A stretch of 64,000 bases of DNA, taken from the IMG/VR virus record IMGVR_UViG_3300028908_000009, positions 1 to 64,000 of that record. One strand, given 5' to 3'. The DNA is from a virus. Both the position numbers and the translations under genes were made by a program. The notes beneath the pieces were generated by a model that saw only the letters and a list, made by a program, of their open reading frames with translations, did not search any database and was not told the origin of the DNA. Each line of letters starts with the position of its first letter. Positions within the stretch are counted from its first letter, which is position 1. Shown here piece by piece: positions 1 to 64,000 of the stretch.

Positions 1-1
1 G

Positions 2-256
2 CTGTGCAACACCCGCATCCAGGGCTCCGCCGCCGACCTCATGAAGTGGACCCTCCGGCGGCTGTTCGAGGAGGCTCCCGAGTGGGTGGAGGTCGTCACC
101 ACCACCCACGACAGCTTCATGCTCCAGGTCCCGGAGGAGCGGGGCGAGGAGGGGGCCGCCTGGCTGAAGGAGAAGATGGAAGCGCCGATCCCCTGGCTGG
201 GCAACCGGCGCTTCCGTGCCGAGGTCAGGACCGGCCGGACCTGGGCGGACGTCTAG
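2..256 (+). CDS. DNA polymerase I family (family A), C-terminal end, partial
   Basis: The gene is cut by the left edge, leaving about 84 residues. The reading frame starts at base 2. It shows the family-A finger/palm signature NTRIQGSAADLMK, then the palm motif C region reading THDSF, and the usual C-terminal ending with a conserved Trp (GRTWADV). Family-A polymerases normally have His-Asp-Glu in motif C; here a Ser follows the His-Asp, a variant to check. It would be the phage replicative polymerase, acting with the recombination genes at the right end of the window. Its stop overlaps by four bases the stop of the giant late gene on the other strand, so the two arms converge here without a spacer. 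Confidence 0.85.
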   Translation: MCNTRIQGSAADLMKWTLRRLFEEAPEWVEVVTTTHDSFMLQVPEERGEEGAAWLKEKMEAPIPWLGNRRFRAEVRTGRTWADV

Positions 257-3200
257 TCCCCGGGCGGCCCTTCCACCTCGAACCGGTTCATCGTCCGGCT
301 GAACCGCTCCCGGGCCTTCTCCAGGAGCGCCTGCGGGTCGTCGGACCTCATCAGCTCGTCCGCCAGCACCCGCCCGCCGTACACCTGGCTGATCATGTTG
401 GCCCACGCCTCCTTCTCGGCCCGTTCCATCCACGGCTCGGCGTGCCCGCCCATCAGGGCCCGCCCGGACCGCAGGGCCACCCAGCGGTAGAAGTAGTCGA
501 GGGCCGCGAGGATCGCCGACTGCCCGCCGATGGCGGTGGGGACGACGAGCTGGAGCCAGTTCCCCATGTGGACCATCTTGGCGAGGAACATGATCCCCGC
601 GAACATCCAGGGGTACTTCGCCAGCCACCGGAAGCGGAAGGCGGAGATCGCCTCGGGCGACGGGACGCCCAGCTCCCCGTGCGGCGGGATCGTCTGGAGC
701 ATCGCCCGCGCGGCCTCCCGCTCCTCCTCCGTGGCGTTCCGGCCGAGCCACCGGCGGAAGGCGACGTCCGGCGACTCCATCGGCGGGACGTCCACGTCGC
801 CCGTCTCGCCGGCCCGGACGAGGGCGTCGATGAGCTGGCGGACGCGGGCCAGCCGGGCCCCCTTCTCCCACGGCAGGCGCGTCTCCGGCTCCCTCGGCCC
901 GGGCCCGGCGTACACCTCGCCGTGGCCCCACTCCGGCCGCGTGGCCCGGAAAGGACGGGTCAGGAAGGTCTTCCGCCCGAGCCCGGCCAGGAACCGCTCC
1001 CAGGCGTCCAGCCGGCTGAGGTAGACGGACTCCCTCACCTCGGCCCGGGAGAAGCGGGCCCCCGCCCGGTCGGTGATCAGCCAGTCCCGCAGGGCCAGCG
1101 GGAAGGTCCGTAGCACCGCCCAGGCCCGCCCCGGCAGGGTGGACAGCACAGGCGGCCGGCCGGCGGGCGAGTAGTTCGGGTACACCCGCTCGGTGTGGTA
1201 GAGCGCCGTGTAGTCCCGGGCGTTCAGCTTCAGCCCGCCGATGTCGATGACCTCGTCCGGCACGCCGTCCATCGCCGCCCACCAGCGGAAGGCGCGGAAG
1301 GTGACGCCCTTGAAGTAGAGATCCGTCAGGTAGAGCCCGAACAGGGCAATCCTGGCGAGGCCCTCGTAGGCCCGCTTGATGGGCATGGTCGGGGAGAGCT
1401 TCTTCGTCTTCTCCCGGGCCCCGTAGAACTCCATGAACTGCTCGTAGCTGGAGATCAGGGCCTCCCGCCGGATGTCCCGCTTGAGGACCCCCTTGCCGGC
1501 GAAGAGGGCGAGGAACTTCCGCAGCCCCACGTCGAGGAAGGTGCCGGCCTCCAGCACGGCGGCCCCGGCGAGGAAGAACGGCGCGGCGAGCATACTGCTC
1601 AGGCTGGTGCTCATCCGCACGCCGCTGAAGAAGACCTGCGTCAGGTTCAGCGCCGTGCCGGCGATCGGGTCCACGAGGGTTCCCACCGCCCGCAGGGCGG
1701 AGACGAACAGGGTGTGGCGCGTCGGCGCGCTCGGGCCGAGCCGCAGGTCCTGCGCCGGGTCGATGGCGACCAGCCCCCGGATGAACCTGTCGAGGTTCGT
1801 CGGCTTCTGCCCGAACCAGTCCTTGAACCCGTTGTCCAGGTGGCGCTCCGCCAGGTCGGGAATCCCCAGCGTCCGCTGGACCCACATGTTGTAGAGCTCC
1901 CGCTGGGGCGAGGGGAGCTGCCTGGCGAGCCGCTCCCCGCGCACCTGGATCGGGGCGAGCCAGATGTAGTTCGCCGCCCGGCGGAGGTAGTTCGAGAAGG
2001 TCAGCAGGAAGCTGGGCAGCACCCGCTCCACCTTCTCCTCGCGCCGCTTCCCGTGGACGAAGCCGACGGGCGGGGGCTCCCGCAGGTCGGAGAAGGCCGT
2101 GGAGGAAGTGTCCTTCGCCAGCTCCCGCGCCCGCGACGCCGTCAGGGCCTCCTGGTGCGGGGCGTACTCCTTGATGTCCGCCCCCTCCGGCTCGGCGATC
2201 TGCGTGCGGGTCGCTCGCTTCTCCTCCAGCAGCTCCCGCATCGCTTCGAGGTCGCGCTCCACCGTCTCCAGGCGCTTCTTCCGGGCCTTGATGATCCGGC
2301 GAGCCTTGCGACGGGCCTTGCGGAAGATGGACTCCTCCTCCTCGTTCTCCAGCTCGTACACGACGGAGTCCAGGTCGAAGCCACAGGCCGCGAGCAGGCC
2401 GGCGGGCGAGCCCTCCTTCTCCGCTTCGAGGGCCTGCTCGAACATCGAGATCTCCCGCTGGAGCATGTCCCGCTCGTACTCCAGCGCCCAGGTGGTCATC
2501 AGCGCCGGGGCCACCCGGGTCTCCTCGTAGATGCTGGCCCGGGCTTCGAGCCACTGCTCCTTGATCCGGTCGGTAACCTTTCGGAACCGGCGGTAGAGCT
2601 CGACGAGGCTGACCTCGACGGTCTTCTTCACGGGCGACAGCGGGCCGGGCCGGACGGTGTAGTAATGGCGATCCAGCCCCGAGGCCACCGCCTGCTCCGG
2701 CGTGAGGTCGCCGTTCAGCATCCGCCAGAGCAGGTGGTCCAGTCGCGGGATCCGCTCCACCGCCTCGAAGATGTCGTCCACCTCGGCGAGGATCTGCTTG
2801 AGCCAGACGAGGCGGCCCATCAGGGCGGCCCGGTGGAGGGCCCACGGGTTCCGCTCCAGCTCGCCCTCGGCGATCCGCTCGTAGAGCAGGCGGGGGGTGG
2901 GGGCCTGGAGCTCCGGCCCGATCACGGCCTCCATCCGCTTCGTGTGGGCGGAGAGGTTCTCCATCGTGAGCAGGAGGGTCCGCGTCTCGGCCAGCAGGTC
3001 GGCGATGATGAGCTTCGTCCACTTGACGGGACCGAGCCGCTTCCCCTTCCGCAGGGTCGGGTTGACCGCCTCGATGTTCTCGCGGATCACCCGCATGTCC
3101 GCAGTCTCCGCCTCGTCCAGGGCGGCCTCGCGGAGCTTCGAGTAGTTCCGCAGCACCCGGTCCATCAGCTCCCGGGCCTTCTCGTTCGGGCGACCCTGGT

Positions 3201-6200
3201 CGTCCTGGTGCGCCATCGTGACGGGCGGTAGGACGGTGTAGGGGTCGTCCACCGTGTCGAGGAAGTGGAAGTGCCGCGCGACGGCGTAGAGAAGGTCGGG
3301 GTGCAGCTCGGACAGCTTCGACGGGTCCCGCGACCACTGGGCGACGATCTCCGCCGCCTCCTCCAGGGACAGCTTCCGCCCCTCGCCGCGCCGCCGGGCG
3401 ATGCCCCGCATCGCGTCCAGCTCGGTCCGCAGCTTCTGCGTGGCCGAGACCAGGAGCTTGTGCCGCTTGAGGGCGGCGATGAGGGCCTCGTCGATCTGCG
3501 GGAGGAGGTCCAGCGGGGGCTCCCAGCCGAACGGGAAGATGCGCGACCCGTCCGCCATCGGCAGGCCCAGCTTCCGAAGCGCCCGGAGCAGGTGGGCCTT
3601 GCGGACCTGGCGGTAGCGCCCGCCGGGCATGGAGAGCTGGCCGATCCGCCGGACGATCCAGGCGGCCCGCTCCGCGTCCGACAGGATCTCGAAGGCCCAC
3701 TCCGGCAGCCCCTCGCCCCGGCGCGCGAGGTCGAGGGCCAGGAGCCGGGGGTCCTTCTCCATGACCATCTCGTACATGCCGTCGTAGGACTGGAGCACCG
3801 AGGTGGGGACCGGCAGCCCCTTCTCCAGGGCCTCGGCGATCGCCAGCAGGTGCTCCCGCTTGGAGGCGTCGGGGTGGAGCGCCTTCCACAGCGGCCAGGG
3901 CATCTTCCACGGGGCCGGCCCGCCGGCGGCGGTCATCGCCATCTGCCGCCAGGCCCCGGGTGCGAACTCCCCGAGATCCCGAAGCCGGGACCGGTCGAAG
4001 ACGACGACCGCAGGCTCGTTGCCGTGGAGGGTGGCCCGCAGCACGACGCCGTCCGGCAGCGCGTCGGCGGGGTCGAGCCCCAGCGACTCCGCCATCCTGG
4101 GCACCTGCCGGAGGACCTGCCGGATCGTCAGGTTCCGCTCGTGGACCTTCTCCGAGTCCAGCCTGCTCCAGACGCGCCGGGGGATGGCCCCCAGGTCCAG
4201 CAGGCGGACCAGGCGAGCCTCCGTGGCGCGGGCGTCCAGGTAGAGCGACTGGACGCCGCGCACGTCCACCCAGTTCCCCTCGCCGAGGAAGACCTCCTTC
4301 TGCTCGACGTTCCTCTGCCGCCCACCCCGCAGGACCGGCACGGCCGGCTGCCGCCAGTGGTCGGCATCGAGCTGGAGGTAGAGCCGGGTCTTCACCGGCA
4401 CGTCCCACCGGTTCGCCCACTCGGAGCCGGCCTGGAGAGCGGCCCAGTAATCCACCATGCGGAGGTTCCGCAGGTCCGCCAGCTCCTGGACCTCCACCGC
4501 CGTCAGCTTCTTCCCGGCGACGGCCAGCGGCAGGACCGTGGAGGAGTCCTTCACCACCGTCACCGCCGGCCGACCGGGCACGACGATGTGAACGGCGTCG
4601 AAGGTGGACCCGCTGTCGTCCCACAGCCAGCGGAGGAACTCCACCACCGGGCGGGAGGGCGGCTTCGTGGGATGGAGCCCCTCGCGCAGGTCGCGGACGA
4701 ACCGCGCCAGGTCGCCGCCGTACCGGGCCGTGACGAACCCCCGGAGGGTGCCGGGGACGTTGACGATGTCGTCACCCTCGGCGGAGACCTCCAGCACCAG
4801 CGGGTTCCCGGGGAAGACCCTGACCTCGTGGACGTAGCCGTGCCCGTTGACGGCCAGGGCGTCCACCGCGTCGGCCTCGTCCTCCCAGGCGAGGAGGAAC
4901 CCGCCGCCCCCCGGGGGATGGCTCAGGCGGAGGGAGAGCCCGAGGGAGTAGACGTAGGCGAGGTGCCCGGGCCAGGCGAAGGGGTCTTCCCCGACGTACC
5001 GGGCTCCGGGGGCGGAGGGCTTCCGGTCGGCGAGGAGCTCGGGGAGGTCCTCTCGCCAGACGGGGAGCCTGAACCACCGGAGCTTTCGCCAGATCCGGCC
5101 AGCGGGTCGGGCCGCGAGAGAAGGCCGGCGATCCCTTCCCACATCGGAGCCTTCGCGCGGCGCTCGGGCGGCAAGCTGTCCACTGCCATCCGGTAGAGCT
5201 TCTCCACGTCCAGGCCCTCCCGCTTCGCCCGCCAGAGCATCGTTCGGAGATACGGGGATACCCCGTCGGTCCGCATCAGGGCCAGGAAGATGCCTACCTC
5301 CGCCCGGTGCTCCTCGGAGCTCAGGTAGATCGTCGGCGGCAGGTGCAGCCCCAGTTCTTCCAGCTTGCTCTTGTCCACTTTCTTCACTGCTCATCCCCTT
5401 GATCGGGATATGCCCGAAGGTGTTTTTCTCCTTCTCGTAGAGCGCCCAGGCGGTCTTCGTGACCCTGACCGCCTCGACGAGCGCCTGGCGGTCCGCCATC
5501 AGCGTGTCGATCAGCTCCTTCCCGAGCCTGGCGAGCATCGGGGCGGCGTAGCGCGTGAGCTGCTGCACCGCCCACTGCCACTCGGGGGCCGTGTGGTCGA
5601 AGGCCCCTCCGCCGTGCGCGATCTCGTGGACCGCCACCTCGAAGAAGGTATCGACGATGCGCTCGACATGCACGCGCAGGTAGGAGGTGACGACCTCGTC
5701 CTCCTCCGGCGACAGCTCCCCCTCGGCCCACCGCTGGAGCTTGACCACGTCGTGCCTGTCGAAGCCGGCGTGGCGGAGGATCGTGATCGGGTTGAGAACG
5801 TACCCACGGAGAGCCCGCGAGGCGTTCATCTCCTCGACGGGGAACCCCTCGCCCAGGATCTCCCGCAGCACCTTGACCCGTTCGCCTTCCTCCAACCAGT
5901 CCAGCGGCACGCTGCGGGAGTAGCCGAGCACGTTCGGCTTATCGGTCAGCTCCCAGCCGAGGAAAGGATTCACGCTGTAGGTGAACCTTTGGAGACCGAA
6001 GCCGACCTGTCCGGGTAGGGGGATCGAGCCGAGCCCTAGCTCTTCCTTGGCGGGCAGTCCATGCTTGCCCAACAGCGACTCGACATCCACCCGGAGCCGG
6101 GCCAGCACCGACAGGATGGAGGTGAAGAACTTCCCCTCCCGGATGCCCTTCACGACCAGCTTGCCGCCCGGGTCCTTGTCGAAGACGTCGGTCGTTCGGA

Positions 6201-9200
6201 AGAGGTGGAACTTCTGCGGCTTGCCTCCGGCGTGTACGGAGGTCGGCGGCAGCTCGCCGTAGGACTCCTCGACATACTTGATCGAGAGCCGCCTGGCGGC
6301 GTCCTGCACGAAACTGTCGATCTTCTCCCGAATGATGTTCTGGACGGAAGATTGGTAGTTCGCCTTCAGGTCCTCCCGCGAGGGCAGGAAGGGATACTCC
6401 GCGTCCCGCTCCGGCACCTCCGGGTCGATGTCGATGAAGAGCGCGCTCCCGAGCTGGTTCACGATCTGGACGGTCTGGTTCCCGAGCAGGCTTATCACCG
6501 GCATGGTGAACTGCGGCAGCCCACGGATGGAGATGTGAGCGATGATCATCCGGCTGTGGCTGGGCAGGATGGCACCGGTCGATTTCTGCCCGATCCCCCA
6601 CACCTGTACGTTGCTCTTCTTCAGGCTGCCCTCGATGGCCCCCGCGATCTCCGGCAGGGGCACGAGCCCGATGTCGGAGGCATCCACGCCCTCCCCTCGC
6701 CAGAAGTCGTAGGCATCGTTTCCTACCAGCGGCCGCGTCGCCCCCTCGTTGTCCAGCCAGCCCGGGACCGGGAGCCCCAGCGACTTCAGTGCCTTCTTCA
6801 GCACCGGCAGCGGGAAGAACGACATGGCCCTGGACGGGCCGCTGTTCAGGCCCATCACCAGTTGCTGCAATGGAGTGGAGAGCAGATGCCCCGATCCCAG
6901 GGCCTCTACCAACGAGGTGACCAGCTCCGCCCGCCGCTCATCGGGGGAGCAATACCACCACCACCGCTCGGCCAGTTCGGCGAGACGCGAGCCCTCGGGA
7001 GCGATGGTCCCGATGGAGAGGTTCTGGATGGAGGCGCGAGGGTCATCCCCCATCACGAGGCCCTTCCAGGCGTCGGGGATCTCGAACTCGAACCGGACCG
7101 CCTGGTCCAGCAGCCCCAGCTCGGCGTAGGACTGGAGGGTGAGGGCCCACTCCATCGTGGGTCGCAGGAAGCGGTTCAGCGCCGGGCCGGGGAGGCTCTC
7201 AAGGAAATCGTGCATCTGCTTCCCGGCCAGCTCCGCATCGTTGGGCGGGGCACCGTCGATGTAGCCGGGAAGCCGGGCCTCCGGCGGGTACTTCCAGCGG
7301 AGGATGTCGGTCTCCCTGTCACGCTCCATGTCGAAGAGCATGGAGGGGAACCGCATCGTGATCCGCGTGCCCATCGGGTCGTCGGGCCGGGCCGGCCGGG
7401 TCGTCATCCGGGCCTTCATCGTCTGCCGGTACTCGTGCGGATCGACTTCCAGCTCGGTGACGGTCGAGCCGTCGTTCGTCCAGACCTGCACCTCCGAGAA
7501 GACGAAGATCGCCTTCGCGCCGATCCCGAACCCCCCGACGGTGCCCTCCTTCTCCTGGATCTTCACGTTCGCCAGGGAGAGGAAGTGCTTCCGGATCGTC
7601 TCTGGGCTCATCCCGTCCCCGTCGTCCTCGACCGTCAGGGCCAGGTTGGCCGGATCGACGGCGAGACGGATGCGCCCGCCGGTGCCGCCGTGTCGGCGGC
7701 GAACGGCCCCGAGAGCATTCTGCACGGCCTCGCGGATGGCGACGCCGACGGGGTGGGACTGGTATCGCCCGGCCGTCTGGTCGTGCAGGACGTTGGAGAT
7801 GTTGATCTCGCCCCGCACCTCTTCCTGCGGCTCGCCCGCTTCCATCGGCTGCTCCCGCCACTCGTTCGGCTGCGGTGGGTACAGCTCGTCCTCGTTGTGC
7901 GCGTCGATGATCCGGATGTTCTCCGGATCGAGCACGGCGACGATGTCGTTGGGCGGCCCGAGATCGACGAGGTCGGTGAAGATCGCCCCGTCGTGACCAC
8001 CCTTGATCGCGCGATCGACGTTCTCCCCCATGCCGACGAGGTTCCAGGGCTTTCCCTTCGCCGGGACGATGAGCGGGTTCCGGAGCCGAACGGCATTCCG
8101 CCGGATGAGATTGAGCTGGATCAGCCCGCGAGCGTGGACGAGCTTGACGAAGTAGTCGTCCGGGTCGGGCTGCTCCCCGGACATGTCCAGCGGCGGCTCG
8201 CGGAACCACTCCCTCGGGAGAGAGGTGAAGAGATCCCTCGCGGCCTCGACGAACCCCTCGGGAACGGGGTCATCAAGGTCCGCGTCCAGGAACTTGGGTA
8301 GCCGGAATAGCAGCCTGCCAATCAACCTCATGCCCAGCACGTAGGGGGCATGTGAGGCGTTGTACGGGATCTCCAGCTCGTTCTCGTAGAGGGTGCGATC
8401 CATCAGCGCGACTCTCGGCATCGCCATGGCGACGTGGGCGATGGGGGAGAGCAGCACGTGGTAAAGCAGCGTATCGTATCCCTCCAGCACGGCATCCAGG
8501 TAAACCCCGTACTTCTCCAGGAACTCCTTATCCGCCAGGTTCGTAAAGGCTGCATCCAGCAGCGTGTAGTAGAGGCGGACGACCTGACCGCCGGTCCACC
8601 CCAACCGCCTTACGATGGCTTGCCCGAGGTCGGCCATGAGCATGGCGGCGTGATCGATAGCCGCAGACTCCTTGTCGCCTTCCTCAATCCTCCTTGCCGC
8701 CGCCTTCAGTGCCTCGAACTCCGGCAGGCTCTGTACCTCGGGCGGAATGTCACGAGCCGTATAGCGCCCCGGCCCGTCCATGAGGGCTATCGTTCCGAAC
8801 GTTTCAAGACGGTGCAGCGGGAAACCCGTATCGAGACTGGCCGCGAAATCGTATGCCCTGGCGAGGTGGGTGAGGGCCCCCGATCCGAGGAGGCGCTGAA
8901 CGAACTCCCTTCCCCCCAGGCCGTAGGCGCACCACCAGCGCCACATGCTATCTATCCACTGGTCGGCCTCGGCCGCCTCCGTGTCATCGTAGCCCGGGGG
9001 GAAGTCCAGCACTTCTTCGCTGTAGAGCTCATCGAGCGTCGCGGGGTCGAAGGCTTGTCGCTCAGGAAGGCGGAAAATCCCCTCCTCTACCAGGACCTGG
9101 ATGGCCCTCTTCTCCAGGGGTTCGAGGGGGGCGAAGCCGAGCCCCTTGTTCGTCAACGCCATGCGGGCAATATTGCCGATGTTGCTGGAGGTAAAGGTGG

Positions 9201-12200
9201 CATGGGACGCCCCGAAGATGGTATGGAAGAGGAGACCGGTCGGGACGGCCCACGTGAACGCCGCACGCCTCGTGGTCATATACAACCACGCTTCTCGGAC
9301 ACGAGGGTCGGGATGGTTGAGAAACCCCATCTCGACGATGAAGACGAAAGGCCCCTCGTAGAGGTCATGCTGGAAGCCCGGCCAGGCGAGCAGCGCAGCC
9401 AGCCCCCGCTTCATCGGATCGGCGTCGAGAAGCTGGTTCTTGACGATGGGCTTTGCCGCCTTCTCCAGCGCCGCGTGGAGCACCCCCAGCAGAGGTGCCC
9501 GGTTCCCCGGGGAGGCATCCAGCTTCGTGAGGAGGGTCCACGTGGCCGGCTCGACATACTCGGCGAGGTAGCGCTGCTGGGCCTTCATCATCTGTAGGGG
9601 CGTCGGGACCTCGCCCTCCTCCAGGTTCCAGGGCAGGGGGATCCGTGGGGGAAGCGGAGCATTCTTGTCCACGAGCCAGCGCAGCTTCGGCATCGATTCG
9701 AGCAGCCGTCGGGCTTCCGCTCCCCAGGTTCCGCTCGACGCCAGCACCTCCTTCATGGCGCGCCTGACCTTGTCAGGCCCGGAAACCATGGCGAGGAATC
9801 CAAGCCCGCTGATGGTGGACACGTAGGCGGCGATTCCCTGGGAGGTACGTACCTCCGTTGGAGGGGAGGATCTGTAACCCCTCTTCAGGTCGGCCTTGAT
9901 TCGGAGGGCCCACCAGATCAGTCCATCGGACACCTCGCCCAACGGGTCCCGCGACTCCTCGCCAAAGCGAAGTGGATTACGATACGACGGCTTGTGGAAG
10001 AAGGTATGCAGGCTCTTCCGGAGCACGGAACCCGAGGGGAGGGTGGCCCATTCGAGGGGGAAGCTGGACGGGACGCTCCCGGTGAAGGTCTTCTCCACGA
10101 GCTGGGGCCAGCGCCGACGAAGCTCCTCGACGGCCGTCTTCCACATCTCCAGCCGACGACGCCTGGCCTCCTCGCTCTCGCCCACGTAGGCCCGCCTGAC
10201 GATGATTTGCTTCTGGTACTTGAAGAAGACCTTGAAGTCGTCCCGTGCGGCCGTCCTGGAGAAGTGCGGCTCAGCGGGAAGAGCCTTCTCCGCTGCCCAC
10301 GCCAGCTTGTTGAGCGCCAGCTCGGTGAACGAGCGGGAGGTGACGGGGTCGGTGGCGGCCCACACGGCCATCCTGGCCGAGTAGGCACCGGTCACCTCTC
10401 CCAGCCTCTCCTTCTCGTACTGGAGGAACGTCGGGTCGGCCGTCCCGTGGTAGAAGATGATCGGCGAGCCGTCCGGGTGAACGAGGACCGAGTCCTGGAC
10501 CCACTTCCAGATCGGCCACGTGCTGTCGTCGTCCCCCACCTCCATCGCCTGCTGCTGCCACACGGGCGTGGCGATGGTCGGCTCGGTCGCGTCCTCCGCC
10601 TTCGCGCGGGCGTTCAGGACCTTCTTCGCCTGCCGAACGAACTGGCGAGCCGCCAGCCACCCGCCGGCCTTCTCGTAGCCGTCCGCCTGGCGGAGGACGG
10701 CCGCCGCGTCGGAACCGTCCCGCTCGACGACGTCCGGTCCCGGCGGGGCCTCGGGCAGCTCCTCCTCCAGCTCGGAGATGGTGTCTCGCAGGGCCTGCAC
10801 CTCCCCCTTCGTCAGCTCCCGGGGGCTCTCCAGCCGCTCGACCGCCTCGGCCGCCCGGCTGAGGATGTCCGGCTCGACGCCCATCATCTCCCGCCGGGCC
10901 TGCTCGAACTCGGCTGCCGCCCGGGGATCGACCTCCGCGAGCCGGAGCTCGCCCCGGTCGGTCAGCTCCCACCGGACGGGCAGGCCGGGCACCGGCGTGA
11001 ACGACCAGCCGGGCCCGGCGAGGTCGTGGTAGCGGACCGGCGTGATCCGCCCGGACCGGTCCTGGAACCACGGCTCGCCGGCCCACTGCACGACGGCGAG
11101 CCTGTCCCCGGAGGGCGTCCGAGCGACGCCGATGGCGATCGGCTGCTCCTCGTCGAAGCCGGCGAACGCCCGCGAGGCGGCCACCTTCTGCTGCTTCGCC
11201 GCCTCCCAGGGACGGGTCTCCCAGTCCCGGGCCGAGGGAACGGCCAGCTCCTTCCCGAGCGGGATGTTGATGTCCCCCCGCACGGGCTCCGGCGCGGGCC
11301 CCTCGCCGTCCGCCTCGATCGCCCGGGCCTCCTCCCGCGTCAGGACGGTTCGGACTGGCTTCGCCTCCGCCCCGCTCGTGAAGGTGGCGACGACCTCCCG
11401 GGGGCCGAGGTCCTCCAGCCGCGCCCGGGTCTTCGCCTTCACCCGCTCCCGCAGGGCGGTGAACTCGTTGGGCCGATCCTCGCCCCGGAGGAACTGCGGC
11501 AGGTCGGCCCCGAGGGCCTGCACGTCCTCCCACCGGTAGACCCGGACCCGGCCCGTTCGCGGGTCCCGCGCGACCAGCGGGGGGACGGGCACCCCTGCCT
11601 CGTCCAGCCGGCCGGCCAGCTCCAGCGCCGGCGCGAGGAGGCCGGGCAGGGAGCCGTCCTGCATCGCCGGCGGGTCCGGGAGCTGCACGTCGTGCCGGTT
11701 GGCCGCCTGTACCAGCTCGTCCGCCCAGCGGACCACGGCGGCCCGACCGGCGACCTCCACCACGCCCGGACCCCGCAGCCCGGGCTCGCGGAAGAAGGCG
11801 TCGGTGTCGATCCCGAGCAGGCGATCGACCCTCCGAACACCCTCCGCCGAGCCGGCCAGCCGGCTGGCCTCCTCGATGACGGCCACCGCACCGGTGTTGG
11901 CCGCCGCCAGCTCGGCGTCCGACATGGTGCCCAGGGCCGGCCGGAGGAACTCCAGGTCCTCCGCCACCTTCTCGGCCACCTCGATCGGGCGCGGGTCGCC
12001 CGTCGCGTCCACGGCCTCCCTCGCGTGCCGGCGGGCCGTGTCGAGCCGCGCCGAGGCCCAGAGAGGCGAGGCCGCCATCTGCGGGTCCCGGACGCCCTGG
12101 GGCTCCGGGGCGGGCGCGGGAGGCCCCTCCGCGCGCGTGAGCGGCCGGACCTCCGGGATCGGCGTCTGGAGCACGCCCGGCGTCGCCCGGGGCACGGGCT

Positions 12201-13728
12201 CGACCGGGGGAGCCGGCGGCGGCGTGGCGGCCGCTTCCCCGGCTTCGAGGAGCGGGCGCTCCCCGGCCCGGGCGGCCAGCTCCGGCACCGGTCCCTGGGG
12301 CACGGGCCGCCCGGCGAGCAGCTCGCCGCCGAGCCGGCCCGCCGCAGCCAGCGGGCCGAAGAGGGCGGCCCCACGGGCGATGGCGGACGCCTCGGCCCCG
12401 AGGGCCTGCCCGGGGGTGATCTCCCCGGACAGGGTCCGGCCGGCCAGCTCCGGGGCCGCGTAGGCCCCCGTGAACCCGCCGGCCACGGTAGCGTGCCGGA
12501 CGCCGGACGCCCCGGCCTTCAGGGCCAGCTCGCCGATCCGCCGGCCGGCCGTCTGGCGAACGATCCGAAGCCCCAGCTTCCCGCCCTGCCGCTTCGCCAC
12601 GCTCCGCAGCAGGTCGATGGCCCGGTCCACCAGGACCTGGTCCGCCTCGGGCGGGAGGATCACCTTCATCCCGCCCTTCCCCCCGACCACCCGCGCGCCG
12701 GCCCGGTCGAGCATCTCCGCCGCCCGGGACAGCTCCCAGGTGGAGAGCCCGAGCTCCCGGGAGCCGAACCGCCCGGTGACGGAGAACAGCCGGCGGAGGA
12801 CCGGCCCGAACGCCTCGGCGACGGTGCTGCCGCCCACCTGGACGGCCAGCTTCTCCAGCGGGGAGGCCAGGAGGTTCCCCGCCCGCAGCAGGCCCCGACC
12901 GAGGAGGCCGGCCGGGCCGGAGAACAGCATCCCCGCGACCTCGGCCTTCGTCCGGGCCTCCCGGGGGACGCCGCCCAAGAGGGAGAACTCCTCCTCCGCC
13001 CGCCGCCAGCGCTCGGAGAGGGCCGGCAGGTTGAGCGCCCAGCCGCGCACCCCGGCCATCCCCATCGCCGCCGCGCCCGCCCACGGGTGCTGCTGGCGGG
13101 AGAGGATGAGCGCCCGCGTTCGCAGCCGGCGGGAGAGGTCCGGGTCGTTCTCCTCGCCCTCGAAGATGGGGACCCACACGGTGCGCCCGGGAGCCCCCGG
13201 GCCGGGCAGCGCGGTGCCGGCCAGGCCGAGCCGCCCGGCCTCCTCCCGCTCGGGCCCAGGCAGCTCCCGCGAGGGGGCGAGGTGGTAGGGCCGGATGGAG
13301 ATGACCCGCCGGCGCTGCATCGAGGAGTACGGCTGCCGCACCGTGCGCCCGAGGCCACCGGGGACGTGGCGGTCCTCCCACCCTTCCGGCGGCACCATCT
13401 CGCCGCCCGGGGGCTGGATCGCCCCCTGCTGGAGCATTCGGAGCGTCTCGCCGCCGATCTCCCGGAAGCGCCGGCCGGCCTCGGGCGGAGGAGTCGCCGC
13501 CACCCGCCGAGCCAGCTCGGCCCGCATCCCCGCGAGCGGGTCTGCGACGGCGGGAGGCTGGAGCTCGGGCTGCCCGGGCGCTGGCTCGGTGGAAGCAGGA
13601 GAGGCCGCCGCGCCGGAGAGCGCGGGCTCCTTCGCGGGCGTCCCTCCCGCCGGCAGGTCGGGAGGGGCCGGCGGATTCGGCTGCTGGAACCTGGGATCGA
13701 CTCCCGCGTTCAGCGGCGTGAGCGCCAT
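253..13728 (-). CDS. giant polyvalent (multi-domain) phage protein, 4491 codons: ART-like, GHKL ATPase, zinc peptidase
   Basis: This is the last late gene, and its size and position resemble large proteins injected with phage DNA. ATG at 13728 follows GGAGG. The first ~500 residues are Pro/Ala-rich. Around residue 1090 is the ADP-ribosyltransferase-like start IIFYHGT. At ~1870-1940 there is a stretch like the C-terminal half of that fold (GGHDGAIF, then IVAVLDPENIRII). A GHKL ATPase follows at ~2000-2070 (N box REAVQNALGA, VEDDGDGMS, GGFGIGAKAIF). A zincin motif HEIAHGGG lies near 2700. Further ART-like ends lie near 3043 (FDAVHIVV) and 3240 (VVVFDRSRLRD). Hydrophobic segments lie near 4015-4060 and 4375-4415. 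This combination matches the polyvalent-protein class of phages and conjugative elements, thought to protect incoming DNA or disarm the host. No T7-like RNA polymerase motif was seen. The frame seems to jump between 5390 and 5070, so it may really be two genes. Confidence 0.85.
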   Translation of the reverse strand: MALTPLNAGVDPRFQQPNPPAPPDLPAGGTPAKEPALSGAAASPASTEPAPGQPELQPPAVADPLAGMRAELARRVAATPPPEAGRRFREIGGETLRMLQQGAIQPPGGEMVPPEGWEDRHVPGGLGRTVRQPYSSMQRRRVISIRPYHLAPSRELPGPEREEAGRLGLAGTALPGPGAPGRTVWVPIFEGEENDPDLSRRLRTRALILSRQQHPWAGAAAMGMAGVRGWALNLPALSERWRRAEEEFSLLGGVPREARTKAEVAGMLFSGPAGLLGRGLLRAGNLLASPLEKLAVQVGGSTVAEAFGPVLRRLFSVTGRFGSRELGLSTWELSRAAEMLDRAGARVVGGKGGMKVILPPEADQVLVDRAIDLLRSVAKRQGGKLGLRIVRQTAGRRIGELALKAGASGVRHATVAGGFTGAYAAPELAGRTLSGEITPGQALGAEASAIARGAALFGPLAAAGRLGGELLAGRPVPQGPVPELAARAGERPLLEAGEAAATPPPAPPVEPVPRATPGVLQTPIPEVRPLTRAEGPPAPAPEPQGVRDPQMAASPLWASARLDTARRHAREAVDATGDPRPIEVAEKVAEDLEFLRPALGTMSDAELAAANTGAVAVIEEASRLAGSAEGVRRVDRLLGIDTDAFFREPGLRGPGVVEVAGRAAVVRWADELVQAANRHDVQLPDPPAMQDGSLPGLLAPALELAGRLDEAGVPVPPLVARDPRTGRVRVYRWEDVQALGADLPQFLRGEDRPNEFTALRERVKAKTRARLEDLGPREVVATFTSGAEAKPVRTVLTREEARAIEADGEGPAPEPVRGDINIPLGKELAVPSARDWETRPWEAAKQQKVAASRAFAGFDEEQPIAIGVARTPSGDRLAVVQWAGEPWFQDRSGRITPVRYHDLAGPGWSFTPVPGLPVRWELTDRGELRLAEVDPRAAAEFEQARREMMGVEPDILSRAAEAVERLESPRELTKGEVQALRDTISELEEELPEAPPGPDVVERDGSDAAAVLRQADGYEKAGGWLAARQFVRQAKKVLNARAKAEDATEPTIATPVWQQQAMEVGDDDSTWPIWKWVQDSVLVHPDGSPIIFYHGTADPTFLQYEKERLGEVTGAYSARMAVWAATDPVTSRSFTELALNKLAWAAEKALPAEPHFSRTAARDDFKVFFKYQKQIIVRRAYVGESEEARRRRLEMWKTAVEELRRRWPQLVEKTFTGSVPSSFPLEWATLPSGSVLRKSLHTFFHKPSYRNPLRFGEESRDPLGEVSDGLIWWALRIKADLKRGYRSSPPTEVRTSQGIAAYVSTISGLGFLAMVSGPDKVRRAMKEVLASSGTWGAEARRLLESMPKLRWLVDKNAPLPPRIPLPWNLEEGEVPTPLQMMKAQQRYLAEYVEPATWTLLTKLDASPGNRAPLLGVLHAALEKAAKPIVKNQLLDADPMKRGLAALLAWPGFQHDLYEGPFVFIVEMGFLNHPDPRVREAWLYMTTRRAAFTWAVPTGLLFHTIFGASHATFTSSNIGNIARMALTNKGLGFAPLEPLEKRAIQVLVEEGIFRLPERQAFDPATLDELYSEEVLDFPPGYDDTEAAEADQWIDSMWRWWCAYGLGGREFVQRLLGSGALTHLARAYDFAASLDTGFPLHRLETFGTIALMDGPGRYTARDIPPEVQSLPEFEALKAAARRIEEGDKESAAIDHAAMLMADLGQAIVRRLGWTGGQVVRLYYTLLDAAFTNLADKEFLEKYGVYLDAVLEGYDTLLYHVLLSPIAHVAMAMPRVALMDRTLYENELEIPYNASHAPYVLGMRLIGRLLFRLPKFLDADLDDPVPEGFVEAARDLFTSLPREWFREPPLDMSGEQPDPDDYFVKLVHARGLIQLNLIRRNAVRLRNPLIVPAKGKPWNLVGMGENVDRAIKGGHDGAIFTDLVDLGPPNDIVAVLDPENIRIIDAHNEDELYPPQPNEWREQPMEAGEPQEEVRGEINISNVLHDQTAGRYQSHPVGVAIREAVQNALGAVRRRHGGTGGRIRLAVDPANLALTVEDDGDGMSPETIRKHFLSLANVKIQEKEGTVGGFGIGAKAIFVFSEVQVWTNDGSTVTELEVDPHEYRQTMKARMTTRPARPDDPMGTRITMRFPSMLFDMERDRETDILRWKYPPEARLPGYIDGAPPNDAELAGKQMHDFLESLPGPALNRFLRPTMEWALTLQSYAELGLLDQAVRFEFEIPDAWKGLVMGDDPRASIQNLSIGTIAPEGSRLAELAERWWWYCSPDERRAELVTSLVEALGSGHLLSTPLQQLVMGLNSGPSRAMSFFPLPVLKKALKSLGLPVPGWLDNEGATRPLVGNDAYDFWRGEGVDASDIGLVPLPEIAGAIEGSLKKSNVQVWGIGQKSTGAILPSHSRMIIAHISIRGLPQFTMPVISLLGNQTVQIVNQLGSALFIDIDPEVPERDAEYPFLPSREDLKANYQSSVQNIIREKIDSFVQDAARRLSIKYVEESYGELPPTSVHAGGKPQKFHLFRTTDVFDKDPGGKLVVKGIREGKFFTSILSVLARLRVDVESLLGKHGLPAKEELGLGSIPLPGQVGFGLQRFTYSVNPFLGWELTDKPNVLGYSRSVPLDWLEEGERVKVLREILGEGFPVEEMNASRALRGYVLNPITILRHAGFDRHDVVKLQRWAEGELSPEEDEVVTSYLRVHVERIVDTFFEVAVHEIAHGGGAFDHTAPEWQWAVQQLTRYAAPMLARLGKELIDTLMADRQALVEAVRVTKTAWALYEKEKNTFGHIPIKGMSSEESGQEQAGRTGAAPAADDLPELRGAPGGGRHLPGPDADRRGIPVSPNDALAGEAGGPGRGEALPDGSGQLAARAPREGSDVGRDRRPSLAARPAGRIWRKLRWFRLPVWREDLPELLADRKPSAPGARYVGEDPFAWPGHLAYVYSLGLSLRLSHPPGGGGFLLAWEDEADAVDALAVNGHGYVHEVRVFPGNPLVLEVSAEGDDIVNVPGTLRGFVTARYGGDLARFVRDLREGLHPTKPPSRPVVEFLRWLWDDSGSTFDAVHIVVPGRPAVTVVKDSSTVLPLAVAGKKLTAVEVQELADLRNLRMVDYWAALQAGSEWANRWDVPVKTRLYLQLDADHWRQPAVPVLRGGRQRNVEQKEVFLGEGNWVDVRGVQSLYLDARATEARLVRLLDLGAIPRRVWSRLDSEKVHERNLTIRQVLRQVPRMAESLGLDPADALPDGVVLRATLHGNEPAVVVFDRSRLRDLGEFAPGAWRQMAMTAAGGPAPWKMPWPLWKALHPDASKREHLLAIAEALEKGLPVPTSVLQSYDGMYEMVMEKDPRLLALDLARRGEGLPEWAFEILSDAERAAWIVRRIGQLSMPGGRYRQVRKAHLLRALRKLGLPMADGSRIFPFGWEPPLDLLPQIDEALIAALKRHKLLVSATQKLRTELDAMRGIARRRGEGRKLSLEEAAEIVAQWSRDPSKLSELHPDLLYAVARHFHFLDTVDDPYTVLPPVTMAHQDDQGRPNEKARELMDRVLRNYSKLREAALDEAETADMRVIRENIEAVNPTLRKGKRLGPVKWTKLIIADLLAETRTLLLTMENLSAHTKRMEAVIGPELQAPTPRLLYERIAEGELERNPWALHRAALMGRLVWLKQILAEVDDIFEAVERIPRLDHLLWRMLNGDLTPEQAVASGLDRHYYTVRPGPLSPVKKTVEVSLVELYRRFRKVTDRIKEQWLEARASIYEETRVAPALMTTWALEYERDMLQREISMFEQALEAEKEGSPAGLLAACGFDLDSVVYELENEEEESIFRKARRKARRIIKARKKRLETVERDLEAMRELLEEKRATRTQIAEPEGADIKEYAPHQEALTASRARELAKDTSSTAFSDLREPPPVGFVHGKRREEKVERVLPSFLLTFSNYLRRAANYIWLAPIQVRGERLARQLPSPQRELYNMWVQRTLGIPDLAERHLDNGFKDWFGQKPTNLDRFIRGLVAIDPAQDLRLGPSAPTRHTLFVSALRAVGTLVDPIAGTALNLTQVFFSGVRMSTSLSSMLAAPFFLAGAAVLEAGTFLDVGLRKFLALFAGKGVLKRDIRREALISSYEQFMEFYGAREKTKKLSPTMPIKRAYEGLARIALFGLYLTDLYFKGVTFRAFRWWAAMDGVPDEVIDIGGLKLNARDYTALYHTERVYPNYSPAGRPPVLSTLPGRAWAVLRTFPLALRDWLITDRAGARFSRAEVRESVYLSRLDAWERFLAGLGRKTFLTRPFRATRPEWGHGEVYAGPGPREPETRLPWEKGARLARVRQLIDALVRAGETGDVDVPPMESPDVAFRRWLGRNATEEEREAARAMLQTIPPHGELGVPSPEAISAFRFRWLAKYPWMFAGIMFLAKMVHMGNWLQLVVPTAIGGQSAILAALDYFYRWVALRSGRALMGGHAEPWMERAEKEAWANMISQVYGGRVLADELMRSDDPQALLEKARERFSRTMNRFEVEGPPGD
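4923..5387 (-). other. alternative-frame coding segment inside the giant gene (probable start of a second gene)
   Basis: A GTG at 5387, after AAGGGG, opens a frame offset from the giant gene. Its first ~95 codons end mostly in G or C and give a balanced, natural-looking protein (begins MKKVDKSKLEELGLHLPP). The giant frame over the same bases gives an Arg/Gly/Pro-rich string typical of a shadow frame. Near 5100-5070 the natural-looking sequence returns to the giant frame (IWRKLRWFRLPVW). Adding one G to the GGGG run just upstream would end the first gene in GDEQ-stop, giving a GTGA overlap with this GTG like others in the window. I infer two adjacent genes, joined here by indels or by recoding. 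Confidence 0.5.
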
Positions 13729-13741
13729 CGTCTCGATCCTC

Positions 13742-16042
13742 CTACTGTGCCGGGGCGGGCTGGGCCTGGGGGGGCTGGGCCTGGGGCTGTACCCCGATGT
13801 AGGGCGAGAGCTGCTGCCGGATCTCCTCGCCGGACAGGGCGGACCCGAAGGTCGTGCTGATCCACCCGCCGCCCGTCGCGGTCTCGTCCATCCACCGCTG
13901 CGTGATCATCGCCGCGAGCCTGGGATCCTGCGTGATCTCCAGCGCCTTCTGGTACACGAAGCCCACCACGTCGGCCCCGTACTGGTTGATCAGCTCGGCG
14001 TTGCCGCCCTGGAGGCCGTTCTCGATGAAGAACCGGAGGGTCGTACCCTTCGGCGCACCGGGCGGGGTCCATCGGTCCGCTTCCAGCGCGACCTGGCCCT
14101 GGAGCCGGCGGTACGCCTCCCCGGGATCGAGCACCGCCTCGGGCGGGTGCCCCCCGGGCATCCTGTCGGAGAGGGCCGCGTCCCGGAGGTACGACAGCTC
14201 CTGGAGCCGCGACTGGAGCCTGAGGATGGTCGAGTCGATGTCGGAGATGGCGTCCCGGTAGATCATCCGGGCTCGCGGGGACCAGGTCTCGTGGTAGGCC
14301 ATCTCGTAGGCGGCCTTGGTGTTTTCGAGCTGCCGGAGCTGGGCGGCGATGTGGCCCGCCGTCTCGTCCACCAGGCGCGCGCTATCGACGCGGCCCCGGC
14401 GGATCTGCTCCTGGATCTGGGCGATCTGCGCGTCCGTCCGCTCGATCGTCTTCCGGTTGGCGTCGATCGTCGCCTCGACGCGCCGGACCTCGGCCTCGGC
14501 CATCTGCTCGTTCCGCTTCTCCTCCTCGCGCAGGCGGAGAACGTGGTCTCGCAGCTCGGGGTCCTTCTCCCACTCGGGGTAGAGCGAGGTGATGACCGAC
14601 GAGCCGACGCCGCCCTTGCGCGTGATGTCGGTGGCCTTCAGCAGGGTCGCGGCCTTCCTCTCCCGCAGCTCGTACTCGTGTTTCCCCTGGCTGTACCGGG
14701 CCGTCCACTGCTGGAGGGCCTTCTCCGCAGCCTCCAGCTCCTCGGGCGTCTGGATGTCCGCCGGGATCTCGGGCAGCCCCTCGGTATCGACGGGGATGCC
14801 GTCCTTTGCCATCTGGTCCAGCAGCTCCCGGTGGCGGCGGTGGAACTCCTGCACCTGCTGGCGGAAGAGCAGGCCCTCCTGCTTCTTCTCCATCCGCCGG
14901 CCGATCATCATCTCCCGCAGGAGCTGGAGGCCGGTCCGCACGGCGGCCTGCCGCCCGGCGTGGGCCTGCGAGAGCATCTGCATCGCCATCTCCGGGTGCT
15001 GGATGGCGAGGATGGCGATGCCCAGCCGCTGGGAAGGGGACAGCTCGGCCGCTTCGAGCACCCCCTTCATGTATCTCTCGAACTCCTCCTTGTTGACGCC
15101 GGGGGGCAGCTCACCCTCTTCCTCGTCGGGCACGATGTCCTTCGCCGCCTGGAGGGGATTCTCCTCGACCTCCTCCTCCGGGACCGGCTCCCCACGCTCA
15201 TCGACGAGCGTCTCGCCGGGCTCCTCCTCCGAGGCCGGCTCGGCGGTGGGCTGGGCACCCTCGGCGGCCCCGGACGGTTCCTCCGTCGAAGGGGCCTCCC
15301 CCGTGGCCTGGGAGGGAGCAGCCCCCTCCGTGGTGCCCGCCACGAGCTCCCGCTCCATCAGGGACTTCACCCGCTCGGCGTGCCCCCGCGACTCCTCCGG
15401 CCACTCCTCCGGCGACTTCCCGATGACCTGGCCGGGCCCACCGTTGTAGGCGGCGAACACCTCCTCCGGCGTCTTCGCCCCGTAGTCGGCCTGGAGCCGC
15501 TTCAGGTAGCGCGCGGCGGCCCGGGCCTCCAGCTCCGGGTTCCCCAGCACCTCCTTGGGGTCCATCCCCACGTCCTTGACAGCCTGGGGGGTGAGCTGGA
15601 AGAGCCCGACGGCTCCCTTCTTGCTGACGGCGTCCAGGTTGCCGGAGGACTCCGCTCGGGCCAGGGCGCGCAGCGCAGCCGGATCGACGCCCTCCTCGTG
15701 CGCCACCCGCTCGACGAGCTGCCCCATGTCCGGGTCGAGCGGCGGGAACTTCCGCTCCAGCTCGTCGGCGGCGGGCTGCTGCTGGGGGGTGGAGGGGGGC
15801 TGCTGGACGGCGGGCTGCGCTGGGGCGACCAGGCCGGGAGGGGTCTCGCCCTGGAAGATCGCCGGGACCTGCGGGGTCGCGGGAGGCTCCGGCTCCGGGA
15901 CTGCCGGGGGAGCGGTCGAGATGTCTTCCGCCGGGGCGTAGACGAGAGGGGTCTCCGGCTCCTGCCTGGCGGCTCCGAGGGCCTGGGCCAGGCCCTGGAG
16001 GAAGTCCAGCGTGTAGGGCTGCCCGACGTCGGTCGAGAACAT
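13742..16042 (-). CDS. internal virion protein with lytic transglycosylase (SLT) domain
   Basis: The protein is 766 residues. The ATG at 16042 was chosen because it sits seven bases after GGAGGAC; the longer frame would overlap the upstream gene. After a Pro-rich N terminus, an SLT/lysozyme-like domain spans about residues 105-210. It contains the catalytic-type Glu in ALARAESSGN (~129), then GLFQLTP (~148) and AAYNGGPG (~199). Such domains cleave the peptidoglycan glycan strand between MurNAc and GlcNAc. The rest is acidic and then mostly helical, including a long charged coiled-coil-like stretch. Its place between a small internal protein and the giant gene suggests it is packed in the head and opens the cell wall during DNA entry. 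Confidence 0.85.
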   Translation of the reverse strand: MFSTDVGQPYTLDFLQGLAQALGAARQEPETPLVYAPAEDISTAPPAVPEPEPPATPQVPAIFQGETPPGLVAPAQPAVQQPPSTPQQQPAADELERKFPPLDPDMGQLVERVAHEEGVDPAALRALARAESSGNLDAVSKKGAVGLFQLTPQAVKDVGMDPKEVLGNPELEARAAARYLKRLQADYGAKTPEEVFAAYNGGPGQVIGKSPEEWPEESRGHAERVKSLMERELVAGTTEGAAPSQATGEAPSTEEPSGAAEGAQPTAEPASEEEPGETLVDERGEPVPEEEVEENPLQAAKDIVPDEEEGELPPGVNKEEFERYMKGVLEAAELSPSQRLGIAILAIQHPEMAMQMLSQAHAGRQAAVRTGLQLLREMMIGRRMEKKQEGLLFRQQVQEFHRRHRELLDQMAKDGIPVDTEGLPEIPADIQTPEELEAAEKALQQWTARYSQGKHEYELRERKAATLLKATDITRKGGVGSSVITSLYPEWEKDPELRDHVLRLREEEKRNEQMAEAEVRRVEATIDANRKTIERTDAQIAQIQEQIRRGRVDSARLVDETAGHIAAQLRQLENTKAAYEMAYHETWSPRARMIYRDAISDIDSTILRLQSRLQELSYLRDAALSDRMPGGHPPEAVLDPGEAYRRLQGQVALEADRWTPPGAPKGTTLRFFIENGLQGGNAELINQYGADVVGFVYQKALEITQDPRLAAMITQRWMDETATGGGWISTTFGSALSGEEIRQQLSPYIGVQPQAQPPQAQPAPAQ

Positions 16043-16055
16043 CTTCCGTCCTCCG

Positions 16056-16736
16056 CTAGCCGAAGAGCTTCTTCCCGACGCTGCCGCCGAGGAGGCCACC
16101 GATGAAGTTCCCGAGGCCGCCGGCCGCACCGCCGCCCGTCTGGGGAGCGCCGGGGATCGGGGCACCGATCAGCGTCTGCGCCTCGCCGAGCTGCTTGGCG
16201 ATGAGCTGCTGGATCATGTTCTGGAACAGGTTCCCCGCGAGCCCGATGTCCTGCCGGCGGAGCCCCTCCTGGAGATCCGCGAGCTGCCGGTACGCCTGGT
16301 TCGCCTGGTTCTGGGCGTTCAGCAGGCCGGAGGTGAGCATCGCCCCCGGGACCCCCACGCCCCCGGCCGCAGTGTTCAGGTCGGGAGCCACGCCGGCCTG
16401 CATGGCCGCCCCCGGGATGGCGGCGCGCATCATCCCCATCATCCGGTTCTGTGCCTCCGCGATCCGCTCCTGGTGCTGCGGCCCGAGCTGGCCGGGGTTC
16501 TGGAGCATCGAGAGCATCTGCTGGACGAGCGCACCACCGACCGGCGACTGCCCGCCCTGGAAAAGCCCGGGGGCGAACATGCTGCCGGCCTGAAGATATG
16601 CCCCGGGGGAGATCCGCTGCTTCCCCTGCCGGTAGTGCTGCTTCGCCATCTTGTACGGGAGCATCGACGCCCGCGACTGCTTGCTCGCGCCGAGCAGGCT
16701 GGCCGCCGCACCGATCGCCGGAACTGCCCAGGCCAT
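16056..16736 (-). CDS. putative internal virion / DNA ejection protein
   Basis: The protein is 226 residues, Ala/Gly/Gln/Met-rich, with a hydrophobic N terminus (AVPAIGAAASLLGA) and a glycine-rich C-terminal tail (GGLGNFIGGLLGG). ATG at 16736 lies six bases after GGAGGG; a TTG two codons upstream is possible but less likely. It overlaps the stop of the nozzle-like gene and precedes the transglycosylase gene by 14 bases. Small helical Ala/Gly/Gln-rich proteins in this position of podovirus genomes are usually ejection proteins that accompany the transglycosylase. That role is inferred from position and composition; no specific motif proves it. Confidence 0.55.
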   Translation of the reverse strand: MAWAVPAIGAAASLLGASKQSRASMLPYKMAKQHYRQGKQRISPGAYLQAGSMFAPGLFQGGQSPVGGALVQQMLSMLQNPGQLGPQHQERIAEAQNRMMGMMRAAIPGAAMQAGVAPDLNTAAGGVGVPGAMLTSGLLNAQNQANQAYRQLADLQEGLRRQDIGLAGNLFQNMIQQLIAKQLGEAQTLIGAPIPGAPQTGGGAAGGLGNFIGGLLGGSVGKKLFG

Positions 16737-16738
16737 CG

Positions 16739-19273
16739 TCAACCCTCCACTGGCCCGGCCGGGCGGATCTTCAGGGCGAGAGCCCCGATCGCGCCGGTGG
16801 CCTGGCCGGTATGCGTCAGCGTGAACTTCATGGACTGCCCTCCGCCGCTCCTGGCCGCCTCGAAGGTGGAAAGGCGCTCTCCGGTGAGAGGGATGGCACT
16901 CTGGACGAGGTGCTGCGAGGTCCCGGTCCGGTCGGTACGGCCCCGGAGTTCGAGCACCAGGGTGTGGTCTCCCCAGTCGCTATGGTAGCACGCGCCCCGC
17001 AGGACCTCCGCGTACTCCAGCGGGCCGGCGGGGTAGATCCAGCCGGTTTCGAGGACGGAGACGATGTCGCCCCCGAGCCCGGCGAACTCGGCCTCGTCCG
17101 CCGCTCCGCGCATCTCGACGTAGACCTTTCCCTCCGAGGACAGCGACCACATCCGGAAGATCGCGGAGTGCTCTCCCGGCGCGAGGTCCACGAGCCGCTT
17201 CGAGTTGTCCGACACGACGTGGGGGCCGCTGGCCTTCGGGACGGGCTTCGAGGACTCCGAGAACTGGACCCAGTGCTCCGGCGCGACGTGGAACCAGATC
17301 TCCCGCCGGTTTCCGTCGGGGTCGTAATACTGGAACCGCAGGATCTGGTTCGCGGTGTCGTAGGCCAGGACCGTCTCGTCGAGCCGGCTCGTATCGACAT
17401 CCCTGTCCCAATCGAGCGAGAGGGTGACCTTCATCACGCCGACGCCGCGCTCCGAGGGCAGGCCGCCGTCCGTCATCCAGATCCCGTTGTCCGCGACCCA
17501 GAAGACCAGCGGGTAGCCGTCGAAGGCGTGGGCCAGGCAGACGGAGGATGGCGTCCCGGCGAGCCCGATCGCCGGCGAGAGGATCGTGACCTCCATGTCC
17601 GTCAGATCGAAGGAGGGTTGGTTGGCGAAGGGGAGCCCCCGGATCCGGAACACCTGGTTCCGGGAGAAGAGCAGCATCACGTCGCCGAGGGAGATGATCG
17701 CCTTCAACCGATCCTGCCGTTCCGTCGGGAGCAGGCGGACCGTCTGGACCGTGGTGGGCCAGTATTCCGGCCATCCCGGCAGGCTCCAGTAGATCCGCCG
17801 CGTATCCTCTGCCGAAATGCCCACGATCGCTCCTTGGTACAGACAGGCGTCCAGCAGCGTCGGCGGCGTCCCGCAGGCATCGACGGCCAGCGCGCCGGCG
17901 AACACGACGAAGAGTGGCGGCGTGCCGAGGGAATCGTAGGGCACCGTGAAGTCGTCGAGGAAGGTCTCGTCCTCCACGCCGATCTCGGCGATCATGCCCA
18001 TGTCCGGCCAGCTACCGGTCGAGGTGGATCTGTAGATCCGCCGGTGGACGAGGTCGGAGGGATAGCCATGCTCCGGCAGGTTCTGCTTGTCCGGTAGGGT
18101 GAGTCTGATCCCGTAGTAGGTATCGCTCTCGGTGACGGTGATGCTGCGAACCGGGCAGGGGGCCGATTCCACTTCCACGGTCTGCCCGTCCGAGAGGGTC
18201 CGGCGGTAGATCTCCGTGACGACATAGTTGTAGGTGCCAGGCGGAACCTTCGTGCCATCCGGGCTCCCGCTGGACATCCAGATCTCGTAGACGTAGGCCG
18301 TCACGGGGATGGCCCCGACCCGGCCTTCCCCGATGTTCATGGCGGAGATCTTTACTCGCACGGAGCCAGAGTCCACGCCGGAACCGATGGTCGTCTGCAC
18401 GGTCTGGCGGCGCGTTGCCGCACCATCGTAGATCTTCCGCCAGTTCGTGCCGCCATCCTCGGAGACGAAGACTCGGACGACGGAAGTACCGAAGGAGTAC
18501 CCTCCGTAGTGCCAGTCGGCGAGACCGGACGGGTCGTACTTCCCATTGAACGTCTTGCCGTTCTGCCTGGACTTCTCTTCCCCCTTCAGCTCCACGTTCA
18601 GGATGAACCCCGAGACATCCGTCCCGCTGTCGAACGTCCAGTGGGCGGTGTGCCACCCGTCCGTGGTATGCAAATGAGCGGAGGCTGCCGTCTCCTTGTT
18701 TCCGTCGTAGGCCCACTCCAGGTGAATGAAGCCGGGGGAGGTATCGTTGGTGCCGGAAGTGGGCCGGAGGAGCGTGGGCGTGGAGGTGACACCCTCAATG
18801 GTCTCGATCTGCGCGGGTGCCAACATCCCGGCGAACCGCCAGTTCCCGTCGCGGTCGCGCACGAGCGCGCGGGAGGCAGCTCCCGTCAGCAACCACCACT
18901 GGTTCTGACCGTCGTGGAGAGCCCGGAGCCAGTCCCCCTCCCGCTCGAAGTCGTCGCCGTTGGCATCCTTCGCCGTCGAGAAGGAGAGGCCGGAGAGTGC
19001 CGCCTCCGCCTCGTAGAGACGCGAGTTCGCGTAGGCGACGAGCCAGTCAGCCTCGTCCTCGTACTGGAGGTGCTTCAGCCCGATGACGTCCGTGCTCGTC
19101 CCCAGCGAGCCGGCCGCCTGCCGCCCGGGCACCTTCCAGATTCGGCTCTGGTCCCCGAGGCGGTAGTACCAGCCTCGCAAGCTGGAGACGGCTCCCGGGG
19201 GAAGACGTAGGGCATCTCCCCCCGTGTAGAGCCCCTTCTCGAACGTCAGCTCGACATGGTCCCGCTCGGCCAT
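16739..19273 (-). CDS. virion structural protein, probable beta-propeller tail nozzle / stabilisation protein
   Basis: The protein is 844 residues. The N terminus (FEKGLYTGGDALRLPPGAVS) has the form common to podoviral tail or stabilisation proteins, in which a loop with LPPG precedes a run of beta strands. The central third repeats short strand motifs with Trp and Tyr, such as IYWSLPGWPEYW and RNQVFRIRG, compatible with a beta-propeller as in T7-like nozzle proteins. It lies between the M15 lysin gene and the ejection-protein genes, where a tail-tube component fits. No membrane segment or signal peptide is seen. Family membership is inferred from pattern only. Confidence 0.6.
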   Translation of the reverse strand: MAERDHVELTFEKGLYTGGDALRLPPGAVSSLRGWYYRLGDQSRIWKVPGRQAAGSLGTSTDVIGLKHLQYEDEADWLVAYANSRLYEAEAALSGLSFSTAKDANGDDFEREGDWLRALHDGQNQWWLLTGAASRALVRDRDGNWRFAGMLAPAQIETIEGVTSTPTLLRPTSGTNDTSPGFIHLEWAYDGNKETAASAHLHTTDGWHTAHWTFDSGTDVSGFILNVELKGEEKSRQNGKTFNGKYDPSGLADWHYGGYSFGTSVVRVFVSEDGGTNWRKIYDGAATRRQTVQTTIGSGVDSGSVRVKISAMNIGEGRVGAIPVTAYVYEIWMSSGSPDGTKVPPGTYNYVVTEIYRRTLSDGQTVEVESAPCPVRSITVTESDTYYGIRLTLPDKQNLPEHGYPSDLVHRRIYRSTSTGSWPDMGMIAEIGVEDETFLDDFTVPYDSLGTPPLFVVFAGALAVDACGTPPTLLDACLYQGAIVGISAEDTRRIYWSLPGWPEYWPTTVQTVRLLPTERQDRLKAIISLGDVMLLFSRNQVFRIRGLPFANQPSFDLTDMEVTILSPAIGLAGTPSSVCLAHAFDGYPLVFWVADNGIWMTDGGLPSERGVGVMKVTLSLDWDRDVDTSRLDETVLAYDTANQILRFQYYDPDGNRREIWFHVAPEHWVQFSESSKPVPKASGPHVVSDNSKRLVDLAPGEHSAIFRMWSLSSEGKVYVEMRGAADEAEFAGLGGDIVSVLETGWIYPAGPLEYAEVLRGACYHSDWGDHTLVLELRGRTDRTGTSQHLVQSAIPLTGERLSTFEAARSGGGQSMKFTLTHTGQATGAIGALALKIRPAGPVEG

Positions 19274-19276
19274 CGT

Positions 19277-19591
19277 CTACCCCTTCGGCTGCCACTCGAC
19301 GTGGATGTGATCCGCTTCGAGGACGACGTCGAACTCGTCGCCGAGGACCTCGCGCAGGCGGTTGGTGACCTTCTGAACGCGCTCGGGGGGGAGGTTGGAG
19401 GTTCGGAGGTCCACGGCGTGGCCGACGTAGTGGAGGGAGGTCGGCGAGTGCTTCCCGTCCGAGCAGGAAGTGACGACCATCTCCTTCGCCTTGCCGGTCA
19501 CCTCGTACACCCCCGCCGCCGCGTGGAGCGCGAGGACGAGCTGGGGGGCCAGCCCGAGCAGCCGGACCCCCGGCTTGAGCCGTATTACCAT
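19277..19591 (-). CDS. M15-family peptidase, probable endolysin (D-Ala-D-Ala type)
   Basis: The protein is 104 residues. The ATG at 19591 shares one base with the stop of the gene before it and follows GGAGGA. The zinc-binding residues of the M15 fold can be seen: His and Asp in SLHYVGHAVDL (residues ~52-62) and the C-terminal EADHIHVEW (~92-100). The family cuts peptide cross-links in peptidoglycan. No cell-wall-binding domain is present, so it is a single-domain enzyme. The holin and other small membrane proteins lie 0.8-2.8 kb upstream in the same operon, which makes lysis the likely role. A virion-associated entry enzyme is the alternative. Confidence 0.8.
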   Translation of the reverse strand: MVIRLKPGVRLLGLAPQLVLALHAAAGVYEVTGKAKEMVVTSCSDGKHSPTSLHYVGHAVDLRTSNLPPERVQKVTNRLREVLGDEFDVVLEADHIHVEWQPKG

Positions 19592-19821
19592 CACCGCTTC
19601 CTCCGCTTCTTCTTGGCCGCCGAGATTCGCCGGATGCGGGGCGTGGAGCTCGTCGAGTTCCGCCGCGAGAGCCCGGCCTCCGACAGGGCGATGGCGATGG
19701 CCTGCTTCGGGTTCGTCACCTTCTGCCCGGAGGAGGACTTGAGCTTCCCCCGCTTGAACTCCCGCATCACCCGGCGAACCTTGGCCCGCTTGCCGCGCTT
19801 CGTCTTCGCCCGGGTCTTCAT
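19591..19821 (-). CDS. small basic protein, DUF6496-like
   Basis: The protein is 76 residues and very rich in Lys and Arg. The central pattern MREFKRGKLKSSSGQKV followed by QAIAIALSEAG is characteristic of the DUF6496 family, which is common in phages and has no known function. The C terminus is a basic tail. It is the last of three consecutive lysine-rich genes and is translationally coupled to the M15 peptidase by a TGATG overlap. DNA or RNA binding is plausible from the charge but not shown. Confidence 0.7.
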   Translation of the reverse strand: MKTRAKTKRGKRAKVRRVMREFKRGKLKSSSGQKVTNPKQAIAIALSEAGLSRRNSTSSTPRIRRISAAKKKRRKR

Positions 19822-19824
19822 CGG

Positions 19825-20022
19825 TCAGCCCTTCTTCTTCTTCCGACCCTTGTTGAGCTTCTTCAGGGTGATGGCGAGCCGGGCGCGCTTCCCGAGCTTG
19901 CCGCCCTTCTTCGCCGCCTTCTTCAGCTTCGAGGCCGGGATCTTCTTTCCCTTCGGCACGCCGAGCTGCTCGTGGAGCGCACCGGGATGCTTGATCGCCT
20001 TCTGGATCCACTTCTTGGCCAT
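19825..20022 (-). CDS. small basic protein (Lys-rich), conserved phage hypothetical
   Basis: The protein is 65 residues. ATG at 20022 follows GAGGTGACATC; the longer frame upstream is a shadow of the preceding gene. The sequence starts MAKKWIQKAIKHPGAL and is then dominated by Lys with some Arg. I recall short phage proteins with a similar WIQKAIK-PGAL start and a basic tail, but cannot name a family or function. It lies in a run of three basic genes between the small membrane proteins and the lysin. Confidence 0.65.
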   Translation of the reverse strand: MAKKWIQKAIKHPGALHEQLGVPKGKKIPASKLKKAAKKGGKLGKRARLAITLKKLNKGRKKKKG

Positions 20023-20026
20023 GATG

Positions 20027-20356
20027 TCACCTCTTCTTCTTACCCTTCTTCGCCGCCGACTTGTAGACGGCCTTCGGGTTGCCCTTGTAACCCGCCCGAC
20101 CGACGGCCCGCATGATCTGCTTCGTCCGGGGGCCGAGCTTCTTGTCCTTCGTGGGGACGTTTCCCGCATCCACGGTAGACGAGGAGGAGCCGATCCCCTT
20201 CGTCAGTCGCCGCCGCTTCACAGCTCCCCCGACGGTCGCCGAGCCGAAGCCGCTGTTCGCCAGCTTCTTCACGTCCTTCGGGTTGAGGTTTGCGATCCGC
20301 TGGGCGGCCTTCTTCTGCTGCCTGGTCCTGAGCTGGACCTTCTTCCTCTTGGCCAT
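20027..20356 (-). CDS. lysine/arginine-rich small protein, unknown function
   Basis: The protein is 109 residues with basic ends (starts MAKRKKVQLRTRQQKKAAQR, ends KKGKKKR) and a middle containing Gly/Ser-rich stretches. There is no membrane segment and no Cys. It ends five bases before the next start, so it is co-translated with the two basic genes that follow. Such proteins could condense DNA in the head or bind host nucleic acid; nothing in the sequence decides this. Confidence 0.6.
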   Translation of the reverse strand: MAKRKKVQLRTRQQKKAAQRIANLNPKDVKKLANSGFGSATVGGAVKRRRLTKGIGSSSSTVDAGNVPTKDKKLGPRTKQIMRAVGRAGYKGNPKAVYKSAAKKGKKKR

Positions 20357-20365
20357 GATGCCTCC

Positions 20366-20557
20366 TCATCTCAGCCAGCCGGCGCAGTACGCCAGGGCCA
20401 GGAACGCGAAGCCGAGAACGAACAGCCAGGTGATCAGCTCGCCCCACGGCACGGCGTGCCGTGTCGGTTCGGGCTTCGCCGGCTTCTCCACCTTCACGTC
20501 GTCGTCCGGGAGCCCGCGCCCCCGGATCCACCACCTCGGGTCGAACATCCTTCGCAT
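20366..20557 (-). CDS. small single-pass membrane protein
   Basis: The protein is 63 residues. ATG at 20557 follows the near-perfect AGGAGGTGACG, so the longer frame is discarded. The N-terminal half is soluble and charged. A C-terminal hydrophobic segment (LITWLFVLGFAFLALAYCAG) spans about residues 41-60. This layout would leave the N terminus in the cytoplasm with the tail in the membrane. It sits two bases after another single-pass protein in the lysis region. It may be a lysis accessory or holin partner; this is inferred from context only. Confidence 0.6.
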   Translation of the reverse strand: MRRMFDPRWWIRGRGLPDDDVKVEKPAKPEPTRHAVPWGELITWLFVLGFAFLALAYCAGWLR

Positions 20558-20559
20558 CG

Positions 20560-20820
20560 TCACCTCCTGTCTTCGAGCCGGGCCGTGTTGCGTTCCACCG
20601 CCCGGACGAGGGCATCCAGCTTTCTGTCCAGGGTGTCCAGCTTGTGCAGTATCTGCCGCTGGTCCTCCGTGTACCGCGCCACCGGGAGGTACTTCTCCGC
20701 CACCTCCGCCCGGGCCTGGAGCGTGCCGACCCGTATGCCGACCAGGAAGGAAGCGGCAGTGAGGGCCACCATCACGATCGCCGGCCAGTTTCCGTTGAGT
20801 CGCACCTGCTGCTTCGTCAT
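20560..20820 (-). CDS. membrane-anchored coiled-coil protein, possible inner-membrane spanin or holin-like protein
   Basis: The protein is 86 residues. One hydrophobic segment lies at about residues 13-34 (WPAIVMVALTAASFLVGI), followed by a charged helical tail with heptad spacing (ILHKLDTLDRKLDALVRAV). This is the layout of a membrane-anchored periplasmic coiled coil such as an inner-membrane spanin, but many small phage membrane proteins share it. The lipoprotein gene at 21087-21569 would be the possible outer-membrane partner, although it is not embedded in the usual spanin arrangement. Confidence 0.5.
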   Translation of the reverse strand: MTKQQVRLNGNWPAIVMVALTAASFLVGIRVGTLQARAEVAEKYLPVARYTEDQRQILHKLDTLDRKLDALVRAVERNTARLEDRR

Positions 20821-20835
20821 CTCTCGCTCTCCCGA

Positions 20836-21096
20836 TCAATCCACCTGGTCGTAGATGCGCTCGAAGATGTCTCCACGAACGGGCCAGACGTCTCCGAACT
20901 CCCCGAAGCAGACGTAATCCCCGGGGCGGGCGATCGCCGTCCCGCTGGGCGTCTTTACCCTGAGGAGGCCGTCGTCACCGACTTGGAGGTACTCGATCAT
21001 GTAGTAGCAATCCGCGACCTCGTCGGGGATGGTCTCCCCGTCCCACCGGAAGGCGTGAACGATGGCCGGCTTCTTCATGTAGCGCTTCAGGGACAT
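20836..21096 (-). CDS. conserved phage protein with PGDY..(8-9)..P.RGDIFE motif
   Basis: The protein is 86 residues. ATG at 21096 follows AGAGGTACG and lies inside the end of the lipoprotein gene. The pattern of a basic start, then PSGTAIARPGDYVCFG and WPVRGDIFERIYD, matches a widespread small phage family (typically PGDYII..GEFYPCKPDIFE). Its function is unknown. It sits in the lysis region between the lipoprotein and the membrane proteins. Confidence 0.65.
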   Translation of the reverse strand: MSLKRYMKKPAIVHAFRWDGETIPDEVADCYYMIEYLQVGDDGLLRVKTPSGTAIARPGDYVCFGEFGDVWPVRGDIFERIYDQVD

Positions 21097-21569
21097 TCGT
21101 CGTACCTCTCCGGCAACCGTCTCCAGTCGGTGTCCGGCTGCCACTCGTAGCAGGGCTTCTCGCACTGGGTCCTGTGGCCCCCGATGCAGTTCCCCTCGTG
21201 GTCGGTTGTGAGGCACGGATCCCAGTCGCACGCCTCCAGGCAGGCGTGGGGGAGGATCTCCACCGAATCCGAGGACCAGGCACTGCACCCGACGTCGTTG
21301 CACGCCCTGGCGACGAAGCCGGAGCCGTCGTTGATCTCGTCGCATGGGGTTCCCGAGACCAGGTAGGTCGTGGAGCCGTAGACCGTCGCGCAGACCTCCA
21401 GCGTGGAGGCGAGCGCGATCTCGTACCGCGTCGCCCCGGGGGAGGGGTCCCAGGACAGCTCCTCGTTGCCCAGGACCCCGTCCACGTCGTCGGAGCAGGC
21501 ATGGTCCTGGCAGCCAGCCAGGACGGGCCAGGGGACGAGGAGGGCCAGGAGGAGCGCGAGGAGCCGCAT
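21087..21569 (-). CDS. secreted Cys-rich lipoprotein with fibronectin-III-like domain
   Basis: The protein is 160 residues. The N terminus is a classic lipoprotein signal: basic start, hydrophobic LLALLLALLVPWPV, then the lipobox LAGC. The mature part has a strand pattern like a fibronectin type III domain (LSWDPSPGATRYEIALAS ... ACNDVGCSAWS). The C-terminal region has several Cys residues. It lies directly after the holin gene in transcription order. A phage lipoprotein here could act in lysis (outer-membrane spanin) or in superinfection exclusion at the cell surface; the sequence does not decide. Confidence 0.6.
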   Translation of the reverse strand: MRLLALLLALLVPWPVLAGCQDHACSDDVDGVLGNEELSWDPSPGATRYEIALASTLEVCATVYGSTTYLVSGTPCDEINDGSGFVARACNDVGCSAWSSDSVEILPHACLEACDWDPCLTTDHEGNCIGGHRTQCEKPCYEWQPDTDWRRLPERYDECP

Positions 21570-21572
21570 GGT

Positions 21573-22121
21573 TCAGTCCTCCAGGTCCACCGGCGGAGCC
21601 TTCGCCAGCGCCCGGGTCTTCTCCTTCGAGCCCAGGGAGGACCCGAACCAGAAGGCCATGATCCGGGGCACCTCGCCCGTCAGGACGCCGAGCAGGGTCG
21701 TCGAGAGCCCGAGGACCCAGGACGGCACCTCGGCCAGCCCGCCCGCCCGGAGCTGGTCGAAGAGGCCGTACAGGATGGCGAAGTAGCCCCCGACGAACAG
21801 CGCCGAGAGGGTCACCTGCGGCCACACGTTCACCCGGAACATCCGCCGCGCCGACGCCCGGTCCTTCACCTCCAGGGCCGCGAGGTCGATGTCCAGCTTC
21901 CGCATCTCGGCCTCGAAGCGCCGGTCGATCTCCCGGAGCTTGACCAGCACCTCCGGGCCCGAGGTGAGGATCGCCTGCTCCACTTCCTCCGGCGAGGCGT
22001 CCGGCTTCCCGAGCACCTCCCGGGCGATGGTCGCCGTCGCCATCCCGGCCAGCGGCCCGCCGAGGGCCGAGGCGAGGGCCGGCGCGACGGAGGCGAGGAT
22101 CCGCTTCAGCCTAGGACGCAT
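21573..22121 (-). CDS. holin, 3TM (GTA-type) family
   Basis: The protein is 182 residues. It follows the pattern of the 3TM holin family: a weakly hydrophobic Ala/Gly-rich N terminus (APALASALGGPLAGMA), an amphipathic charged middle, an AR dipeptide with Asn before the second hydrophobic segment (~98-122), and a third segment (~135-155) ending in FWFGSSLGSKEKTR. The family forms lesions in the inner membrane that release the endolysin. The M15 peptidase downstream in the same operon is the likely partner. The start overlaps the end of the preceding gene by 11 bases. Confidence 0.8.
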   Translation of the reverse strand: MRPRLKRILASVAPALASALGGPLAGMATATIAREVLGKPDASPEEVEQAILTSGPEVLVKLREIDRRFEAEMRKLDIDLAALEVKDRASARRMFRVNVWPQVTLSALFVGGYFAILYGLFDQLRAGGLAEVPSWVLGLSTTLLGVLTGEVPRIMAFWFGSSLGSKEKTRALAKAPPVDLED

Positions 22122-22398
22122 TGATCGGGGCCTCCTCCTCCGGCAGCTCCAGCGGCTCCGGCGAGGGCAGGTCCTCCGGCCGGGTCGTGCCGGCCAGGCG
22201 GAATCCCTCCGCCGCGTCCGCCAGCCGCTGGCGCAGGGCCTCCTCCAGGACGGCCACGAGCGGCTGGCCGAAACCGCTGGCCGGTACCTCGAACTGCACC
22301 GGGATGACGCCCTCGACGGGCATCCCCTCGTCGGGCCGGACGGCCACGTTGAACGTGATGACCGCGTTGATCGGGTCGAGAACCTTCTCCTGTGCCAT
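22111..22398 (-). CDS. hypothetical protein of the late operon
   Basis: The protein is 95 residues. ATG at 22398 follows AGGAGGACTC; the longer open frame upstream belongs to a shadow. It is acidic, with an N-terminal strand-rich stretch (INAVITFNVAV) and a Pro/Glu-rich end. No known motif is seen. It lies between the lectin-like protein and the holin. A tail or lysis accessory role is possible from position only. Confidence 0.55.
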   Translation of the reverse strand: MAQEKVLDPINAVITFNVAVRPDEGMPVEGVIPVQFEVPASGFGQPLVAVLEEALRQRLADAAEGFRLAGTTRPEDLPSPEPLELPEEEAPINAS

Positions 22399-22406
22399 GA
22401 GTCCTC

Positions 22407-23447
22407 CTATCGCCGCGTCGAGCTGGCAGGCTCGGCGACGAGCTGCACGTAGTCGATGTAGACGGTCTGGTCGGCCGGGGGGTTGTTGCCCGTCTCGGCC
22501 GTGAACGGGACGACGTAGTAGGCCGTCGTGGGATCGAAGTAGTCCGTCGTGCAGGAGCCCACCTCCGTGCCATCCCGGTAGAAGGTCACCTTCGACTGGG
22601 AGGTGTCCCACTCGATCTGCCAGCGGTGCCAGTTCTCGTCCACCGGCCACTGCGTGGAGAACTCCCCGTGATAGCTCTCCGTCGAGGACTTCCAGCAGTA
22701 GATGTGGCCGTAGGCGGGATCCTTGAACTGCCCGGTGTTGGACAGGAACTCGATCACGGCCGACTTGTTGGATGAGCAATCACCGCCGATCATGCCGGCA
22801 CAGAGCCCGATGTGGGCCTGGATGTCCGCCGGCTGGCTCGTCCCGGAGGCGTCCAGCTTCAGCAGGACGTAGAGCGTCAGCTTCGAGTAGTCGCCCGGGA
22901 CGACCTGGAACGGCCGGTCCTCACCGGAGCCGGGGGATCGCAGGCCACCGTCGTCGTTGTCGCCCAGGACGAACTTCAGGACCCCCAGGTGCCCGTCCGA
23001 GCTGGTCGCCGTCCCCGGCTCCAGCATGGCGGAGGACGACGTGATGTTGCTCGGGTGCCACCACCAGCGGAACTCGCTGGACTCGACGGTCTGCGCCGTC
23101 CCCATCGAGGCGTTGGCGATGGAGTCCACCTGGAGGAAGTCGTCGTGCAGGATCGGCGTCTGGCGCATGGTCGCGGCCACGCCGGTCCCGCTGAGGCAGT
23201 GCATCTCCCCGCCCGCGTAGAAGCAGAGCTCCTCGTCGTCCGAGTCCACGCAGATGTCGCCGGTCTTCAGCTCGGGATCCGTCGTGGAATCGCCATCCAC
23301 GTCCGTGCAGGCGGGAGCCGCCGGGACGGCGAGATGTTGCCGGACCTGGAGCAGGCGGTAGGCCCGCCGGCTCTTCGCTGGGGAGTCCGCCAGGGTCGGC
23401 GCGAGAGTGAGCAGGACCAGCAGGGCCAGGCTAACGAACCGTCGCAT
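22407..23447 (-). CDS. secreted or virion-exposed protein with lectin/glucanase-like domain
   Basis: The protein is 346 residues. ATG at 23447 follows AGGAGGG and gives a clean signal peptide (MRRFVSLALLVLLTLAPTLA, cleavage near residue 20); an upstream ATG ten codons earlier would spoil it. A concanavalin-A-like sandwich is suggested by the run from ~120 to 340 with HRWQIEWDTSQSKVTFYRDG and the terminal strand VYIDYVQLV. It overlaps the end of the DNRLRE-like gene and follows the tail fibre, so it may bind glycans. A signal peptide on a tail-region protein is unusual: it may be exported to the cell surface instead of being built into the virion. Confidence 0.6.
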   Translation of the reverse strand: MRRFVSLALLVLLTLAPTLADSPAKSRRAYRLLQVRQHLAVPAAPACTDVDGDSTTDPELKTGDICVDSDDEELCFYAGGEMHCLSGTGVAATMRQTPILHDDFLQVDSIANASMGTAQTVESSEFRWWWHPSNITSSSAMLEPGTATSSDGHLGVLKFVLGDNDDGGLRSPGSGEDRPFQVVPGDYSKLTLYVLLKLDASGTSQPADIQAHIGLCAGMIGGDCSSNKSAVIEFLSNTGQFKDPAYGHIYCWKSSTESYHGEFSTQWPVDENWHRWQIEWDTSQSKVTFYRDGTEVGSCTTDYFDPTTAYYVVPFTAETGNNPPADQTVYIDYVQLVAEPASSTRR

Positions 23448-24015
23448 GGAAAACCCTCCTGTGGGTGGTGCCACCACCCGTCGTGTATTCCACGGTGAGA
23501 ACGGGCCAGTAGCTCGTCGAGGAGCTGTCCACGGAGTGCGCCGAGAGGAAGTAATACTGGCCGTCGATGGACGGGGTGCCGGAGTAGCGGTAGCAGATGT
23601 CCGTGTTGCCCGTCGTCGAGACGGCCGAGGTCGGCACCGCCAGGTCCAGCTTCGTCGGGGAGGAGCTGGAGGTCGAGAGGCCCGAGGTGCTCTGGGAGGC
23701 CATGAACGTCATCGAGGCGTAGTCGTTCCAGTCCCCCGCCGAGAGCGGAGTCGAGAACTTGTTGGCCCCCGCGTAGAAGTAGAACGTCCCCACCAGGCCG
23801 GAACGCCAGGCGTAGATCGTCAGGGTGGCCGAGGTGACGGTCGCCCCGGATCCCAGGGAGGACGTGTCGAACCCGAAGTAGCCGCGCCACTCGTAGACCG
23901 TTCCCGACCAGCGGGACTTGCCGCCATCCACGCGGCTGCCCGACGTATCCACGCTCACCCCGTTGAGGATGTACCCCTCGCGGTTGGTCGTCGGGTTGAC
24001 CGTGAGCGTGGCCAT
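23431..24015 (-). CDS. DNRLRE-like / carbohydrate-binding beta-sandwich protein
   Basis: The protein is 194 residues and Ser/Thr-rich. It contains the pattern FDTSSLGSGATVTSATLTIY, typical of DNRLRE-type beta domains found in extracellular and tail-associated proteins, and an ending with LTVEY as in that family. Its start shares bases with the stop of the tail-fibre gene. It has no signal peptide and no Cys pair of note. It is probably a fibre-associated or receptor-contact protein; this is inferred from family resemblance and position. Confidence 0.55.
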   Translation of the reverse strand: MATLTVNPTTNREGYILNGVSVDTSGSRVDGGKSRWSGTVYEWRGYFGFDTSSLGSGATVTSATLTIYAWRSGLVGTFYFYAGANKFSTPLSAGDWNDYASMTFMASQSTSGLSTSSSSPTKLDLAVPTSAVSTTGNTDICYRYSGTPSIDGQYYFLSAHSVDSSSTSYWPVLTVEYTTGGGTTHRRVFHATVR

Positions 24016-27000
24016 CAGTCACCCTCCGAGGACTGCGCGGCCCTGATCGTGTAGTAGATCGTGATCGAGAACTCGTCCACGGTGCCGGAGATGCTGGAGA
24101 TGTCGAGCCAGAGGAACGCCTTGCGAGAGAGCGTCCTGTTCACCGCGCCCCAGTGGCTCTGAGCCGTCGAGCTGTTGGCCGTCTGGTCGGTGGACCAGAA
24201 GGCGTAGGGGGAGCTGGAGGCCCGGTCGGTGGACCACTTCAGGTTGAAGTTCACGGACGGGCTGGAGGAGCCCCGGACGCAGGTCACGATCTCCCGGACG
24301 TAGATCCTGTCGTGCGTCTCCAGGAGGGTGATCGAGTCCCCGGACTGCGGCTCCAGCACGCTGACCGTGAGCTGCCTGTAGGCCACGTAGACGGTCCCGC
24401 CGGCCTGGATGACCCTGTTGCCGGTCCACCCACGGGTGCTCACCTGCCCGATCCGGAGGCTGAGGGAGCCGGTGTTCGTCGGAGCGTTCGTAGATGACGA
24501 GGCCACGTCCTTGATCCGCGTGTCGGCCGCCCCGGAGCCGTCCAGCGTGCCGGACGAATCGACCGTCACGGTCCCGGTGACGGAGGTCGAGCCGGAGACC
24601 GAGGCATCCTGGATCGAGGGGGAGGACAGGGTCTTGTTGGTCAGCGTCTGCGTGTCCGTCGTGCCGACGACGGAGCCGCTGACGCCGTGGACGCCGGACG
24701 AGGCGTCGATGTGGGAGTCGATGTCCGAGTGGTCGTGGGTACCCGCCCCGGAGAGGTTCTGGTGGACGATCTTCGTCTCGTCCAGCGTGAAGAGGGCGTT
24801 GTCCCCGTGGGTGGCGTCGTCGTTCGCCACGACGATCGTCAGCCTGTCGTTGGCCGAGCGCAGCTTGAAGGTGTCGCTGCCGGATGCCGAGGCCGTGTTC
24901 GTACCGTCGGTGATCGAGGCGTAGGCGTCGGAGAGGCCCCCACCCGCGTGGGCGTCCACGTAAGCCTTGGTGGCCGCGTCCTGCGCGTTCGTGGGGTCCG
25001 AGACGTTGACGATCCGCCGGGAGGCCACGTCGATCGTCGAACCGATGGACAGGTCGTAGTCCGTCGCCGAGGTGGGGGCGGTCGTCGAGAAGCGGATCTC
25101 GCCGGACGTGGCCCAGGCGTGGGCCGCCCCGAGCACCAGGTGCCCGGTGTTCCAGTCCCCGCCCGCCAGGTAGACGTTCCCCTTCGTCGCCGAGCCGAAG
25201 GACTGCGAGAACACCTTGATCGCCTGGCCGTCCGCCGGGGCCGTGGAACCGCCGGCAAGGTCCTCGACCTGGAGCCCGACGATCGAGGAGAGCGTCGCCC
25301 CCGAGGCGATCGAGGGGGTGAACGCCCGGAAGTGAACGGCGCTCGTGATGGTCGAGGTGTCGGAGAGCGAGAACTTGGCCTCGACCGCGTGGGCGGACTG
25401 GTAGGTGTTCCCCTCGTAGATGGCGACGCCCGCCCGGAGGCCGATCGCCGTCCCGATCGTCGCGCTCGTGGCCCCGCTCTCCGACTGGACCGCCGCCACC
25501 ATCCCGCGCAGCTCCGAGCTGGTCTCGGTGACGTTCGAGTTGATGACGGCGAAGCCGGCCACCCCGGTGACCCCTCGCCCGTCCGCCGAGCCGCCGGAGA
25601 TGCTGGCCTCGGCCTTGACGGCGTCCGGGTAGGTCACCAGCGAGGCGTCGCACTCGAACTGAACCTTCACCCCGTACCGCCACTGGTTCGCGCTCGCCCC
25701 GTTCGACTGGGTCAGACCGACGTGCAGCTTGCCCAGGGCCGACTCCGTGTCCTTGTCCCCCACCGTCACCCGGTCGAGCGCCTGGTCCGCCAGGTGGACG
25801 TGCCCGAGCGTGGAGCCCGCCGTCGAGCGCAGGACCAGGTCCTCCGAGTCCGCCGACCCGCCGTGCAGCGTCTGACCCCCGGAGCGGCCGGCCAGCAGCG
25901 CGTACTGCGGGTGGTCGTCGTCCGAGAGGCCGGAGAGAGCTCCGTGGTCCGTGGCGACGGCGGAATCGACGTAGGACTTCGTGGCCGCGTCCTGCGGATC
26001 CGTCGGGTCGGACAGGTTCACCCCGCGTCGGTTCTTGAAGTCCACCGTCGAGGACAGGATGGCGAAGTCGTAGTCGGTGGCGTTGTACGGCTCCGTCCGC
26101 GAGAAGCGCAGGTCCCCGGAGGTGGCCCAGACGTGGGCCTGGCCGAGCTGGAGGTGGCCCGTGTTCCAGTCCCCGCCGGCCATGCGGATGTTGCCCGACA
26201 GGCCGTCGAAGCCGTCGTCCTGGGCATCGACGAGGATCGAGTCGCAGGAGTCCCGGGCGTACTGCCCGATGTCGCCGACGTGCAGCCCCCGCACGTGATC
26301 CAGGCCGGCGGCGATCGAGTCCGGGGCCTCGGCCTCGAAGGCGTTGTACGTCTGGATCTTCGCCGAGCCGTAGATCGCCGCCAGCGCGTGGAACCCGTGG
26401 GCCGTCGTGTAGTTCGCGTGGTTCGACGCCTCGATCCGCGATGTGACGCCGATGGCCGTGGTGGCCGTCGGGTCGTTCGACCCACCGACGGAGACGTAGG
26501 CGTAGACCGCCCGCGCCAGCGTGGCCGCAACGGTGGCCTGGAACTGGGCGTTCACGAACAGCGCCGACCCGCTCACGCCCTTGAACAGCCGCTGGGCGAT
26601 GGAGACGGCATACGGGTACGTCTCCGAGTTCTTCACGAACTGGGCGACGTGGAGCACGGAGTTCGGGTTGTTGGACCCCTGCTGGTCCTCGGCGCTGAAG
26701 AAGTACCGACCGGAGTAGACGTTGCTGGAGACGTAGGGGTCGAACTCGTCGTTCCCGGCGACCAGCCGGCCGGAGGTGTTGGGCTCCAGCCAGAGGGTCC
26801 CCTTCGCCGCGCCCGCCGTGGACTGGAGGGTCAGGTTCTCCGAGGAGCCGGTCCCGCCGTTCAGCGTCTGCCCGCCGGACCTGCCGGCCAGGAGGGCGTA
26901 CTGGGCATGGTCATCGTCCCCCAGGCCCCCGAGCGCCCCGTGGTCGATGTCCGCCGGGTTCAGGCCGATCGTCAGCGTGTCCCCGCCGTCGAAGTTGCCC

Positions 27001-27329
27001 GGGTGGTTGTTGACCGTCTTCGTCAGCGCCCCGGAGACGAGCAGCTTGTCGTCGAGGTAACCGGCCTCCTGGTCGTCGTCGTCGATCAACACCTCCCCCG
27101 AACCGACCGAGACCTGCTCCCGCGAGGACGAGATGATGAACCGATCCCGGCCGATCCGCATGACGATCTTGCCCACGCCACGCTTGCCGGTGGAGGTGTC
27201 CTTCCAGAAGGCCACCTCGCCCGGCCCGATACGGGGAATGGTATGACCGGTGTGGACAAGGAACTGGAGCGGGACGCGCTTCCGGATCTCGCTGAGGAGC
27301 TGTTCGGTCGCGTCCACTCGCCGGGGCAT
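24015..27329 (-). CDS. tail fibre protein with tandem modules
   Basis: The protein is 1104 residues and Gly/Ser/Thr-rich with no Cys-rich region. Two long modules repeat with a spacing of about 330 residues: each begins with a HGAL-GL-DDDH-QYALLAGRSGGQTL block (near 130 and 461). Each ends with a GGDWNTGHL block followed by ATK-YVD (near 385-460 and 715-795). A third region near 863 has HDHSDIDSHID and TDTQTLTNKTL, motifs common in phage fibres. It would form the receptor-binding fibre. The N terminus is the likely virion attachment part and the last ~150 residues the receptor tip. Confidence 0.8.
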   Translation of the reverse strand: MPRRVDATEQLLSEIRKRVPLQFLVHTGHTIPRIGPGEVAFWKDTSTGKRGVGKIVMRIGRDRFIISSSREQVSVGSGEVLIDDDDQEAGYLDDKLLVSGALTKTVNNHPGNFDGGDTLTIGLNPADIDHGALGGLGDDDHAQYALLAGRSGGQTLNGGTGSSENLTLQSTAGAAKGTLWLEPNTSGRLVAGNDEFDPYVSSNVYSGRYFFSAEDQQGSNNPNSVLHVAQFVKNSETYPYAVSIAQRLFKGVSGSALFVNAQFQATVAATLARAVYAYVSVGGSNDPTATTAIGVTSRIEASNHANYTTAHGFHALAAIYGSAKIQTYNAFEAEAPDSIAAGLDHVRGLHVGDIGQYARDSCDSILVDAQDDGFDGLSGNIRMAGGDWNTGHLQLGQAHVWATSGDLRFSRTEPYNATDYDFAILSSTVDFKNRRGVNLSDPTDPQDAATKSYVDSAVATDHGALSGLSDDDHPQYALLAGRSGGQTLHGGSADSEDLVLRSTAGSTLGHVHLADQALDRVTVGDKDTESALGKLHVGLTQSNGASANQWRYGVKVQFECDASLVTYPDAVKAEASISGGSADGRGVTGVAGFAVINSNVTETSSELRGMVAAVQSESGATSATIGTAIGLRAGVAIYEGNTYQSAHAVEAKFSLSDTSTITSAVHFRAFTPSIASGATLSSIVGLQVEDLAGGSTAPADGQAIKVFSQSFGSATKGNVYLAGGDWNTGHLVLGAAHAWATSGEIRFSTTAPTSATDYDLSIGSTIDVASRRIVNVSDPTNAQDAATKAYVDAHAGGGLSDAYASITDGTNTASASGSDTFKLRSANDRLTIVVANDDATHGDNALFTLDETKIVHQNLSGAGTHDHSDIDSHIDASSGVHGVSGSVVGTTDTQTLTNKTLSSPSIQDASVSGSTSVTGTVTVDSSGTLDGSGAADTRIKDVASSSTNAPTNTGSLSLRIGQVSTRGWTGNRVIQAGGTVYVAYRQLTVSVLEPQSGDSITLLETHDRIYVREIVTCVRGSSSPSVNFNLKWSTDRASSSPYAFWSTDQTANSSTAQSHWGAVNRTLSRKAFLWLDISSISGTVDEFSITIYYTIRAAQSSEGD

Positions 27330-27333
27330 CGCC

Positions 27334-27966
27334 CTACTCCATCACCTCCGGGCCGAGCTCGAACAGCGGCAGGGCGATCCGGGGCGTGCCGGCGCTGTCG
27401 ATCACGAGCAGGTCCACGGCCACGCGCCCCGAATCGACCCAGCCTCGGAAGGAACCGCCCGAGCCGGTCAGGAGGTAGTGAAGGGAGGACGCATTGTCCC
27501 CCACGGGGTCCGTGTAGATCGTGACGTCGGACCCGTCCCACGCCGGTTGCGCGGTCGGGTCCGAGGCCGTGTCCGCTCCGAGGCACAGGACCCAGTCCCC
27601 CTCCGAGGCGCTGATCGCCGAGGACAGGTTGAGCTGGACCGTGCCGGTGGCCGAGTCCGGGTCGGTCGCCTCGTTCGTACCGAAGGAGGCGATCTTGCGG
27701 ATCCGGTTCATGTTCGGGATGAAGAGGGAGGAGGAGCCGTAGTCCGTCTTCTCGCAGAGGATGACGTAGTCGTTCGCGGCGAACTCCGCGTAGCTGCCGA
27801 CCGGCAGGGCGGTTGCCTCGGAGACGTCCGAGGCCACGGCCGAGCCGAGCTGGTAGGGGTAGACCCGCCAGCCCGAGCGGGCGTAGAAGGTCTGCCACGG
27901 CCCCGGGGTGGCGATCGTTCCCCGGAGCAGGGGGAGGGAGATCAGGCCGGCGAACAGGGGAGCCAT
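27334..27966 (-). CDS. virion-associated hypothetical protein
   Basis: The protein is 210 residues. It starts with a hydrophobic stretch (PLFAGLISLPLLRG) that might be a signal or simply a buried strand, then is rich in Ser, Ala, Asp and Gly with alternating hydrophobics that suggest beta structure. It sits between the adaptor gene and the fibre gene with two- and four-base spacings, so a tail or fibre-attachment role is plausible. No family recognised. Confidence 0.55.
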   Translation of the reverse strand: MAPLFAGLISLPLLRGTIATPGPWQTFYARSGWRVYPYQLGSAVASDVSEATALPVGSYAEFAANDYVILCEKTDYGSSSLFIPNMNRIRKIASFGTNEATDPDSATGTVQLNLSSAISASEGDWVLCLGADTASDPTAQPAWDGSDVTIYTDPVGDNASSLHYLLTGSGGSFRGWVDSGRVAVDLLVIDSAGTPRIALPLFELGPEVME

Positions 27967-27968
27967 CG

Positions 27969-28760
27969 TCAGATCCTCACCGTGTAGGTCGTGTCAGGCC
28001 GCCCAGCGAGGTTCCAGGAGCGGGAGACCTCCATCGGGATGATGCCGCTGTCCGTCACGCGGTCGATCCGGGCGGCGGCCTGGCGGGCCCCCCGGAGGGC
28101 CTCCTGGAAGTCCCGCCAGAAGGTGGCGACGACCGCCGGGTTGTCCCGGTGCTTCCGCTTCACCACGAAGTATTCCCCGCCCGCGACCAGGGCCTCCCGC
28201 ATCTCGGGCGTGAGGAAGAGGGTGTCCTGGCTCCCGAACGCCGCCACGCGCCGGAAGTAGGGAATCTCGATCCGCCGGACCGTGTCCCCGTCGATCGGTG
28301 GCCAGAGATGGACCTCGTCGTCCTCCGGGGAGGCGATGGAGAGCAGCTCCGGGATTCCCGAGGCCGAGGAGGTGTTCCGGCTCGTGTAGCTGCGGAAGAG
28401 GAACCAGGGGGCCCAGGCCGGGAACTTCACGACGTTCCCGTCCTCGTCGTAGACCTTCGCTCCCCGTGCCGGCCAGGCCCAGTCGTCCGGCAGGGAAAGG
28501 ACCTCCGCGTCGTCGGTGAACTCGGTCTCGCCGGGAGAAGAAGCGGCGTAGGTCCAGGTCGCCACCGTGCGGGCCGAGAGCCAGATGCCGGCCGCGTTCA
28601 TCCGGGCGGCGGCCCGGTGGAGACAGGCCATCGCCTCCTGCCGGGCCAGGGGGTTGTCCTGTTGCCCCAGCAGGGCGGCCACCTCCGAGACGATGGCGTC
28701 AACCGGCTCCAGGTTCGGGGCCGTCCCCTCCGGGGGCGTCGGGGTCAGGCGATCGCTCAT
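27969..28760 (-). CDS. head-tail adaptor / connector protein
   Basis: The protein is 263 residues. An N-terminal helical part (residues ~20-60, ARQEAMACLHRAAARMNAAG) is followed by LPDDWAWP and a strand-rich middle. A C-terminal helical region comes last. This pattern is that of podoviral adaptor proteins that dock under the portal. It lies downstream of the capsid gene and upstream of the fibre. Its start overlaps the end of the glycosyltransferase gene by 62 bases; ATG at 28760 was kept because GGAGG precedes it. Confidence 0.55.
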   Translation of the reverse strand: MSDRLTPTPPEGTAPNLEPVDAIVSEVAALLGQQDNPLARQEAMACLHRAAARMNAAGIWLSARTVATWTYAASSPGETEFTDDAEVLSLPDDWAWPARGAKVYDEDGNVVKFPAWAPWFLFRSYTSRNTSSASGIPELLSIASPEDDEVHLWPPIDGDTVRRIEIPYFRRVAAFGSQDTLFLTPEMREALVAGGEYFVVKRKHRDNPAVVATFWRDFQEALRGARQAAARIDRVTDSGIIPMEVSRSWNLAGRPDTTYTVRI

Positions 28761-29883
28761 CGGGCAGCGCCTCCGCGTCCTCCCGCCCGGTGATCTTCGG
28801 ACGGCTGCGGACGTCCTCGATCACATCTTCCCACACGGAGGCGAGGTGGTCCACGGTGGCGGTGTCCAGCACGAACTGCCGGGCCCGGCGCACCAGCGGC
28901 TCCAGGAGCGCCGGGTCGGTGGCGAGGTCCCGGAGGGTGTCGTGCCAGGCCGATGGGGTGTTCGGGATCGTGACGGCCACGTCGGACGGCAGCTCGGCGT
29001 AGGGCCCCACCCGGCTGGCGAGGAAGGGAATCCCCTGGACGGTGGCCTCTAGGAACTTGATGGAGGACTTCGCCAGGTTGTAGGGGTGCTCCGCCAGCGG
29101 GGCGATCGCCAGGTCGAACCCGCCCCAGGCCACGGCGGCGGGGTAGTCCTCGAAGGGCACCCAGGGGCAGAGGATCACCCGGCCCGGGTGCCGGCGGCGG
29201 AGGTCGTGCAGCCACTTCGGGATCGAGCCGAAGCAGACGAGGCGGACCGGTCGCGGGGGGTTCTCCAGGAACCGCTCCAGCCCCGGCCGGGCGACGTCCA
29301 TGTCCCCGTAGTGCCCCCCGGCACCCCCGTAGAAGATTCGGAAGGCGGGGTCGTTCCGGCGCTCCGGGTCCACCGGCAGCCCGGTCCAGTCGGCCGGGTC
29401 GATCATGTTCGGGACCACCCGGATCGCGTGGCAGCGGGAGCGGAAGCGGTCGGCCAGGGCCCGGGTCGTGACGGTGGTCAGCTCGGCCCACATCAGGTGC
29501 CAGAGGCCCGTCTCGTAGCACTTCTGGCCCGGGTTGTAGTGCTTCCGCCCGGGGTTCCAGGGGGGCACCTGGAGGAAGTCGTCGTCGAAGTCCACGATCA
29601 TCCGGCCGTCCGGGATCCTGTGCCGCAGGCCGACCAGGAAGCCCAGCCGGCCCGGGTCGATCTCCCGGTCAACCACCACCACGTCGTGGTTCGCCGCCTG
29701 CTCCGCCACCCAGGCGGCGCGCTCTTCCGGCGTCCGCCCCCAGGTACGGGACCAGGGGCGGTCCTCCCGCCAGGTGACGGGCCAGCCGGCCCGGGAGAGC
29801 GCCCGGGCCGGCACCCACTGCCGGTAGTAGCCCACCGCCGTCTGCTGGCGGTGGAGGAAGAGTACCCGGGGCCGGTCCGCCAC
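28699..29883 (-). CDS. glycosyltransferase, GT-B fold (GT4-like)
   Basis: The protein is 394 residues with a GTG start at 29883. The first half shows a Rossmann-like domain (VLFLHRQQTAVGYYR, later DVVVVDREID and IVDFDDDF). The second half has the donor-binding pattern FDLAIAPLAEHPYNLAKSSI followed by KFLEATVQGIPFLAS, typical of GT4 enzymes in which the Glu binds the sugar nucleotide. It would transfer a sugar from an NDP-sugar to an acceptor that cannot be read from sequence. Two GT-A enzymes lie just upstream in the same operon. The gene is embedded in the structural module, so a virion protein or a host surface glycan may be the acceptor. Confidence 0.75.
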   Translation of the reverse strand: MADRPRVLFLHRQQTAVGYYRQWVPARALSRAGWPVTWREDRPWSRTWGRTPEERAAWVAEQAANHDVVVVDREIDPGRLGFLVGLRHRIPDGRMIVDFDDDFLQVPPWNPGRKHYNPGQKCYETGLWHLMWAELTTVTTRALADRFRSRCHAIRVVPNMIDPADWTGLPVDPERRNDPAFRIFYGGAGGHYGDMDVARPGLERFLENPPRPVRLVCFGSIPKWLHDLRRRHPGRVILCPWVPFEDYPAAVAWGGFDLAIAPLAEHPYNLAKSSIKFLEATVQGIPFLASRVGPYAELPSDVAVTIPNTPSAWHDTLRDLATDPALLEPLVRRARQFVLDTATVDHLASVWEDVIEDVRSRPKITGREDAEALPDERSPDPDAPGGDGPEPGAG

Positions 29884-29886
29884 GGC

Positions 29887-30072
29887 TCAGCCCTTCTTCG
29901 CGCGCTTCTTCCTCGGGCGGGCCTCGTCCTCGGCGGCAAGGCCGTCCACCACGTCGGACAGCTTGTGGGCCATCTCGATCAGCCCGTCGGCCATCGCCTG
30001 GAGCTTGTCAGCCTTCTTCGCCAGGCGAACGATCTGGTTGTTCAGCTTGCGGATCATCTGCTTCTTCGTCAT
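29887..30072 (-). CDS. small coiled-coil protein
   Basis: The protein is 61 residues: a helical heptad-like stretch (IRKLNNQIVRLAKKADKLQAM) and a basic C terminus. ATG at 30072 follows GGAGGACC, a good ribosome site. It overlaps the preceding gene's end by 65 bases as the sequence stands, longer than usual here, which may reflect an indel in that gene. Function unknown. Confidence 0.5.
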   Translation of the reverse strand: MTKKQMIRKLNNQIVRLAKKADKLQAMADGLIEMAHKLSDVVDGLAAEDEARPRKKRAKKG

Positions 30073-30679
30073 TCGTCGGTCCTCCCGTCGTTCCCGACTC
30101 CTCCCTCCGCCTGGACTCCAGCAGGTCGAGCGCCTTCGCCGGATCGTCCAGCAGCGGGCCGGTGTCGGGAAGGAAAAGGTTGAACTGGGACAGGAACTGG
30201 GGCGTGAAGAGCCAGGACGTCCGGGGATCGGGCAGCCCCGGCACCTGGCCGTCGAACGACCCGGCGATCTCCCGCACGAGCTTCGGCCCGATGCGGCCGG
30301 TGAGGTCCCGCAGGTGGATCCTCACGCCGGCGGCCCGGAAGCCGAGCAGGTTGTCGGGGGAGAGCACCCGCCACAGGGGCGGCATGAAGATCGGCGCGTA
30401 GCCCATCTCCACCGCCCGCCGGGCCCGGGCCTCCGCCTCCTCCGCCGGCCAGGGCAGCACCTCCCACGGGGCCCCGGCCCAGCCGTAGATCCCCCACCGG
30501 ATCCAGGAGGGGGACGACGGCGGGCGGCCGGCCAGACGCGGCGGCATGTAGACCGTCACCGCGAAGTTCGGGAACTGGGCGTGCAGCGGGGTGAAGAAGT
30601 CCTCGACCTCCGCGAAGGAGGCCCCGCCGATGGCCCATACGCAGGCCGGGCGGACTACGTTCGCGTCGGATCGATCCAC
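30008..30679 (-). CDS. unknown protein in the glycosyltransferase cluster
   Basis: The protein is about 223 residues. No early ATG exists; GTG at 30679, after GGGAG, gives a start overlapping the previous gene by 25 bases. The readable core (ACVWAIGGASFAEVEDFF, YAPIFMPPLWRVLSPDN, VRIHLRDLTGRIGPKLV) looks like a genuine globular protein. No known domain is recognised. The last ~20 codons look like a shadow frame. A one-base shift near 30080 would instead end the gene in TDE-stop with an ATGA overlap to the next gene, so an indel is suspected. It may work with the three glycosyltransferases. Confidence 0.5.
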   Translation of the reverse strand: MDRSDANVVRPACVWAIGGASFAEVEDFFTPLHAQFPNFAVTVYMPPRLAGRPPSSPSWIRWGIYGWAGAPWEVLPWPAEEAEARARRAVEMGYAPIFMPPLWRVLSPDNLLGFRAAGVRIHLRDLTGRIGPKLVREIAGSFDGQVPGLPDPRTSWLFTPQFLSQFNLFLPDTGPLLDDPAKALDLLESRRREESGTTGGPTNDEEADDPQAEQPDRSPGEEG

Positions 30680-31386
30680 GGCCAGTAGGCTCCCATCCGG
30701 CGCAGGTGGGCCTCCGCCGGCGAGTCCTGCGCCTCCAGCCGGTCGGTCGGGTGGAGGACGCGGATGTTGGGGAATCGGACCTGGAGCCCGCCCACCCGCT
30801 CCAGGTAGGCGGCCAGCGACTCGGGATCCCCGCGCCGCCGGGGGGCCTCCAGGTCGGGAGAGTAGCCGGCCAGCAGGGCCACCGGGTGGAGCCGGCAGGC
30901 CCCTCCCAGCCGGGCCATCAGCTCCGCCGGGAACCGCTGCCCCACCCGCAGGACCCCGACGGGCTGGAGCGGGTTCCGCAGGCCGACGACCTTCGGGGCG
31001 GCCACGATCCGGTCCACCGGGTCGCCCGCCCGCTCCCGCAGCTCCTCGACCTGCGCGACCATCTTCTTCAGCCACCGCTTCGTGCGGAAACGCACGTCGT
31101 CGTCCAGCCGGAGCAGCCAGCGGTAGCCCCCCTGCCGGGCGAGGGCCAGGGCCTCCGCCGTGGCGTGGTGCTGGCCCCGGTTCTCCGGCCACTCGACCAG
31201 GTGCTGGATCCCCGTCCGGTCCGGCTGGTGGAGCAGCTCCCGGGCGACGGCCACCTGGCGGGGCGAGGCTCCCGACAGCACCACCAGCCAGTCGAACCAC
31301 GTCCCGGCCGTCCCCCGGGCCTGTCGCACCAGCCCGCGAAGGAAGGACCGGTCCCCGTGGGTGACGGTGAAGGCCAGGATGCTCAC
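30655..31386 (-). CDS. glycosyltransferase, GT-A fold (GT2-like)
   Basis: The protein is 243 residues. GTG at 31386 forms a GTGA overlap with the stop of the preceding glycosyltransferase; the longer frame is shadow. It has the GT2 start (SILAFTVTHGDRSFL), a WPENRGQHHATAEAL acceptor/nucleotide loop and the metal-binding LLRLDDDVRF near residue 97. GT2 enzymes use an NDP-sugar and a divalent metal. It is coupled to its neighbours, suggesting they act on the same glycan. Confidence 0.75.
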   Translation of the reverse strand: MSILAFTVTHGDRSFLRGLVRQARGTAGTWFDWLVVLSGASPRQVAVARELLHQPDRTGIQHLVEWPENRGQHHATAEALALARQGGYRWLLRLDDDVRFRTKRWLKKMVAQVEELRERAGDPVDRIVAAPKVVGLRNPLQPVGVLRVGQRFPAELMARLGGACRLHPVALLAGYSPDLEAPRRRGDPESLAAYLERVGGLQVRFPNIRVLHPTDRLEAQDSPAEAHLRRMGAYWPWIDPTRT

Positions 31387-32180
31387 CGGCCCGTCCCTCC
31401 CTCGGCGTCGTCCAGCGGCGGCAGGTTCGACGGGGGCTTCGGCAACTGGACCGGCTCCCACCGGCGGGTGAGCTGGAGGTTGCAGCCGTGCCAGTGATAG
31501 ATGTTCGTCGCGGCATCGACCGCCGCCCCGGCGAGCCCGTCCAGCGTGGCGAGCCGGACCACCAGGTCCCAGTCGCCGAACCGCATCATCTCCGGGTTGA
31601 AGACGTGCCCGTCCCGGTAGTTGAGCCGGAAGAGCGCCCCCTTCGAGACGATCATGTCCCCCGAATCGACGAAGTTGTGCGTCGGGCCGAGGAAGAGCCG
31701 CCGGACGTTCTCCGGGGTCCAGGGCACGAGCGGCGACGGACCCTCCGGCAGGCCGGACGGCAGGAGGCCCTGGTCCTCCCGCACGTACCGCCGGCGCGTG
31801 TAGGCGAGGGCCGGCCGCTGGGAGCCCGCCACGGCCCGGAGGAGGACCTCCAGGTGGTTCGGCTCCCACTCGTTGTCCGCGTCGAGGAAGGCGATCCAGG
31901 GGGCGCTGGACCAGGGGATCACCATGTTGCAGGGGATGGCGAAGTAGCCCGTGCGCTGCGGCGTGTAGGTGAAGCCGCCCACCAGGCCGTCGGGCTGCCC
32001 CACCGACTCCTCGAACTCCCGGATGCGGGGGCACTCGTCCGGCGAGCCATCGACGACGACGAACAGCTCGAAGTCGGAGCGGGGGACGGTCTGACCCAGG
32101 ACCGACTTCCAGGCCCGGGGAAGGAACTCGGCGTACGCCTCGTGGACGCGGAGGAGCACGCTGACGAGCGGGTCGTGCAT
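31383..32180 (-). CDS. glycosyltransferase, GT-A fold (GT2-like)
   Basis: The protein is 265 residues. It has the canonical GT2 layout: VSVLLRVHEAYAEFLPRAW at the start, then FELFVVVDGS, then the metal-binding WIAFLDADNEWEP near residue 98. The acceptor-side part contains RFGDWDLVVRLA, where ED/GDWD-type motifs supply the catalytic base. It is the first of three glycosyltransferases read in one run after the capsid genes and overlaps the second by four bases. Substrate unknown. Confidence 0.8.
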   Translation of the reverse strand: MHDPLVSVLLRVHEAYAEFLPRAWKSVLGQTVPRSDFELFVVVDGSPDECPRIREFEESVGQPDGLVGGFTYTPQRTGYFAIPCNMVIPWSSAPWIAFLDADNEWEPNHLEVLLRAVAGSQRPALAYTRRRYVREDQGLLPSGLPEGPSPLVPWTPENVRRLFLGPTHNFVDSGDMIVSKGALFRLNYRDGHVFNPEMMRFGDWDLVVRLATLDGLAGAAVDAATNIYHWHGCNLQLTRRWEPVQLPKPPSNLPPLDDAEGGTGR

Positions 32181-32232
32181 GGTCGCTCCGGTTTCCGCCG
32201 CCGGGGGGCGGCGCGCCAGGTGCCCGGGCGGA

Positions 32233-32649
32233 TCAGGTGATCACGCCCGAGGTCGGTGGAGCCGTCCGGCCCAGCAGCCGGAGCAGCTCCGGGTCGTTGC
32301 GGCGAAGGTAACCCTTCTGCCAGAGGGCGGCAAGGATGCTGCGCCACCCGCGCCGGATCTCGCCGCCCGTCCAGCGGCGGGCGTCCTCGTCGAACTGCCC
32401 CTCGACGATCGAGCGCTCGGGGATCCAGCCCAGCGGGATCGCCAGGCCGGGGAACACCCGCCGGGAGCCCGTGGCGATCCACAGGGAGCCCGCCGCCCCG
32501 AACCCGGTCGCCTGCCGGGTGCGAAGCAGGGACTCGCGGACGGAGACGCCGACGGAGATCCAGGGTGGCGCGAGGAACCGGTGGATGAGCCGCACCAGCT
32601 CCTCCATCGTCATCGCCCGCCCGGCCGAGGGGATGCCGAAGGCCGTCAT
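32233..32649 (-). CDS. hypothetical protein between capsid and glycosyltransferase genes
   Basis: The protein is 138 residues from ATG at 32649, which overlaps the previous stop as ATGA. It shows MTMEELVRLIHRFLAPPW and, towards the end, RGWRSILAALWQKGYLRRNDPELL, so it is largely helical and basic. It has no known motif. The start could also be ATG twelve codons in. It may be a head-completion protein, given its place near the capsid genes. Confidence 0.55.
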   Translation of the reverse strand: MTAFGIPSAGRAMTMEELVRLIHRFLAPPWISVGVSVRESLLRTRQATGFGAAGSLWIATGSRRVFPGLAIPLGWIPERSIVEGQFDEDARRWTGGEIRRGWRSILAALWQKGYLRRNDPELLRLLGRTAPPTSGVIT

Positions 32650-32837
32650 CCCCGGGCCGTGCCCCGTTCGCCCTCGCCCAGGTCGAGCGGACGGGTGTCC
32701 GCCGGCCGGGCCTCGGGCACCTTCCGCTCCGTTGACCACTCCCGGGGCCAGTCCACGGGCCGCCGGGTCCTCTCGTTCAGGCGCGTGACGTCCCGCTCCG
32801 GGGGCGTCGGCTGCCGCAGGTGCCGTCCGGTGGTCAT
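32646..32837 (-). CDS. small charged hypothetical protein
   Basis: The protein is 63 residues, rich in Arg, Pro and Glu, predicted disordered. ATG at 32837 follows CGAGGAGGC, and its stop overlaps the next start as ATGA. No function can be read from it. It lies just after the hairpin that follows the capsid genes in transcription order. Confidence 0.5.
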   Translation of the reverse strand: MTTGRHLRQPTPPERDVTRLNERTRRPVDWPREWSTERKVPEARPADTRPLDLGEGERGTARG

Positions 32838-32861
32838 GGTGCTGCCTCCTCGCGGTGAAAC

Positions 32862-32899
32862 GGGCCCCCGCAGCCGGGGAGAGGGAGCTGCGGGGGCCC
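32862..32899 (-). terminator. strong hairpin after the capsid genes
   Basis: A perfect 13-bp stem (GGGCCCCCGCAGC at 32862-32874 pairing with 32887-32899) with a 12-base loop lies between the 61-residue gene and the next gene of the minus-strand operon. In the minus-strand direction it is followed by GTTTC, a weak U-run. It probably trims or attenuates transcription after the highly expressed capsid gene. Confidence 0.5.
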
Positions 32900-32919
32900 A
32901 GGCGCGTGAGAGCGGGGTA

Positions 32920-33105
32920 TCAACCCCGGCCGGTGCCCTTGCTCTCCGCCGACAGGTCCACGCCGCTGCGGTTGACGACGCGGTCCGTCCCGTTGTTCGG
33001 CTTCTCGGGCCGGAAGGGCTTCTGGTTGGAGCCGGCCACCCCCCGTGGGTTGTGGGGCCGTGGGGCGGCGGGCCGACGGGCCTTCGCGTTTCCGACGCTG
33101 TTCAT
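32920..33105 (-). CDS. small hypothetical protein downstream of the major capsid
   Basis: The protein is 61 residues, basic and Asn/Pro-rich, with GGAGGCTGAACG before the ATG at 33105. It starts 30 bases after the major capsid gene and ends before the strong hairpin, so it is likely expressed at a level similar to the capsid. A capsid decoration or cement role is possible, but the sequence looks unstructured. Confidence 0.5.
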   Translation of the reverse strand: MNSVGNAKARRPAAPRPHNPRGVAGSNQKPFRPEKPNNGTDRVVNRSGVDLSAESKGTGRG

Positions 33106-33134
33106 CGTTCAGCCTCCTTTCCGTCGGCCCGTTA

Positions 33135-34163
33135 CTACGAGCCGTCGTAGAGGGACACGGCGTGCTTGAGCCGGGCCAGGCGGTGGTCCGCCGCCGGGGC
33201 GGCCACGACGCCGTAGTAGACCTTGACGCCGATGGTGCCCTGGAGGTTGACCGGGTCGCTGGTCCCCGCGGACCCCGGCGGGTGGTGGATCACCTGCACG
33301 CCCCCGCCCTCCTGGGTGATCGTGTAGTAGGCGTCGGGCGCGATGATGTAGGAGTAGGTCCCCTTGACGTTGGCCTCGAAGTCGGAGTCCGACGGCGAAG
33401 CCCCGCTGTCGAAGCACTTCACGTTGTTGGAGACGATGAACCGGATGCCGTAGAGCCGCCCGATCTCCCCACGGTAGATGTCGGAGGGGTCGGTATACTT
33501 GGCGATCTCCAGGAACCCGGTCTGCGCGGAGTCCGTCATCACGTCGTAGGCCACCAGGGGGTGGATGACGCAGACGAACGTCTCGTCCTCCCAGCGGGGG
33601 ACGTTCCACGAGTCCATCTTCGGGCCGATCTTGGCGATCTCGGCCCCGTCGAGGGTGTCGCTGGTGCCGACGGTCGAGTCGCTGCCGGCGATCATCTTGT
33701 TGGTCTCGGCCGTCGAGCTGATCTGGCCGATGGTGTAGTCGTCGATCCGCAGCGCCAGCTCGCGGACGAGGTTCTCCATCGCCCCGTCGGTGATGGAGGC
33801 GTGGGAGACCAGCATCGCCTTCTCGGTGTAGCCGATGGCACCGGCGAAGATCACCACCGAGCCCTCGATGCTGGACGCCGAGAGCTGTCCCGGGGTGATC
33901 GAGCCGTCCTCGGCGATCTGGCTGATGTTGGCGAAGCTGGAGTCGTAGGACGGCTGGTAGTCGGAGATGGTGTAGGGGGACCGCCAGCGCGGGATCTTCA
34001 CGTTCTCGTACCCGTGCGGGACGGTCACGTCGGTGCCGAACTGGCGGAAGTAGAGCGAGGACCACAGGCGGTCCCGCATGAAGTCCGCGTAGAACTTCGG
34101 GATGACGGAACTTCCGGGTCCGCCGAGCCCTACGCCGGTCGAACCGGCCTTGGTGATGGCCAT
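33135..34163 (-). CDS. major capsid protein, N4-gp56 family
   Basis: The protein is 342 residues. It has the N4-gp56 family pattern: an N-terminal region with VIPKFYADFMRDRLWSSLYFR, then VPHGYENVKIPRW, a helix region LVRELALRIDDYTIGQI, and strands around FVCVIHPLVAYDVM and GRLYGIRFIVSNNV. It has an HK97-like fold by family. ATG at 34163 follows AAGGAGGC. The scaffold gene lies just upstream and a small gene plus a strong hairpin just downstream, as expected for a highly expressed capsid gene. Confidence 0.9.
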   Translation of the reverse strand: MAITKAGSTGVGLGGPGSSVIPKFYADFMRDRLWSSLYFRQFGTDVTVPHGYENVKIPRWRSPYTISDYQPSYDSSFANISQIAEDGSITPGQLSASSIEGSVVIFAGAIGYTEKAMLVSHASITDGAMENLVRELALRIDDYTIGQISSTAETNKMIAGSDSTVGTSDTLDGAEIAKIGPKMDSWNVPRWEDETFVCVIHPLVAYDVMTDSAQTGFLEIAKYTDPSDIYRGEIGRLYGIRFIVSNNVKCFDSGASPSDSDFEANVKGTYSYIIAPDAYYTITQEGGGVQVIHHPPGSAGTSDPVNLQGTIGVKVYYGVVAAPAADHRLARLKHAVSLYDGS

Positions 34164-34212
34164 GAGTCAGTGCCTCCTTCGCGCCGGCCGCTGGCCGGGC
34201 GGGGAAGGCCCG

Positions 34213-35085
34213 TCAGGTGCTCTGCTCCCAGTCCATGTCGAACACGTCCGAGGGCTCCAGGCCCTGGGCGCGCAGGATCTGGTTGTAGACCTCCTGCGCC
34301 GCGTCGTAATACTGCCGCTGCTTGGCGAGCGGGGCGTTCCGAGCCTTCCGCATCAGTTCCTCGTAGCGGCGGTTCAGCTCGCCCAGCTCGTCGGTCGGCA
34401 TCGGCTCGTCTTCCGAGGACGAGGGGGTCTCCACGAGCGGCACCGTGTCGGGCGCTTGCTGGGGCACCGGGTTCTGCGCTGCCGGGGTTGACGCGGCCTG
34501 CTGGAGGGTCTGCGCTGCGGAGCCGCGAGCCGCCAGGCCCAGCCTCTCCGCCGCATCCAGGATGAACCGCGTCCGGTCCGGCTCGGGCAGTCGATTCGCT
34601 TCGGGGAACCGTTGCAGGATCTGCTGCTCCTGCTCCGGCGTGATGGACCAGGTGGCCCGGATCGCTTCGGCCGCGACCTGCGTCTGGATGACCTGCGGCA
34701 GGGCGCGCATCGCTTCGAGGAACTGCCCCATCGTCACCGGCTCGTTCGGATCGACGCCGGCGAAGGGGTCCTGCTGGGGTTGCTGCTGCTGGGCCTGGGC
34801 CGCCGGGGCGGCACCGGCCTGGAGGGCCCGGAGGCGGAGCTGGAACTCCGCCTGCTGCTGTTCGAGCTGGCGCTTGAGGTCGCCGATCGTCCGGGCCATT
34901 TCTCCGATCTGCTGCTTCAGGGCCAGCTCCTCGGCCGCCTTCTCCGGGGCCGCCGGGGGCGGCGTGGACTCCACGGAGGGCTGCTCGCTCCGGCCCGGCT
35001 GGACCTCCTTCGTGGTCGGTCGGGCCATGTTGATCTTCCTCTTCGGCTCGGAAGCCGGTCCCTGGTGCGGCGTCATCTCGGTCAT
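34213..35085 (-). CDS. scaffolding protein (head morphogenesis)
   Basis: The protein is 290 residues and acidic overall, with long Gln/Ala/Pro-rich and coiled-coil stretches (residues ~55-95, IGEMARTIGDLKRQLEQQQ). A helical C-terminal tail of the kind that contacts the capsid protein follows. It sits directly before the major capsid gene. Composition, size and position all fit a podoviral scaffold; there is no enzymatic motif. Confidence 0.7.
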   Translation of the reverse strand: MTEMTPHQGPASEPKRKINMARPTTKEVQPGRSEQPSVESTPPPAAPEKAAEELALKQQIGEMARTIGDLKRQLEQQQAEFQLRLRALQAGAAPAAQAQQQQPQQDPFAGVDPNEPVTMGQFLEAMRALPQVIQTQVAAEAIRATWSITPEQEQQILQRFPEANRLPEPDRTRFILDAAERLGLAARGSAAQTLQQAASTPAAQNPVPQQAPDTVPLVETPSSSEDEPMPTDELGELNRRYEELMRKARNAPLAKQRQYYDAAQEVYNQILRAQGLEPSDVFDMDWEQST

Positions 35086-35103
35086 GTCGCTCTTCCTCCT
35101 GGC

Positions 35104-35136
35104 GGGAACGCGGGTCCCTCGCGGTAGCGCGTTCCC
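35104..35136 (-). terminator. hairpin between portal-adjacent gene and scaffold gene
   Basis: A perfect 9-bp inverted repeat (GGGAACGCG at 35104-35112, CGCGTTCCC at 35128-35136) with a 15-base loop lies in the 63-base gap before the scaffold gene. No U-run follows. It may be a processing site or a weak terminator separating portal from capsid expression. Confidence 0.3.
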
Positions 35137-35148
35137 GTTCTCACGGTA

Positions 35149-35541
35149 TCACCGCCGTTCGCGCGGCGGCAAGGGTTGGGACTGCGGGCCGAGCGGCAGC
35201 ATCGCCACGCGGGCCTCGATCTCGCCGGGCAGGGCGAGGAGCGATTCGAGCAGGCCGATCGCCATCCGCAGCTCGTTCGCCCGGTCCCGCTCGCCGGGCC
35301 GGGGGGCGGCCCGGAGCTCGGCGAGGAGCCGGTCCCGCTTGCGGGCGAGGGCGGCCCGGAAGAACTTCCAGGCGGGGTTCCCCTCCATCTGGCGGAAGCC
35401 CAGCATCACGCGGTGCAGGTCTGCCGGCGAGGCGTGGACCTGCTCGACCCACGCCGACGGGTCGGGCGGCAGCCCCGCCAGGGCCTCGTCCAGCATCTTC
35501 ATCACGGCCTTGCGCCGGCGGCGGCGAAGGAACGACAGCAT
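35149..35541 (-). CDS. hypothetical protein following the portal gene
   Basis: The protein is 130 residues. ATG at 35541 follows GGAGGCC. It is basic and strongly helical (MLSFLRRRRRKAVMKMLDEAL at the start; RANELRMAIGLLESLLAL near the end). It has no recognised family. It comes directly after the portal gene and before the scaffold, a position often held by small head-assembly proteins. Confidence 0.6.
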   Translation of the reverse strand: MLSFLRRRRRKAVMKMLDEALAGLPPDPSAWVEQVHASPADLHRVMLGFRQMEGNPAWKFFRAALARKRDRLLAELRAAPRPGERDRANELRMAIGLLESLLALPGEIEARVAMLPLGPQSQPLPPRERR

Positions 35542-35552
35542 CGGGCCTCCCG

Positions 35553-37526
35553 TCAGAGCTCGACGGCCTCGGTGGGCGGAGGGGCGGGTGCCTGGCCGGG
35601 AGCCCGGTTCGCCATCGCCTGGGCGATCGCCTGGAGCCCGGGCATCGACTGGCCGGGCTGGCTGGCGGGACCGGGGCCGGCCTGGGCGGCCAGGGCCATG
35701 TTCTCCTGCCCCTCCTTCTTCAGGTAGCGGTCCGGGTCCGTCTCGCCGGACCAGCGGGCGAAGTCCTCCAGGATCGTCCGTGGCTCGATCAGCGGGGCGA
35801 AGGCGGGCGAGGCCGCGAGCTGGAGCCAGGTCTGGATGTTCGTCAGGCGCTCCTCGCGCGTCATCTCGTAGAGCCCTCCGCCGATCTTCAGGTCGATCCC
35901 GCCGGTGATGGCGGCCAGCGACAGCGGCTCGCCCAGGATCCGCTCCACCTGGGCCGGCGTCATGTGCTGCCGGACCAGGTCGAAGGCCCGCCGCAGGAGC
36001 GGGCGCATGAAGGCCACCTGGTGGTACAGGATGTCCACCTGGTGGCGGGCCCCGCCCTGGAGGATCCGCTGCTGGATCTCCGTGGCGGTCACGTCCCGGG
36101 ACTTCGTGGTCGCCTCCGCGCCCATCTGGACCGCGTCGGTGGCGGCGGTGGACTCGGCCATCCGCTGGCGGTAGCTCTCCTCCGTCCACGCCTCCTGGAA
36201 GACCGGCCGGCGGGGCAGGATGGCGAAGGCCCGGTCCAGGGGCTCGCCCGGCTCGGCCTCCACGGTGACGTGCCCGCCGGGGCGGAAGAGGAGCTGGTCC
36301 GCCGCGATCGCGCCGGAGCGGATGACGTACTGCTGCCAGACGTTGAGCAGGATCTCGTCCATCCGGGCGCGGGCGATGCGGGTCTGGTACTGGACCAGCG
36401 GGCCGACCCAGTTGAGGATCGAGTCGCCGTAGGGCCGGTTCGGCACCGGCACCGCCTTCGTCGCCCAGTAGGGCCCGCGACCGTCCGGCGTCGGGGCCCG
36501 CCCGTGGGCGATGACCACCTGGCCGTTCACCATCTTCGTGAGCGTCCGCCGGCGGTGGTCCCAGCAGAGCCAGAGGGTGACCGGCTTCTCGCCGATCGCC
36601 CAGGAGGGCTCGCGCTCCCGGGTGTCGTCCAGCGGCCAGCGCTCCGTGTCCCGGGGCTCCTCCGTCGAGTCGTGCTGCTCGGCGGTGGCCCGGGCGGCGG
36701 CCAGGTTGTGGTAGAGCGGCCGCCCGGTGCGGGCCCGCCACTCGGCGTCCTCCGCCGCCAGCGCCTCGATCGTGGTCCGCACCTTCTCGATCGTCCAGGT
36801 GCGCGGGCCGGTCAGGTTGCAGGCGATCGAGTCGAGCGGGAGCCAGGCGAAGTCGAGGCCGTCGTAGACCGTCTCCAGCAGCTCGACCTCCTTCCAGGTC
36901 GGCTCCTCCGACTCGTCCTCGAAGACCAGCATCGGTGCCCGCCGGCGGTCGTACCGGCTCCGCCACCAGAGCCGCCACCAGGCGTGGCCGACGATCTGCT
37001 CGTAGCGCAGGCCCTCGATCGCCCGGACGATCAGGCCGTCCCCGTCCTCCGAGTCCCGCCCGATCTCGCCGAGCTTCACCTCCAGCAGGCGACGGACCAG
37101 CTCCTCCACCTGGGCGTCCGAGCGCTCGACGCCCTTCACCGCCATCCAGTCCCGCCGGCCGAACATGCCGAGCGTGAGCCGGGCCAGCCGGGCCTCGATG
37201 ATCTTGAACGCCTCCGGGATCACCGTCTGGTCCCGCCACTCCTCGCCGGGGCCGATCGACGCGCCGGTGTCCATGCTGCGGTAGAGGAACCAGTACCGGA
37301 GCAGGTTCCCCCGGATGCCCGAGGTGAACAGGTTGCGCCAGCGCTCGTGCCGGGCCTGCCAGAGGTTCTGCGTCGAGTAGGGCGACGGGCCGTAGAGGGG
37401 CCGCGCCGTCCCGATCACGCCGAACGTCGGCGGCGGCACCGGCCGCGCTCCCGTGGCCTGCCGCCGGGGCGCGGGGGCCGAGCGGTCGGAAGGGGGAAGT
37501 CCGCCTGCGGTGTCGATCCTCGGCAT
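35553..37526 (-). CDS. portal protein
   Basis: The protein is 657 residues, a normal length for a podoviral portal. After a Pro-rich N terminus it has charged helix-rich domains, WRLWWRSRYDRRRAPML and an EVELLETVYDGLDFAWLPLDS region. The C-terminal half shows DAVQMGAEATTKSRDVTATEIQQR, a pattern of the long portal stem helix. It ends in a Gln/Pro-rich tail. It follows the large terminase gene and precedes the scaffold. It would form the dodecameric ring through which DNA is packaged. ATG at 37526 follows GGAGGACC. Confidence 0.85.
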   Translation of the reverse strand: MPRIDTAGGLPPSDRSAPAPRRQATGARPVPPPTFGVIGTARPLYGPSPYSTQNLWQARHERWRNLFTSGIRGNLLRYWFLYRSMDTGASIGPGEEWRDQTVIPEAFKIIEARLARLTLGMFGRRDWMAVKGVERSDAQVEELVRRLLEVKLGEIGRDSEDGDGLIVRAIEGLRYEQIVGHAWWRLWWRSRYDRRRAPMLVFEDESEEPTWKEVELLETVYDGLDFAWLPLDSIACNLTGPRTWTIEKVRTTIEALAAEDAEWRARTGRPLYHNLAAARATAEQHDSTEEPRDTERWPLDDTREREPSWAIGEKPVTLWLCWDHRRRTLTKMVNGQVVIAHGRAPTPDGRGPYWATKAVPVPNRPYGDSILNWVGPLVQYQTRIARARMDEILLNVWQQYVIRSGAIAADQLLFRPGGHVTVEAEPGEPLDRAFAILPRRPVFQEAWTEESYRQRMAESTAATDAVQMGAEATTKSRDVTATEIQQRILQGGARHQVDILYHQVAFMRPLLRRAFDLVRQHMTPAQVERILGEPLSLAAITGGIDLKIGGGLYEMTREERLTNIQTWLQLAASPAFAPLIEPRTILEDFARWSGETDPDRYLKKEGQENMALAAQAGPGPASQPGQSMPGLQAIAQAMANRAPGQAPAPPPTEAVEL

Positions 37527-37585
37527 TCCGGGTCCTCCGGGAGAGTCCGCCCGCTACCAGTCTAGCCCGCCGGCGGCCGCCGGGC

Positions 37586-39553
37586 CTAGCGCGCTCGCGG
37601 GTCCGGGTCGCGGAAGACGATGCGGGGGACGTCCCGGCCGGAGAACTCGCCCAGCGGGTGGATGACCTCCTGCGACTGGCGGGCGAGGGGGATGGTGATC
37701 GGGGAGCCCCACGCCGAGGAGCCGAGGGCCCGGGCGCGGGCGAGGTCGGGTGGTGGGGGAGCTGGCGGGCGGGGCTGGCCCGGCAGGGAGTAGAGGGACA
37801 GCGAGGGAGGCCGCAGCTCCGGGCCGCGCTCGATCGGCTTCTTCGGCTGGAGGACCCGCACGCCGGGGACGAAGAAGAGGGCCAGGGTGTCGGCGACGTC
37901 GTCGTGGGTGATCTGGCCGAGGTTCGTCAGCTCGTAGAGCAGCCGCTCCCGCAGGCGGGGCGGGAAGCCCGAGCCGAAGACGACCTCGCCCCGCTCGCAG
38001 GGGGCCTGGAGGGCCTCGACGATGAAGTCCTCCTTCCGCCCGCTGCGGGCGCGGGTGACCGGGACGAGTGCCGGGGTGCGGTACTTCTCGCGGAACGCCC
38101 GGCCCAGGTCGGCGAGGAAGGCGTCCTCGCCCACCTTCTCCTTGACGAGGACGTTGGGCCACCAGTCGAGGGAGACGCAGGCGGTGACGATCCGGCGGAC
38201 GAACTCGTCCCGGGTCCAGCGGTTGCTGCGGAGGCCGTGGCGCAGGAGCAGCCGGCCGTCGTCGGTGAAGGAGCCGAAGAGGGCGACCATGTAGTCCCCC
38301 CGGCCGGCGGTCTGGAAGTCCTTCGAGGCGGAGTCGATGGCGATGACCCGCTTGCGCGGGGAGGGCCAGTCGGCCCAGCCGGCGACGGCGAACCACTCCT
38401 CCCGGAAGCGCTGCTGGTCGGGCGAGAGGCAGACGTTCATGTATTGGTGCCACCAGAGGGCCTCGCCGAGGTTGCGGTCCCGCCGGTAGCGGGCCAGCTC
38501 CTGGGCCAGCCACTCGCGGGTGACCACCGGCAGGAGGATCGGCTCGCCGCGATCGAAGTCGGGGTGGCCGTGGGGGAACTGGCGGACGACGTGCTCGGGG
38601 CAGGCTTCGCAGGGGCGGTTGGGGTCCTCCAGGGCGTGGCGGACGATGACCTTGATGTCGCGGTCCGCCAGCTCGGAGACCAGCTCGTCGGCCTCGTCGG
38701 TCGCCTCGTCCTGGTCGCCGATCAGCCGGCCGTAGGGGTCGTGGTAGGCCCAGCGGGTCCCGAGGTAGATGATGTTCCGGTAGCGGGAGCCCATGTCCAC
38801 GAGGGGGAGGAGGTCGAGCATCTGGCGCATCGTCTTGGCCGACTGCTCGGGGGTGGTGACGTTCCGGCGCTCGACGGCGTCGTCGAAGATGATGAGGTCC
38901 GCACGCCAGCCGGCACCGGTGACGCCGAGGTAGGTGGCCCGGAAGGTGGGGTCGGGCAGGACGAGCTTGCGCCTAGGGTGGGTGAACTGGAGGGCCTGGA
39001 GGATGTGCTTGTATTGCCGGTGGGTGATCGTGAACTCGGGGAAGACCTTGCGGAAGGTCTCGTAGCCGGGGGTGTCGGGGAGGAACGCCTGGAGGATGGT
39101 CCGGGCGAAGGGCTTGACGGTGTCCTCGCGGGCCCCGACGAGGAGGATGCGGATGTCGGGGTCGTGGACGATTCGCCAGATGCTGTGGGCGATGGTGAAG
39201 ATGAAGCTCTTGCGGCTCTGGCGGGGGAGGAAGAGGGCCAGCTCCTCGCCGGGCTTGAGGGCCATCAGCTCGTGGCAGAGGGGGCGGTGGAAGTCGGGGA
39301 CGTAGTGGCTCTTCCAGACGTCGGGGAAGAGGACCTGGGTGAGGAAGAACCAGAAGTCCTTCGAGCCGTCGCGCAGGGTTTCGACGAGTGCGCGGTCGAG
39401 GAGGGCGCACTCGCGTTCGAGCTGGACGGCCTCGGCGGGGCGGATGGGGATGGGGAGGGCGTCCGGCGGTTCGCCGGTGGAGAGGACCTTCTCGATGGTG
39501 TCCTCGACGAGGGGGTCGAGGTCCTTGTCGAGGGGGGAGCGCTGGCGGGGCAT
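37586..39553 (-). CDS. terminase large subunit
   Basis: The protein is 655 residues. The ATPase domain shows a Walker-A-like loop LPRQSRKSF (~residue 109), Walker B LIIFDDAV (~217) and a coupling region with GTRWAYHDPYG. The C-terminal RNase-H-like nuclease domain shows AIDSASKDF (~403) and DDVADTLALF (~553), the acidic residues that bind metal. It packages DNA into the prohead and cuts it. ATG at 39553 follows AGGAGGACC. It is preceded by the small-subunit candidate and followed by the portal gene. Confidence 0.92.
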   Translation of the reverse strand: MPRQRSPLDKDLDPLVEDTIEKVLSTGEPPDALPIPIRPAEAVQLERECALLDRALVETLRDGSKDFWFFLTQVLFPDVWKSHYVPDFHRPLCHELMALKPGEELALFLPRQSRKSFIFTIAHSIWRIVHDPDIRILLVGAREDTVKPFARTILQAFLPDTPGYETFRKVFPEFTITHRQYKHILQALQFTHPRRKLVLPDPTFRATYLGVTGAGWRADLIIFDDAVERRNVTTPEQSAKTMRQMLDLLPLVDMGSRYRNIIYLGTRWAYHDPYGRLIGDQDEATDEADELVSELADRDIKVIVRHALEDPNRPCEACPEHVVRQFPHGHPDFDRGEPILLPVVTREWLAQELARYRRDRNLGEALWWHQYMNVCLSPDQQRFREEWFAVAGWADWPSPRKRVIAIDSASKDFQTAGRGDYMVALFGSFTDDGRLLLRHGLRSNRWTRDEFVRRIVTACVSLDWWPNVLVKEKVGEDAFLADLGRAFREKYRTPALVPVTRARSGRKEDFIVEALQAPCERGEVVFGSGFPPRLRERLLYELTNLGQITHDDVADTLALFFVPGVRVLQPKKPIERGPELRPPSLSLYSLPGQPRPPAPPPPDLARARALGSSAWGSPITIPLARQSQEVIHPLGEFSGRDVPRIVFRDPDPRAR

Positions 39554-39567
39554 GGGGTCCTCCTGGA

Positions 39568-40152
39568 TTACATTTCGCTGGGCGGGACGTGGTCCTCCTC
39601 GGCGTGGGGTGGAGTGTATTTCGCTTCGCCGGTGGCCTCGGCGGTGACGGCGTCGGTGAGGGAGGGTGCGCCGCCGAGGGCGAGCTGGGCCTCGCGGACG
39701 ACCTCGACGAGGCGGGCGCGGAGGACGGCGGCCTGTTGGCCGAGAGGTCCACGGGCCTCTTCCTCGGTGAGCTGGAGGGGTTCGAGCCGGAGGGTTTCGA
39801 CGTGCCGGACGTAGGCGAGGGCGAGCTTGGCGATCTTCTCCTGTTCGCGGAAGTCGCGGGAGGTGGAGAAGGAGGAGATGAGCTGCCAGAGGGAGAGGAG
39901 GGAGCCGACGTAGATGAGGCGGGCGAGGCGGGGGGCGTCGGTGGTGGGGTCGATGGAGTCCTCGGGGATCTCGGCGAGGACGATGCGGCGGTAGTGGTTG
40001 CCGGAGTTGGAGGTGGAGAGGGCCCGGGCCAGGGGGGCCGCCGGGTCCTCGGTGGGGGCCGGGCGGGGAGGTTTCTTCGGGGTTTCGGGGGCCGTCGGGG
40101 GCCCGAGGACTTCCATCGTTTCCCGCAGGTTGTCGTCAAATCTCGTTCCCAT
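39568..40152 (-). CDS. putative terminase small subunit
   Basis: The protein is 194 residues, the first gene of the minus-strand late arm, with GGAGGGACGAC before ATG at 40152. It is helical and acidic; no clear helix-turn-helix can be read. The call rests on its place 14 bases before the large subunit and on its size. It would recognise the packaging site, possibly in the adjoining 40.2-40.8-kb non-coding region. Confidence 0.5.
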   Translation of the reverse strand: MGTRFDDNLRETMEVLGPPTAPETPKKPPRPAPTEDPAAPLARALSTSNSGNHYRRIVLAEIPEDSIDPTTDAPRLARLIYVGSLLSLWQLISSFSTSRDFREQEKIAKLALAYVRHVETLRLEPLQLTEEEARGPLGQQAAVLRARLVEVVREAQLALGGAPSLTDAVTAEATGEAKYTPPHAEEDHVPPSEM

Positions 40153-40834
40153 GTCGTCCCTCCGTGTCAGGAGAATCCCCGCCAGAAAAAAATCTGTCGA
40201 GGGGGGTTAGAATGATATCACGACCGGGTTTGGGGGGTCCCGGCCCCCCGCCCCCGCCCGGGCCGCGCGCGCCCGATCCGATCCATCCGGACCCGTCCCG
40301 GCCCGCCCGGCGCTCCCCGGCCGACCCCGAACGATCCCGGACGACTCTCGTCCGAATCCTCTTTCATATGTCGGACACCGCTCGCCATCGTCGCCAGCCG
40401 TTCCCATGACACCGGGCGGGTTCGGAGGCGTTCGGGGAGGTGTAAGTGCTTTGTTTCCAACACCTTCCCTCCCCACCCCTGCCCTGCCACCCGCCCCATC
40501 AATATCTATAGCGCCGCGCCAGCCGCCGGCCCCCCGGATCTAGGTCACCTTGACCCGGTTCCCGGGCCGGCACCCGCCCTGGCCGGTCCGCCCCTGCTCG
40601 ATCCGTCCCGCCCCGGTCCGCACGGTCCCAGCCGGTGCCGCACCCTTCCGCCCTGCCCACCGGGCCGGCGGGTCCGCCGCCGTTCGCACCTGCCCGCCAC
40701 GGCCCGACTTGACCTTTATTTGCCCGACGTGAGAAAGAAACTTGACTTTGCGGACAGTTAGCCGTAGCTTTGGGATCGAAGGGGCCGGGGCTGCGGACGG
40801 GCCGCGACCCGAACGGCTCCGGGAGGAAACGGAC
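40153..40834. other. divergent non-coding switch region (682 bp)
   Basis: No convincing gene lies here. The left part is extremely C/G-rich. AT-rich spots are at 40363-40371 (TTTCATATG), 40441-40460 and 40501-40510 (AATATCTATA). The right end holds a good plus-strand promoter (listed separately). On the minus strand a TATAGAT lies near 40510, but no fitting -35 is seen, so the late promoter is not identified by sigma-70 rules. The region separates the minus-strand late arm from the plus-strand arm and could also hold the packaging site. Confidence 0.6.
40742..40770 (+). promoter_or_regulatory. sigma-70-type promoter for the small-gene array
   Basis: TTGACT (40742-40747), a 17-base spacer and TAGCTT (40765-40770) fit the housekeeping consensus well. 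Transcription would start near 40778, about 57 bases before the first ATG at 40835, which is preceded by GGGAGGAAACGGAC. This would drive the plus-strand genes from 40.8 kb. Confidence 0.65.
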
Positions 40835-40921
40835 ATGAGGTTGGAAACGCTGAAAGAGGTTGAAAGGATCGGGAAGATGGCGAGCTTCGCCGAACAGGTG
40901 CGGACACCCTGTACCTGTTAG
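40835..40921 (+). CDS. short leader ORF, possibly the 5' part of the next gene
   Basis: This 28-codon ORF starts at 40835, eight bases after GGAGG, and ends at TAG 40919-40921. In the frame one base back, natural-looking codons (ADTLYLLEEDETSPEQEV) lead directly into the gene at 40951. I suspect a single-base indel or a -1 frameshift near 40899; the joined product would be about 120 residues. Alternatively it is a true leader peptide. Confidence 0.35.
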   Translation: MRLETLKEVERIGKMASFAEQVRTPCTC

Positions 40922-40950
40922 AGGAAGACGAAACGTCCCCGGAGCAGGAA

Positions 40951-41196
40951 GTGCTGGAATGGGCACTTGAACACGGGGACGATACGTTCGAACGGTTCGC
41001 GGAGTTCTGCGAACGCGACGGGAGCGTGGCGGCCGTCAGCGGGTGGCTGGAAACGCTGGCGTACTACTTGGAAGAACTTCGGGACGATCCGGAGCTCATC
41101 GGGTGGGAAGCGCCAGAGTTGGACAGCCGCGAGGTGTCCCGGACCGCTGCGACGCTCGCCAAGGCGGTCCGAGACTTGCTGGCAGAGGCGGAGTGA
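40951..41196 (+). CDS. acidic hypothetical protein (start uncertain)
   Basis: The ORF has 81 codons from GTG at 40951, six bases after GGAG. Coding-like sequence continues upstream in the same frame as far as about 40900 without a good start codon. So it may belong with the ATG at 40835 (see that entry). It is very acidic and helical (EWALEHGDDTFERFAEF). No family recognised. It is the first gene of the plus-strand array. Confidence 0.5.
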   Translation: MLEWALEHGDDTFERFAEFCERDGSVAAVSGWLETLAYYLEELRDDPELIGWEAPELDSREVSRTAATLAKAVRDLLAEAE

Positions 41197-41255
41197 TCGC
41201 GGGGCCCGCCGGGCCCCGCCAAACGGCCCCGAACAAGGGGCGGAAAGGGGAAACA

Positions 41256-41624
41256 ATGGAAGGCGGAAAGGTAAAGCTGCGAACGGCCTGGGTAGATGGC
41301 AGGCTCCGGCTCTGCCCTACCGGGAGGGTAGGGGTCGGACTCGGAGCGGACCGACTGGGGACTCTCGCCGACCTGTACGCCTGGCGAGACGGCGGGTGGT
41401 ACTACTACGGCGGAGAGGCGACCGTCGGGCGGGACTGGGCTGCTGGCGTGCTACTCGGGCCGCTCTGGCAAGGGTGCTGTGAAGACCTGACGGATATTGC
41501 AGCGGTGCTCGCGCCGCTACTTGGGGCGGCGACCGGCGGCCCCGGCTGGCGGGTGACCGTGTGCAAGGCGGACGGGGACGTGGGATTCCTGTTCCACGCC
41601 CGCCGGGCGGAGCCGTGTCGGTGA
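41256..41624 (+). CDS. hypothetical protein
   Basis: The protein is 122 residues; ATG at 41256 follows AGGGGAAACA. It is rich in Gly, Trp and Tyr in the middle (WRDGGWYYYGGEATVG), with mixed strand and helix. It contains three Cys but no clear metal site. Its stop overlaps the next start as GTGA. Function unknown. Confidence 0.55.
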   Translation: MEGGKVKLRTAWVDGRLRLCPTGRVGVGLGADRLGTLADLYAWRDGGWYYYGGEATVGRDWAAGVLLGPLWQGCCEDLTDIAAVLAPLLGAATGGPGWRVTVCKADGDVGFLFHARRAEPCR

Positions 41625-41869
41625 GGGGCCACTGGCGCGGCCGGAGCCTCCGCCCGTACCTGGCAACGGCCCGGCATCCGGGCCGCTGCCCCGGGTGCGG
41701 CCGCCCGATCCGGCCCGGGGACCGGCTGACCGTCTGGCCAGCCGCGCCGGCCGGGCGGCGGGCCCGCTGTTGGCAATGTTCGGCGGAGGCGTTCCGGCAG
41801 GTGGTCGGCGGCGCGGACAGAAAAGGCGCACTTTTCGGTTGCACGGCTGACCGGTCACCGTACCTTTAG
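41621..41869 (+). CDS. small zinc-ribbon protein
   Basis: The protein is about 82 residues from GTG at 41621, which overlaps the previous stop. A CPGC pair and, about 30 residues later, a CWQC pair form a likely zinc ribbon within a very basic context. GTG at 41615 is an alternative start. It may bind nucleic acid or a host protein; no specific family is recognised. Confidence 0.5.
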   Translation: MRGHWRGRSLRPYLATARHPGRCPGCGRPIRPGDRLTVWPAAPAGRRARCWQCSAEAFRQVVGGADRKGALFGCTADRSPYL

Positions 41870-41878
41870 GCTGCAAGC

Positions 41879-41913
41879 GGCCCCCGGGGGTCACGGCTCC
41901 GCCCCCGGGGGCC
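41879..41913 (+). terminator. GC-rich hairpin in the small-gene array
   Basis: A perfect 12-bp stem (GGCCCCCGGGGG at 41879-41890 with 41902-41913) and an 11-base loop start ten bases after the end of the zinc-ribbon gene. There is no U-run. It could act as an attenuator that lowers expression of the genes downstream. Confidence 0.4.
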
Positions 41914-41962
41914 CGGGAAAGGGAAGGGGCCCGAGGGCGGCGGGGTCGCCCGGGAGGGTTAG

Positions 41963-42370
41963 ATGTTCCGCAACTTGACCCCTCACGACATCCATTTGTA
42001 CCTGCCCGACGGGACCGTGCTGACGGTCCCTCGGGAAGATGTAGAGGCTCCCCGCGTGCCGCTCGCCACGCGGCAGGTGGGGGAGGCCAGCGCCCCGTCC
42101 CCGGCGGGCGGCACGTGCCAGGTGCCGGTCCGCCACTCCGCGCCTGCCGGGCCGCCGGTCCCGCTGCCGGACCCGGAGCCGGGGGTGCTCTACATCGTGT
42201 CCCGGGCGACGGCGGAGGCGGCCCCGCAGCGGCCGGACCTGCTCTACCCCGACGACGCGGTCCGGGATGAGCGCGGCCGGATCGTCGGGTGCCGCGCGCT
42301 GGGGACGGCCGTCCCCGACTGGGAAGGTACCCTCACCCGCCTTTGGCAGGCGATTGCGGGGATGGACTAA
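41963..42370 (+). CDS. conserved phage protein of the 'NLTPHDI' type
   Basis: The protein is 135 residues. The start NLTPHDIHLYLPDG, the middle PEPGVLYIVSRATAEA and the end RDERGRIVGCRALG are the pattern of a small family frequent in phages of GC-rich hosts. Function is unknown. A divergent relative lies at 49137-49616. It lies downstream of a GC-rich hairpin, so it may be read at a reduced level or from its own promoter, which I cannot identify. Confidence 0.65.
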   Translation: MFRNLTPHDIHLYLPDGTVLTVPREDVEAPRVPLATRQVGEASAPSPAGGTCQVPVRHSAPAGPPVPLPDPEPGVLYIVSRATAEAAPQRPDLLYPDDAVRDERGRIVGCRALGTAVPDWEGTLTRLWQAIAGMD

Positions 42371-42434
42371 GCGGAACCGGGGGACTCGGAAGGATCCCCC
42401 TTTGCACGTTTGGGGCGCGGAAAGGGAAGGGAAG

Positions 42435-43007
42435 ATGCACGAAAAGCTGGCGGGAAACGAAAGGCTCCGGAGGCTGGCGGACGCCTGCAAGCTAGAGCTG
42501 TGGCAGATGCACGGCGGCCCGGTGACGGTACTGGTCGCGCCGTGGGACGCGGTAGAGGAAGCGGGCGCGGAAAGCCTGCCGGAGCTGGCGCGGCGGCTGG
42601 GCGTAGAGGATGAGGACCTATACGTCGCGCTCGCGGAGCTGACCGGGTGCTACATCCTGCCCGAGGAGCCGGGCGACTCGGACGAAACAGGCGAGGCCAT
42701 CCCAGTTACGTGCGGCCTCCGGCTGGCGGACGTGCTGCGGACGCTGGCGCTCCGCCGGGATCCGGAGCGGAGGCGCTACCGGCACCCGCACTTTGGGTTG
42801 CTGCCGGAGGAAGTGCAGAGGTGCGCCGGGTGTGGTCGGATCGGATCGCTTGACCCGGACGCGACGCGGGAATGGGCGGCGCGGCTGGGGATTGACGTTC
42901 GCGGGGATGTTCTGGAAGTGCGATTCGTGGGAATCCAGGGCGGCCGGGGCCGCGTGGTTTGCACGGATTGCATCGAACGGGACGTTTTCGATGGATGGGA
43001 CGAATGA
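42435..43007 (+). CDS. hypothetical protein with Cys-x-x-Cys zinc site
   Basis: The protein is 190 residues; ATG at 42435 follows GGGAAGG. An acidic helical N-terminal half (LARRLGVEDEDLYVALAEL) precedes a CAGCGRIG pair and a C-terminal CTDC pair, a likely zinc ribbon. The arrangement of the two pairs around a short W-A-LGI stretch resembles the gene at 46121. Its stop overlaps the next start. Confidence 0.55.
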   Translation: MHEKLAGNERLRRLADACKLELWQMHGGPVTVLVAPWDAVEEAGAESLPELARRLGVEDEDLYVALAELTGCYILPEEPGDSDETGEAIPVTCGLRLADVLRTLALRRDPERRRYRHPHFGLLPEEVQRCAGCGRIGSLDPDATREWAARLGIDVRGDVLEVRFVGIQGGRGRVVCTDCIERDVFDGWDE

Positions 43008-43312
43008 TGCGGATCCCGAAGGGTGTAGTGGAACAGGCTATCGGGGCCTATTCGGAAGGGTCGCTTCGGCCGGCGGACCTGCTAGACGGCACGCGAGAAG
43101 CAGTTGCGACGTTGCACGCCCTCATCGTCCGAAGTCTGCCGCCGGACCGGCAGCCGTACATCAAGGGGCTACTGCGAGTAGTAGAGGAGGCTACCCCCGA
43201 GGAGTTAGACGGGATCATCGAACAAGTCAACGATCTTTTGCCGGAAGGGTACTACTTGGGGAGTGCCGAAGGCGACCCGGCTTTGTTTGGTATCTGGCGG
43301 GAGGTGGAATGA
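43004..43312 (+). CDS. hypothetical protein, paralogous to the next gene
   Basis: The protein is 102 residues. ATG at 43004 overlaps the previous stop. The N-terminal motif EGSLRPADLLDG and the C-terminal LPEGYYLGSAEGDPALFGIW recur in the next gene, so the two are a tandem duplicate pair with the longer copy following. It is mostly helical between these motifs. Function unknown. Confidence 0.6.
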   Translation: MMRIPKGVVEQAIGAYSEGSLRPADLLDGTREAVATLHALIVRSLPPDRQPYIKGLLRVVEEATPEELDGIIEQVNDLLPEGYYLGSAEGDPALFGIWREVE

Positions 43313-43992
43313 TGCGGACGATCGGCGACGTGAGGGCGGCCGCGATTGCGGGCAGCTACGGGCACGGATCGCTCCGGCCGGAGGACGTGCGGGAAGCGTA
43401 TCTTGCGGCCGGGGGAGCGGTCGCGGAAGCGGCCCAGGCGGAAGGCGTGGAGTGTCCGGCGCTCCGGGAGGCGCTCGCGGAGCTGCGAGCGGCGGACCCG
43501 GAGGATGAATACCTGCCGGAGCTTTGCGCGGACGTGGCGGATGCAGCGGCGGAAGTGTTGCCTCGCCCGTACTACGTCGGCGCGCATCCGGGCGACGGGT
43601 CAGACTTCGGGGTCTGGTACGACGCGGAAGCGGACCCGGAACCGGGGGACGCGCCCGACCCGGAGGACGGCGGGGTCACGCTGGCCGTCTACACCGTGGG
43701 AAAGATGTACGGGGAGCCCCAAACGGTCGCCGTACAGGCCCCACGCGTGCCGGAGTGGGTAACCGATCCGGCCGCCCGCGCCGCGTGGTATGCGGAAGCG
43801 GCGCGTGCCCGGATGGAAGGGCGACGGGTGGAGCTTGTGCGCCTTCCGGCCGGGTGTATCTGGCCGGGGGGAGGGGCGGAAGATGCGGAAATCCGGCTCT
43901 ACGGGCGGCCTCACGTACGGACGATGGACGGGGGGCGGGAGGTGGAGCTTCCGCTGGGGTGGGAAGCGCGCGGCGCGCTTTGGGAGGGCTGA
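43309..43992 (+). CDS. hypothetical protein, longer paralogue of the preceding gene
   Basis: The protein is 227 residues; ATG at 43309 overlaps the previous stop. GHGSLRPEDVREAYLAAGGA and RPYYVGAHPGDGSDFGVWYD match the motifs of the 43004 gene. The copy carries about 110 extra C-terminal residues that look strand-rich, with KMYGEPQTVAVQAPRVPEW. No family recognised. Confidence 0.6.
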   Translation: MMRTIGDVRAAAIAGSYGHGSLRPEDVREAYLAAGGAVAEAAQAEGVECPALREALAELRAADPEDEYLPELCADVADAAAEVLPRPYYVGAHPGDGSDFGVWYDAEADPEPGDAPDPEDGGVTLAVYTVGKMYGEPQTVAVQAPRVPEWVTDPAARAAWYAEAARARMEGRRVELVRLPAGCIWPGGGAEDAEIRLYGRPHVRTMDGGREVELPLGWEARGALWEG

Positions 43993-43995
43993 CCG

Positions 43996-44475
43996 ATGAT
44001 GCTAGCGGACTACTTTATCACGGAAGGCGCGGCTTATTGCGAGAGGCACGCGCCGGAGGACGCGGAGCCGGTGACCTTCGGCGAGCCGGACCGTTGGATT
44101 ACCTGCGAGGTGTGCCACGCCCCGCTTGCGCCGCCGTATTACGCGGAGGACGCGGACGTGACCGCAAAGGTGATTGCGGACGATGAGCTCGCGGAGCTGG
44201 CGGACGTGGAAGCGGGCGGCCGGGACCTGTTCGGCCAGGTGAGGCCGGACGTTTGGCGCTGGCGGCTGGCCCCGGATGCGGTCGCGGAGGTGGAAGGGGC
44301 CGTCCGCCGATACGGGGAGCGGGAGGCTTTCCTTGGGCTGGTCGCCGCGTACCTGAGGGACGCGACGGTCCGCCCGTGGGACGGGCCGCCCCCGTGCGGG
44401 CTGCCGCTGGCGGCCCGGTTGGACGCGGAAAGCGGGATCCTGACGGCAGAGTGGCCTCACAGGTCGGAGGGTTGA
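43996..44475 (+). CDS. hypothetical protein with a CxxC pair
   Basis: The protein is 159 residues. A Cys at ~15 with His at ~18 (AAYCERHAPED) and CEVCHAP at ~37-43 could bind zinc near the N terminus. The rest is acidic and helical. It sits three bases after the previous gene and three before the next. Function unknown. Confidence 0.55.
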   Translation: MMLADYFITEGAAYCERHAPEDAEPVTFGEPDRWITCEVCHAPLAPPYYAEDADVTAKVIADDELAELADVEAGGRDLFGQVRPDVWRWRLAPDAVAEVEGAVRRYGEREAFLGLVAAYLRDATVRPWDGPPPCGLPLAARLDAESGILTAEWPHRSEG

Positions 44476-44478
44476 GCG

Positions 44479-44913
44479 ATGCAGGAAGCGGCGCGAATCG
44501 AGGCGGTGTTGCGATGGGCATCCTGGTACGACGTGAGAGTGGCGGACGAAACGGTCGCGCGCGGGCTGACCGACTGGCCCGGGTGTTGGCTGGAATATCG
44601 GGCAGGGTCGTCAAGCCTTGATATTCACGGGCTGACCGATGAATACGGATCCACGCGGGAAGGGTGGGATTCCCGGCGAGATGTGGCATGGGCCGTGTTG
44701 CCAGGTGTGAGCCCGCTTGACCTGCTGGACGGGATGCGCCTGTTCGGATGGGCCCAGGCGCTGGAATGGTTGGAAGCGTGCGCCGATCGTCTAAAGGGCA
44801 CGGCGGGGGAAACGGTTACCGGTCCGGTTTCCTTGTGGGCGGAGGCGATCGCTCACCTTGGCCGGGCGCTCCGGGGGTGGGGACCGGATAGCGATATGGA
44901 AATCGAGGGTTGA
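44479..44913 (+). CDS. hypothetical protein
   Basis: The protein is 144 residues, Trp-rich (nine or more Trp), acidic, with the central part reading DVAWAVLPGVSPLDLLDG. It has no Cys pair and no membrane segment. It belongs to the co-directional chain with gaps of a few bases and has no recognised relatives here. Confidence 0.5.
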   Translation: MQEAARIEAVLRWASWYDVRVADETVARGLTDWPGCWLEYRAGSSSLDIHGLTDEYGSTREGWDSRRDVAWAVLPGVSPLDLLDGMRLFGWAQALEWLEACADRLKGTAGETVTGPVSLWAEAIAHLGRALRGWGPDSDMEIEG

Positions 44914-44916
44914 GCG

Positions 44917-45192
44917 ATGCGGGACGTGGAAAGGATCGTCCGGGAGGATCTTCGGGACCTGTTGGACCTGTTGAGCCGGGCCGCTGCGATGGCGGAACGT
45001 CCGAGGGTGGACCCGGCGCTGTTTGCCCTGTTGACTGACGCCGCTTGGCTGTACGGGCGGCGGTACGTGATGGACGGCGAGGACAGCGGCCCGGACATGC
45101 CGGGCGTGCTGCCGGAGGACCCGCCGCGCGGGGAGCTGTGGCGGCAGGTTGTCGAGGCCGTCCGGCGGGAGGAACGGCGATGCAGGAAGTGA
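44917..45192 (+). CDS. small helical hypothetical protein
   Basis: The protein is 91 residues, starting MRDVERIVREDLRDLLDLLS and ending in a basic helix. Its end overlaps the next start by 13 bases. Its charged N-terminal helix resembles the start of the gene at 45726, but the similarity is too short to call a family. Function unknown. Confidence 0.5.
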   Translation: MRDVERIVREDLRDLLDLLSRAAAMAERPRVDPALFALLTDAAWLYGRRYVMDGEDSGPDMPGVLPEDPPRGELWRQVVEAVRREERRCRK

Positions 45193-45506
45193 AGTTTCGG
45201 GTGTGGTTCGATGCGGAGCGTCGGCGGGTGCGGGCCCGAATCTTGCCAGGTGGGCGGAGTTTCCCGCTCACCCGGACGGGGGAGCCGGAGGCCCTTTACA
45301 ACCTGCCCAAGGTGACGGGGATTCGGACGTGGTACAGGCCGAACCCGTGGACGTACGGGTGGGAAAACGGGCGCAAGGTGACGCTCTGGATAAGCGGCTA
45401 CGATCCGGCCCCATTGCTGGATGCCGTGCGGGAAGTGGCGGAAACCGGCGGGGCCGTCACGGTGAGCTGTCCGTGGCGGGAAGGTGGACCGGAAAGGAAA
45501 GGGTGA
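45180..45506 (+). CDS. hypothetical protein
   Basis: The protein is 108 residues. ATG at 45180 lies within the end of the preceding gene; the longer frame is a shadow. Beta-rich pattern (VKFRVWFDAERRRVRARI, KVTLWISGYDP). No motif recognised. Confidence 0.5.
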   Translation: MQEVKFRVWFDAERRRVRARILPGGRSFPLTRTGEPEALYNLPKVTGIRTWYRPNPWTYGWENGRKVTLWISGYDPAPLLDAVREVAETGGAVTVSCPWREGGPERKG

Positions 45507-45510
45507 AGCG

Positions 45511-45723
45511 ATGGACGGGAAAAAGGTGATTGTTATCAACGGGGCAATGATGCGGGCCACGGCACCGGACGCGCTGGAGCAGATCCGAGCCGAGCTGCTC
45601 CGGGCAGCGGAGGACTGGTTCAACGAGACGCTCCGCCCGAGCTTGGAAGGAATGGCCGGCGGACGCTACAGCTTTCGGCTCGACGCGGAGAGTTTTCTCC
45701 GCGAGGTCGTGCGGGGGGAGTGA
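45511..45723 (+). CDS. small hypothetical protein
   Basis: The protein is 70 residues with start MDGKKVIVINGAMMRATAPD. ATG at 45511 was preferred over one nine codons earlier because the purine-rich GGAAAGGGTGAAG directly precedes it. Mixed strand and helix. Function unknown. Confidence 0.45.
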   Translation: MDGKKVIVINGAMMRATAPDALEQIRAELLRAAEDWFNETLRPSLEGMAGGRYSFRLDAESFLREVVRGE

Positions 45724-45725
45724 CC

Positions 45726-46097
45726 ATGCGAGAAGCGGAAAGGCTGGCGCGTGAGGTGGCGGTGCTCGCCCGGGCGGTGCGGTACCCGGAAAAGTGGCTC
45801 CGGGCGCTCGCGGCAGGTGAACCGGAGCCGATCGCCCGGGCGGCCGCTTGGCTGGCGTCGCCCATGTACGGGCGACCGGATGCGGGCGATGTTCGGCGGG
45901 CCGCCGGGGCGGTGCTACGAATGATGCACCGACGGGTAGTTGTCCGGCCGTCCAGCGGGCGAGAGCTTCGGATCGTCTACAACTTCCGGGAGCTGCTGGA
46001 GCGGGGGCGTTGGCAAGACGCGGCGCTCGCGATGGAGGCCCTGTTCGCGGAAAGGGAAGCCCGGGATGGCGCAACGATCGTAGAGCCGGAAAGGTGA
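45726..46097 (+). CDS. helical hypothetical protein, related to the next gene
   Basis: The protein is 123 residues. ATG at 45726 lies three bases after the previous stop; a GTG two codons earlier is possible. The N-terminal half (MREAERLAREVAV, then WLRALAAGEPEPIARAAAW and VRRAAGAVLRMMHR) follows the same pattern as the first ~80 residues of the gene at 46121, so the two appear to be paralogues. It lacks that gene's zinc site. Confidence 0.5.
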   Translation: MREAERLAREVAVLARAVRYPEKWLRALAAGEPEPIARAAAWLASPMYGRPDAGDVRRAAGAVLRMMHRRVVVRPSSGRELRIVYNFRELLERGRWQDAALAMEALFAEREARDGATIVEPER

Positions 46098-46120
46098 GCG
46101 GTTCTGGACGGGAGGCTGGT

Positions 46121-46705
46121 ATGCGGGAAGCGGAAAGGCGAGAAGCGGAAAGGGAAGAACGGTTGCGGGTAGCGCGGGCGCTGGGTGTCCTGCTCCGGTC
46201 GGTGGCGGAGCCGGGGCAGTTTCTCCGGCGGCTGGCAAATGGGGACGATGCTGCCGCCCTGGAGCGGGTCCGGGTCTGGACGATGGCGGAAAACCCGGGG
46301 ATCGTGCAGGACGCTGCCCTCGTGCTGCGGGGATGGTGGAACCGGCCGGTCGAGGTCGGAGAGTGGGACTACGGCGAGGAGCGAGCGCGGATCGAGGTGC
46401 GGACGTTCGGGGGGCTCGTGGCGACGGCGGAGCTCTGGGCGCTGAGCCTTGCCCTCTCAGCCCTGACAGCGGGAGAGGTCGTAGGGATGGGCCGGGCCCA
46501 TGCCCGGCCGCTGCCCTCCGAGATGCCCGAGGCGTTCGGAGTGTGTGCCAGGTGCGGCCGGTTCGGGCGGAAGTTTGGGCATCCCCGGGAAGGGGTGGCC
46601 GCCAAGTGGGCGGCGAAGCTGCGACTGGGGCCGCTCCCCCTGCTCGCCCCCGTGGACGACGGGCGGGAGTGGCGGTGCGAGGACTGTTTCCCCGTGGAGG
46701 ATTGA
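46121..46705 (+). CDS. hypothetical protein with helical N terminus and zinc ribbon
   Basis: The protein is 194 residues; ATG at 46121 follows GGGAGGC. N-terminal helices are shared with the gene at 45726. The C-terminal part has CARCGRFG and CEDC about 50 residues apart with a W-A-KL segment between, like the zinc region of the 42435 gene. The combination looks like a fusion of two modules seen separately in the array. Function unknown. Confidence 0.55.
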   Translation: MREAERREAEREERLRVARALGVLLRSVAEPGQFLRRLANGDDAAALERVRVWTMAENPGIVQDAALVLRGWWNRPVEVGEWDYGEERARIEVRTFGGLVATAELWALSLALSALTAGEVVGMGRAHARPLPSEMPEAFGVCARCGRFGRKFGHPREGVAAKWAAKLRLGPLPLLAPVDDGREWRCEDCFPVED

Positions 46706-46708
46706 GCG

Positions 46709-46954
46709 ATGAGCGCGAAGGAAAGGCGGGAAAGGCTGGAAAAGAGGCTGGAAGCGATCGCCGGGCCGGGCGTGTGGCTGGTCGGGTACGGCCCGGGTGA
46801 CGGGCGGACGCGGTATGCCATCGTCACCGGTGAGCGGGATTACTTCGGCGGCCAGCGGCTGGCATGGACCGGCGGCGGTCTCCGGGCGGCCGAGGAGATG
46901 GTCGAGGCATTCCTCGCCGGGTACCGGCTGGGATGCGACCGGCGGGAGGGTTGA
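46709..46954 (+). CDS. small hypothetical protein
   Basis: The protein is 81 residues: a basic helical start (SAKERRERLEKRLEAIAG) followed by strands (VWLVGYGPGDGRTRYAIV) and a C-terminal helix. No family recognised. Three bases from both neighbours' ends. Confidence 0.5.
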   Translation: MSAKERRERLEKRLEAIAGPGVWLVGYGPGDGRTRYAIVTGERDYFGGQRLAWTGGGLRAAEEMVEAFLAGYRLGCDRREG

Positions 46955-46957
46955 GCC

Positions 46958-47359
46958 GTGAGGATTCGCGGGCTGCGGGATTCGGTGCTGTATCGCTCGG
47001 GATACGTGGAAGAAGCGGTCGAGCGGGTCGGCGGGCTGGCGGTTCGCTGGACGCGGGAAGGCGAGCGGTTCCGGCTGGTGCCGACGGGGCGGGACACCTG
47101 GCGGAAGAGGAAAGGGGGCCGTCTCGTCCCGGCCGCCGTCTGCTGGCACGCTCATGGGTGGTTCTTGCTGGAGCTGCTCCAGATGGTCGAGAAGGTCGGG
47201 TTGGAGGTGCGGGTGGATACGGCCCTCGGGCGGATCGAGAGCTTGGGCGACCTTGCCCGGCTGGTGAGGGAAGGCCAGCCGGAGGGGGAAACGTGCGAAT
47301 GTCCGCCCGAGGAGACGGAGAGGTTGCTCGCAGAGGTGGAAAAGGAGGTGACGGAATGA
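46958..47359 (+). CDS. hypothetical protein
   Basis: The protein is 133 residues with a GTG start. It reads as a basic N-terminal half with a WFLLELLQMVEKVGLEVRV helix in the middle and an acidic tail that contains CECPPEET. Its end holds AGGAGGTGACGGA, the ribosome site of the next gene. Function unknown. Confidence 0.5.
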   Translation: MRIRGLRDSVLYRSGYVEEAVERVGGLAVRWTREGERFRLVPTGRDTWRKRKGGRLVPAAVCWHAHGWFLLELLQMVEKVGLEVRVDTALGRIESLGDLARLVREGQPEGETCECPPEETERLLAEVEKEVTE

Positions 47360-47991
47360 ACGTTGTTCTTGCTTGCGATGCTCCATATTTGCCGGTGATC
47401 CCTACGGAGAATCGGACGGTTCGACCGGAGTTTGAGGAAATCCGGAACGTGTTGATGGAGTGGCCGGAAGCCTTCGGTGCGAAGCTGCGAGACGGCCTCT
47501 TCGTGTTCAAGGACCAGCACGCGGCGGGATTCCTCGGAAAGATTCATGCGGCAGAGAAGGACGAGCAGGCCAGGAACAGGCTGGCGGACTACGCGGCAGG
47601 GTACGTTTTCCGGCCGATGCCGGAGCCGCGAGGGCGGAAGAAGAAGGGAAAGGTTTGGGTCGCCCACGACGGCGAGGTCTTCGTGCGGTTCGTCGGGCGT
47701 GGGGAGCGAAGGACCATCCACTTCCCGCATTCGATGCTGAAGGAGTACCCGACGACGCTTCGACGGGCAGGCATCCGGCTCGTTCCGTACCTTGTGCCGG
47801 GGTTCGTGCCGGGAGACCGGTTCTTCTGCTTCGTCGCAAGGGTCTACCGATGGGACGGGGAGGACGAGGTGAAGGCGGAGACGCTTGTTCCCCCCTGGGC
47901 CTGTGATAGGGAAAACCCGGAGAGGCTCACGCCGTGGTTGCTCGGGTGGGCAGCAGCGCGGGATGCCCGCGAGAAGGAGGTGGAAAAGTGA
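47356..47991 (+). CDS. hypothetical protein
   Basis: The protein is 211 residues. ATG at 47356 overlaps the preceding stop and has a near-perfect ribosome site. It contains KVWVAHDGEVFVRFVGRGE and PGFVPGDRFFCFVARVYRW, a strand-rich region in the second half. It uses Lys and Phe more than its neighbours. No family recognised. Confidence 0.55.
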   Translation: MNVVLACDAPYLPVIPTENRTVRPEFEEIRNVLMEWPEAFGAKLRDGLFVFKDQHAAGFLGKIHAAEKDEQARNRLADYAAGYVFRPMPEPRGRKKKGKVWVAHDGEVFVRFVGRGERRTIHFPHSMLKEYPTTLRRAGIRLVPYLVPGFVPGDRFFCFVARVYRWDGEDEVKAETLVPPWACDRENPERLTPWLLGWAAARDAREKEVEK

Positions 47992-48443
47992 AGACGGAGA
48001 TGGTGAAGGCTGCCGGGGCGGTCGTGGACGCCTGCCGGAAGAGCGGGGACGTGGAGGAAGTGCTGCGCTCCATGCAAACGTTGCTGGGTGTGGTCCGGGA
48101 CCGCTGGCGGGTGCCCGTCCTGCTGCGACGGCGGCGAGAGGTCCGAACGCTGGACCACGTGCTCAGCGACGGGGTGCGCGAGGACGCCGTCCAGGCGCTG
48201 CTCGCGCTGCTGTACGGAACGGCGACGGACGACGTGCGAATCCTGGAACCGAGGGGGCCGGACAAGGGCATTGCCGTCTGCATGGCCTGCGGGCTGGTCG
48301 GGAAGTGCGACGAGCTGAAGGCCGGGGGATGGCCGGGTGGCGAGAACGTGAAGCTGCCGAAGCTGAAGCTGGTTTGCAAAGACTCGTGGTTCTGCGAGCG
48401 GTGCGCCTGCGAGCTGATGCAGGATCGGGAGGAATGGCGTTAG
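47988..48443 (+). CDS. hypothetical protein with Cys-rich C terminus
   Basis: The protein is 151 residues; GTG at 47988 overlaps the previous stop. A helical N-terminal two thirds precedes CMACGLVGKC and CERCACEL, which give five to six Cys, enough for a zinc ribbon. It belongs to the group of Cys-x-x-Cys proteins in this array. Function unknown. Confidence 0.55.
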   Translation: MKTEMVKAAGAVVDACRKSGDVEEVLRSMQTLLGVVRDRWRVPVLLRRRREVRTLDHVLSDGVREDAVQALLALLYGTATDDVRILEPRGPDKGIAVCMACGLVGKCDELKAGGWPGGENVKLPKLKLVCKDSWFCERCACELMQDREEWR

Positions 48444-48478
48444 TTTCAGCGTCTGCTGACGGCGAAGGAGGACGAAGA

Positions 48479-48736
48479 ATGAGCGTGAAAGGCAGCAGAG
48501 TAACGAGGGAGTGTGCTCTGTTCGGTCAGGCATTCACCCACGTCTTGCAGGGGCGCGAGTCGATAGGGGCTGCCGAGCTGGCCCTTGAGAGGATGCAAGA
48601 GGAGGAGTACGTGGTCAAGATCAGCGATCGGCTGATCGAGCTGGCAGAGGAGGCTCGCGTGGCGGTGGACAGGCTCGACAGGGCAATGAGAAAGATCTGG
48701 TGGGAGCTGTTGAAGGTGGAGGAGGGCGAGGAATGA
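48479..48736 (+). CDS. small helical hypothetical protein
   Basis: The protein is 85 residues; ATG at 48479 follows GAAGGAGGACG. Two charged helices (ELALERMQEEEYVVKISDRL, LIELAEEARVAVDRLDRAM). Function unknown. Confidence 0.55.
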   Translation: MSVKGSRVTRECALFGQAFTHVLQGRESIGAAELALERMQEEEYVVKISDRLIELAEEARVAVDRLDRAMRKIWWELLKVEEGEE

Positions 48737-49140
48737 AGGAGTGGGCATTGTGGGATGGCGAGGAGTGGACGAGCGTTCCGAAGCCCATGCTGGCGGGCGG
48801 GGGCTGGCGGTGGGAGTCGCTGGTGGTCTGGGCCGTGGGAGTGGCACTCCAGATCGGACCGAGAAAAGAGCCCGGATGGACGTGGATCTTTCGGAAGGAA
48901 GGGGATGCCGTCCCGGTGTACGGGTTTCTTTGGAAGTGGGCCAGGTTGCAGGTGCCCTCGATCATCGCCGAGGTGAGGGTCGGCGGGACCGTCTGGCCGG
49001 TGGCGAAGTACGCCGCGCAAGGCACTTACCTGGTCGAGGCCGCAGTGGTCTGGATGGATCGGGACGAGAACATGATTGCCGAGCGGCTCATGCGGTGGAA
49101 CGAGCTGCCGCTCGCGGGAGCGGGAGAGGCGGAAGAATGA
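48733..49140 (+). CDS. hypothetical protein, Trp-rich
   Basis: The protein is 135 residues with about eleven Trp. It is strand-rich (WWDG-type repeats at the start, VWAVGVALQIGP in the middle) and overlaps both neighbours by four bases. There is no signal peptide. Function unknown. Confidence 0.5.
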   Translation: MKEWALWDGEEWTSVPKPMLAGGGWRWESLVVWAVGVALQIGPRKEPGWTWIFRKEGDAVPVYGFLWKWARLQVPSIIAEVRVGGTVWPVAKYAAQGTYLVEAAVVWMDRDENMIAERLMRWNELPLAGAGEAEE

Positions 49141-49616
49141 GCGGTCGGGTAGTCGTGCAAGTGGTGAACATCATGCCCTACCCGGACACCCGAATCCGGG
49201 GCTCGGAGGACACCGCCGGCTGGATCGAGCTTCCCGCCCAGGCACTCGGTGAAGATGCCGTTCCGAGGTTCGAGGTCGAGGCCGTCAAGGTGGGTGAGGT
49301 GCTCGTTGCCGGGGAGCCGGGGCAGGCGTACCGGCTCGACGTGGAGGCGGAAAGGGTCGCCCGGAGATGGGGAGTGCCGAAACCGAAGCCGGGCGTTCTC
49401 TACCTTGTCGAGCAGGAAGTGGCGGAAGCCATGCCGGACAGGCCGGACCTGGTATTCCCCAGGGGACCCGTCTACTGGGGTCCGCCCTGGTATCCGCCGG
49501 ACGAGGATGGACCGCCCGTCCCCGTGCGGTCGGTCGAAGGGTATACCGCCCTCGGGACCGTGGTCTCCGAGGGGTGGCGGGAAAGGCTGTTGCGGCTGTG
49601 GGGAAGGAACGAATGA
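49137..49616 (+). CDS. conserved phage protein, divergent relative of the 41963 gene
   Basis: The protein is 159 residues. The sequence KPKPGVLYLVEQEVAEAMPDRPDLVFP corresponds to PEPGVLYIVSRATAEAAPQRPDLLYP in the gene at 41963, and VNIMPYPD takes the place of NLTPHDI at the N terminus. The end (YTALGTVVSEGWRERLLRLWG) also lines up. The two genes are paralogues of one phage family of unknown function. Confidence 0.6.
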   Translation: MSGRVVVQVVNIMPYPDTRIRGSEDTAGWIELPAQALGEDAVPRFEVEAVKVGEVLVAGEPGQAYRLDVEAERVARRWGVPKPKPGVLYLVEQEVAEAMPDRPDLVFPRGPVYWGPPWYPPDEDGPPVPVRSVEGYTALGTVVSEGWRERLLRLWGRNE

Positions 49617-49658
49617 ACACGTGCCGGCCGGAGGGTCGGCGGAAAGGGAGGTCGAGCG

Positions 49659-49997
49659 ATGAGCGTAAGGAAGAAGCGGGAACGGAAGGAGTGGACGGAG
49701 TTCGTCGAGAAGATCCGGGACGAGCTGGGGCTGCACATCCGGGCCGTGGACACGGTGACGTACAAGGACGGGCGGAAGGCGTACCTGTACCGCGTCACCG
49801 GGCCGGACGGGACCGTCCTGGCCGACGGGCTGCGAAGCGGTACGGTCCGGCCGTGGGTGGACGGGTACAGGACCGGTAAGGGGCGGCAGGAGCCCGGGGA
49901 GCGGGCGAAGCTGGATCGGCAGGCCATCATCCGCTTCCTCGCCCGCGAGGGCGCGTGGAAGCTGCTGGGAGAGCTGGAGGAAGGAGGGGAAGGATGA
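49659..49997 (+). CDS. small basic hypothetical protein
   Basis: The protein is 112 residues; ATG at 49659 follows GGGAGGTCGAGC. It starts with a basic helix (SVRKKRERKEWTEFVEKI) followed by a strand-rich middle (YKDGRKAYLYRVTGPDG) and an acidic end. Function unknown. Confidence 0.55.
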   Translation: MSVRKKRERKEWTEFVEKIRDELGLHIRAVDTVTYKDGRKAYLYRVTGPDGTVLADGLRSGTVRPWVDGYRTGKGRQEPGERAKLDRQAIIRFLAREGAWKLLGELEEGGEG

Positions 49998-50374
49998 GAG
50001 GCGGACCGGATTCCTGCGCCGGGTGCGGCGTCGAGCTGGACGTGGAGCCGTACCGGCTGGTCGTGCTGCGGGCGGTCGTCCAGGAGGACGGCTTCACCAG
50101 GTACGAGCGGCGGGTGGAGCCCGAGCGCTACTGCTCCCGGGAGTGCGCGCAGGCTGTGGCGGAAGAGCTGCGGACCCCCTGCGAGGTGCGGGCGCTCGTC
50201 CTGCCAGAGAAGGAGGCCGAGGGGACCGACAGGACCGCCGTCTGGGTCCCGCCCCGGAGGCCGCCCTTCGTGGCGGAAGAGTTCCCCGAGTTCTTCGACC
50301 CGGCCATGCTGAACGAACCGCCGCCCTGGTGGGAGCCGGAGGTCGAGGTTGAAGAGGAGGACAGCGATGGGTGA
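49994..50374 (+). CDS. zinc-finger-like hypothetical protein
   Basis: The protein is 126 residues; ATG at 49994 overlaps the previous stop. CAGCGVEL near the start and YCSREC around residue 49 form a plausible treble-clef or ribbon zinc site (C-x2-C ... C-x3-C). The C terminus is acidic and Pro-rich. Function unknown. Confidence 0.55.
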   Translation: MRGGPDSCAGCGVELDVEPYRLVVLRAVVQEDGFTRYERRVEPERYCSRECAQAVAEELRTPCEVRALVLPEKEAEGTDRTAVWVPPRRPPFVAEEFPEFFDPAMLNEPPPWWEPEVEVEEEDSDG

Positions 50375-51071
50375 GACGGGGCTGGTGAGCGGACCGGCGG
50401 AGGCCCTCCGCTGGATGGGAGCGGCGCTGTGGCTGGGCACGATCAGCGCCGAGATGGGGCTGCCGGGGAGCAACCCGGAGCTCATCTACGTGCTAGAGCA
50501 GACACACGCGCCGATGGCGGAGGCCGTCCCCGCCTTCGCGTGGGCCTGGATTCGGGCACAGGGGCCGGAAGGTGGAGAGCGGGAGATGCGGCGGTGGCTC
50601 ACCACGGAGATGCTGACCGGAGCCCGAGGGTTGAACATCGTCTACTCCGCGTCTGCGGGGAAGCGGAAGAAGATCGCCGAGGACGTGAGGAAGCTCATCC
50701 TGCCCCCCGCCATCGCTATGGGCGCGGTGTGCCTCCTGCTGGGGCTGGGCGAGGGTCGGCTGGAGCTGACGGGCGAGGAGGCGGGGCGGCCGCCCGGTGG
50801 CTACGCGAAGGGGCTGATGGAGTCGGCGTACTGGCGGATGCTGGCGGCCGCCGACGACGAGCGGCGGCGGACGTTCGAGGAGCTCCAGGCAACCGTCGAT
50901 GGGATCCTCAGGAACGCCGAGGAGAGCGAGGGCAAGCGGGAGTCGATCGCCCGCGCGCTGGTCGCTACGCACTACGTTCTCGCCATGCCCAAGGTGTCCG
51001 CCCTGGCTGTGGAGGGGCTGTGGACGATGCCTGTGGGCACACTTGTGGAAATGCGGAGGAGGGATCCGTGA
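50367..51071 (+). CDS. hypothetical protein
   Basis: The protein is 234 residues, helical; ATG at 50367 follows GAGGAGGACAGC. A mid-protein stretch IAMGAVCLLLGLGEG is hydrophobic but short. The first half contains LTTEMLTGARGLNIVYSAS. It directly precedes and overlaps the HTH gene by four bases. No family recognised. Confidence 0.55.
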   Translation: MGETGLVSGPAEALRWMGAALWLGTISAEMGLPGSNPELIYVLEQTHAPMAEAVPAFAWAWIRAQGPEGGEREMRRWLTTEMLTGARGLNIVYSASAGKRKKIAEDVRKLILPPAIAMGAVCLLLGLGEGRLELTGEEAGRPPGGYAKGLMESAYWRMLAAADDERRRTFEELQATVDGILRNAEESEGKRESIARALVATHYVLAMPKVSALAVEGLWTMPVGTLVEMRRRDP

Positions 51072-51427
51072 GCAAGTGGTTGGATGTAGAGGAGGTTGCG
51101 CGGATGTTCGGGGTGTCGGTCCGAACGGTCCGCCGATGGGCCCGAGAGGGCCGAGTGGACGCCGCGAAGGAACCGGCCGAGGGCCGACCGGGGCCGGCCC
51201 GGTGGAAAGTCCGGGTCCCCGAGGATGGCGTGCCGGATCGCCGGCGGGTCCTCGGGCCGCCCGACGAGCGGGCCGTCGAACGGGCCCGGGAGCTGGGCCT
51301 GGAGGCCGTCGAGGTGGAGGGCCTGGGCGTCCGGATCTTCCACGAGGACGAGCTGTTAGACACCGTGAAACGGTGGGCGGACGTGGGGCCCTGGCTGGCC
51401 GGCTGGGCGGCCCGGGGACGGCGATGA
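51068..51427 (+). CDS. MerR/excisionase-type helix-turn-helix protein
   Basis: The protein is 119 residues with a GTG start. The N terminus WLDVEEVARMFGVSVRTVRRWAREGRVDA is a clear MerR-like or excisionase-like helix-turn-helix. A basic linker and an acidic C-terminal half follow. It is likely a small DNA-binding regulator of the array or a recombination accessory factor. No integrase was found in the window. Confidence 0.75.
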   Translation: MSKWLDVEEVARMFGVSVRTVRRWAREGRVDAAKEPAEGRPGPARWKVRVPEDGVPDRRRVLGPPDERAVERARELGLEAVEVEGLGVRIFHEDELLDTVKRWADVGPWLAGWAARGRR

Positions 51428-51597
51428 TCGGGGCCCGGTTGGTGGGGCTTTTCCTGCTCGCCCTCGCAGGCGCAGCAGGACGCCTCCTGTGGCGTCTTGG
51501 GCGGCGGGAAGGCCCTGGGCTTCTGTATGTGCATCCGTGGGAACAGGGGCCCGCTCGTGGCGCGAGACGGGGCCGTCGAAAGGAGGTGGAGGAATGA
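51424..51597 (+). CDS. very small membrane protein
   Basis: The protein is 57 residues. ATG at 51424 overlaps the HTH gene's stop. One N-terminal hydrophobic segment (LVGLFLLALAGAAGRLLW) is followed by a basic tail. It could be a membrane-anchored small protein; nothing else can be said. Confidence 0.45.
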   Translation: MIGARLVGLFLLALAGAAGRLLWRLGRREGPGLLYVHPWEQGPARGARRGRRKEVEE

Positions 51598-51899
51598 CCG
51601 ACGTGAAGGTGAAGAGCCGGGTCCGCTGGTGGGGTGGAGAAGACTCCGCCGGCTGCTCGTGGAAGGTCTGGCTGGAGGACCCCGAGGGCCGGGAGCTGGG
51701 CCTGGTCGAGGAGGGCCGGAAGACGTTCCCGGTGCCCGACTGGGATACGCCCGAGGGAGTGAAGCGATGGGCCCAGCGGTGGGCCCTGCGGCGGGCTCAG
51801 GGGGCCCTCCTGAGGTTGGCCCAGTCCGCCATGCAGGAGGCCCACCGGGTGCTGTGGGAGTACGGCGACGTGAAGGAGGGCGAGGAATGTACCCCGTGA
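51594..51899 (+). CDS. hypothetical protein
   Basis: The protein is 101 residues. ATG at 51594 follows AGGAGGTGGAGG. A strand-rich start (VKSRVRWWGGEDSAGCSWKVW) precedes two helices. It overlaps the next gene by 13 bases. The first half pairs with the start of the next gene in style (short strands, then an Arg/Ala-rich helix), but there is no clear homology. Confidence 0.5.
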   Translation: MTDVKVKSRVRWWGGEDSAGCSWKVWLEDPEGRELGLVEEGRKTFPVPDWDTPEGVKRWAQRWALRRAQGALLRLAQSAMQEAHRVLWEYGDVKEGEECTP

Positions 51900-52189
51900 A
51901 GCGCCCGCAGGCGGCGGCGGACGTGGAGCCGAATGCGTTCGTCGCCCTCTGGCGGGAGGACGGCGAGTGGGTGGCCCGGGTGGAGTTCGGGCTGTGGGAC
52001 CTGGAGCGACAGGCGGAGCTGCCGCTGGGCGTGGCGGAGTTCCGGGCCGCCCGCCCGGGGGAGGCCGTGCGGGAAGCCCGCCGGCGGGCGGGCCAGGCGG
52101 TGCGCTGGATCCGGCGGTTGCTCCACGAGCTGGAGGCCCAGGTGCAGGACAAGCCCCCCAGAGAGCTCTCGGAGCCGCCCGACGCCTGA
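51887..52189 (+). CDS. hypothetical protein, last of the array
   Basis: The protein is 100 residues. It reads VALWREDGEWVARVEFGLWD then a long Arg/Ala-rich helix (EAVREARRRAGQAVRWIRRL). It ends 11 bases before a strong hairpin, so it is the last gene of this transcription unit. Confidence 0.5.
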   Translation: MYPVKRPQAAADVEPNAFVALWREDGEWVARVEFGLWDLERQAELPLGVAEFRAARPGEAVREARRRAGQAVRWIRRLLHELEAQVQDKPPRELSEPPDA

Positions 52190-52200
52190 CCGGCAAAAGT

Positions 52201-52233
52201 GAGGGCCGCCGGCTGGGGGATCCGGCGGCCCTC
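52201..52233 (+). terminator. hairpin terminating the small-gene array
   Basis: A perfect 12-bp stem (GAGGGCCGCCGG at 52201-52212 paired with CCGGCGGCCCTC at 52222-52233) and a ~9-base loop lie 11 bases after the last array gene. No U-run follows, so a factor may be needed. It probably stops rightward transcription. Confidence 0.55.
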
Positions 52234-52392
52234 GGACGGAGCTGGTTGGGGGTGGAAAGGGAAGGTGCCACCATCCTGCCACGGGGGCCCAGGCGGTTCA
52301 AGGGGCCGGCGGCGACGTTCTCCGGTGACCAGCCGTGGAGCCGAGCGGAGCGAGGCGAGACGGCGTTGGATGGCCGAAGGCCCTCCTCTCCC

Positions 52393-52429
52393 CTATCCCT
52401 CTCCCCCCCTAAAGGGGGGAGAGGGATAG
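52393..52429. repeat. long perfect hairpin (16-bp stem)
   Basis: CTATCCCTCTCCCCCC (52393-52408) and its exact complement (52414-52429) are separated by CTAAA. The pyrimidine arm continues one-sidedly upstream. It could be a bidirectional terminator, a REP-type palindrome or the trace of a small mobile repeat. No U-run on either side. Confidence 0.6.
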
Positions 52430-52500
52430 AGGGGGCGACTGAAAAATCTTCGGCCTTTGTTTTCAACGACTTGCGCGCTCAACGCACCCCGTGGTCGCAT

Positions 52501-52531
52501 ATAATGTCCCCCAAACCGAACGTAAGCCGAA
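52501..52531 (+). repeat. 31-bp repeat, copy A
   Basis: It matches copy B (52587-52617) in inverted orientation at 28 of 31 positions. Core: GTCCCCCAAA followed by an AACGTAAGCCGAA end. A TATAAT overlaps its left edge. Possible binding sites for a replication or recombination protein. Confidence 0.7.
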
Positions 52532-52586
52532 GGCCACCTAACGCCCAGGAAACGCTTCGTTTAGCGCCGCCCCCCGCCAGGTTAGT

Positions 52587-52617
52587 TTCGGCTTACGTTT
52601 GATTTGGGGGACGTTAT
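52587..52617 (-). repeat. 31-bp repeat, copy B (inverted)
   Basis: This is the inverted counterpart of copy A, separated from it by 55 bases. With copy C it forms a 17-bp perfect inverted repeat (GATTTGGGGGACGTTAT against 52636-52652). The three copies could fold into alternative hairpins. Confidence 0.7.
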
Positions 52618-52635
52618 GGCCAACCGGGGGACAAA

Positions 52636-52664
52636 ATAACGTCCCCCAAATCGAGGTAAGCCGG
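52636..52664 (+). repeat. repeat, copy C (direct to A, one base shorter)
   Basis: ATAACGTCCCCCAAATCGA followed by GGTAAGCCGG: the left 17 bases equal the complement of copy B exactly and the right part is degenerate. It is followed by CCCCTTTTTTT. Confidence 0.6.
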
Positions 52665-52683
52665 CCCCTTTTTTTGAAAGAAA

Positions 52684-52716
52684 TCAGGCGTTCGACCGTT
52701 TACGCCGAACGCCTGA
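52684..52716 (-). terminator. intrinsic terminator of the RepA-like gene
   Basis: TCAGGCGTTCG (52684-52694) pairs perfectly with CGAACGCCTGA (52706-52716). In the minus-strand direction the hairpin follows the RepA-like stop by about 15 bases and is followed by TTTCTTTC, a usable U-run. Confidence 0.7.
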
Positions 52717-52731
52717 CTGGTGAGGCAGGAT

Positions 52732-54207
52732 TTACTCCTCCTCTGGCGGCGGTAGCCAGTAGACCGGCCGGTCCTTCCGGCGCAGGAGCTGGCCGGTTGC
52801 GGTGAGGTGGTCGAGGGTCGCCCGGATGACGGCCGGGTCCTCGTCGAGGTAGCTCTCGATCTGCCGCCGGCTGACCCGCCCCTTCGAGTCCGCATGGACC
52901 TCCGGTGGAGGTTCCGCCACGAGCCGCAGGATCGTCTCCGCGAGGTCCTTCCGCTGCCTGGCCCCGGAAGCCATGCTCGGCAACGCGAGGGCGGCAGGGG
53001 GCACGAGGCGCAGCGAGAGGGGCCCGTCCGGGCTCCGGTGGCCGTGCAGACGGAGCACGAGGGGCGGAGGAGTCGGACCCTCCCGCAGCTTGGCCCACGA
53101 GAGCTTCCGGACGGGCTGGTCCTCTTCCTCCCCGGGAAGGCGTCCCTCCTTCTGCTCGACCTGGAGGAGCATGGCCGCATCGACGGCCCCGACGATGTCG
53201 GCCCCGGCGATGTCGTCCTGCACCCCGAGGCGGCGCTTCTCCCCGGGCGGCATCTTCCGGGTGTGGTGGAGGAACATCACGGCGCAGCCGTAGGTGGCAA
53301 CGAGCGGGTAGACGTGCTGGTGGAAGAACTGGCGGGTAGCGGCGGCGTCCACCTCCGAGCCCGTGCGGACGGCCCGGAGGGAGTCGATCACGAGCAGGTC
53401 CGGCCGGATGTCGGCCAGGGTCTCGTGCAGGCGGGAAACCCAGTCCCGCGAGCGGAAGCTGAAGCCCTGCCTGGGCTTCGTCCACCAGAACGTCCGGCCG
53501 ACTACCTCGTCCAGCTTGACGCCCATGCCCCGGGCGAGCCGGAGCAGCCGGCCGGCGGCCTTGTGCGGGTGCTGTTCCTCGTCCACCAGGAGGACCCGGA
53601 CGGGCCGCTCCGGCCCCAGCCAGGCCCCCAGCGGGTTGGCGTCACCGACGGCCAGGGAGAGGGCCAGGGATGCCGCCAGGAGGCTCTTCCCGGCGGCCGG
53701 TTCCCCAGCCAGGACGAGGATGTCCCCCCGGGCCACCAGCCCCTCGACGAGCCAGGTAGGTCGGGGCATCTCCAGCGGCGGGTCGTCGATCGCCATTCCC
53801 CGGCTAGCCGCCGATCCCCGTGGCAGGCGGGCCAGCCGCTCCAGCACCTCGTCGTCGAACGGGTTTTCGGCCAGCTTCTCGACCAGGGTCAGCCGCTCGT
53901 GCTTCCGCAGCAGCACCCCCACCGACCGGGCCAGGTAGGCGGGATCCTTCGGGACGAACCCGTCCAGCCGGCGGGACAGCTCCAGCATGTCCTTGTCGGA
54001 CAGGTTCGCCTCGTCCCGCAGGCGTTCGATCGTGATCGGCTCCCCACGTCGGGCGAGGGCGAGGATGGCCCGCCACACCCGGGCGGGGAGGCCGATCAAT
54101 GGTGGAACTTCAATCCATGCCTCCGGAGAGACCTCCCCACTCAATAGGCAGGTCGTCGATAGTTCCCAGACCCGCTCCCCCAGCGTCTCCAGCAACCTCG
54201 TCCTCAT
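52732..54207 (-). CDS. RepA-like RecA-fold ATPase (replicative helicase or loader)
   Basis: The protein is 491 residues. The central RecA-like domain shows Walker A LAGEPAAGKSLL (~167), Walker B DLLVIDSLRAV (~271) and FLHHTRK (~313), the pattern of the AAA_25/RepA family of plasmid and phage replication ATPases. An N-terminal helical part resembles a DnaB/primase-type N domain, and the C-terminal end looks like a winged helix. It would unwind DNA or load helicase at the origin. ATG at 54207 follows GAGGTGG and overlaps the XRE gene by 98 bases; later starts are possible. It is followed by an intrinsic terminator. Confidence 0.75.
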   Translation of the reverse strand: MRTRLLETLGERVWELSTTCLLSGEVSPEAWIEVPPLIGLPARVWRAILALARRGEPITIERLRDEANLSDKDMLELSRRLDGFVPKDPAYLARSVGVLLRKHERLTLVEKLAENPFDDEVLERLARLPRGSAASRGMAIDDPPLEMPRPTWLVEGLVARGDILVLAGEPAAGKSLLAASLALSLAVGDANPLGAWLGPERPVRVLLVDEEQHPHKAAGRLLRLARGMGVKLDEVVGRTFWWTKPRQGFSFRSRDWVSRLHETLADIRPDLLVIDSLRAVRTGSEVDAAATRQFFHQHVYPLVATYGCAVMFLHHTRKMPPGEKRRLGVQDDIAGADIVGAVDAAMLLQVEQKEGRLPGEEEDQPVRKLSWAKLREGPTPPPLVLRLHGHRSPDGPLSLRLVPPAALALPSMASGARQRKDLAETILRLVAEPPPEVHADSKGRVSRRQIESYLDEDPAVIRATLDHLTATGQLLRRKDRPVYWLPPPEEE

Positions 54208-54694
54208 CGTCCACCTCGTCTTCCGAGACCTTCTCCGGGCGGCCCGTCGGTGTCGGCGGCAGGCCGAGCTGCTCCCGCTTGCGGCGACACATCTCCGCTA
54301 CGCTCAGCCCTTCCTCCACCCACTTCCAGTAGTCCTCCACCCACTCCCGCTTGACCGTTCGCGGAGAGCCGGCCCGGACGTGCAGGCGGTTCTCGCCCTG
54401 GAGCCGCTGGATCAGCGCCTGCTCGAACTCGTGCAGCTCGTCGAGCGAGACGCCGACGCCCCGGGCGATGGCGACGATGGTGGACCACTTCGGGGTCTGC
54501 ATGACACCCCGTTCCAGCCGGGTGACGGTGTGGGAGGACCTCCCGGCCCGCAGGCCGACCTTCCGAATCGACAGGCCCTTCCGCACCCGGAGGGCCCGGA
54601 GGATCATCGCCACCGGCGGCGGATCGTAGGGAAAGGTCGGATCCTTGGCGGGCCAAGTCCTGTGTTTGGCGTATTTGTCGTACCACGCTGCCAT
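54110..54694 (-). CDS. XRE-family helix-turn-helix regulator
   Basis: The protein is 194 residues. ATG at 54694 follows AAGGAGG. A classic XRE helix-turn-helix spans about residues 28-83: LRVRKGLSIRKVGLRAGRSS then TVTRLERG, followed by IVAIARGVGVSLDEL. A second helical region (WVEEGLSVAEMCRRKREQLG) and an acidic disordered tail follow. It is divergent from the Sak4-like gene, so it likely controls the promoter at 54742-54770 and, with the RepA-like gene, its own unit. Confidence 0.8.
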   Translation of the reverse strand: MAAWYDKYAKHRTWPAKDPTFPYDPPPVAMILRALRVRKGLSIRKVGLRAGRSSHTVTRLERGVMQTPKWSTIVAIARGVGVSLDELHEFEQALIQRLQGENRLHVRAGSPRTVKREWVEDYWKWVEEGLSVAEMCRRKREQLGLPPTPTGRPEKVSEDEVDDEDEVAGDAGGAGLGTIDDLPIEWGGLSGGMD

Positions 54695-54741
54695 GACAGC
54701 CTCCTTTTCGGGGACGCCTCAGCCTACGGGAAAAAAAGATC

Positions 54742-54770
54742 TTGCACCAGGTGCCCCCTCGGCGTACACT
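54742..54770 (+). promoter_or_regulatory. sigma-70-type promoter of the recombination module
   Basis: TTGCAC (54742-54747), 17 bases, TACACT (54765-54770). The inverted pair CACTC ... GAGTG with an 11-base gap lies across the -10 and start region and could be the operator for the divergent XRE regulator. The transcript would begin about 23 bases before the ATG at 54800, after GGAGGAG. Confidence 0.6.
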
Positions 54771-54799
54771 CCCAACGTCGTCGAGTGGAGGAGAAAAAA

Positions 54800-55891
54800 A
54801 TGAATCCCAGGAACGAGTCCAACCCCGCCTCTCCTGGCGGGCTCACCCTCCCCCCGGAACTGGCTCCCTTCGGCGGTCGCGGCCCGGCCCATCGGAAGGG
54901 TCTCAAGCTGCTGGTCTCCGGGCCGCCGAAGACCGGCAAGAGCTTCTTCGCCGCCCACGCCCCCCGGCCCCTCGTCGCCTTCGATTGCGGCGAGGCCGGG
55001 ATCCAGCCCTACCTCCAGCCGGACGACGTGTGGCTGGAAGTCACGGGGCCGGCGACGGCGAAGGCGGCCATCGACTGGGTGATGCAGCACGAGGACGAAA
55101 TCGCCACCCTCGTGATCGACCCGGTGACTACCCTCTGGTCCGACTGGATGGACTACTGGGCGGCGAAGCTGGAGTCCGAGGGCAAGCTGAACGCCGACGG
55201 CCAGATCCACGTCGGGAGCTGGCGGAAGATCAAGGGGCCGTGGAAGAGGAACATCTTCTTCCCGCTCCAGCGCGCGCCCTTCCACGTGATCCTGACCGCC
55301 TGGCCGAAGGAGCTGGAGATCAGCGAGGGCGACGCGCCCCCGGGGATCCGTGGCGGCCTCCAGATCAAGAAGGTTGCCGAGGCCCAGGTGGAGAAGACCC
55401 TGCGCTACCTCTACGACCTCTGGCTCCAGACGGGCGTCGAGCTGGACGAGCTGAACCGCCCCACGAGCCGCCATTGGATCCGGCTGGCCGGCGGGCGGCG
55501 GCCGATCACGGTCCCGCCGAGCGAGTTTTACACCGGTCGGGTCTGGCGTTTCGATGCCCGGAAGCCGGAAAATCCTTGGGAGAAGGTGGTCGGGCCGTGG
55601 CTCGACGCCTGGCAGAAGAGCCCGGCGGCCGTGGAGCACCTTGGCCCGCGCGATCCCGAGGAGGCCGCCGCCGCGATGGCGGAGATGGTCGCCGAGGAGA
55701 TCGAGGCCGAGGTCGGGCGCTTCATCACCGCCCTTGAGGAGGCCGAGACGTTGTCGAAGCTGCGCGACGTCTGGTCCAACATCGTGTCGGAATGGGCCGG
55801 GCTCGACGCCCGGCACAAGGCGGCCCTCGAACGGGCCAAGGACCGCCGCAAGGCGGAGCTTCAGAAGGCCGAGCAGGCCGGGAGGAAGTGA
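54800..55891 (+). CDS. Sak4-like RecA-fold ATPase (phage recombination)
   Basis: The protein is 363 residues. Walker A SGPPKTGKSFF (~40) and Walker B ATLVIDPVTTLW (~103), together with FDCGEAGI, match AAA_24-type Sak4 ATPases, which assist single-strand annealing in phages. The second half contains a long acidic helix-rich tail (residues ~280-360). ATG follows GGAGGAGAAAAAAA. It is the first gene of the module, and a RecB-like nuclease lies further downstream, so homologous recombination or genome repair is the likely task. Confidence 0.75.
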   Translation: MNPRNESNPASPGGLTLPPELAPFGGRGPAHRKGLKLLVSGPPKTGKSFFAAHAPRPLVAFDCGEAGIQPYLQPDDVWLEVTGPATAKAAIDWVMQHEDEIATLVIDPVTTLWSDWMDYWAAKLESEGKLNADGQIHVGSWRKIKGPWKRNIFFPLQRAPFHVILTAWPKELEISEGDAPPGIRGGLQIKKVAEAQVEKTLRYLYDLWLQTGVELDELNRPTSRHWIRLAGGRRPITVPPSEFYTGRVWRFDARKPENPWEKVVGPWLDAWQKSPAAVEHLGPRDPEEAAAAMAEMVAEEIEAEVGRFITALEEAETLSKLRDVWSNIVSEWAGLDARHKAALERAKDRRKAELQKAEQAGRK

Positions 55892-55893
55892 TC

Positions 55894-56607
55894 GTGGGAC
55901 GTCTTTCCGAGTTTCTCCAGAACCAGGGTTTCGATCCTGAGCAGGCTCCGGAGGAGCGGGCAGGCTTCGCCGAGCCGCCCACCGACAAGTGGCTGCTCGT
56001 CCAGACGGCCCGGGACGGGGCCTGGGGTGCCCCGGAGGTCCGGCTCACCGCCAGCGGGCTGCCGCTGTTCAGTTGCACCTTCCGGGTGCTGGGAGCGGAG
56101 AAGGGCACGGATCGAGACGCCGCCGGCAGCTTCACCCGCCGATTCACCTGGTTCCTCGAACCCTACCAGGGAGAAGGCGCGGCCGGCTCGCCGCTCCAGG
56201 GTCCCTTCGTCGCCCTGCTGAACGCGCTGTTCAGCTCGGGCGTCGGTGACGGAATCGAGGACGGGAAGGAGCGGGCCAAGGCCCGGTGGCGGAACACCCT
56301 CACCGTGCTGGAGCAGATCGCCGAGCGGCACGGCGTGGACCCGGCGCAGTACGCCTCCCCGGCCCAGCTCTTCGGCGCGCTCGCCGCACTCGCCCTCCGC
56401 GAGCAGCCCCGAACCCTGCTTATGAAGTACCGGATGGTCTCCCGGACGAGGAAGAACGCCGACGGCAGCCGCGAGGCCGTGACCGACGACAGCGGCCGGG
56501 CCATCCTCGATCCGCGCATCCAGCAGATCAAGGACGACACGACGGCGAACAGGGAGAAGCTGGGGATCGAGGTCTGGATCGAACCGGACGAGGAGATCCC
56601 CTTCTGA
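55894..56607 (+). CDS. hypothetical protein of the recombination module (possible ssDNA-binding partner)
   Basis: The protein is 237 residues, GTG at 55894, eight bases after GGAGG; a GTG two codons earlier is possible. It starts with a helical N terminus, then a strand-rich region (PEVRLTASGLPLFSCTFRVLGAE). It ends with EVWIEPDEEIPF, an acidic tail like those of single-strand-binding proteins. No OB-fold motif can be proved by eye. Its place immediately after a Sak4-like ATPase is typical for an SSB or an annealing partner. Confidence 0.5.
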   Translation: MGRLSEFLQNQGFDPEQAPEERAGFAEPPTDKWLLVQTARDGAWGAPEVRLTASGLPLFSCTFRVLGAEKGTDRDAAGSFTRRFTWFLEPYQGEGAAGSPLQGPFVALLNALFSSGVGDGIEDGKERAKARWRNTLTVLEQIAERHGVDPAQYASPAQLFGALAALALREQPRTLLMKYRMVSRTRKNADGSREAVTDDSGRAILDPRIQQIKDDTTANREKLGIEVWIEPDEEIPF

Positions 56608-56642
56608 AGCATCGGCGCTCCTGCGCCGGAAAGGAGGACAAG

Positions 56643-57221
56643 ATGAAGTACGGTGCCATCATCGCAACCCTGTTCCTGCTGCTCGCCCCCATCGCGCAGG
56701 CGGGAACCTACCAGGTCGTCATCGACGGCGTCGAGGGCTGGGCCGCCACCGACGAGGTCGCGCCCAACACCTTCGACACGGCCATCGAGCTGGAGGACGG
56801 GACCCATCTCCAGTTCGTGAACTCCGAGGCCGGTCCGGCCCGGGTGAGCCTGCGCCGCCCGTCCGCCGAGACGGCCGAGGAGCTGAGCACCCTGCTCATC
56901 ACGAACCCGCTGACGCCCGACCAGGAGCGGCAGGTCATCGCCAGCAACGCGGACCTGTACGACATGCTCATCTGGTACAGGGTCCCGGTCGGAATCGACG
57001 GCCATCCCATGAAGACCGACTGCACCATCGAGGATTGCGTGGACGGTGCGGCGGTGACCTGCGGCCTGTTCGGCGGGCTGCGGAAGCTCGACTACCAGAC
57101 CGGCGACCATTGCCGGTACGAGTGCAACGACGGCAGCAAGGGCAGCGTCGAGTGCGAGAAGGTGACGGCGAAGCCCGACGATGCGCTGGAGACCCAGCGC
57201 ACCGGTGGAAACGGGAACTGA
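56643..57221 (+). CDS. secreted hypothetical protein with Cys residues
   Basis: The protein is 192 residues; ATG at 56643 follows GGAGGACAAG. A signal peptide is clear (basic start, IIATLFLLLAPIAQAG, cleavage after AQA). The mature part contains five Cys in its second half (KTDCTIEDC, TCGLFGG, HCRYECND), probably disulphide-bonded outside the cytoplasm. A secreted protein inside a replication module is unexpected; superinfection exclusion is one possibility. Confidence 0.6.
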   Translation: MKYGAIIATLFLLLAPIAQAGTYQVVIDGVEGWAATDEVAPNTFDTAIELEDGTHLQFVNSEAGPARVSLRRPSAETAEELSTLLITNPLTPDQERQVIASNADLYDMLIWYRVPVGIDGHPMKTDCTIEDCVDGAAVTCGLFGGLRKLDYQTGDHCRYECNDGSKGSVECEKVTAKPDDALETQRTGGNGN

Positions 57222-57231
57222 TCCCCACCAC

Positions 57232-57284
57232 GGGAGCCCGGCGGTAGGCAGCAGCTCACGGCGAGGGCGGGCCGCCGGGCTCCC
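57232..57284 (+). terminator. long-loop inverted repeat after the secreted protein gene
   Basis: GGGAGCCCGGCGG (57232-57244) pairs perfectly with 57272-57284 across a 27-base loop. It lies in the 93-base gap before the next gene, and no U-run follows. Either an attenuator or a leader structure for the next gene. Confidence 0.4.
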
Positions 57285-57314
57285 ATCTTCCTACCCACCA
57301 ACCAAGGAGGAAAC

Positions 57315-57545
57315 ATGGACGAGATGCAGGTCAACGAGCATCCGCAGGAAGCGAACTTCCTCACCTGGCTGAGCCAGAAGCTCGTGGACCTCGGGGAGAC
57401 CCAGGTCCTCGACAACCGGCGGCTTCACTACGTCCAGAACCTGCCGGCGAAGAAGCAGTATTACATCGTGATGAGCGCCATCAAGGAGTGGCGACAGGAG
57501 AACGCCCACCTCTTCGGTCGGAAGCAGGCGGGCGAACAGAGCTAG
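57315..57545 (+). CDS. small hypothetical protein
   Basis: The protein is 76 residues; ATG at 57315 follows AAGGAGGAAAC, a strong site. Helical: NFLTWLSQKLVDLGETQVLD and then RLHYVQNLPAKKQYYIVMSA. Unusually GC-poor in codon choice compared with its neighbours. Function unknown. Confidence 0.6.
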   Translation: MDEMQVNEHPQEANFLTWLSQKLVDLGETQVLDNRRLHYVQNLPAKKQYYIVMSAIKEWRQENAHLFGRKQAGEQS

Positions 57546-57577
57546 GCACCGTACAAGGGAAAGGGGAGGAAGAGACC

Positions 57578-58546
57578 ATGATCAAGCTGATCGACCTGCG
57601 TGGAGAGGAACGAACCTTCGAGTCCCTGGCAGAAGCCTGCTCGACCATCGAGGCCGAGGGGCAGATGCCCGGCGAGATCGTGGCGCTCTTCCTCCCCGAT
57701 CCGTCGGACGGGCCGAGGCCCATCGAACCCGTGATGTGGCCCTCGGAGGTGGACCCGTCGTCGAGCTGCCGCCGGGAGATCATCCTGAAGCGGCTGGTCG
57801 GCGACGGGCTCGCCTTCGACCTGCGGCGGGTTTGGGAGCGGTTCACCGGCATCGGGCTGGAGGCGGGCCTCGCGGCGGCAGGGATGGAGACCTACTCCTA
57901 CCAGCTCCAGGTCCCGGACGGGCTGGTGGAAGCGGACCTCGTCCAGAACCGGGACGTGTTGGTCCGCCTTCCGTCTTCCGGGCCCGACGGCAAGCCCCGC
58001 TGGGCGGTCCACTCCCCCGTGCTCGGTTGCAACCTGCGCGGGCGGGTGGACCGCATCAGCGCCGACGGTCGGGAGGTCATCGATTGGAAGGTGACGGGCT
58101 ACCCGGGACCACGGAAGGACTGGGGCCTGAACTCGTCGTGGGTTCTCCAGCTCCAGGTCTATGCCCACATGCTCCGGCTACTGCTCGGCCTGTCCGCCGA
58201 GGAACAGTCGCTCCAGGTGTGGCGTATCTACCGAGACCCCTACATCTGGAAGGAGCAGGAGTGCGGCTGGCGCAAGAGGAAGGTCGCGGACATGGACGCC
58301 GCCTTCAAGCGCTTCGAGGTGCCCGTCTGGGACGACGACAAGCTGGAGGGCGAGATCGGGGAGCATTGCCGCTCGACGATGGAGGCGCTGGAGAAGCTCG
58401 TCGAGAAGCCGGAGGACATCGCGGAGGTGCTTGCCGACATCCCGCTGGACGGGGAGGTCAGGAGGATGTATGGCGGAAAGAAATGTTCCACCTATTGCGA
58501 CGTCCGGGACGCCTGCTGGACCTTCTCCGGCCGGCCGATCTTCTGA
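57578..58546 (+). CDS. RecB/Cas4-like PD-(D/E)XK nuclease with Cys cluster
   Basis: The protein is 322 residues. The PD-(D/E)XK core shows LRGRVDRI (~155), VIDWKVT (~168) and LQLQVYAHM (~192), that is, the Asp, D-x-K and Q-x-x-x-Y motifs of the RecB/Cas4 class. Near the C terminus CSTYCDVRDAC gives three Cys, with a further Cys upstream in ECGW, a likely iron-sulphur cluster. Such enzymes resect or degrade DNA ends. Together with the Sak4-like ATPase it forms a plausible phage recombination pair. ATG follows GGGGAGGAAG. Confidence 0.8.
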   Translation: MIKLIDLRGEERTFESLAEACSTIEAEGQMPGEIVALFLPDPSDGPRPIEPVMWPSEVDPSSSCRREIILKRLVGDGLAFDLRRVWERFTGIGLEAGLAAAGMETYSYQLQVPDGLVEADLVQNRDVLVRLPSSGPDGKPRWAVHSPVLGCNLRGRVDRISADGREVIDWKVTGYPGPRKDWGLNSSWVLQLQVYAHMLRLLLGLSAEEQSLQVWRIYRDPYIWKEQECGWRKRKVADMDAAFKRFEVPVWDDDKLEGEIGEHCRSTMEALEKLVEKPEDIAEVLADIPLDGEVRRMYGGKKCSTYCDVRDACWTFSGRPIF

Positions 58547-58682
58547 GTTTTCGCCGGAGGTGGAGCAGGAGATCGTCTCGATCGTTCAGTGGGTCCGGGA
58601 GATCGCCTGGCTGCTGCGGATGGAGCACGACGTCGAAGAGGGAGAAGTGATCGCCGAGGTGAGACGGAGGCTCGGCGGGTAG
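58470..58682 (+). CDS. small hypothetical protein overlapping the nuclease gene
   Basis: The protein is 70 residues from ATG at 58470, four bases after AGGAGG, overlapping the nuclease end by 77 bases in another frame. Only the last ~45 residues (VEQEIVSIVQWVREIAWLL) look natural, so a start nearer 58550 is possible. Function unknown. Confidence 0.4.
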   Translation: MAERNVPPIATSGTPAGPSPAGRSSEFSPEVEQEIVSIVQWVREIAWLLRMEHDVEEGEVIAEVRRRLGG

Positions 58683-58690
58683 GGGCGACG

Positions 58691-59017
58691 GTGAGAGGAA
58701 GAAGCAGGGAAAGCCTGGAAGAGACGGCCCGAGATGTTCTCCATCGCTGTGCTACCTCCTCCCTGCGGCTTCGGCCCCTGGATAGGCCGGAGAGTTTCCA
58801 CCTGTGGCGAGTCCGTCGCAGGCTGACGGAGACGCTCGGAGAGGGGCCGGGCGCGCGGGTAGCCGAGGACTTCTTCCGCAAGCTCCACGATCTTCCCCGA
58901 CGCGAGCGACTGTGCCGGCTGGACTGGGCGAACCATGCGCTGCGCCGGGCCGGTCTCAAGATTCCTCCGCGAAAAGCAGTTGCCGAGCGACCCGGTTGGC
59001 CGTACTGGTGGATGTGA
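58691..59017 (+). CDS. basic hypothetical protein
   Basis: The protein is 108 residues from GTG at 58691, after AGGGGCG. It is Arg-rich and helical with RLRPLDRPESFHLWRVRRR and ends in Trp/Tyr (PGWPYWWM). Function unknown. Confidence 0.5.
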   Translation: MRGRSRESLEETARDVLHRCATSSLRLRPLDRPESFHLWRVRRRLTETLGEGPGARVAEDFFRKLHDLPRRERLCRLDWANHALRRAGLKIPPRKAVAERPGWPYWWM

Positions 59018-59033
59018 GATGGGGGTTCCCCCG

Positions 59034-59131
59034 GGAGGGACGTCGCACCAGGCGAACTACACCGTACCCGGCGCTCTACTTACCAGGCACGCGGGGGAAC
59101 CCTGGCAGGCAGGATCGTGCGACGTCCCTCC
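59034..59131 (+). ncRNA. structured leader upstream of the DUF5662-like gene
   Basis: A perfect 15-bp inverted repeat (GGAGGGACGTCGCAC at 59034-59048, its complement at 59117-59131) encloses 68 bases, within which CCAGG and CCTGG can pair again. The gene downstream starts at 59156 after GGGGAGAAG. The region is non-coding on inspection and lies in a 138-base gap. It may be a riboregulator, a self-cleaving RNA or a processing site; no known class was recognised. Confidence 0.45.
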
Positions 59132-59155
59132 GTCTTTCCCAGGGGAGAAGCGACG

Positions 59156-59662
59156 ATGAAACCCGAGTTCAAGGTATTGACCCAGGTCCTGGCCCACCGG
59201 GCCCACGTGGCCGCCCGGCTGGAGCAGATCATTACCAGGCTGCGGGAGCGGGCGACCCTCCACGACCTGACGAAGCTCCAGCCCGAGGAGTTCGACATCT
59301 TCACCGAGACCCACGAGGAGTTCGCCCGCGCGCCCTTCGGGACCGAGGCGTACAGGCGAGTGGAGGAGAAGGGCCGCAAGGCCGTGAATCACCACTACCG
59401 ACACAACCGCCACCACGTCAAGCACCACCCGAACGGCTGGGAGGACATGAACCTGATCGACCTGCTGGAGCTGCTCGCCGATTGGAAGGCCGCTTCCCGC
59501 AGGGACCCGGGCCAGCGGTGGTGGGGCGAGGGCTTCCACCGGGCTCTCGAACGGGCGGGCTTCCCTCCCGGCGTCGTGAAGGTCCTCGTGAACACCGTCG
59601 TCGAGCTGGGCTGGAACGCGGACGAGGAGAGCCTCGGCCTGGAGTGGGACGAGAGCTGGTAG
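59156..59662 (+). CDS. DUF5662-like protein (HD-type metal motif pattern)
   Basis: The protein is 168 residues. It shows LHDLTKLQPEEF, then NHHYRHNRHHVKHHPNGW and LLADWKAASRRDPGQRW, the His-rich pattern I associate with DUF5662, a small phage family with predicted metal binding reminiscent of HD-type phosphohydrolases. The activity is not known. It follows the structured leader. Confidence 0.7.
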   Translation: MKPEFKVLTQVLAHRAHVAARLEQIITRLRERATLHDLTKLQPEEFDIFTETHEEFARAPFGTEAYRRVEEKGRKAVNHHYRHNRHHVKHHPNGWEDMNLIDLLELLADWKAASRRDPGQRWWGEGFHRALERAGFPPGVVKVLVNTVVELGWNADEESLGLEWDESW

Positions 59663-59671
59663 GAGGTACCG

Positions 59672-59971
59672 ATGGCCGACTTGGTGAGCATCGTGGAGAG
59701 GGCCATCAAGGCCACGAACGACCCGGAGGAGCGCGAGGCCCTGGTGTTCCTGAACGACCTGGCCTGGAGGCTGTTCACGGCTCGCAACAGGTTTGCGGAC
59801 ATCGGGGATCGGTACTGGAACGATAGCCAGAAAGGGCTGGTGGAGGTCTCCAGGAAAGCGCGCACGTGGGTAGAGAAGACGGAGTTCCTGAGCGCGCAGG
59901 TGCAGGGGCTTGCCGACGAGTACGCTCGGCAGCTCATCCTGCGGAAGGAGCGGGAGGAAAAGACGCGATGA
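59672..59971 (+). CDS. hypothetical helical protein
   Basis: The protein is 99 residues, all helical by pattern (LVSIVERAIKATNDPEEREA). Its stop overlaps the next start as ATGA. Function unknown. Confidence 0.5.
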   Translation: MADLVSIVERAIKATNDPEEREALVFLNDLAWRLFTARNRFADIGDRYWNDSQKGLVEVSRKARTWVEKTEFLSAQVQGLADEYARQLILRKEREEKTR

Positions 59972-60147
59972 ATGACACCCTTCGGGAGATCGAGAACGCC
60001 ATCGACGACGTCGTGATCGGGGCGGAGAAGGCCATCAAGACCGTTGAACGTATAGCCAACAGCCTGGACACCCTGTTGGACGAGCTGCGCGAGGTCCTCG
60101 CGGACGCGGAGAACGCGCAGAACCTGATCGGAGAGGTGGATGAGTAG
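59968..60147 (+). CDS. small coiled-coil hypothetical protein
   Basis: The protein is 59 residues, acidic, with repeated hydrophobic spacing (IENAIDDVVIGAEKAIKTVE) and a strong helix forecast. ATG at 59968 overlaps the previous stop. Function unknown. Confidence 0.5.
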   Translation: MNDTLREIENAIDDVVIGAEKAIKTVERIANSLDTLLDELREVLADAENAQNLIGEVDE

Positions 60148-60454
60148 ATCGAAACGAGAAGGGTCGAAGGGGAAGACCTTCCAGGAGCTGGCCTCCGAGC
60201 TGGCCGAGCTGCTGGAGCGCAAGCGGGCCGCCTACGGGAACAACATGGAGATCGCCCCGAGGGTCCTGGAGCTGCTGTACCCGAACGGCGTGCCGGTCTC
60301 TGCGTATCCGACGATGCTCCTGCTCGTGCGGATCCTCGACAAGATCGCGCGGCTCTCGACCGGCGGGGGTCGCTGGGCGCTGGGGGAGGACGCCTGGAAG
60401 GACATCGCGGGCTACGCCCTCTGCGCCCTGCACGACTTCCAGGGGGACGAGTGA
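60140..60454 (+). CDS. NTP-pyrophosphohydrolase-like / DUF1599-type protein
   Basis: The protein is 104 residues. It shows RKRAAYGNNMEIAPRVLELL then LLVRILDKIARLS and a C-terminal EDAWKDIAGYALCALHDF. This follows the alpha-helical MazG/DUF1599-like nucleotide pyrophosphohydrolase pattern (YG-n, RI-DK, ED-W-DIAGY). It may adjust nucleotide pools during replication. The metal-binding Glu motif is partial. Confidence 0.6.
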   Translation: MSRSKREGSKGKTFQELASELAELLERKRAAYGNNMEIAPRVLELLYPNGVPVSAYPTMLLLVRILDKIARLSTGGGRWALGEDAWKDIAGYALCALHDFQGDE

Positions 60455-60732
60455 TGCTCACGGCCGAGTGCTTCACGACCATCGCCACCGTCGAACGGAA
60501 GGGAGAGCCCGTCCGCTACAAGGGGCACAGCTCCGTGCTGGTGGGAGCGGCCACGATCTTCGAGACCTGGACGGAGGCGTGCCCGACGAAGGAAGAGGCC
60601 GCGAAGCAGCTCGTCGAGGCCCTGATGACTCACCTCGGCCTCACGCGGGAAGCGGCGGAAAGGGTCGTGAACAGGCACGTGGAGGGCTGGAGCACGACCG
60701 TCCTGGAGCTGCACTTCGGGATGCGTTGGTGA
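60451..60732 (+). CDS. hypothetical protein, related to the next gene
   Basis: The protein is 93 residues. GTG at 60451 or ATG at 60454 starts it; both overlap the previous stop. ACPTKEEAAKQLVEALMTHLGLTREAAERVV lines up with ATREGARKKLLDSVENTFGIPRHLVEESL in the gene at 60746, so the two may be paralogues. Function unknown. Confidence 0.5.
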   Translation: MMLTAECFTTIATVERKGEPVRYKGHSSVLVGAATIFETWTEACPTKEEAAKQLVEALMTHLGLTREAAERVVNRHVEGWSTTVLELHFGMRW

Positions 60733-60745
60733 AGGGAGAGGAAAG

Positions 60746-61114
60746 ATGGCTCTCATCGGAGAGCTCTACGCCGCACAATGGACGCATCTTGATGGGAGCG
60801 GGGCCGTTCTCTACCACGGTTACGTGAAGGTCTCAGTCCCATCCACGTTCTCGGGCGAGCTCTGGATCTCCTCGGCTACCCGTGAAGGGGCCAGGAAGAA
60901 GCTGCTGGACAGCGTGGAGAACACCTTCGGGATCCCTCGCCACCTGGTGGAAGAGTCGCTCGACAAGGGGCTCGTAATCGACGTGAAGGCCGTCCCCAGC
61001 TTCCTCCTGAGCCAGGAGCAACGGGTAAAGGCCGAGCACGAGGAGCAACAGGCCCTCCGTCGATCGGAGCAGCTCGATCCCCTGGCCGACATACCGAAGG
61101 ACATCCGGTGGTAA
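60746..61114 (+). CDS. hypothetical protein, related to the preceding gene
   Basis: The protein is 122 residues. Shares with the 60451 gene a strand-rich N terminus and the following amphipathic helix, plus an extra acidic, Gln/Glu-rich tail (RVKAEHEEQQALRRSEQLDP). ATG follows GGGAGAGGAAAG. Function unknown. Confidence 0.5.
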   Translation: MALIGELYAAQWTHLDGSGAVLYHGYVKVSVPSTFSGELWISSATREGARKKLLDSVENTFGIPRHLVEESLDKGLVIDVKAVPSFLLSQEQRVKAEHEEQQALRRSEQLDPLADIPKDIRW

Positions 61115-61138
61115 CCATTCGCTTGGGAGGAAAGGGAA

Positions 61139-61309
61139 ATGACATCGAAGGATTGGGAAAAGCTGGAAAAGGAGCTGTTCGCGTTGTGGATGGATCCGCG
61201 CGACGGCGAACACCAGGCCCGCAAGCTGCGAGACATCCTGCTTCGGTGGGTCAGGGAGCAGAGAGAGAAGGCAGAGCTGGAGGAGCGGAAAGCCGCCGAT
61301 ATGTGGTAA
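61139..61309 (+). CDS. small acidic-helix protein (too short for a standard ORF cut-off)
   Basis: The protein is 56 residues, ATG at 61139 after GGGAGGAAAGG. MTSKDWEKLEKELFALWMDP, then a helical charged tail ending AADMW. It fills what would otherwise be a 218-base gap, and its codons end mostly in G or C. Function unknown. Confidence 0.6.
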   Translation: MTSKDWEKLEKELFALWMDPRDGEHQARKLRDILLRWVREQREKAELEERKAADMW

Positions 61310-61332
61310 CTGTCCATCCGGGAGGAAACGAC

Positions 61333-61569
61333 ATGCCTACGTGGTTCAAGGTCGCACTGCTGGCACTCCTGCTACTCGGCCTCGTGCTGTTCTTCGGCGG
61401 CATCGCCATCGCTCTCTACAGCGTCTGGAAGGCTGCCGTGGCCCTGTTCTCCTCCGAATGGCTGGCGAGTGCCGCCTGGCTACTCGTTGGAGGAACCGTG
61501 GGCGGGATCGTTCATGGCCTCGGGGTCATGGTCATCTCGCTGGCGGTTGCGATGGGGAGGGATCGGTGA
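61333..61569 (+). CDS. two-TM membrane protein
   Basis: The protein is 78 residues with hydrophobic segments at about 7-31 (LLALLLLGLVLFFGGIAIALY) and 44-70. ATG follows GGGAGGAAACG. Both ends are short and basic. Could be a holin-like or early membrane protein. Confidence 0.55.
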   Translation: MPTWFKVALLALLLLGLVLFFGGIAIALYSVWKAAVALFSSEWLASAAWLLVGGTVGGIVHGLGVMVISLAVAMGRDR

Positions 61570-61754
61570 GCGAGACGAAGGACCTCGACCGTCACGGCCT
61601 GCTGAGCCTGCTCTACGACCGGGTGCCCTTCTGGGTCGAGACCGGGCTGGCTACCCGCGTCACCGTCACCGTCCAGCGGCGGGACCGGGACGAGCCGGAG
61701 AGCTGGAGCTGGACGAGGGAAGGAAAGGGAGAGGCCGAGGGAGGGGCGGAATGA
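61566..61754 (+). CDS. small hypothetical protein
   Basis: The protein is 62 residues; GTG at 61566 overlaps the previous stop. It contains HGLLSLLYDRVPFWVETGL and then a charged, low-complexity tail. Function unknown. Confidence 0.45.
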   Translation: MSETKDLDRHGLLSLLYDRVPFWVETGLATRVTVTVQRRDRDEPESWSWTREGKGEAEGGAE

Positions 61755-62032
61755 TCGAGTTCGTGGTCGGCAGCCTCCTCTTCCTGGCCGGTAGTCTGGC
61801 GGACTACGTGACCACCCGCCGGGCGCTACGCCGGGGAGCGCGGGAGGGGAACCCCATCTACGGCCGCCACGGTGAGCGGCTGTGGCTGTTCTGGCCGCTG
61901 GACCTCGCGGTCTACGGCGCGCTCGCCTGGGGGTGGTACGCCTACCAGGGCGAGTTCGTGCCGATCCTGCTCAGCCTGTTCGGCGTGCTCCGGCTGATCG
62001 TCGCCCACCACAACGCGAGGATGGCACGATGA
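61751..62032 (+). CDS. membrane protein, DUF5658-like pattern
   Basis: The protein is 93 residues. Hydrophobic segments near 1-16 and 45-80. GSLADYVTTRRALRRGAREG followed by NPI is the pattern of small membrane proteins in the DUF5658 class. ATG at 61751 overlaps the preceding stop. Function unknown. Confidence 0.55.
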   Translation: MIEFVVGSLLFLAGSLADYVTTRRALRRGAREGNPIYGRHGERLWLFWPLDLAVYGALAWGWYAYQGEFVPILLSLFGVLRLIVAHHNARMAR

Positions 62033-62265
62033 TGACCAACCGGGCAGGGCTGGTGAGCAGGGAAGGGGAGCTCCGGTTCGCCTTCCACGCCCGCCGTATC
62101 TTCGAGCTGGCGGAGAAGCTGGCCGAGGCGGGAGCGCCGCCGGAGATGGTGGAAGCCCTGTGGGCGGCGAGCGGATGGCTGTCGGCCGCCAGGCTCTGGT
62201 TGCGGGAGAAGCGGGAGGAGGCCCGCAGGAGGGAACGAGATGCTGAAGGTGTGGATCGGGGGTAG
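62029..62265 (+). CDS. helical hypothetical protein
   Basis: The protein is 78 residues, basic at its C terminus, with FAFHARRIFELAEKLAEAG. ATG at 62029 overlaps the previous stop. Overlaps the next gene by 26 bases. Function unknown. Confidence 0.5.
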   Translation: MMTNRAGLVSREGELRFAFHARRIFELAEKLAEAGAPPEMVEALWAASGWLSAARLWLREKREEARRRERDAEGVDRG

Positions 62266-62671
62266 CCGGGAGATCGCGTGGCTCTCGCCGCGCGACCTGG
62301 CCGGCCTGGTGCAGGGGTTTCTCCGCACGGTCTGTCGAAGGGACGTCGAGCTCGACGAGGTGATGATCCTCCACGGAGCCGCGCGGGGCGTGGACTGGGC
62401 GGCGCACCGGTTGGGGCAGGGCTGCGGGGGCGTGGAGGCCCTGCCCGCCAGGTGGGAAGAGCACGGGAAGATCGCCGGCATCCTGCGGAACGAGGAGCTG
62501 GCAGAGCGTGCGGACGTCGGCATCTTCGTCTGGAACGGCACCTCCCGGGGCACCCAGGACTCCTGGAAGAAGATGCTGGATCGCGGGAAGCCGGCGCTGC
62601 TGGTCTTCCTGCCCGGACCCGGGGCGGTGATCGGCGAGGAGGGAGGAGGCGATGAGGCGGATGGATCCTGA
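62240..62671 (+). CDS. DUF2493/SLOG-type Rossmann protein
   Basis: The protein is 143 residues. WIGGSREIAW near the start, then MILHGAARGVDWAAHRLG, follow the SLOG pattern (GGSR and G-G-A-x-G-x-D). The family binds nucleotides or nucleotide-derived signals, and DUF2493 members are common in phages. The end is Gly/Glu-rich. It may sense or modify a nucleotide signal in the host. Overlaps the sigma-like gene by 20 bases. Confidence 0.7.
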   Translation: MLKVWIGGSREIAWLSPRDLAGLVQGFLRTVCRRDVELDEVMILHGAARGVDWAAHRLGQGCGGVEALPARWEEHGKIAGILRNEELAERADVGIFVWNGTSRGTQDSWKKMLDRGKPALLVFLPGPGAVIGEEGGGDEADGS

Positions 62672-63071
62672 TGCCCACTACCTCTCGATCTGGCGGGCCT
62701 TCCTGGGCGACATGCCCAGCCTCAACGAGCCGATTCGGGGGATTGACGGCGAGCTGTCCGCCGAGCGGTGGACCCTCACCGAGGACCGCCGCTCCTTCCC
62801 CCGGCCGGACCGCCAGCTCCTGGTCACCGAGATCCGCGAGAGCCTGCGCCGGGCCCTGTCCCGCATGGAACCTCGCACGGCCTTCATCCTACGCCACCGG
62901 TTCGGGCTGGATGGGGCGGAGACGCTGACCCTCCTGGAGCTCGGGCACCGCCTGGGGCTGAGCCGCGAGCGGGTCCGCCAGATCCAGGCGGCCGGGCTCG
63001 CCTTCCTTCGCCAGGAGATGCAGCACCTGGCCGACAGCATCGGTTGGGAGGCCCCGGAGAAGCTGGAGTGA
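62652..63071 (+). CDS. sigma-70 region-4-type factor
   Basis: The protein is 139 residues. MEPRTAFILRHRFGLDG followed by ELGHRLGLSRERVRQIQAAG is the textbook region 4 of sigma-70, with the helix-turn-helix that contacts the -35 element. Regions 2 and 3 are absent and the N-terminal ~65 residues are unlike any sigma part. It could recruit host RNA polymerase to phage late promoters or act as an anti- or co-sigma factor. ATG at 62652 follows GGAGGC. Confidence 0.8.
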   Translation: MRRMDPDAHYLSIWRAFLGDMPSLNEPIRGIDGELSAERWTLTEDRRSFPRPDRQLLVTEIRESLRRALSRMEPRTAFILRHRFGLDGAETLTLLELGHRLGLSRERVRQIQAAGLAFLRQEMQHLADSIGWEAPEKLE

Positions 63072-63116
63072 GGGTCCGGCGGGAAGGGGCAGGAGAAACA
63101 GAATCGAGGTGAAGAG

Positions 63117-63446
63117 ATGAGCAAAAGCAAAAGGAAGATCGTCGTTATAGACGCGGCTGCGGGTGACCTCGATGCGTTCGCCATCGTGAAGATCCCGGCG
63201 TGCTACCTTGAGAAGATCGGTTGTGCGTGGACGGAATACATGAGGTACTTCCTGTCCGACAGGGAGGACATCGAGAAGGCGATCAATAAGCTCTTCGACC
63301 AGCACACGAACGCCCTGAGGATCTGTCAGAACGAGCATCTTCCCATAAAGGTTCTCGACGCTACCCTCGAAAAGCTGCGAGAAGCGCTGAAGGATCGGCT
63401 TGCCTACGTCGAAGAGAACATCGCGGAGGGAAAGGATGACGATTGA
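63117..63446 (+). CDS. hypothetical protein
   Basis: The protein is 109 residues; ATG at 63117 is preceded by the GAGGTGAAG of the 45-base gap. Mixed; KIPACYLEKIGCAWTEYMR in the middle, then a helical acidic end. Less GC-biased codons than most neighbours. Function unknown. Confidence 0.55.
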   Translation: MSKSKRKIVVIDAAAGDLDAFAIVKIPACYLEKIGCAWTEYMRYFLSDREDIEKAINKLFDQHTNALRICQNEHLPIKVLDATLEKLREALKDRLAYVEENIAEGKDDD

Positions 63447-63660
63447 CGTGGAGAGGTTGGCGAGGATCGCCGAAGGGAAGCGGTGGAGAGCCTGGCAACA
63501 CCGCTCGCATCCGGGGTGGTGGTGGGTGGAGGGCCTCAAGGTAGACGGCCCGGAGGACGGGCGTGGGGACTTCCTCTCCAAGGAAGATGCCGAGCTGGTG
63601 GCAGCAGCTCCCGAGATGGCCCGGATGCTGGCCGAGCTGCTACGGAAGGAGGAAAAGTGA
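63436..63660 (+). CDS. small hypothetical protein
   Basis: The protein is 74 residues. The end KEDAELVAAAPEMARMLAEL resembles the ending of many small phage early proteins. ATG at 63436 overlaps the previous gene. Function unknown. Confidence 0.5.
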   Translation: MTIDVERLARIAEGKRWRAWQHRSHPGWWWVEGLKVDGPEDGRGDFLSKEDAELVAAAPEMARMLAELLRKEEK

Positions 63661-63929
63661 GCAGGAAGAGCTGGGAAGAGCTGCCCCCGAGGCTCCGGTT
63701 GGACTACCTGTTCGCCGCGTTCCACTCGATGGAACAGGCGTGGGGAGCCATCGCCCGACTGCCCCACCGCCTGCACGTGGCAGCCATCGAGCGACTCCAG
63801 GCTACCGACCCGGACAGCCTCCGCCCGGACCAGACGTCATCGGAATGGGCCATGACATTCCGCTCGATCGGGTTCAACATGCTGAGCGAGATCAACGAGG
63901 AGATCGCCAGGGAGCTGGAGAAGGAATGA
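63657..63929 (+). CDS. hypothetical protein
   Basis: The protein is 90 residues, GTG at 63657 overlapping the previous stop. Helical: LDYLFAAFHSMEQAWGAIAR. Function unknown. Confidence 0.5.
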   Translation: MSRKSWEELPPRLRLDYLFAAFHSMEQAWGAIARLPHRLHVAAIERLQATDPDSLRPDQTSSEWAMTFRSIGFNMLSEINEEIARELEKE

Positions 63930-64000
63930 CCTTCAGGGCCTGGCTCACGACGACCGTCGGCTTCCTCCTGGCCTCGCTCGCTTCCGCCTGGACGATCGGG
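63926..64000 (+). CDS. start of a gene with an N-terminal hydrophobic segment, partial
   Basis: The first 25 codons from ATG at 63926 (overlapping the previous stop) read a hydrophobic stretch (VGFLLASLASAW), either a signal peptide or a membrane segment. The rest is outside the window. Confidence 0.5.
   Translation, partial: MTFRAWLTTTVGFLLASLASAWTIG

What the first reader, a model, noticed from the sequence alone, without database searches (positions are those of the whole stretch)
253..13728. 13.5-kb polyvalent protein combining ADP-ribosyltransferase-like, GHKL ATPase and zincin modules
One reading frame carries motifs of at least three enzyme classes with a lysine-poor, Pro/Ala-rich linker architecture and two hydrophobic zones near the C terminus. 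Such fused effector proteins are known from phages and conjugative elements, but this domain combination and length are unusual, and most of the chain has no recognisable domain.
Basis: partly seen in the sequence, partly recalled or inferred. Interest (0 to 1): 0.75.

Follow-up and report, generated by a model that had tools for sequence, protein, structure and literature searches.

The report
Giant phage ejection-type multidomain protein locus
A phage from an environmental DNA survey devotes a fifth of its genome to one huge late gene region that looks like a multi-enzyme protein injected with its DNA, with an ATPase module not listed for such proteins before, but about 100 codons in its middle are in the wrong reading frame, so it may really be two proteins.

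Summary
The ORF exists on the minus strand (253-13728, 4,491 codons). It is the last gene of the late (virion) cluster of a podovirus-like phage whose record closes on itself (about 66.7 kb), right after a lysozyme-bearing internal virion protein. That is the position of injected proteins such as the N4-type virion RNA polymerase. Of the three claimed enzymes, the GHKL ATPase is certain (Pfam, above cut-off); profile tests with controls place it in the Hsp90/rIIA branch. The ADP-ribosyltransferase (ART) is supported but appears split: its first part lies at residues 1086-1126 and its last part at 1879-1933, with about 720 residues of different codon composition between. The zincin rests on an HExxH motif only; profiles found nothing. 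New and important: residues 2780-2876 are out of frame. Codon statistics favour the +1 frame by 138 bits there, and in none of 837 other windows. So the 4,491-aa chain is unlikely to be made exactly as read; either two compensating frameshifts or two to three separate proteins are involved. Only one relative was found: collinear, cut off inside this gene, 30-37% identical over the first ~440 residues, while most neighbours are 42-91%. Best filed as a new variant of known phage polyvalent proteins.

The parts
253..13728 (-). 4,491-codon ORF as annotated (P0001)
5392..13728 (-). Segment X: residues 1-2779, coding in the ORF's own frame; carries the ART pieces, GHKL and HExxH
   Evidence: frame Viterbi and codon scores
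12400..13728 (-). N-terminal region (residues 1-443), the only part with a relative (30-37% identity to G001)
10351..10473 (-). First part of ART-PolyVal domain (residues 1086-1126, ...IIFYHGT..., candidate catalytic His 1094)
   Evidence: PF18760 E 0.007; home-made profile 18 bits, next best ORF window in the whole window 2.2 bits
8119..10278 (-). About 720-residue intervening segment (1151-1870), GC3 0.82 against 0.95 elsewhere in the gene
   Evidence: z = 11.7
7930..8094 (-). Last part of ART domain (residues 1879-1933, AVRLRNPLIV...GGHDGAIF)
   Evidence: separate C-half profile, best hit in the window: 8.8 bits, next 3.7
7411..7800 (-). GHKL ATPase domain (residues 1977-2106): N-box ExxxNA, G1 DDGDGM, G2 GGFGIGAK
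6286..6387 (-). PSRE transducer-like motif (residues 2448-2481), as in rIIA proteins
   Evidence: transducer-half profile: best window of the gene, E 0.06, next 2.7; over the whole window E 0.25, next 1.2
5581..5637 (-). Zincin-like motif VAVHEIAHGGGAFDHTAPE (residues 2698-2716)
   Evidence: motif only; profile searches negative
4923..5387 (-). Segment Y: ORF of 154 codons in the +1 frame, GTG start preceded by AAGGGG; its first about 97 codons carry the coding signal
256..5097 (-). Segment Z: residues 2878-4491, again in the ORF's own frame; nearest upstream start is GTG at residue 2863 (window 5142)
1534..1590 (-). Hydrophobic segment, residues 4047-4065
499..555 (-). Hydrophobic segment, residues 4392-4410
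13742..16060 (-). Upstream neighbour: internal-virion-type protein with SLT transglycosylase domain (ORF listed as 13742-16165)
   Evidence: PF01464 E 6e-20; PHROG internal virion/endolysin/tail families
41..256 (+). End of a convergent family A DNA polymerase gene (with N-terminal uracil-DNA-glycosylase domain) that runs across the record's end

Best explanation
The locus encodes a phage polyvalent protein made late, packed in the capsid or its internal core, and injected with the DNA. Proposed working: (1) the Pro/Ala- and Gly/Ala-rich N-terminal region and the hydrophobic stretches serve packaging and passage through the cell envelope (inferred); (2) once inside, the HExxH module cuts the long chain into working pieces or cuts host proteins (inferred; Iyer et al. 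propose this for such modules); (3) the ART module, if its two parts fold together around the inserted segment, modifies host proteins with NAD+ (inferred); (4) the GHKL ATPase of the Hsp90/rIIA branch acts as an ATP-driven clamp on a host target, most likely as counter-defence (inferred). Shown: late-cluster position, GHKL domain, ART signature in two places, and a change of reading frame near residue 2780. The product is probably not the exact 4,491-residue chain. The coding sequence is either one chain whose residues 2780-2876 are read in the +1 frame (two compensating indels, natural or from assembly), or a protein of about 2,780 residues (ART, GHKL, zincin) followed by one or two others.
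For: Context: the minus-strand cluster runs terminase, SU10-type portal, capsid, tail genes, transglycosylase protein, giant, convergent with the polymerase gene. The N4-like phage RPP1 has the same layout around its 11.3-kb virion RNA polymerase, the published prototype of polyvalent ARTs (PMC5512222). Phage polyvalent genes typically sit near virion genes (PMC5512222). GHKL. Hsp90/rIIA branch: rIIA profile scores giant 39 bits, HtpG 37, GyrB 9.5, MutL 5, CpxA 2. ART first and last parts each rank first in the window with separate half-profiles. Frame change. Fast divergence: giant N-terminal region 30-37% against mostly 42-91% for neighbours in the only relative.
Against: No experiment shows packaging. 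No complete homologue was found, so domain borders and conservation of active sites are untested. Structure models had very low confidence. The ART is below Pfam's cut-off, and its score (about 14 bits) is far under the 47-102 bits of real members in leave-one-out tests. True rIIA proteins score 175-398 bits against 39 here. The zincin has no profile support.
Confidence: 0.6

Rival explanations
1. The 4,491-residue chain is real and translated exactly as read, including residues 2780-2876 in the ORF's frame; segment Y is an overlapping gene laid over a disordered linker.
For: No stop codon interrupts the frame; the residues in question look linker-like (Gly, Ala, Pro, charged); Y has its own GTG preceded by AAGGGG. 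The end overlap (126 bp exact) is like that left by short-read k-mer assemblers (own knowledge), which rarely make indels.
Against: Codon usage in the segment favours the +1 frame by 138 bits, a complete reversal seen nowhere else in the gene; third-position GC in the ORF's frame drops to 0.48-0.66. A shifted frame is open by chance about three times in four.
Confidence: 0.12
2. Two or three separate late proteins: X (about 2,780 aa) ending near window 5391, a small protein Y, and Z (about 1,600-1,700 aa); the apparent fusion comes from a lost stop.
For: A TGA in the +1 frame, then a GTG start 3 nt later with AAGGGG about 7 nt before it; Z has a GTG at 5142; X carries all recognisable enzyme motifs.
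Against: X has no stop in its own frame, and Y's frame runs about 55 codons into Z, so indels are still needed. No relative reaches this part.
Confidence: 0.4
3. A purely structural ejection or core protein in which the enzyme-like pieces are decayed and inactive.
For: The ART is split by about 720 residues and aligns only weakly; the zincin lacks profile support; many ejection proteins are long and helical (own knowledge).
Against: All GHKL nucleotide-binding boxes are intact (0 expected by chance), as is the HExxH; the gene shows coding constraint throughout.
Confidence: 0.2
4. The GHKL module is a topoisomerase-type or histidine-kinase-type ATPase serving phage DNA handling, not a counter-defence module.
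For: The best PHROG match is DNA topoisomerase II large subunit (E 3.5e-4) ahead of rIIA (E 0.19); a Campylobacter phage topoisomerase scores 25.8 bits alone.
Against: The multi-member rIIA profile separates the giant and HtpG (39 and 37 bits) from GyrB, MutL, CpxA and phage topoisomerase (at most 9.5); a PSRE motif follows; no Toprim domain was found.
Confidence: 0.2

Closest known systems
Phage polyvalent proteins (Iyer et al. 2017, PMC5512222), in particular the RPP1 N4-like virion RNA polymerase
   Same: Very large, next to virion genes, downstream of a structural gene and convergent with replication genes, ART signature, HExxH motif
   Different: No RNA polymerase recognised; GHKL, rIIA and Hsp90 are not among the domains named in that paper; ART interrupted by a long segment; no sequence match to RPP1's metallopeptidases
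rIIA proteins of T4- and N4-like phages
   Same: GHKL ATPase of the Hsp90/rIIA branch followed by a PSRE-type segment
   Different: rIIA are stand-alone proteins (702-867 aa as fetched), often with rIIB next door; here the module lies inside a giant late gene, scores far lower than true rIIA, and no rIIB was found
T7-type ejection proteins (gp14-gp15-gp16)
   Same: Same end of the virion gene cluster; transglycosylase-bearing neighbour
   Different: Here the transglycosylase is in a separate protein; no sequence match of the giant to PHROG internal virion families

Membership tests
Phage polyvalent proteins | Two or more unrelated enzymatic domains in one polypeptide | tested here: inconclusive
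   GHKL certain; ART below cut-off but supported by half-profiles; both lie in segment X, before the frame change
Phage polyvalent proteins | Gene located among late virion genes | tested here: met
Phage polyvalent proteins | Packaged and injected with the DNA | not testable with these tools
   needs virion proteomics
ART-PolyVal (PF18760) | Score above the curated cut-off over most of the domain | tested here: not met
   17.6 bits against 31.2; positions 3-40 of 140 only
ART-PolyVal (PF18760) | Strand-1 His, strand-2 Tyr, strand-5 Asp (PMC5512222) | tested here: inconclusive
   His 1094 and an Asp in GGHDGAIF (1913) are candidates; no clear strand-2 match in the alignment
GHKL ATPase superfamily | HATPase profile above cut-off and intact N, G1 and G2 boxes | tested here: met
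rIIA | Profile score in the range of known rIIA | tested here: not met
   39 bits against 175-398 for members left out of the profile
rIIA | rIIB partner in the genome | tested here: inconclusive
   no rIIB among the phage proteins scanned against PHROGs; not every small ORF was scanned
MPTase-PolyVal (PF18818) / zincin | Profile match | tested here: not met
   no match at E 10 in the genome
MPTase-PolyVal (PF18818) / zincin | HExxH motif | tested here: met
   residues 2701-2705

The most novel reading that the evidence does not exclude
A phage pre-loads an Hsp90/rIIA-type ATPase into its virion as part of an injected multi-enzyme protein, so that a counter-defence usually made after infection is present from the first second; its ART has been opened by a foreign helical segment yet may still fold, and the chain is made through a frame change.
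Probability: 0.15. Interest if true: 0.72.

Novelty: new variant of a known kind. Interest (0 to 1): 0.48.

Why it matters
rII systems counter Rex exclusion in several phages (PMC11879866), but how they work is still unclear. An injected relative of the rIIA ATPase would separate that function from early gene expression and make its timing testable. The case also shows that in 70% GC genomes an unbroken ORF of record length can hide a frame change, so a length record should be checked with codon statistics first.

Tried and rejected
Homologue searches with the whole ORF, thirds of it and single modules in IMG/VR, GTDB genomes and phage records found no relative of the giant apart from G001's truncated N-terminal region. 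One search gave one extra locus, L035, with only a transglycosylase match and no giant. A DNA-pattern search for the GHKL glycine box hit unrelated frames. AlphaFold2 without an alignment: pLDDT 40 and 36, not used and not sent to fold search. PDB search: only CpxA at E 0.1. N4-type RNA polymerase in the giant: no blastp similarity to RPP1 vRNAP better than E 0.5. Intein as the ART insert: judged by eye and rejected (helical, no intein end motifs seen). A second ART at 2900-3100: half-profile scores no better than shuffles. LPD38 at the C terminus: no match, but no positive control rang. First impression 'rIIA proper' was withdrawn after the HtpG control.

Full report
WHAT IS THERE. The ORF runs on the minus strand from 13728 to 253 and has 4,491 codons. 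The window is bases 1-64000 of a 66,785-base IMG/VR virus record. The first 128 bases of the record recur at its end with one mismatch (126 exact), and the family A DNA polymerase gene continues across that join, so the genome closes on itself at about 66.7 kb. The giant ORF takes up about a fifth of it.

CONTEXT. On the minus strand, from 40152 down, lie a large terminase, an SU10-type portal protein, the major capsid protein, glycosyltransferase-like genes, a tail fibre with T7-type similarity, an 844-aa protein with a weak internal-virion match, a 228-aa protein, a transglycosylase protein and then the giant. The plus strand carries replication genes and a sigma factor. The order resembles T7-type ejection genes and, more closely, the N4-like phage RPP1, in which the 11.3-kb virion RNA polymerase follows a structural gene and meets the replication genes head-on. 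Iyer et al. (PMC5512222) note that phage polyvalent genes typically lie near virion genes.

ONE RELATIVE. Record IMGVR_UViG_3300005096_000060 (29.5 kb) is collinear from terminase to giant. Most neighbours are 42-91% identical. The giant's first 443 residues are 30% identical in the tblastn alignment and 37% in the MAFFT alignment, and that contig ends after 434 residues. The gene is therefore shared but diverges fast. No other relative of the giant appeared in phage records, IMG/VR or GTDB genomes; it may also be that the pattern-based searches only reach close kin.

GHKL. Pfam HATPase_c_3 and HATPase_c match residues 1996-2128 above their cut-offs. N-box, G1 and G2 boxes are intact; none of 2,000 shuffles of the protein produced the combined motif. 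In tblastn of phages the weak matches were topoisomerase large subunits and many rIIA proteins. A profile of eleven rIIA-type proteins (most annotated rIIA) gives 39-40 bits. Controls matter here: E. coli HtpG (Hsp90) gets 37 bits, GyrB 9.5, MutL 5 and CpxA 2.4, while true rIIA left out of the profile get 175-398. So the module belongs to the Hsp90/rIIA branch but is not shown to be an rIIA. The rIIA members were gathered through the giant's own weak hits, which favours a match somewhat. A separate profile of the rIIA transducer half, which was not used for recruitment, has its best hit at PSRE, residues 2448-2481 (E 0.06, next 2.7, over gene windows and shuffles; E 0.25, next 1.2, over the whole window). 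This is suggestive, not significant.

ART. PF18760 matches residues 1086-1128 only, positions 3-38 of 140. I built a profile from RPP1 and seven phage relatives. Its first half ranks residues 1086-1112 first (18 bits; next window 2.2). Its second half, tested separately, ranks 1879-1917 first (8.8 bits; next 3.7). In RPP1 the two motifs lie about 90 residues apart; here about 820. The stretch between (1151-1870) has third-position GC 0.824 against 0.948 for the rest of the gene, z = 11.7. The simplest reading is an ART opened by an inserted segment of other origin. A degenerate tandem pair is possible.

ZINCIN. One HExxH, residue 2701, in a context that fits the PROSITE zinc-protease pattern as I remember it; 0.004 such matches are expected per shuffled protein, 0.10 for HExxH alone. 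No profile supports it. It is a good candidate, not a finding.

THE FRAME CHANGE. Third-position GC falls to 0.48-0.66 at residues 2761-2910. A frame-tracking model places the coding frame at +1 between window 5389 and 5096 and back to the ORF's frame after that. Scored with codon usage of other late genes only, the +1 frame wins by 138 bits over residues 2780-2876, while the ORF's frame wins by at least 35 bits in each of 837 other windows. The +1 frame has a TGA directly before the segment and a GTG start after it with AAGGGG upstream. Shifted frames of this kind stay open for 98 codons in 73-79% of windows, so the unbroken ORF is weak evidence for one protein. Every explanation needs two departures from a simple gene. 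The end overlap of the record looks like a short-read k-mer assembly (own knowledge), which makes two indel errors within 300 bases unusual; so real biology cannot be set aside. This cannot be settled without reads or a relative.

FUNCTION. I hold an injected polyvalent protein to be most likely (0.6). Packaging, processing by the HExxH module, host ADP-ribosylation and an ATP-driven counter-defence are inferences from families: Iyer et al. for packaging, ART and metallopeptidases; PMC7824862 for rIIA as GHKL counter-defence; PMC11879866 for rII against Rex. None was tested here.

NOVELTY. GHKL, rIIA and Hsp90 are not treated as polyvalent domains in the survey: GHKL and Hsp90 do not occur in its main text, and library searches for rIIA or GHKL with 'polyvalent protein' gave no such fusion (only open-licence papers are held). 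I rate it a new variant of a known kind, with interest reduced by the broken frame and the lack of homologues.

Noticed in passing
window 1-128 and record bases 66658-66785: Terminal overlap of 128 bases with one mismatch (126 exact): the record is a closed genome of about 66.7 kb; the DNA polymerase gene crosses the join.
   Followed up: yes
record 64193-66785 continuing to window 256, + strand (L002:14193 onward): Family A DNA polymerase with a uracil-DNA-glycosylase domain at its N terminus (PF03167 E 1.3e-10, PF00476 E 7e-30).
   Followed up: no
window 28699-29883 and 31383-32180, - strand: Glycosyltransferase-type genes among the virion genes; the first is clear (phrog_7162 E 1.7e-29), the second weak. 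Both are conserved in the relative.
   Followed up: no
window 19256-20854, + strand: 532-aa plus-strand ORF inside the minus-strand late cluster; codon scoring assigns this stretch to several minus-strand frames, so it is probably a shadow ORF although the relative shows similarity in pieces.
   Followed up: partly
window 21573-22121, - strand: 182-aa late protein 91% identical to the relative, the most conserved gene of the cluster; PHROG family phrog_1544 of unknown function.
   Followed up: no
window 62652-63071, + strand: Phage-encoded sigma-factor-like protein (phrog_351 E 2.9e-11).
   Followed up: no
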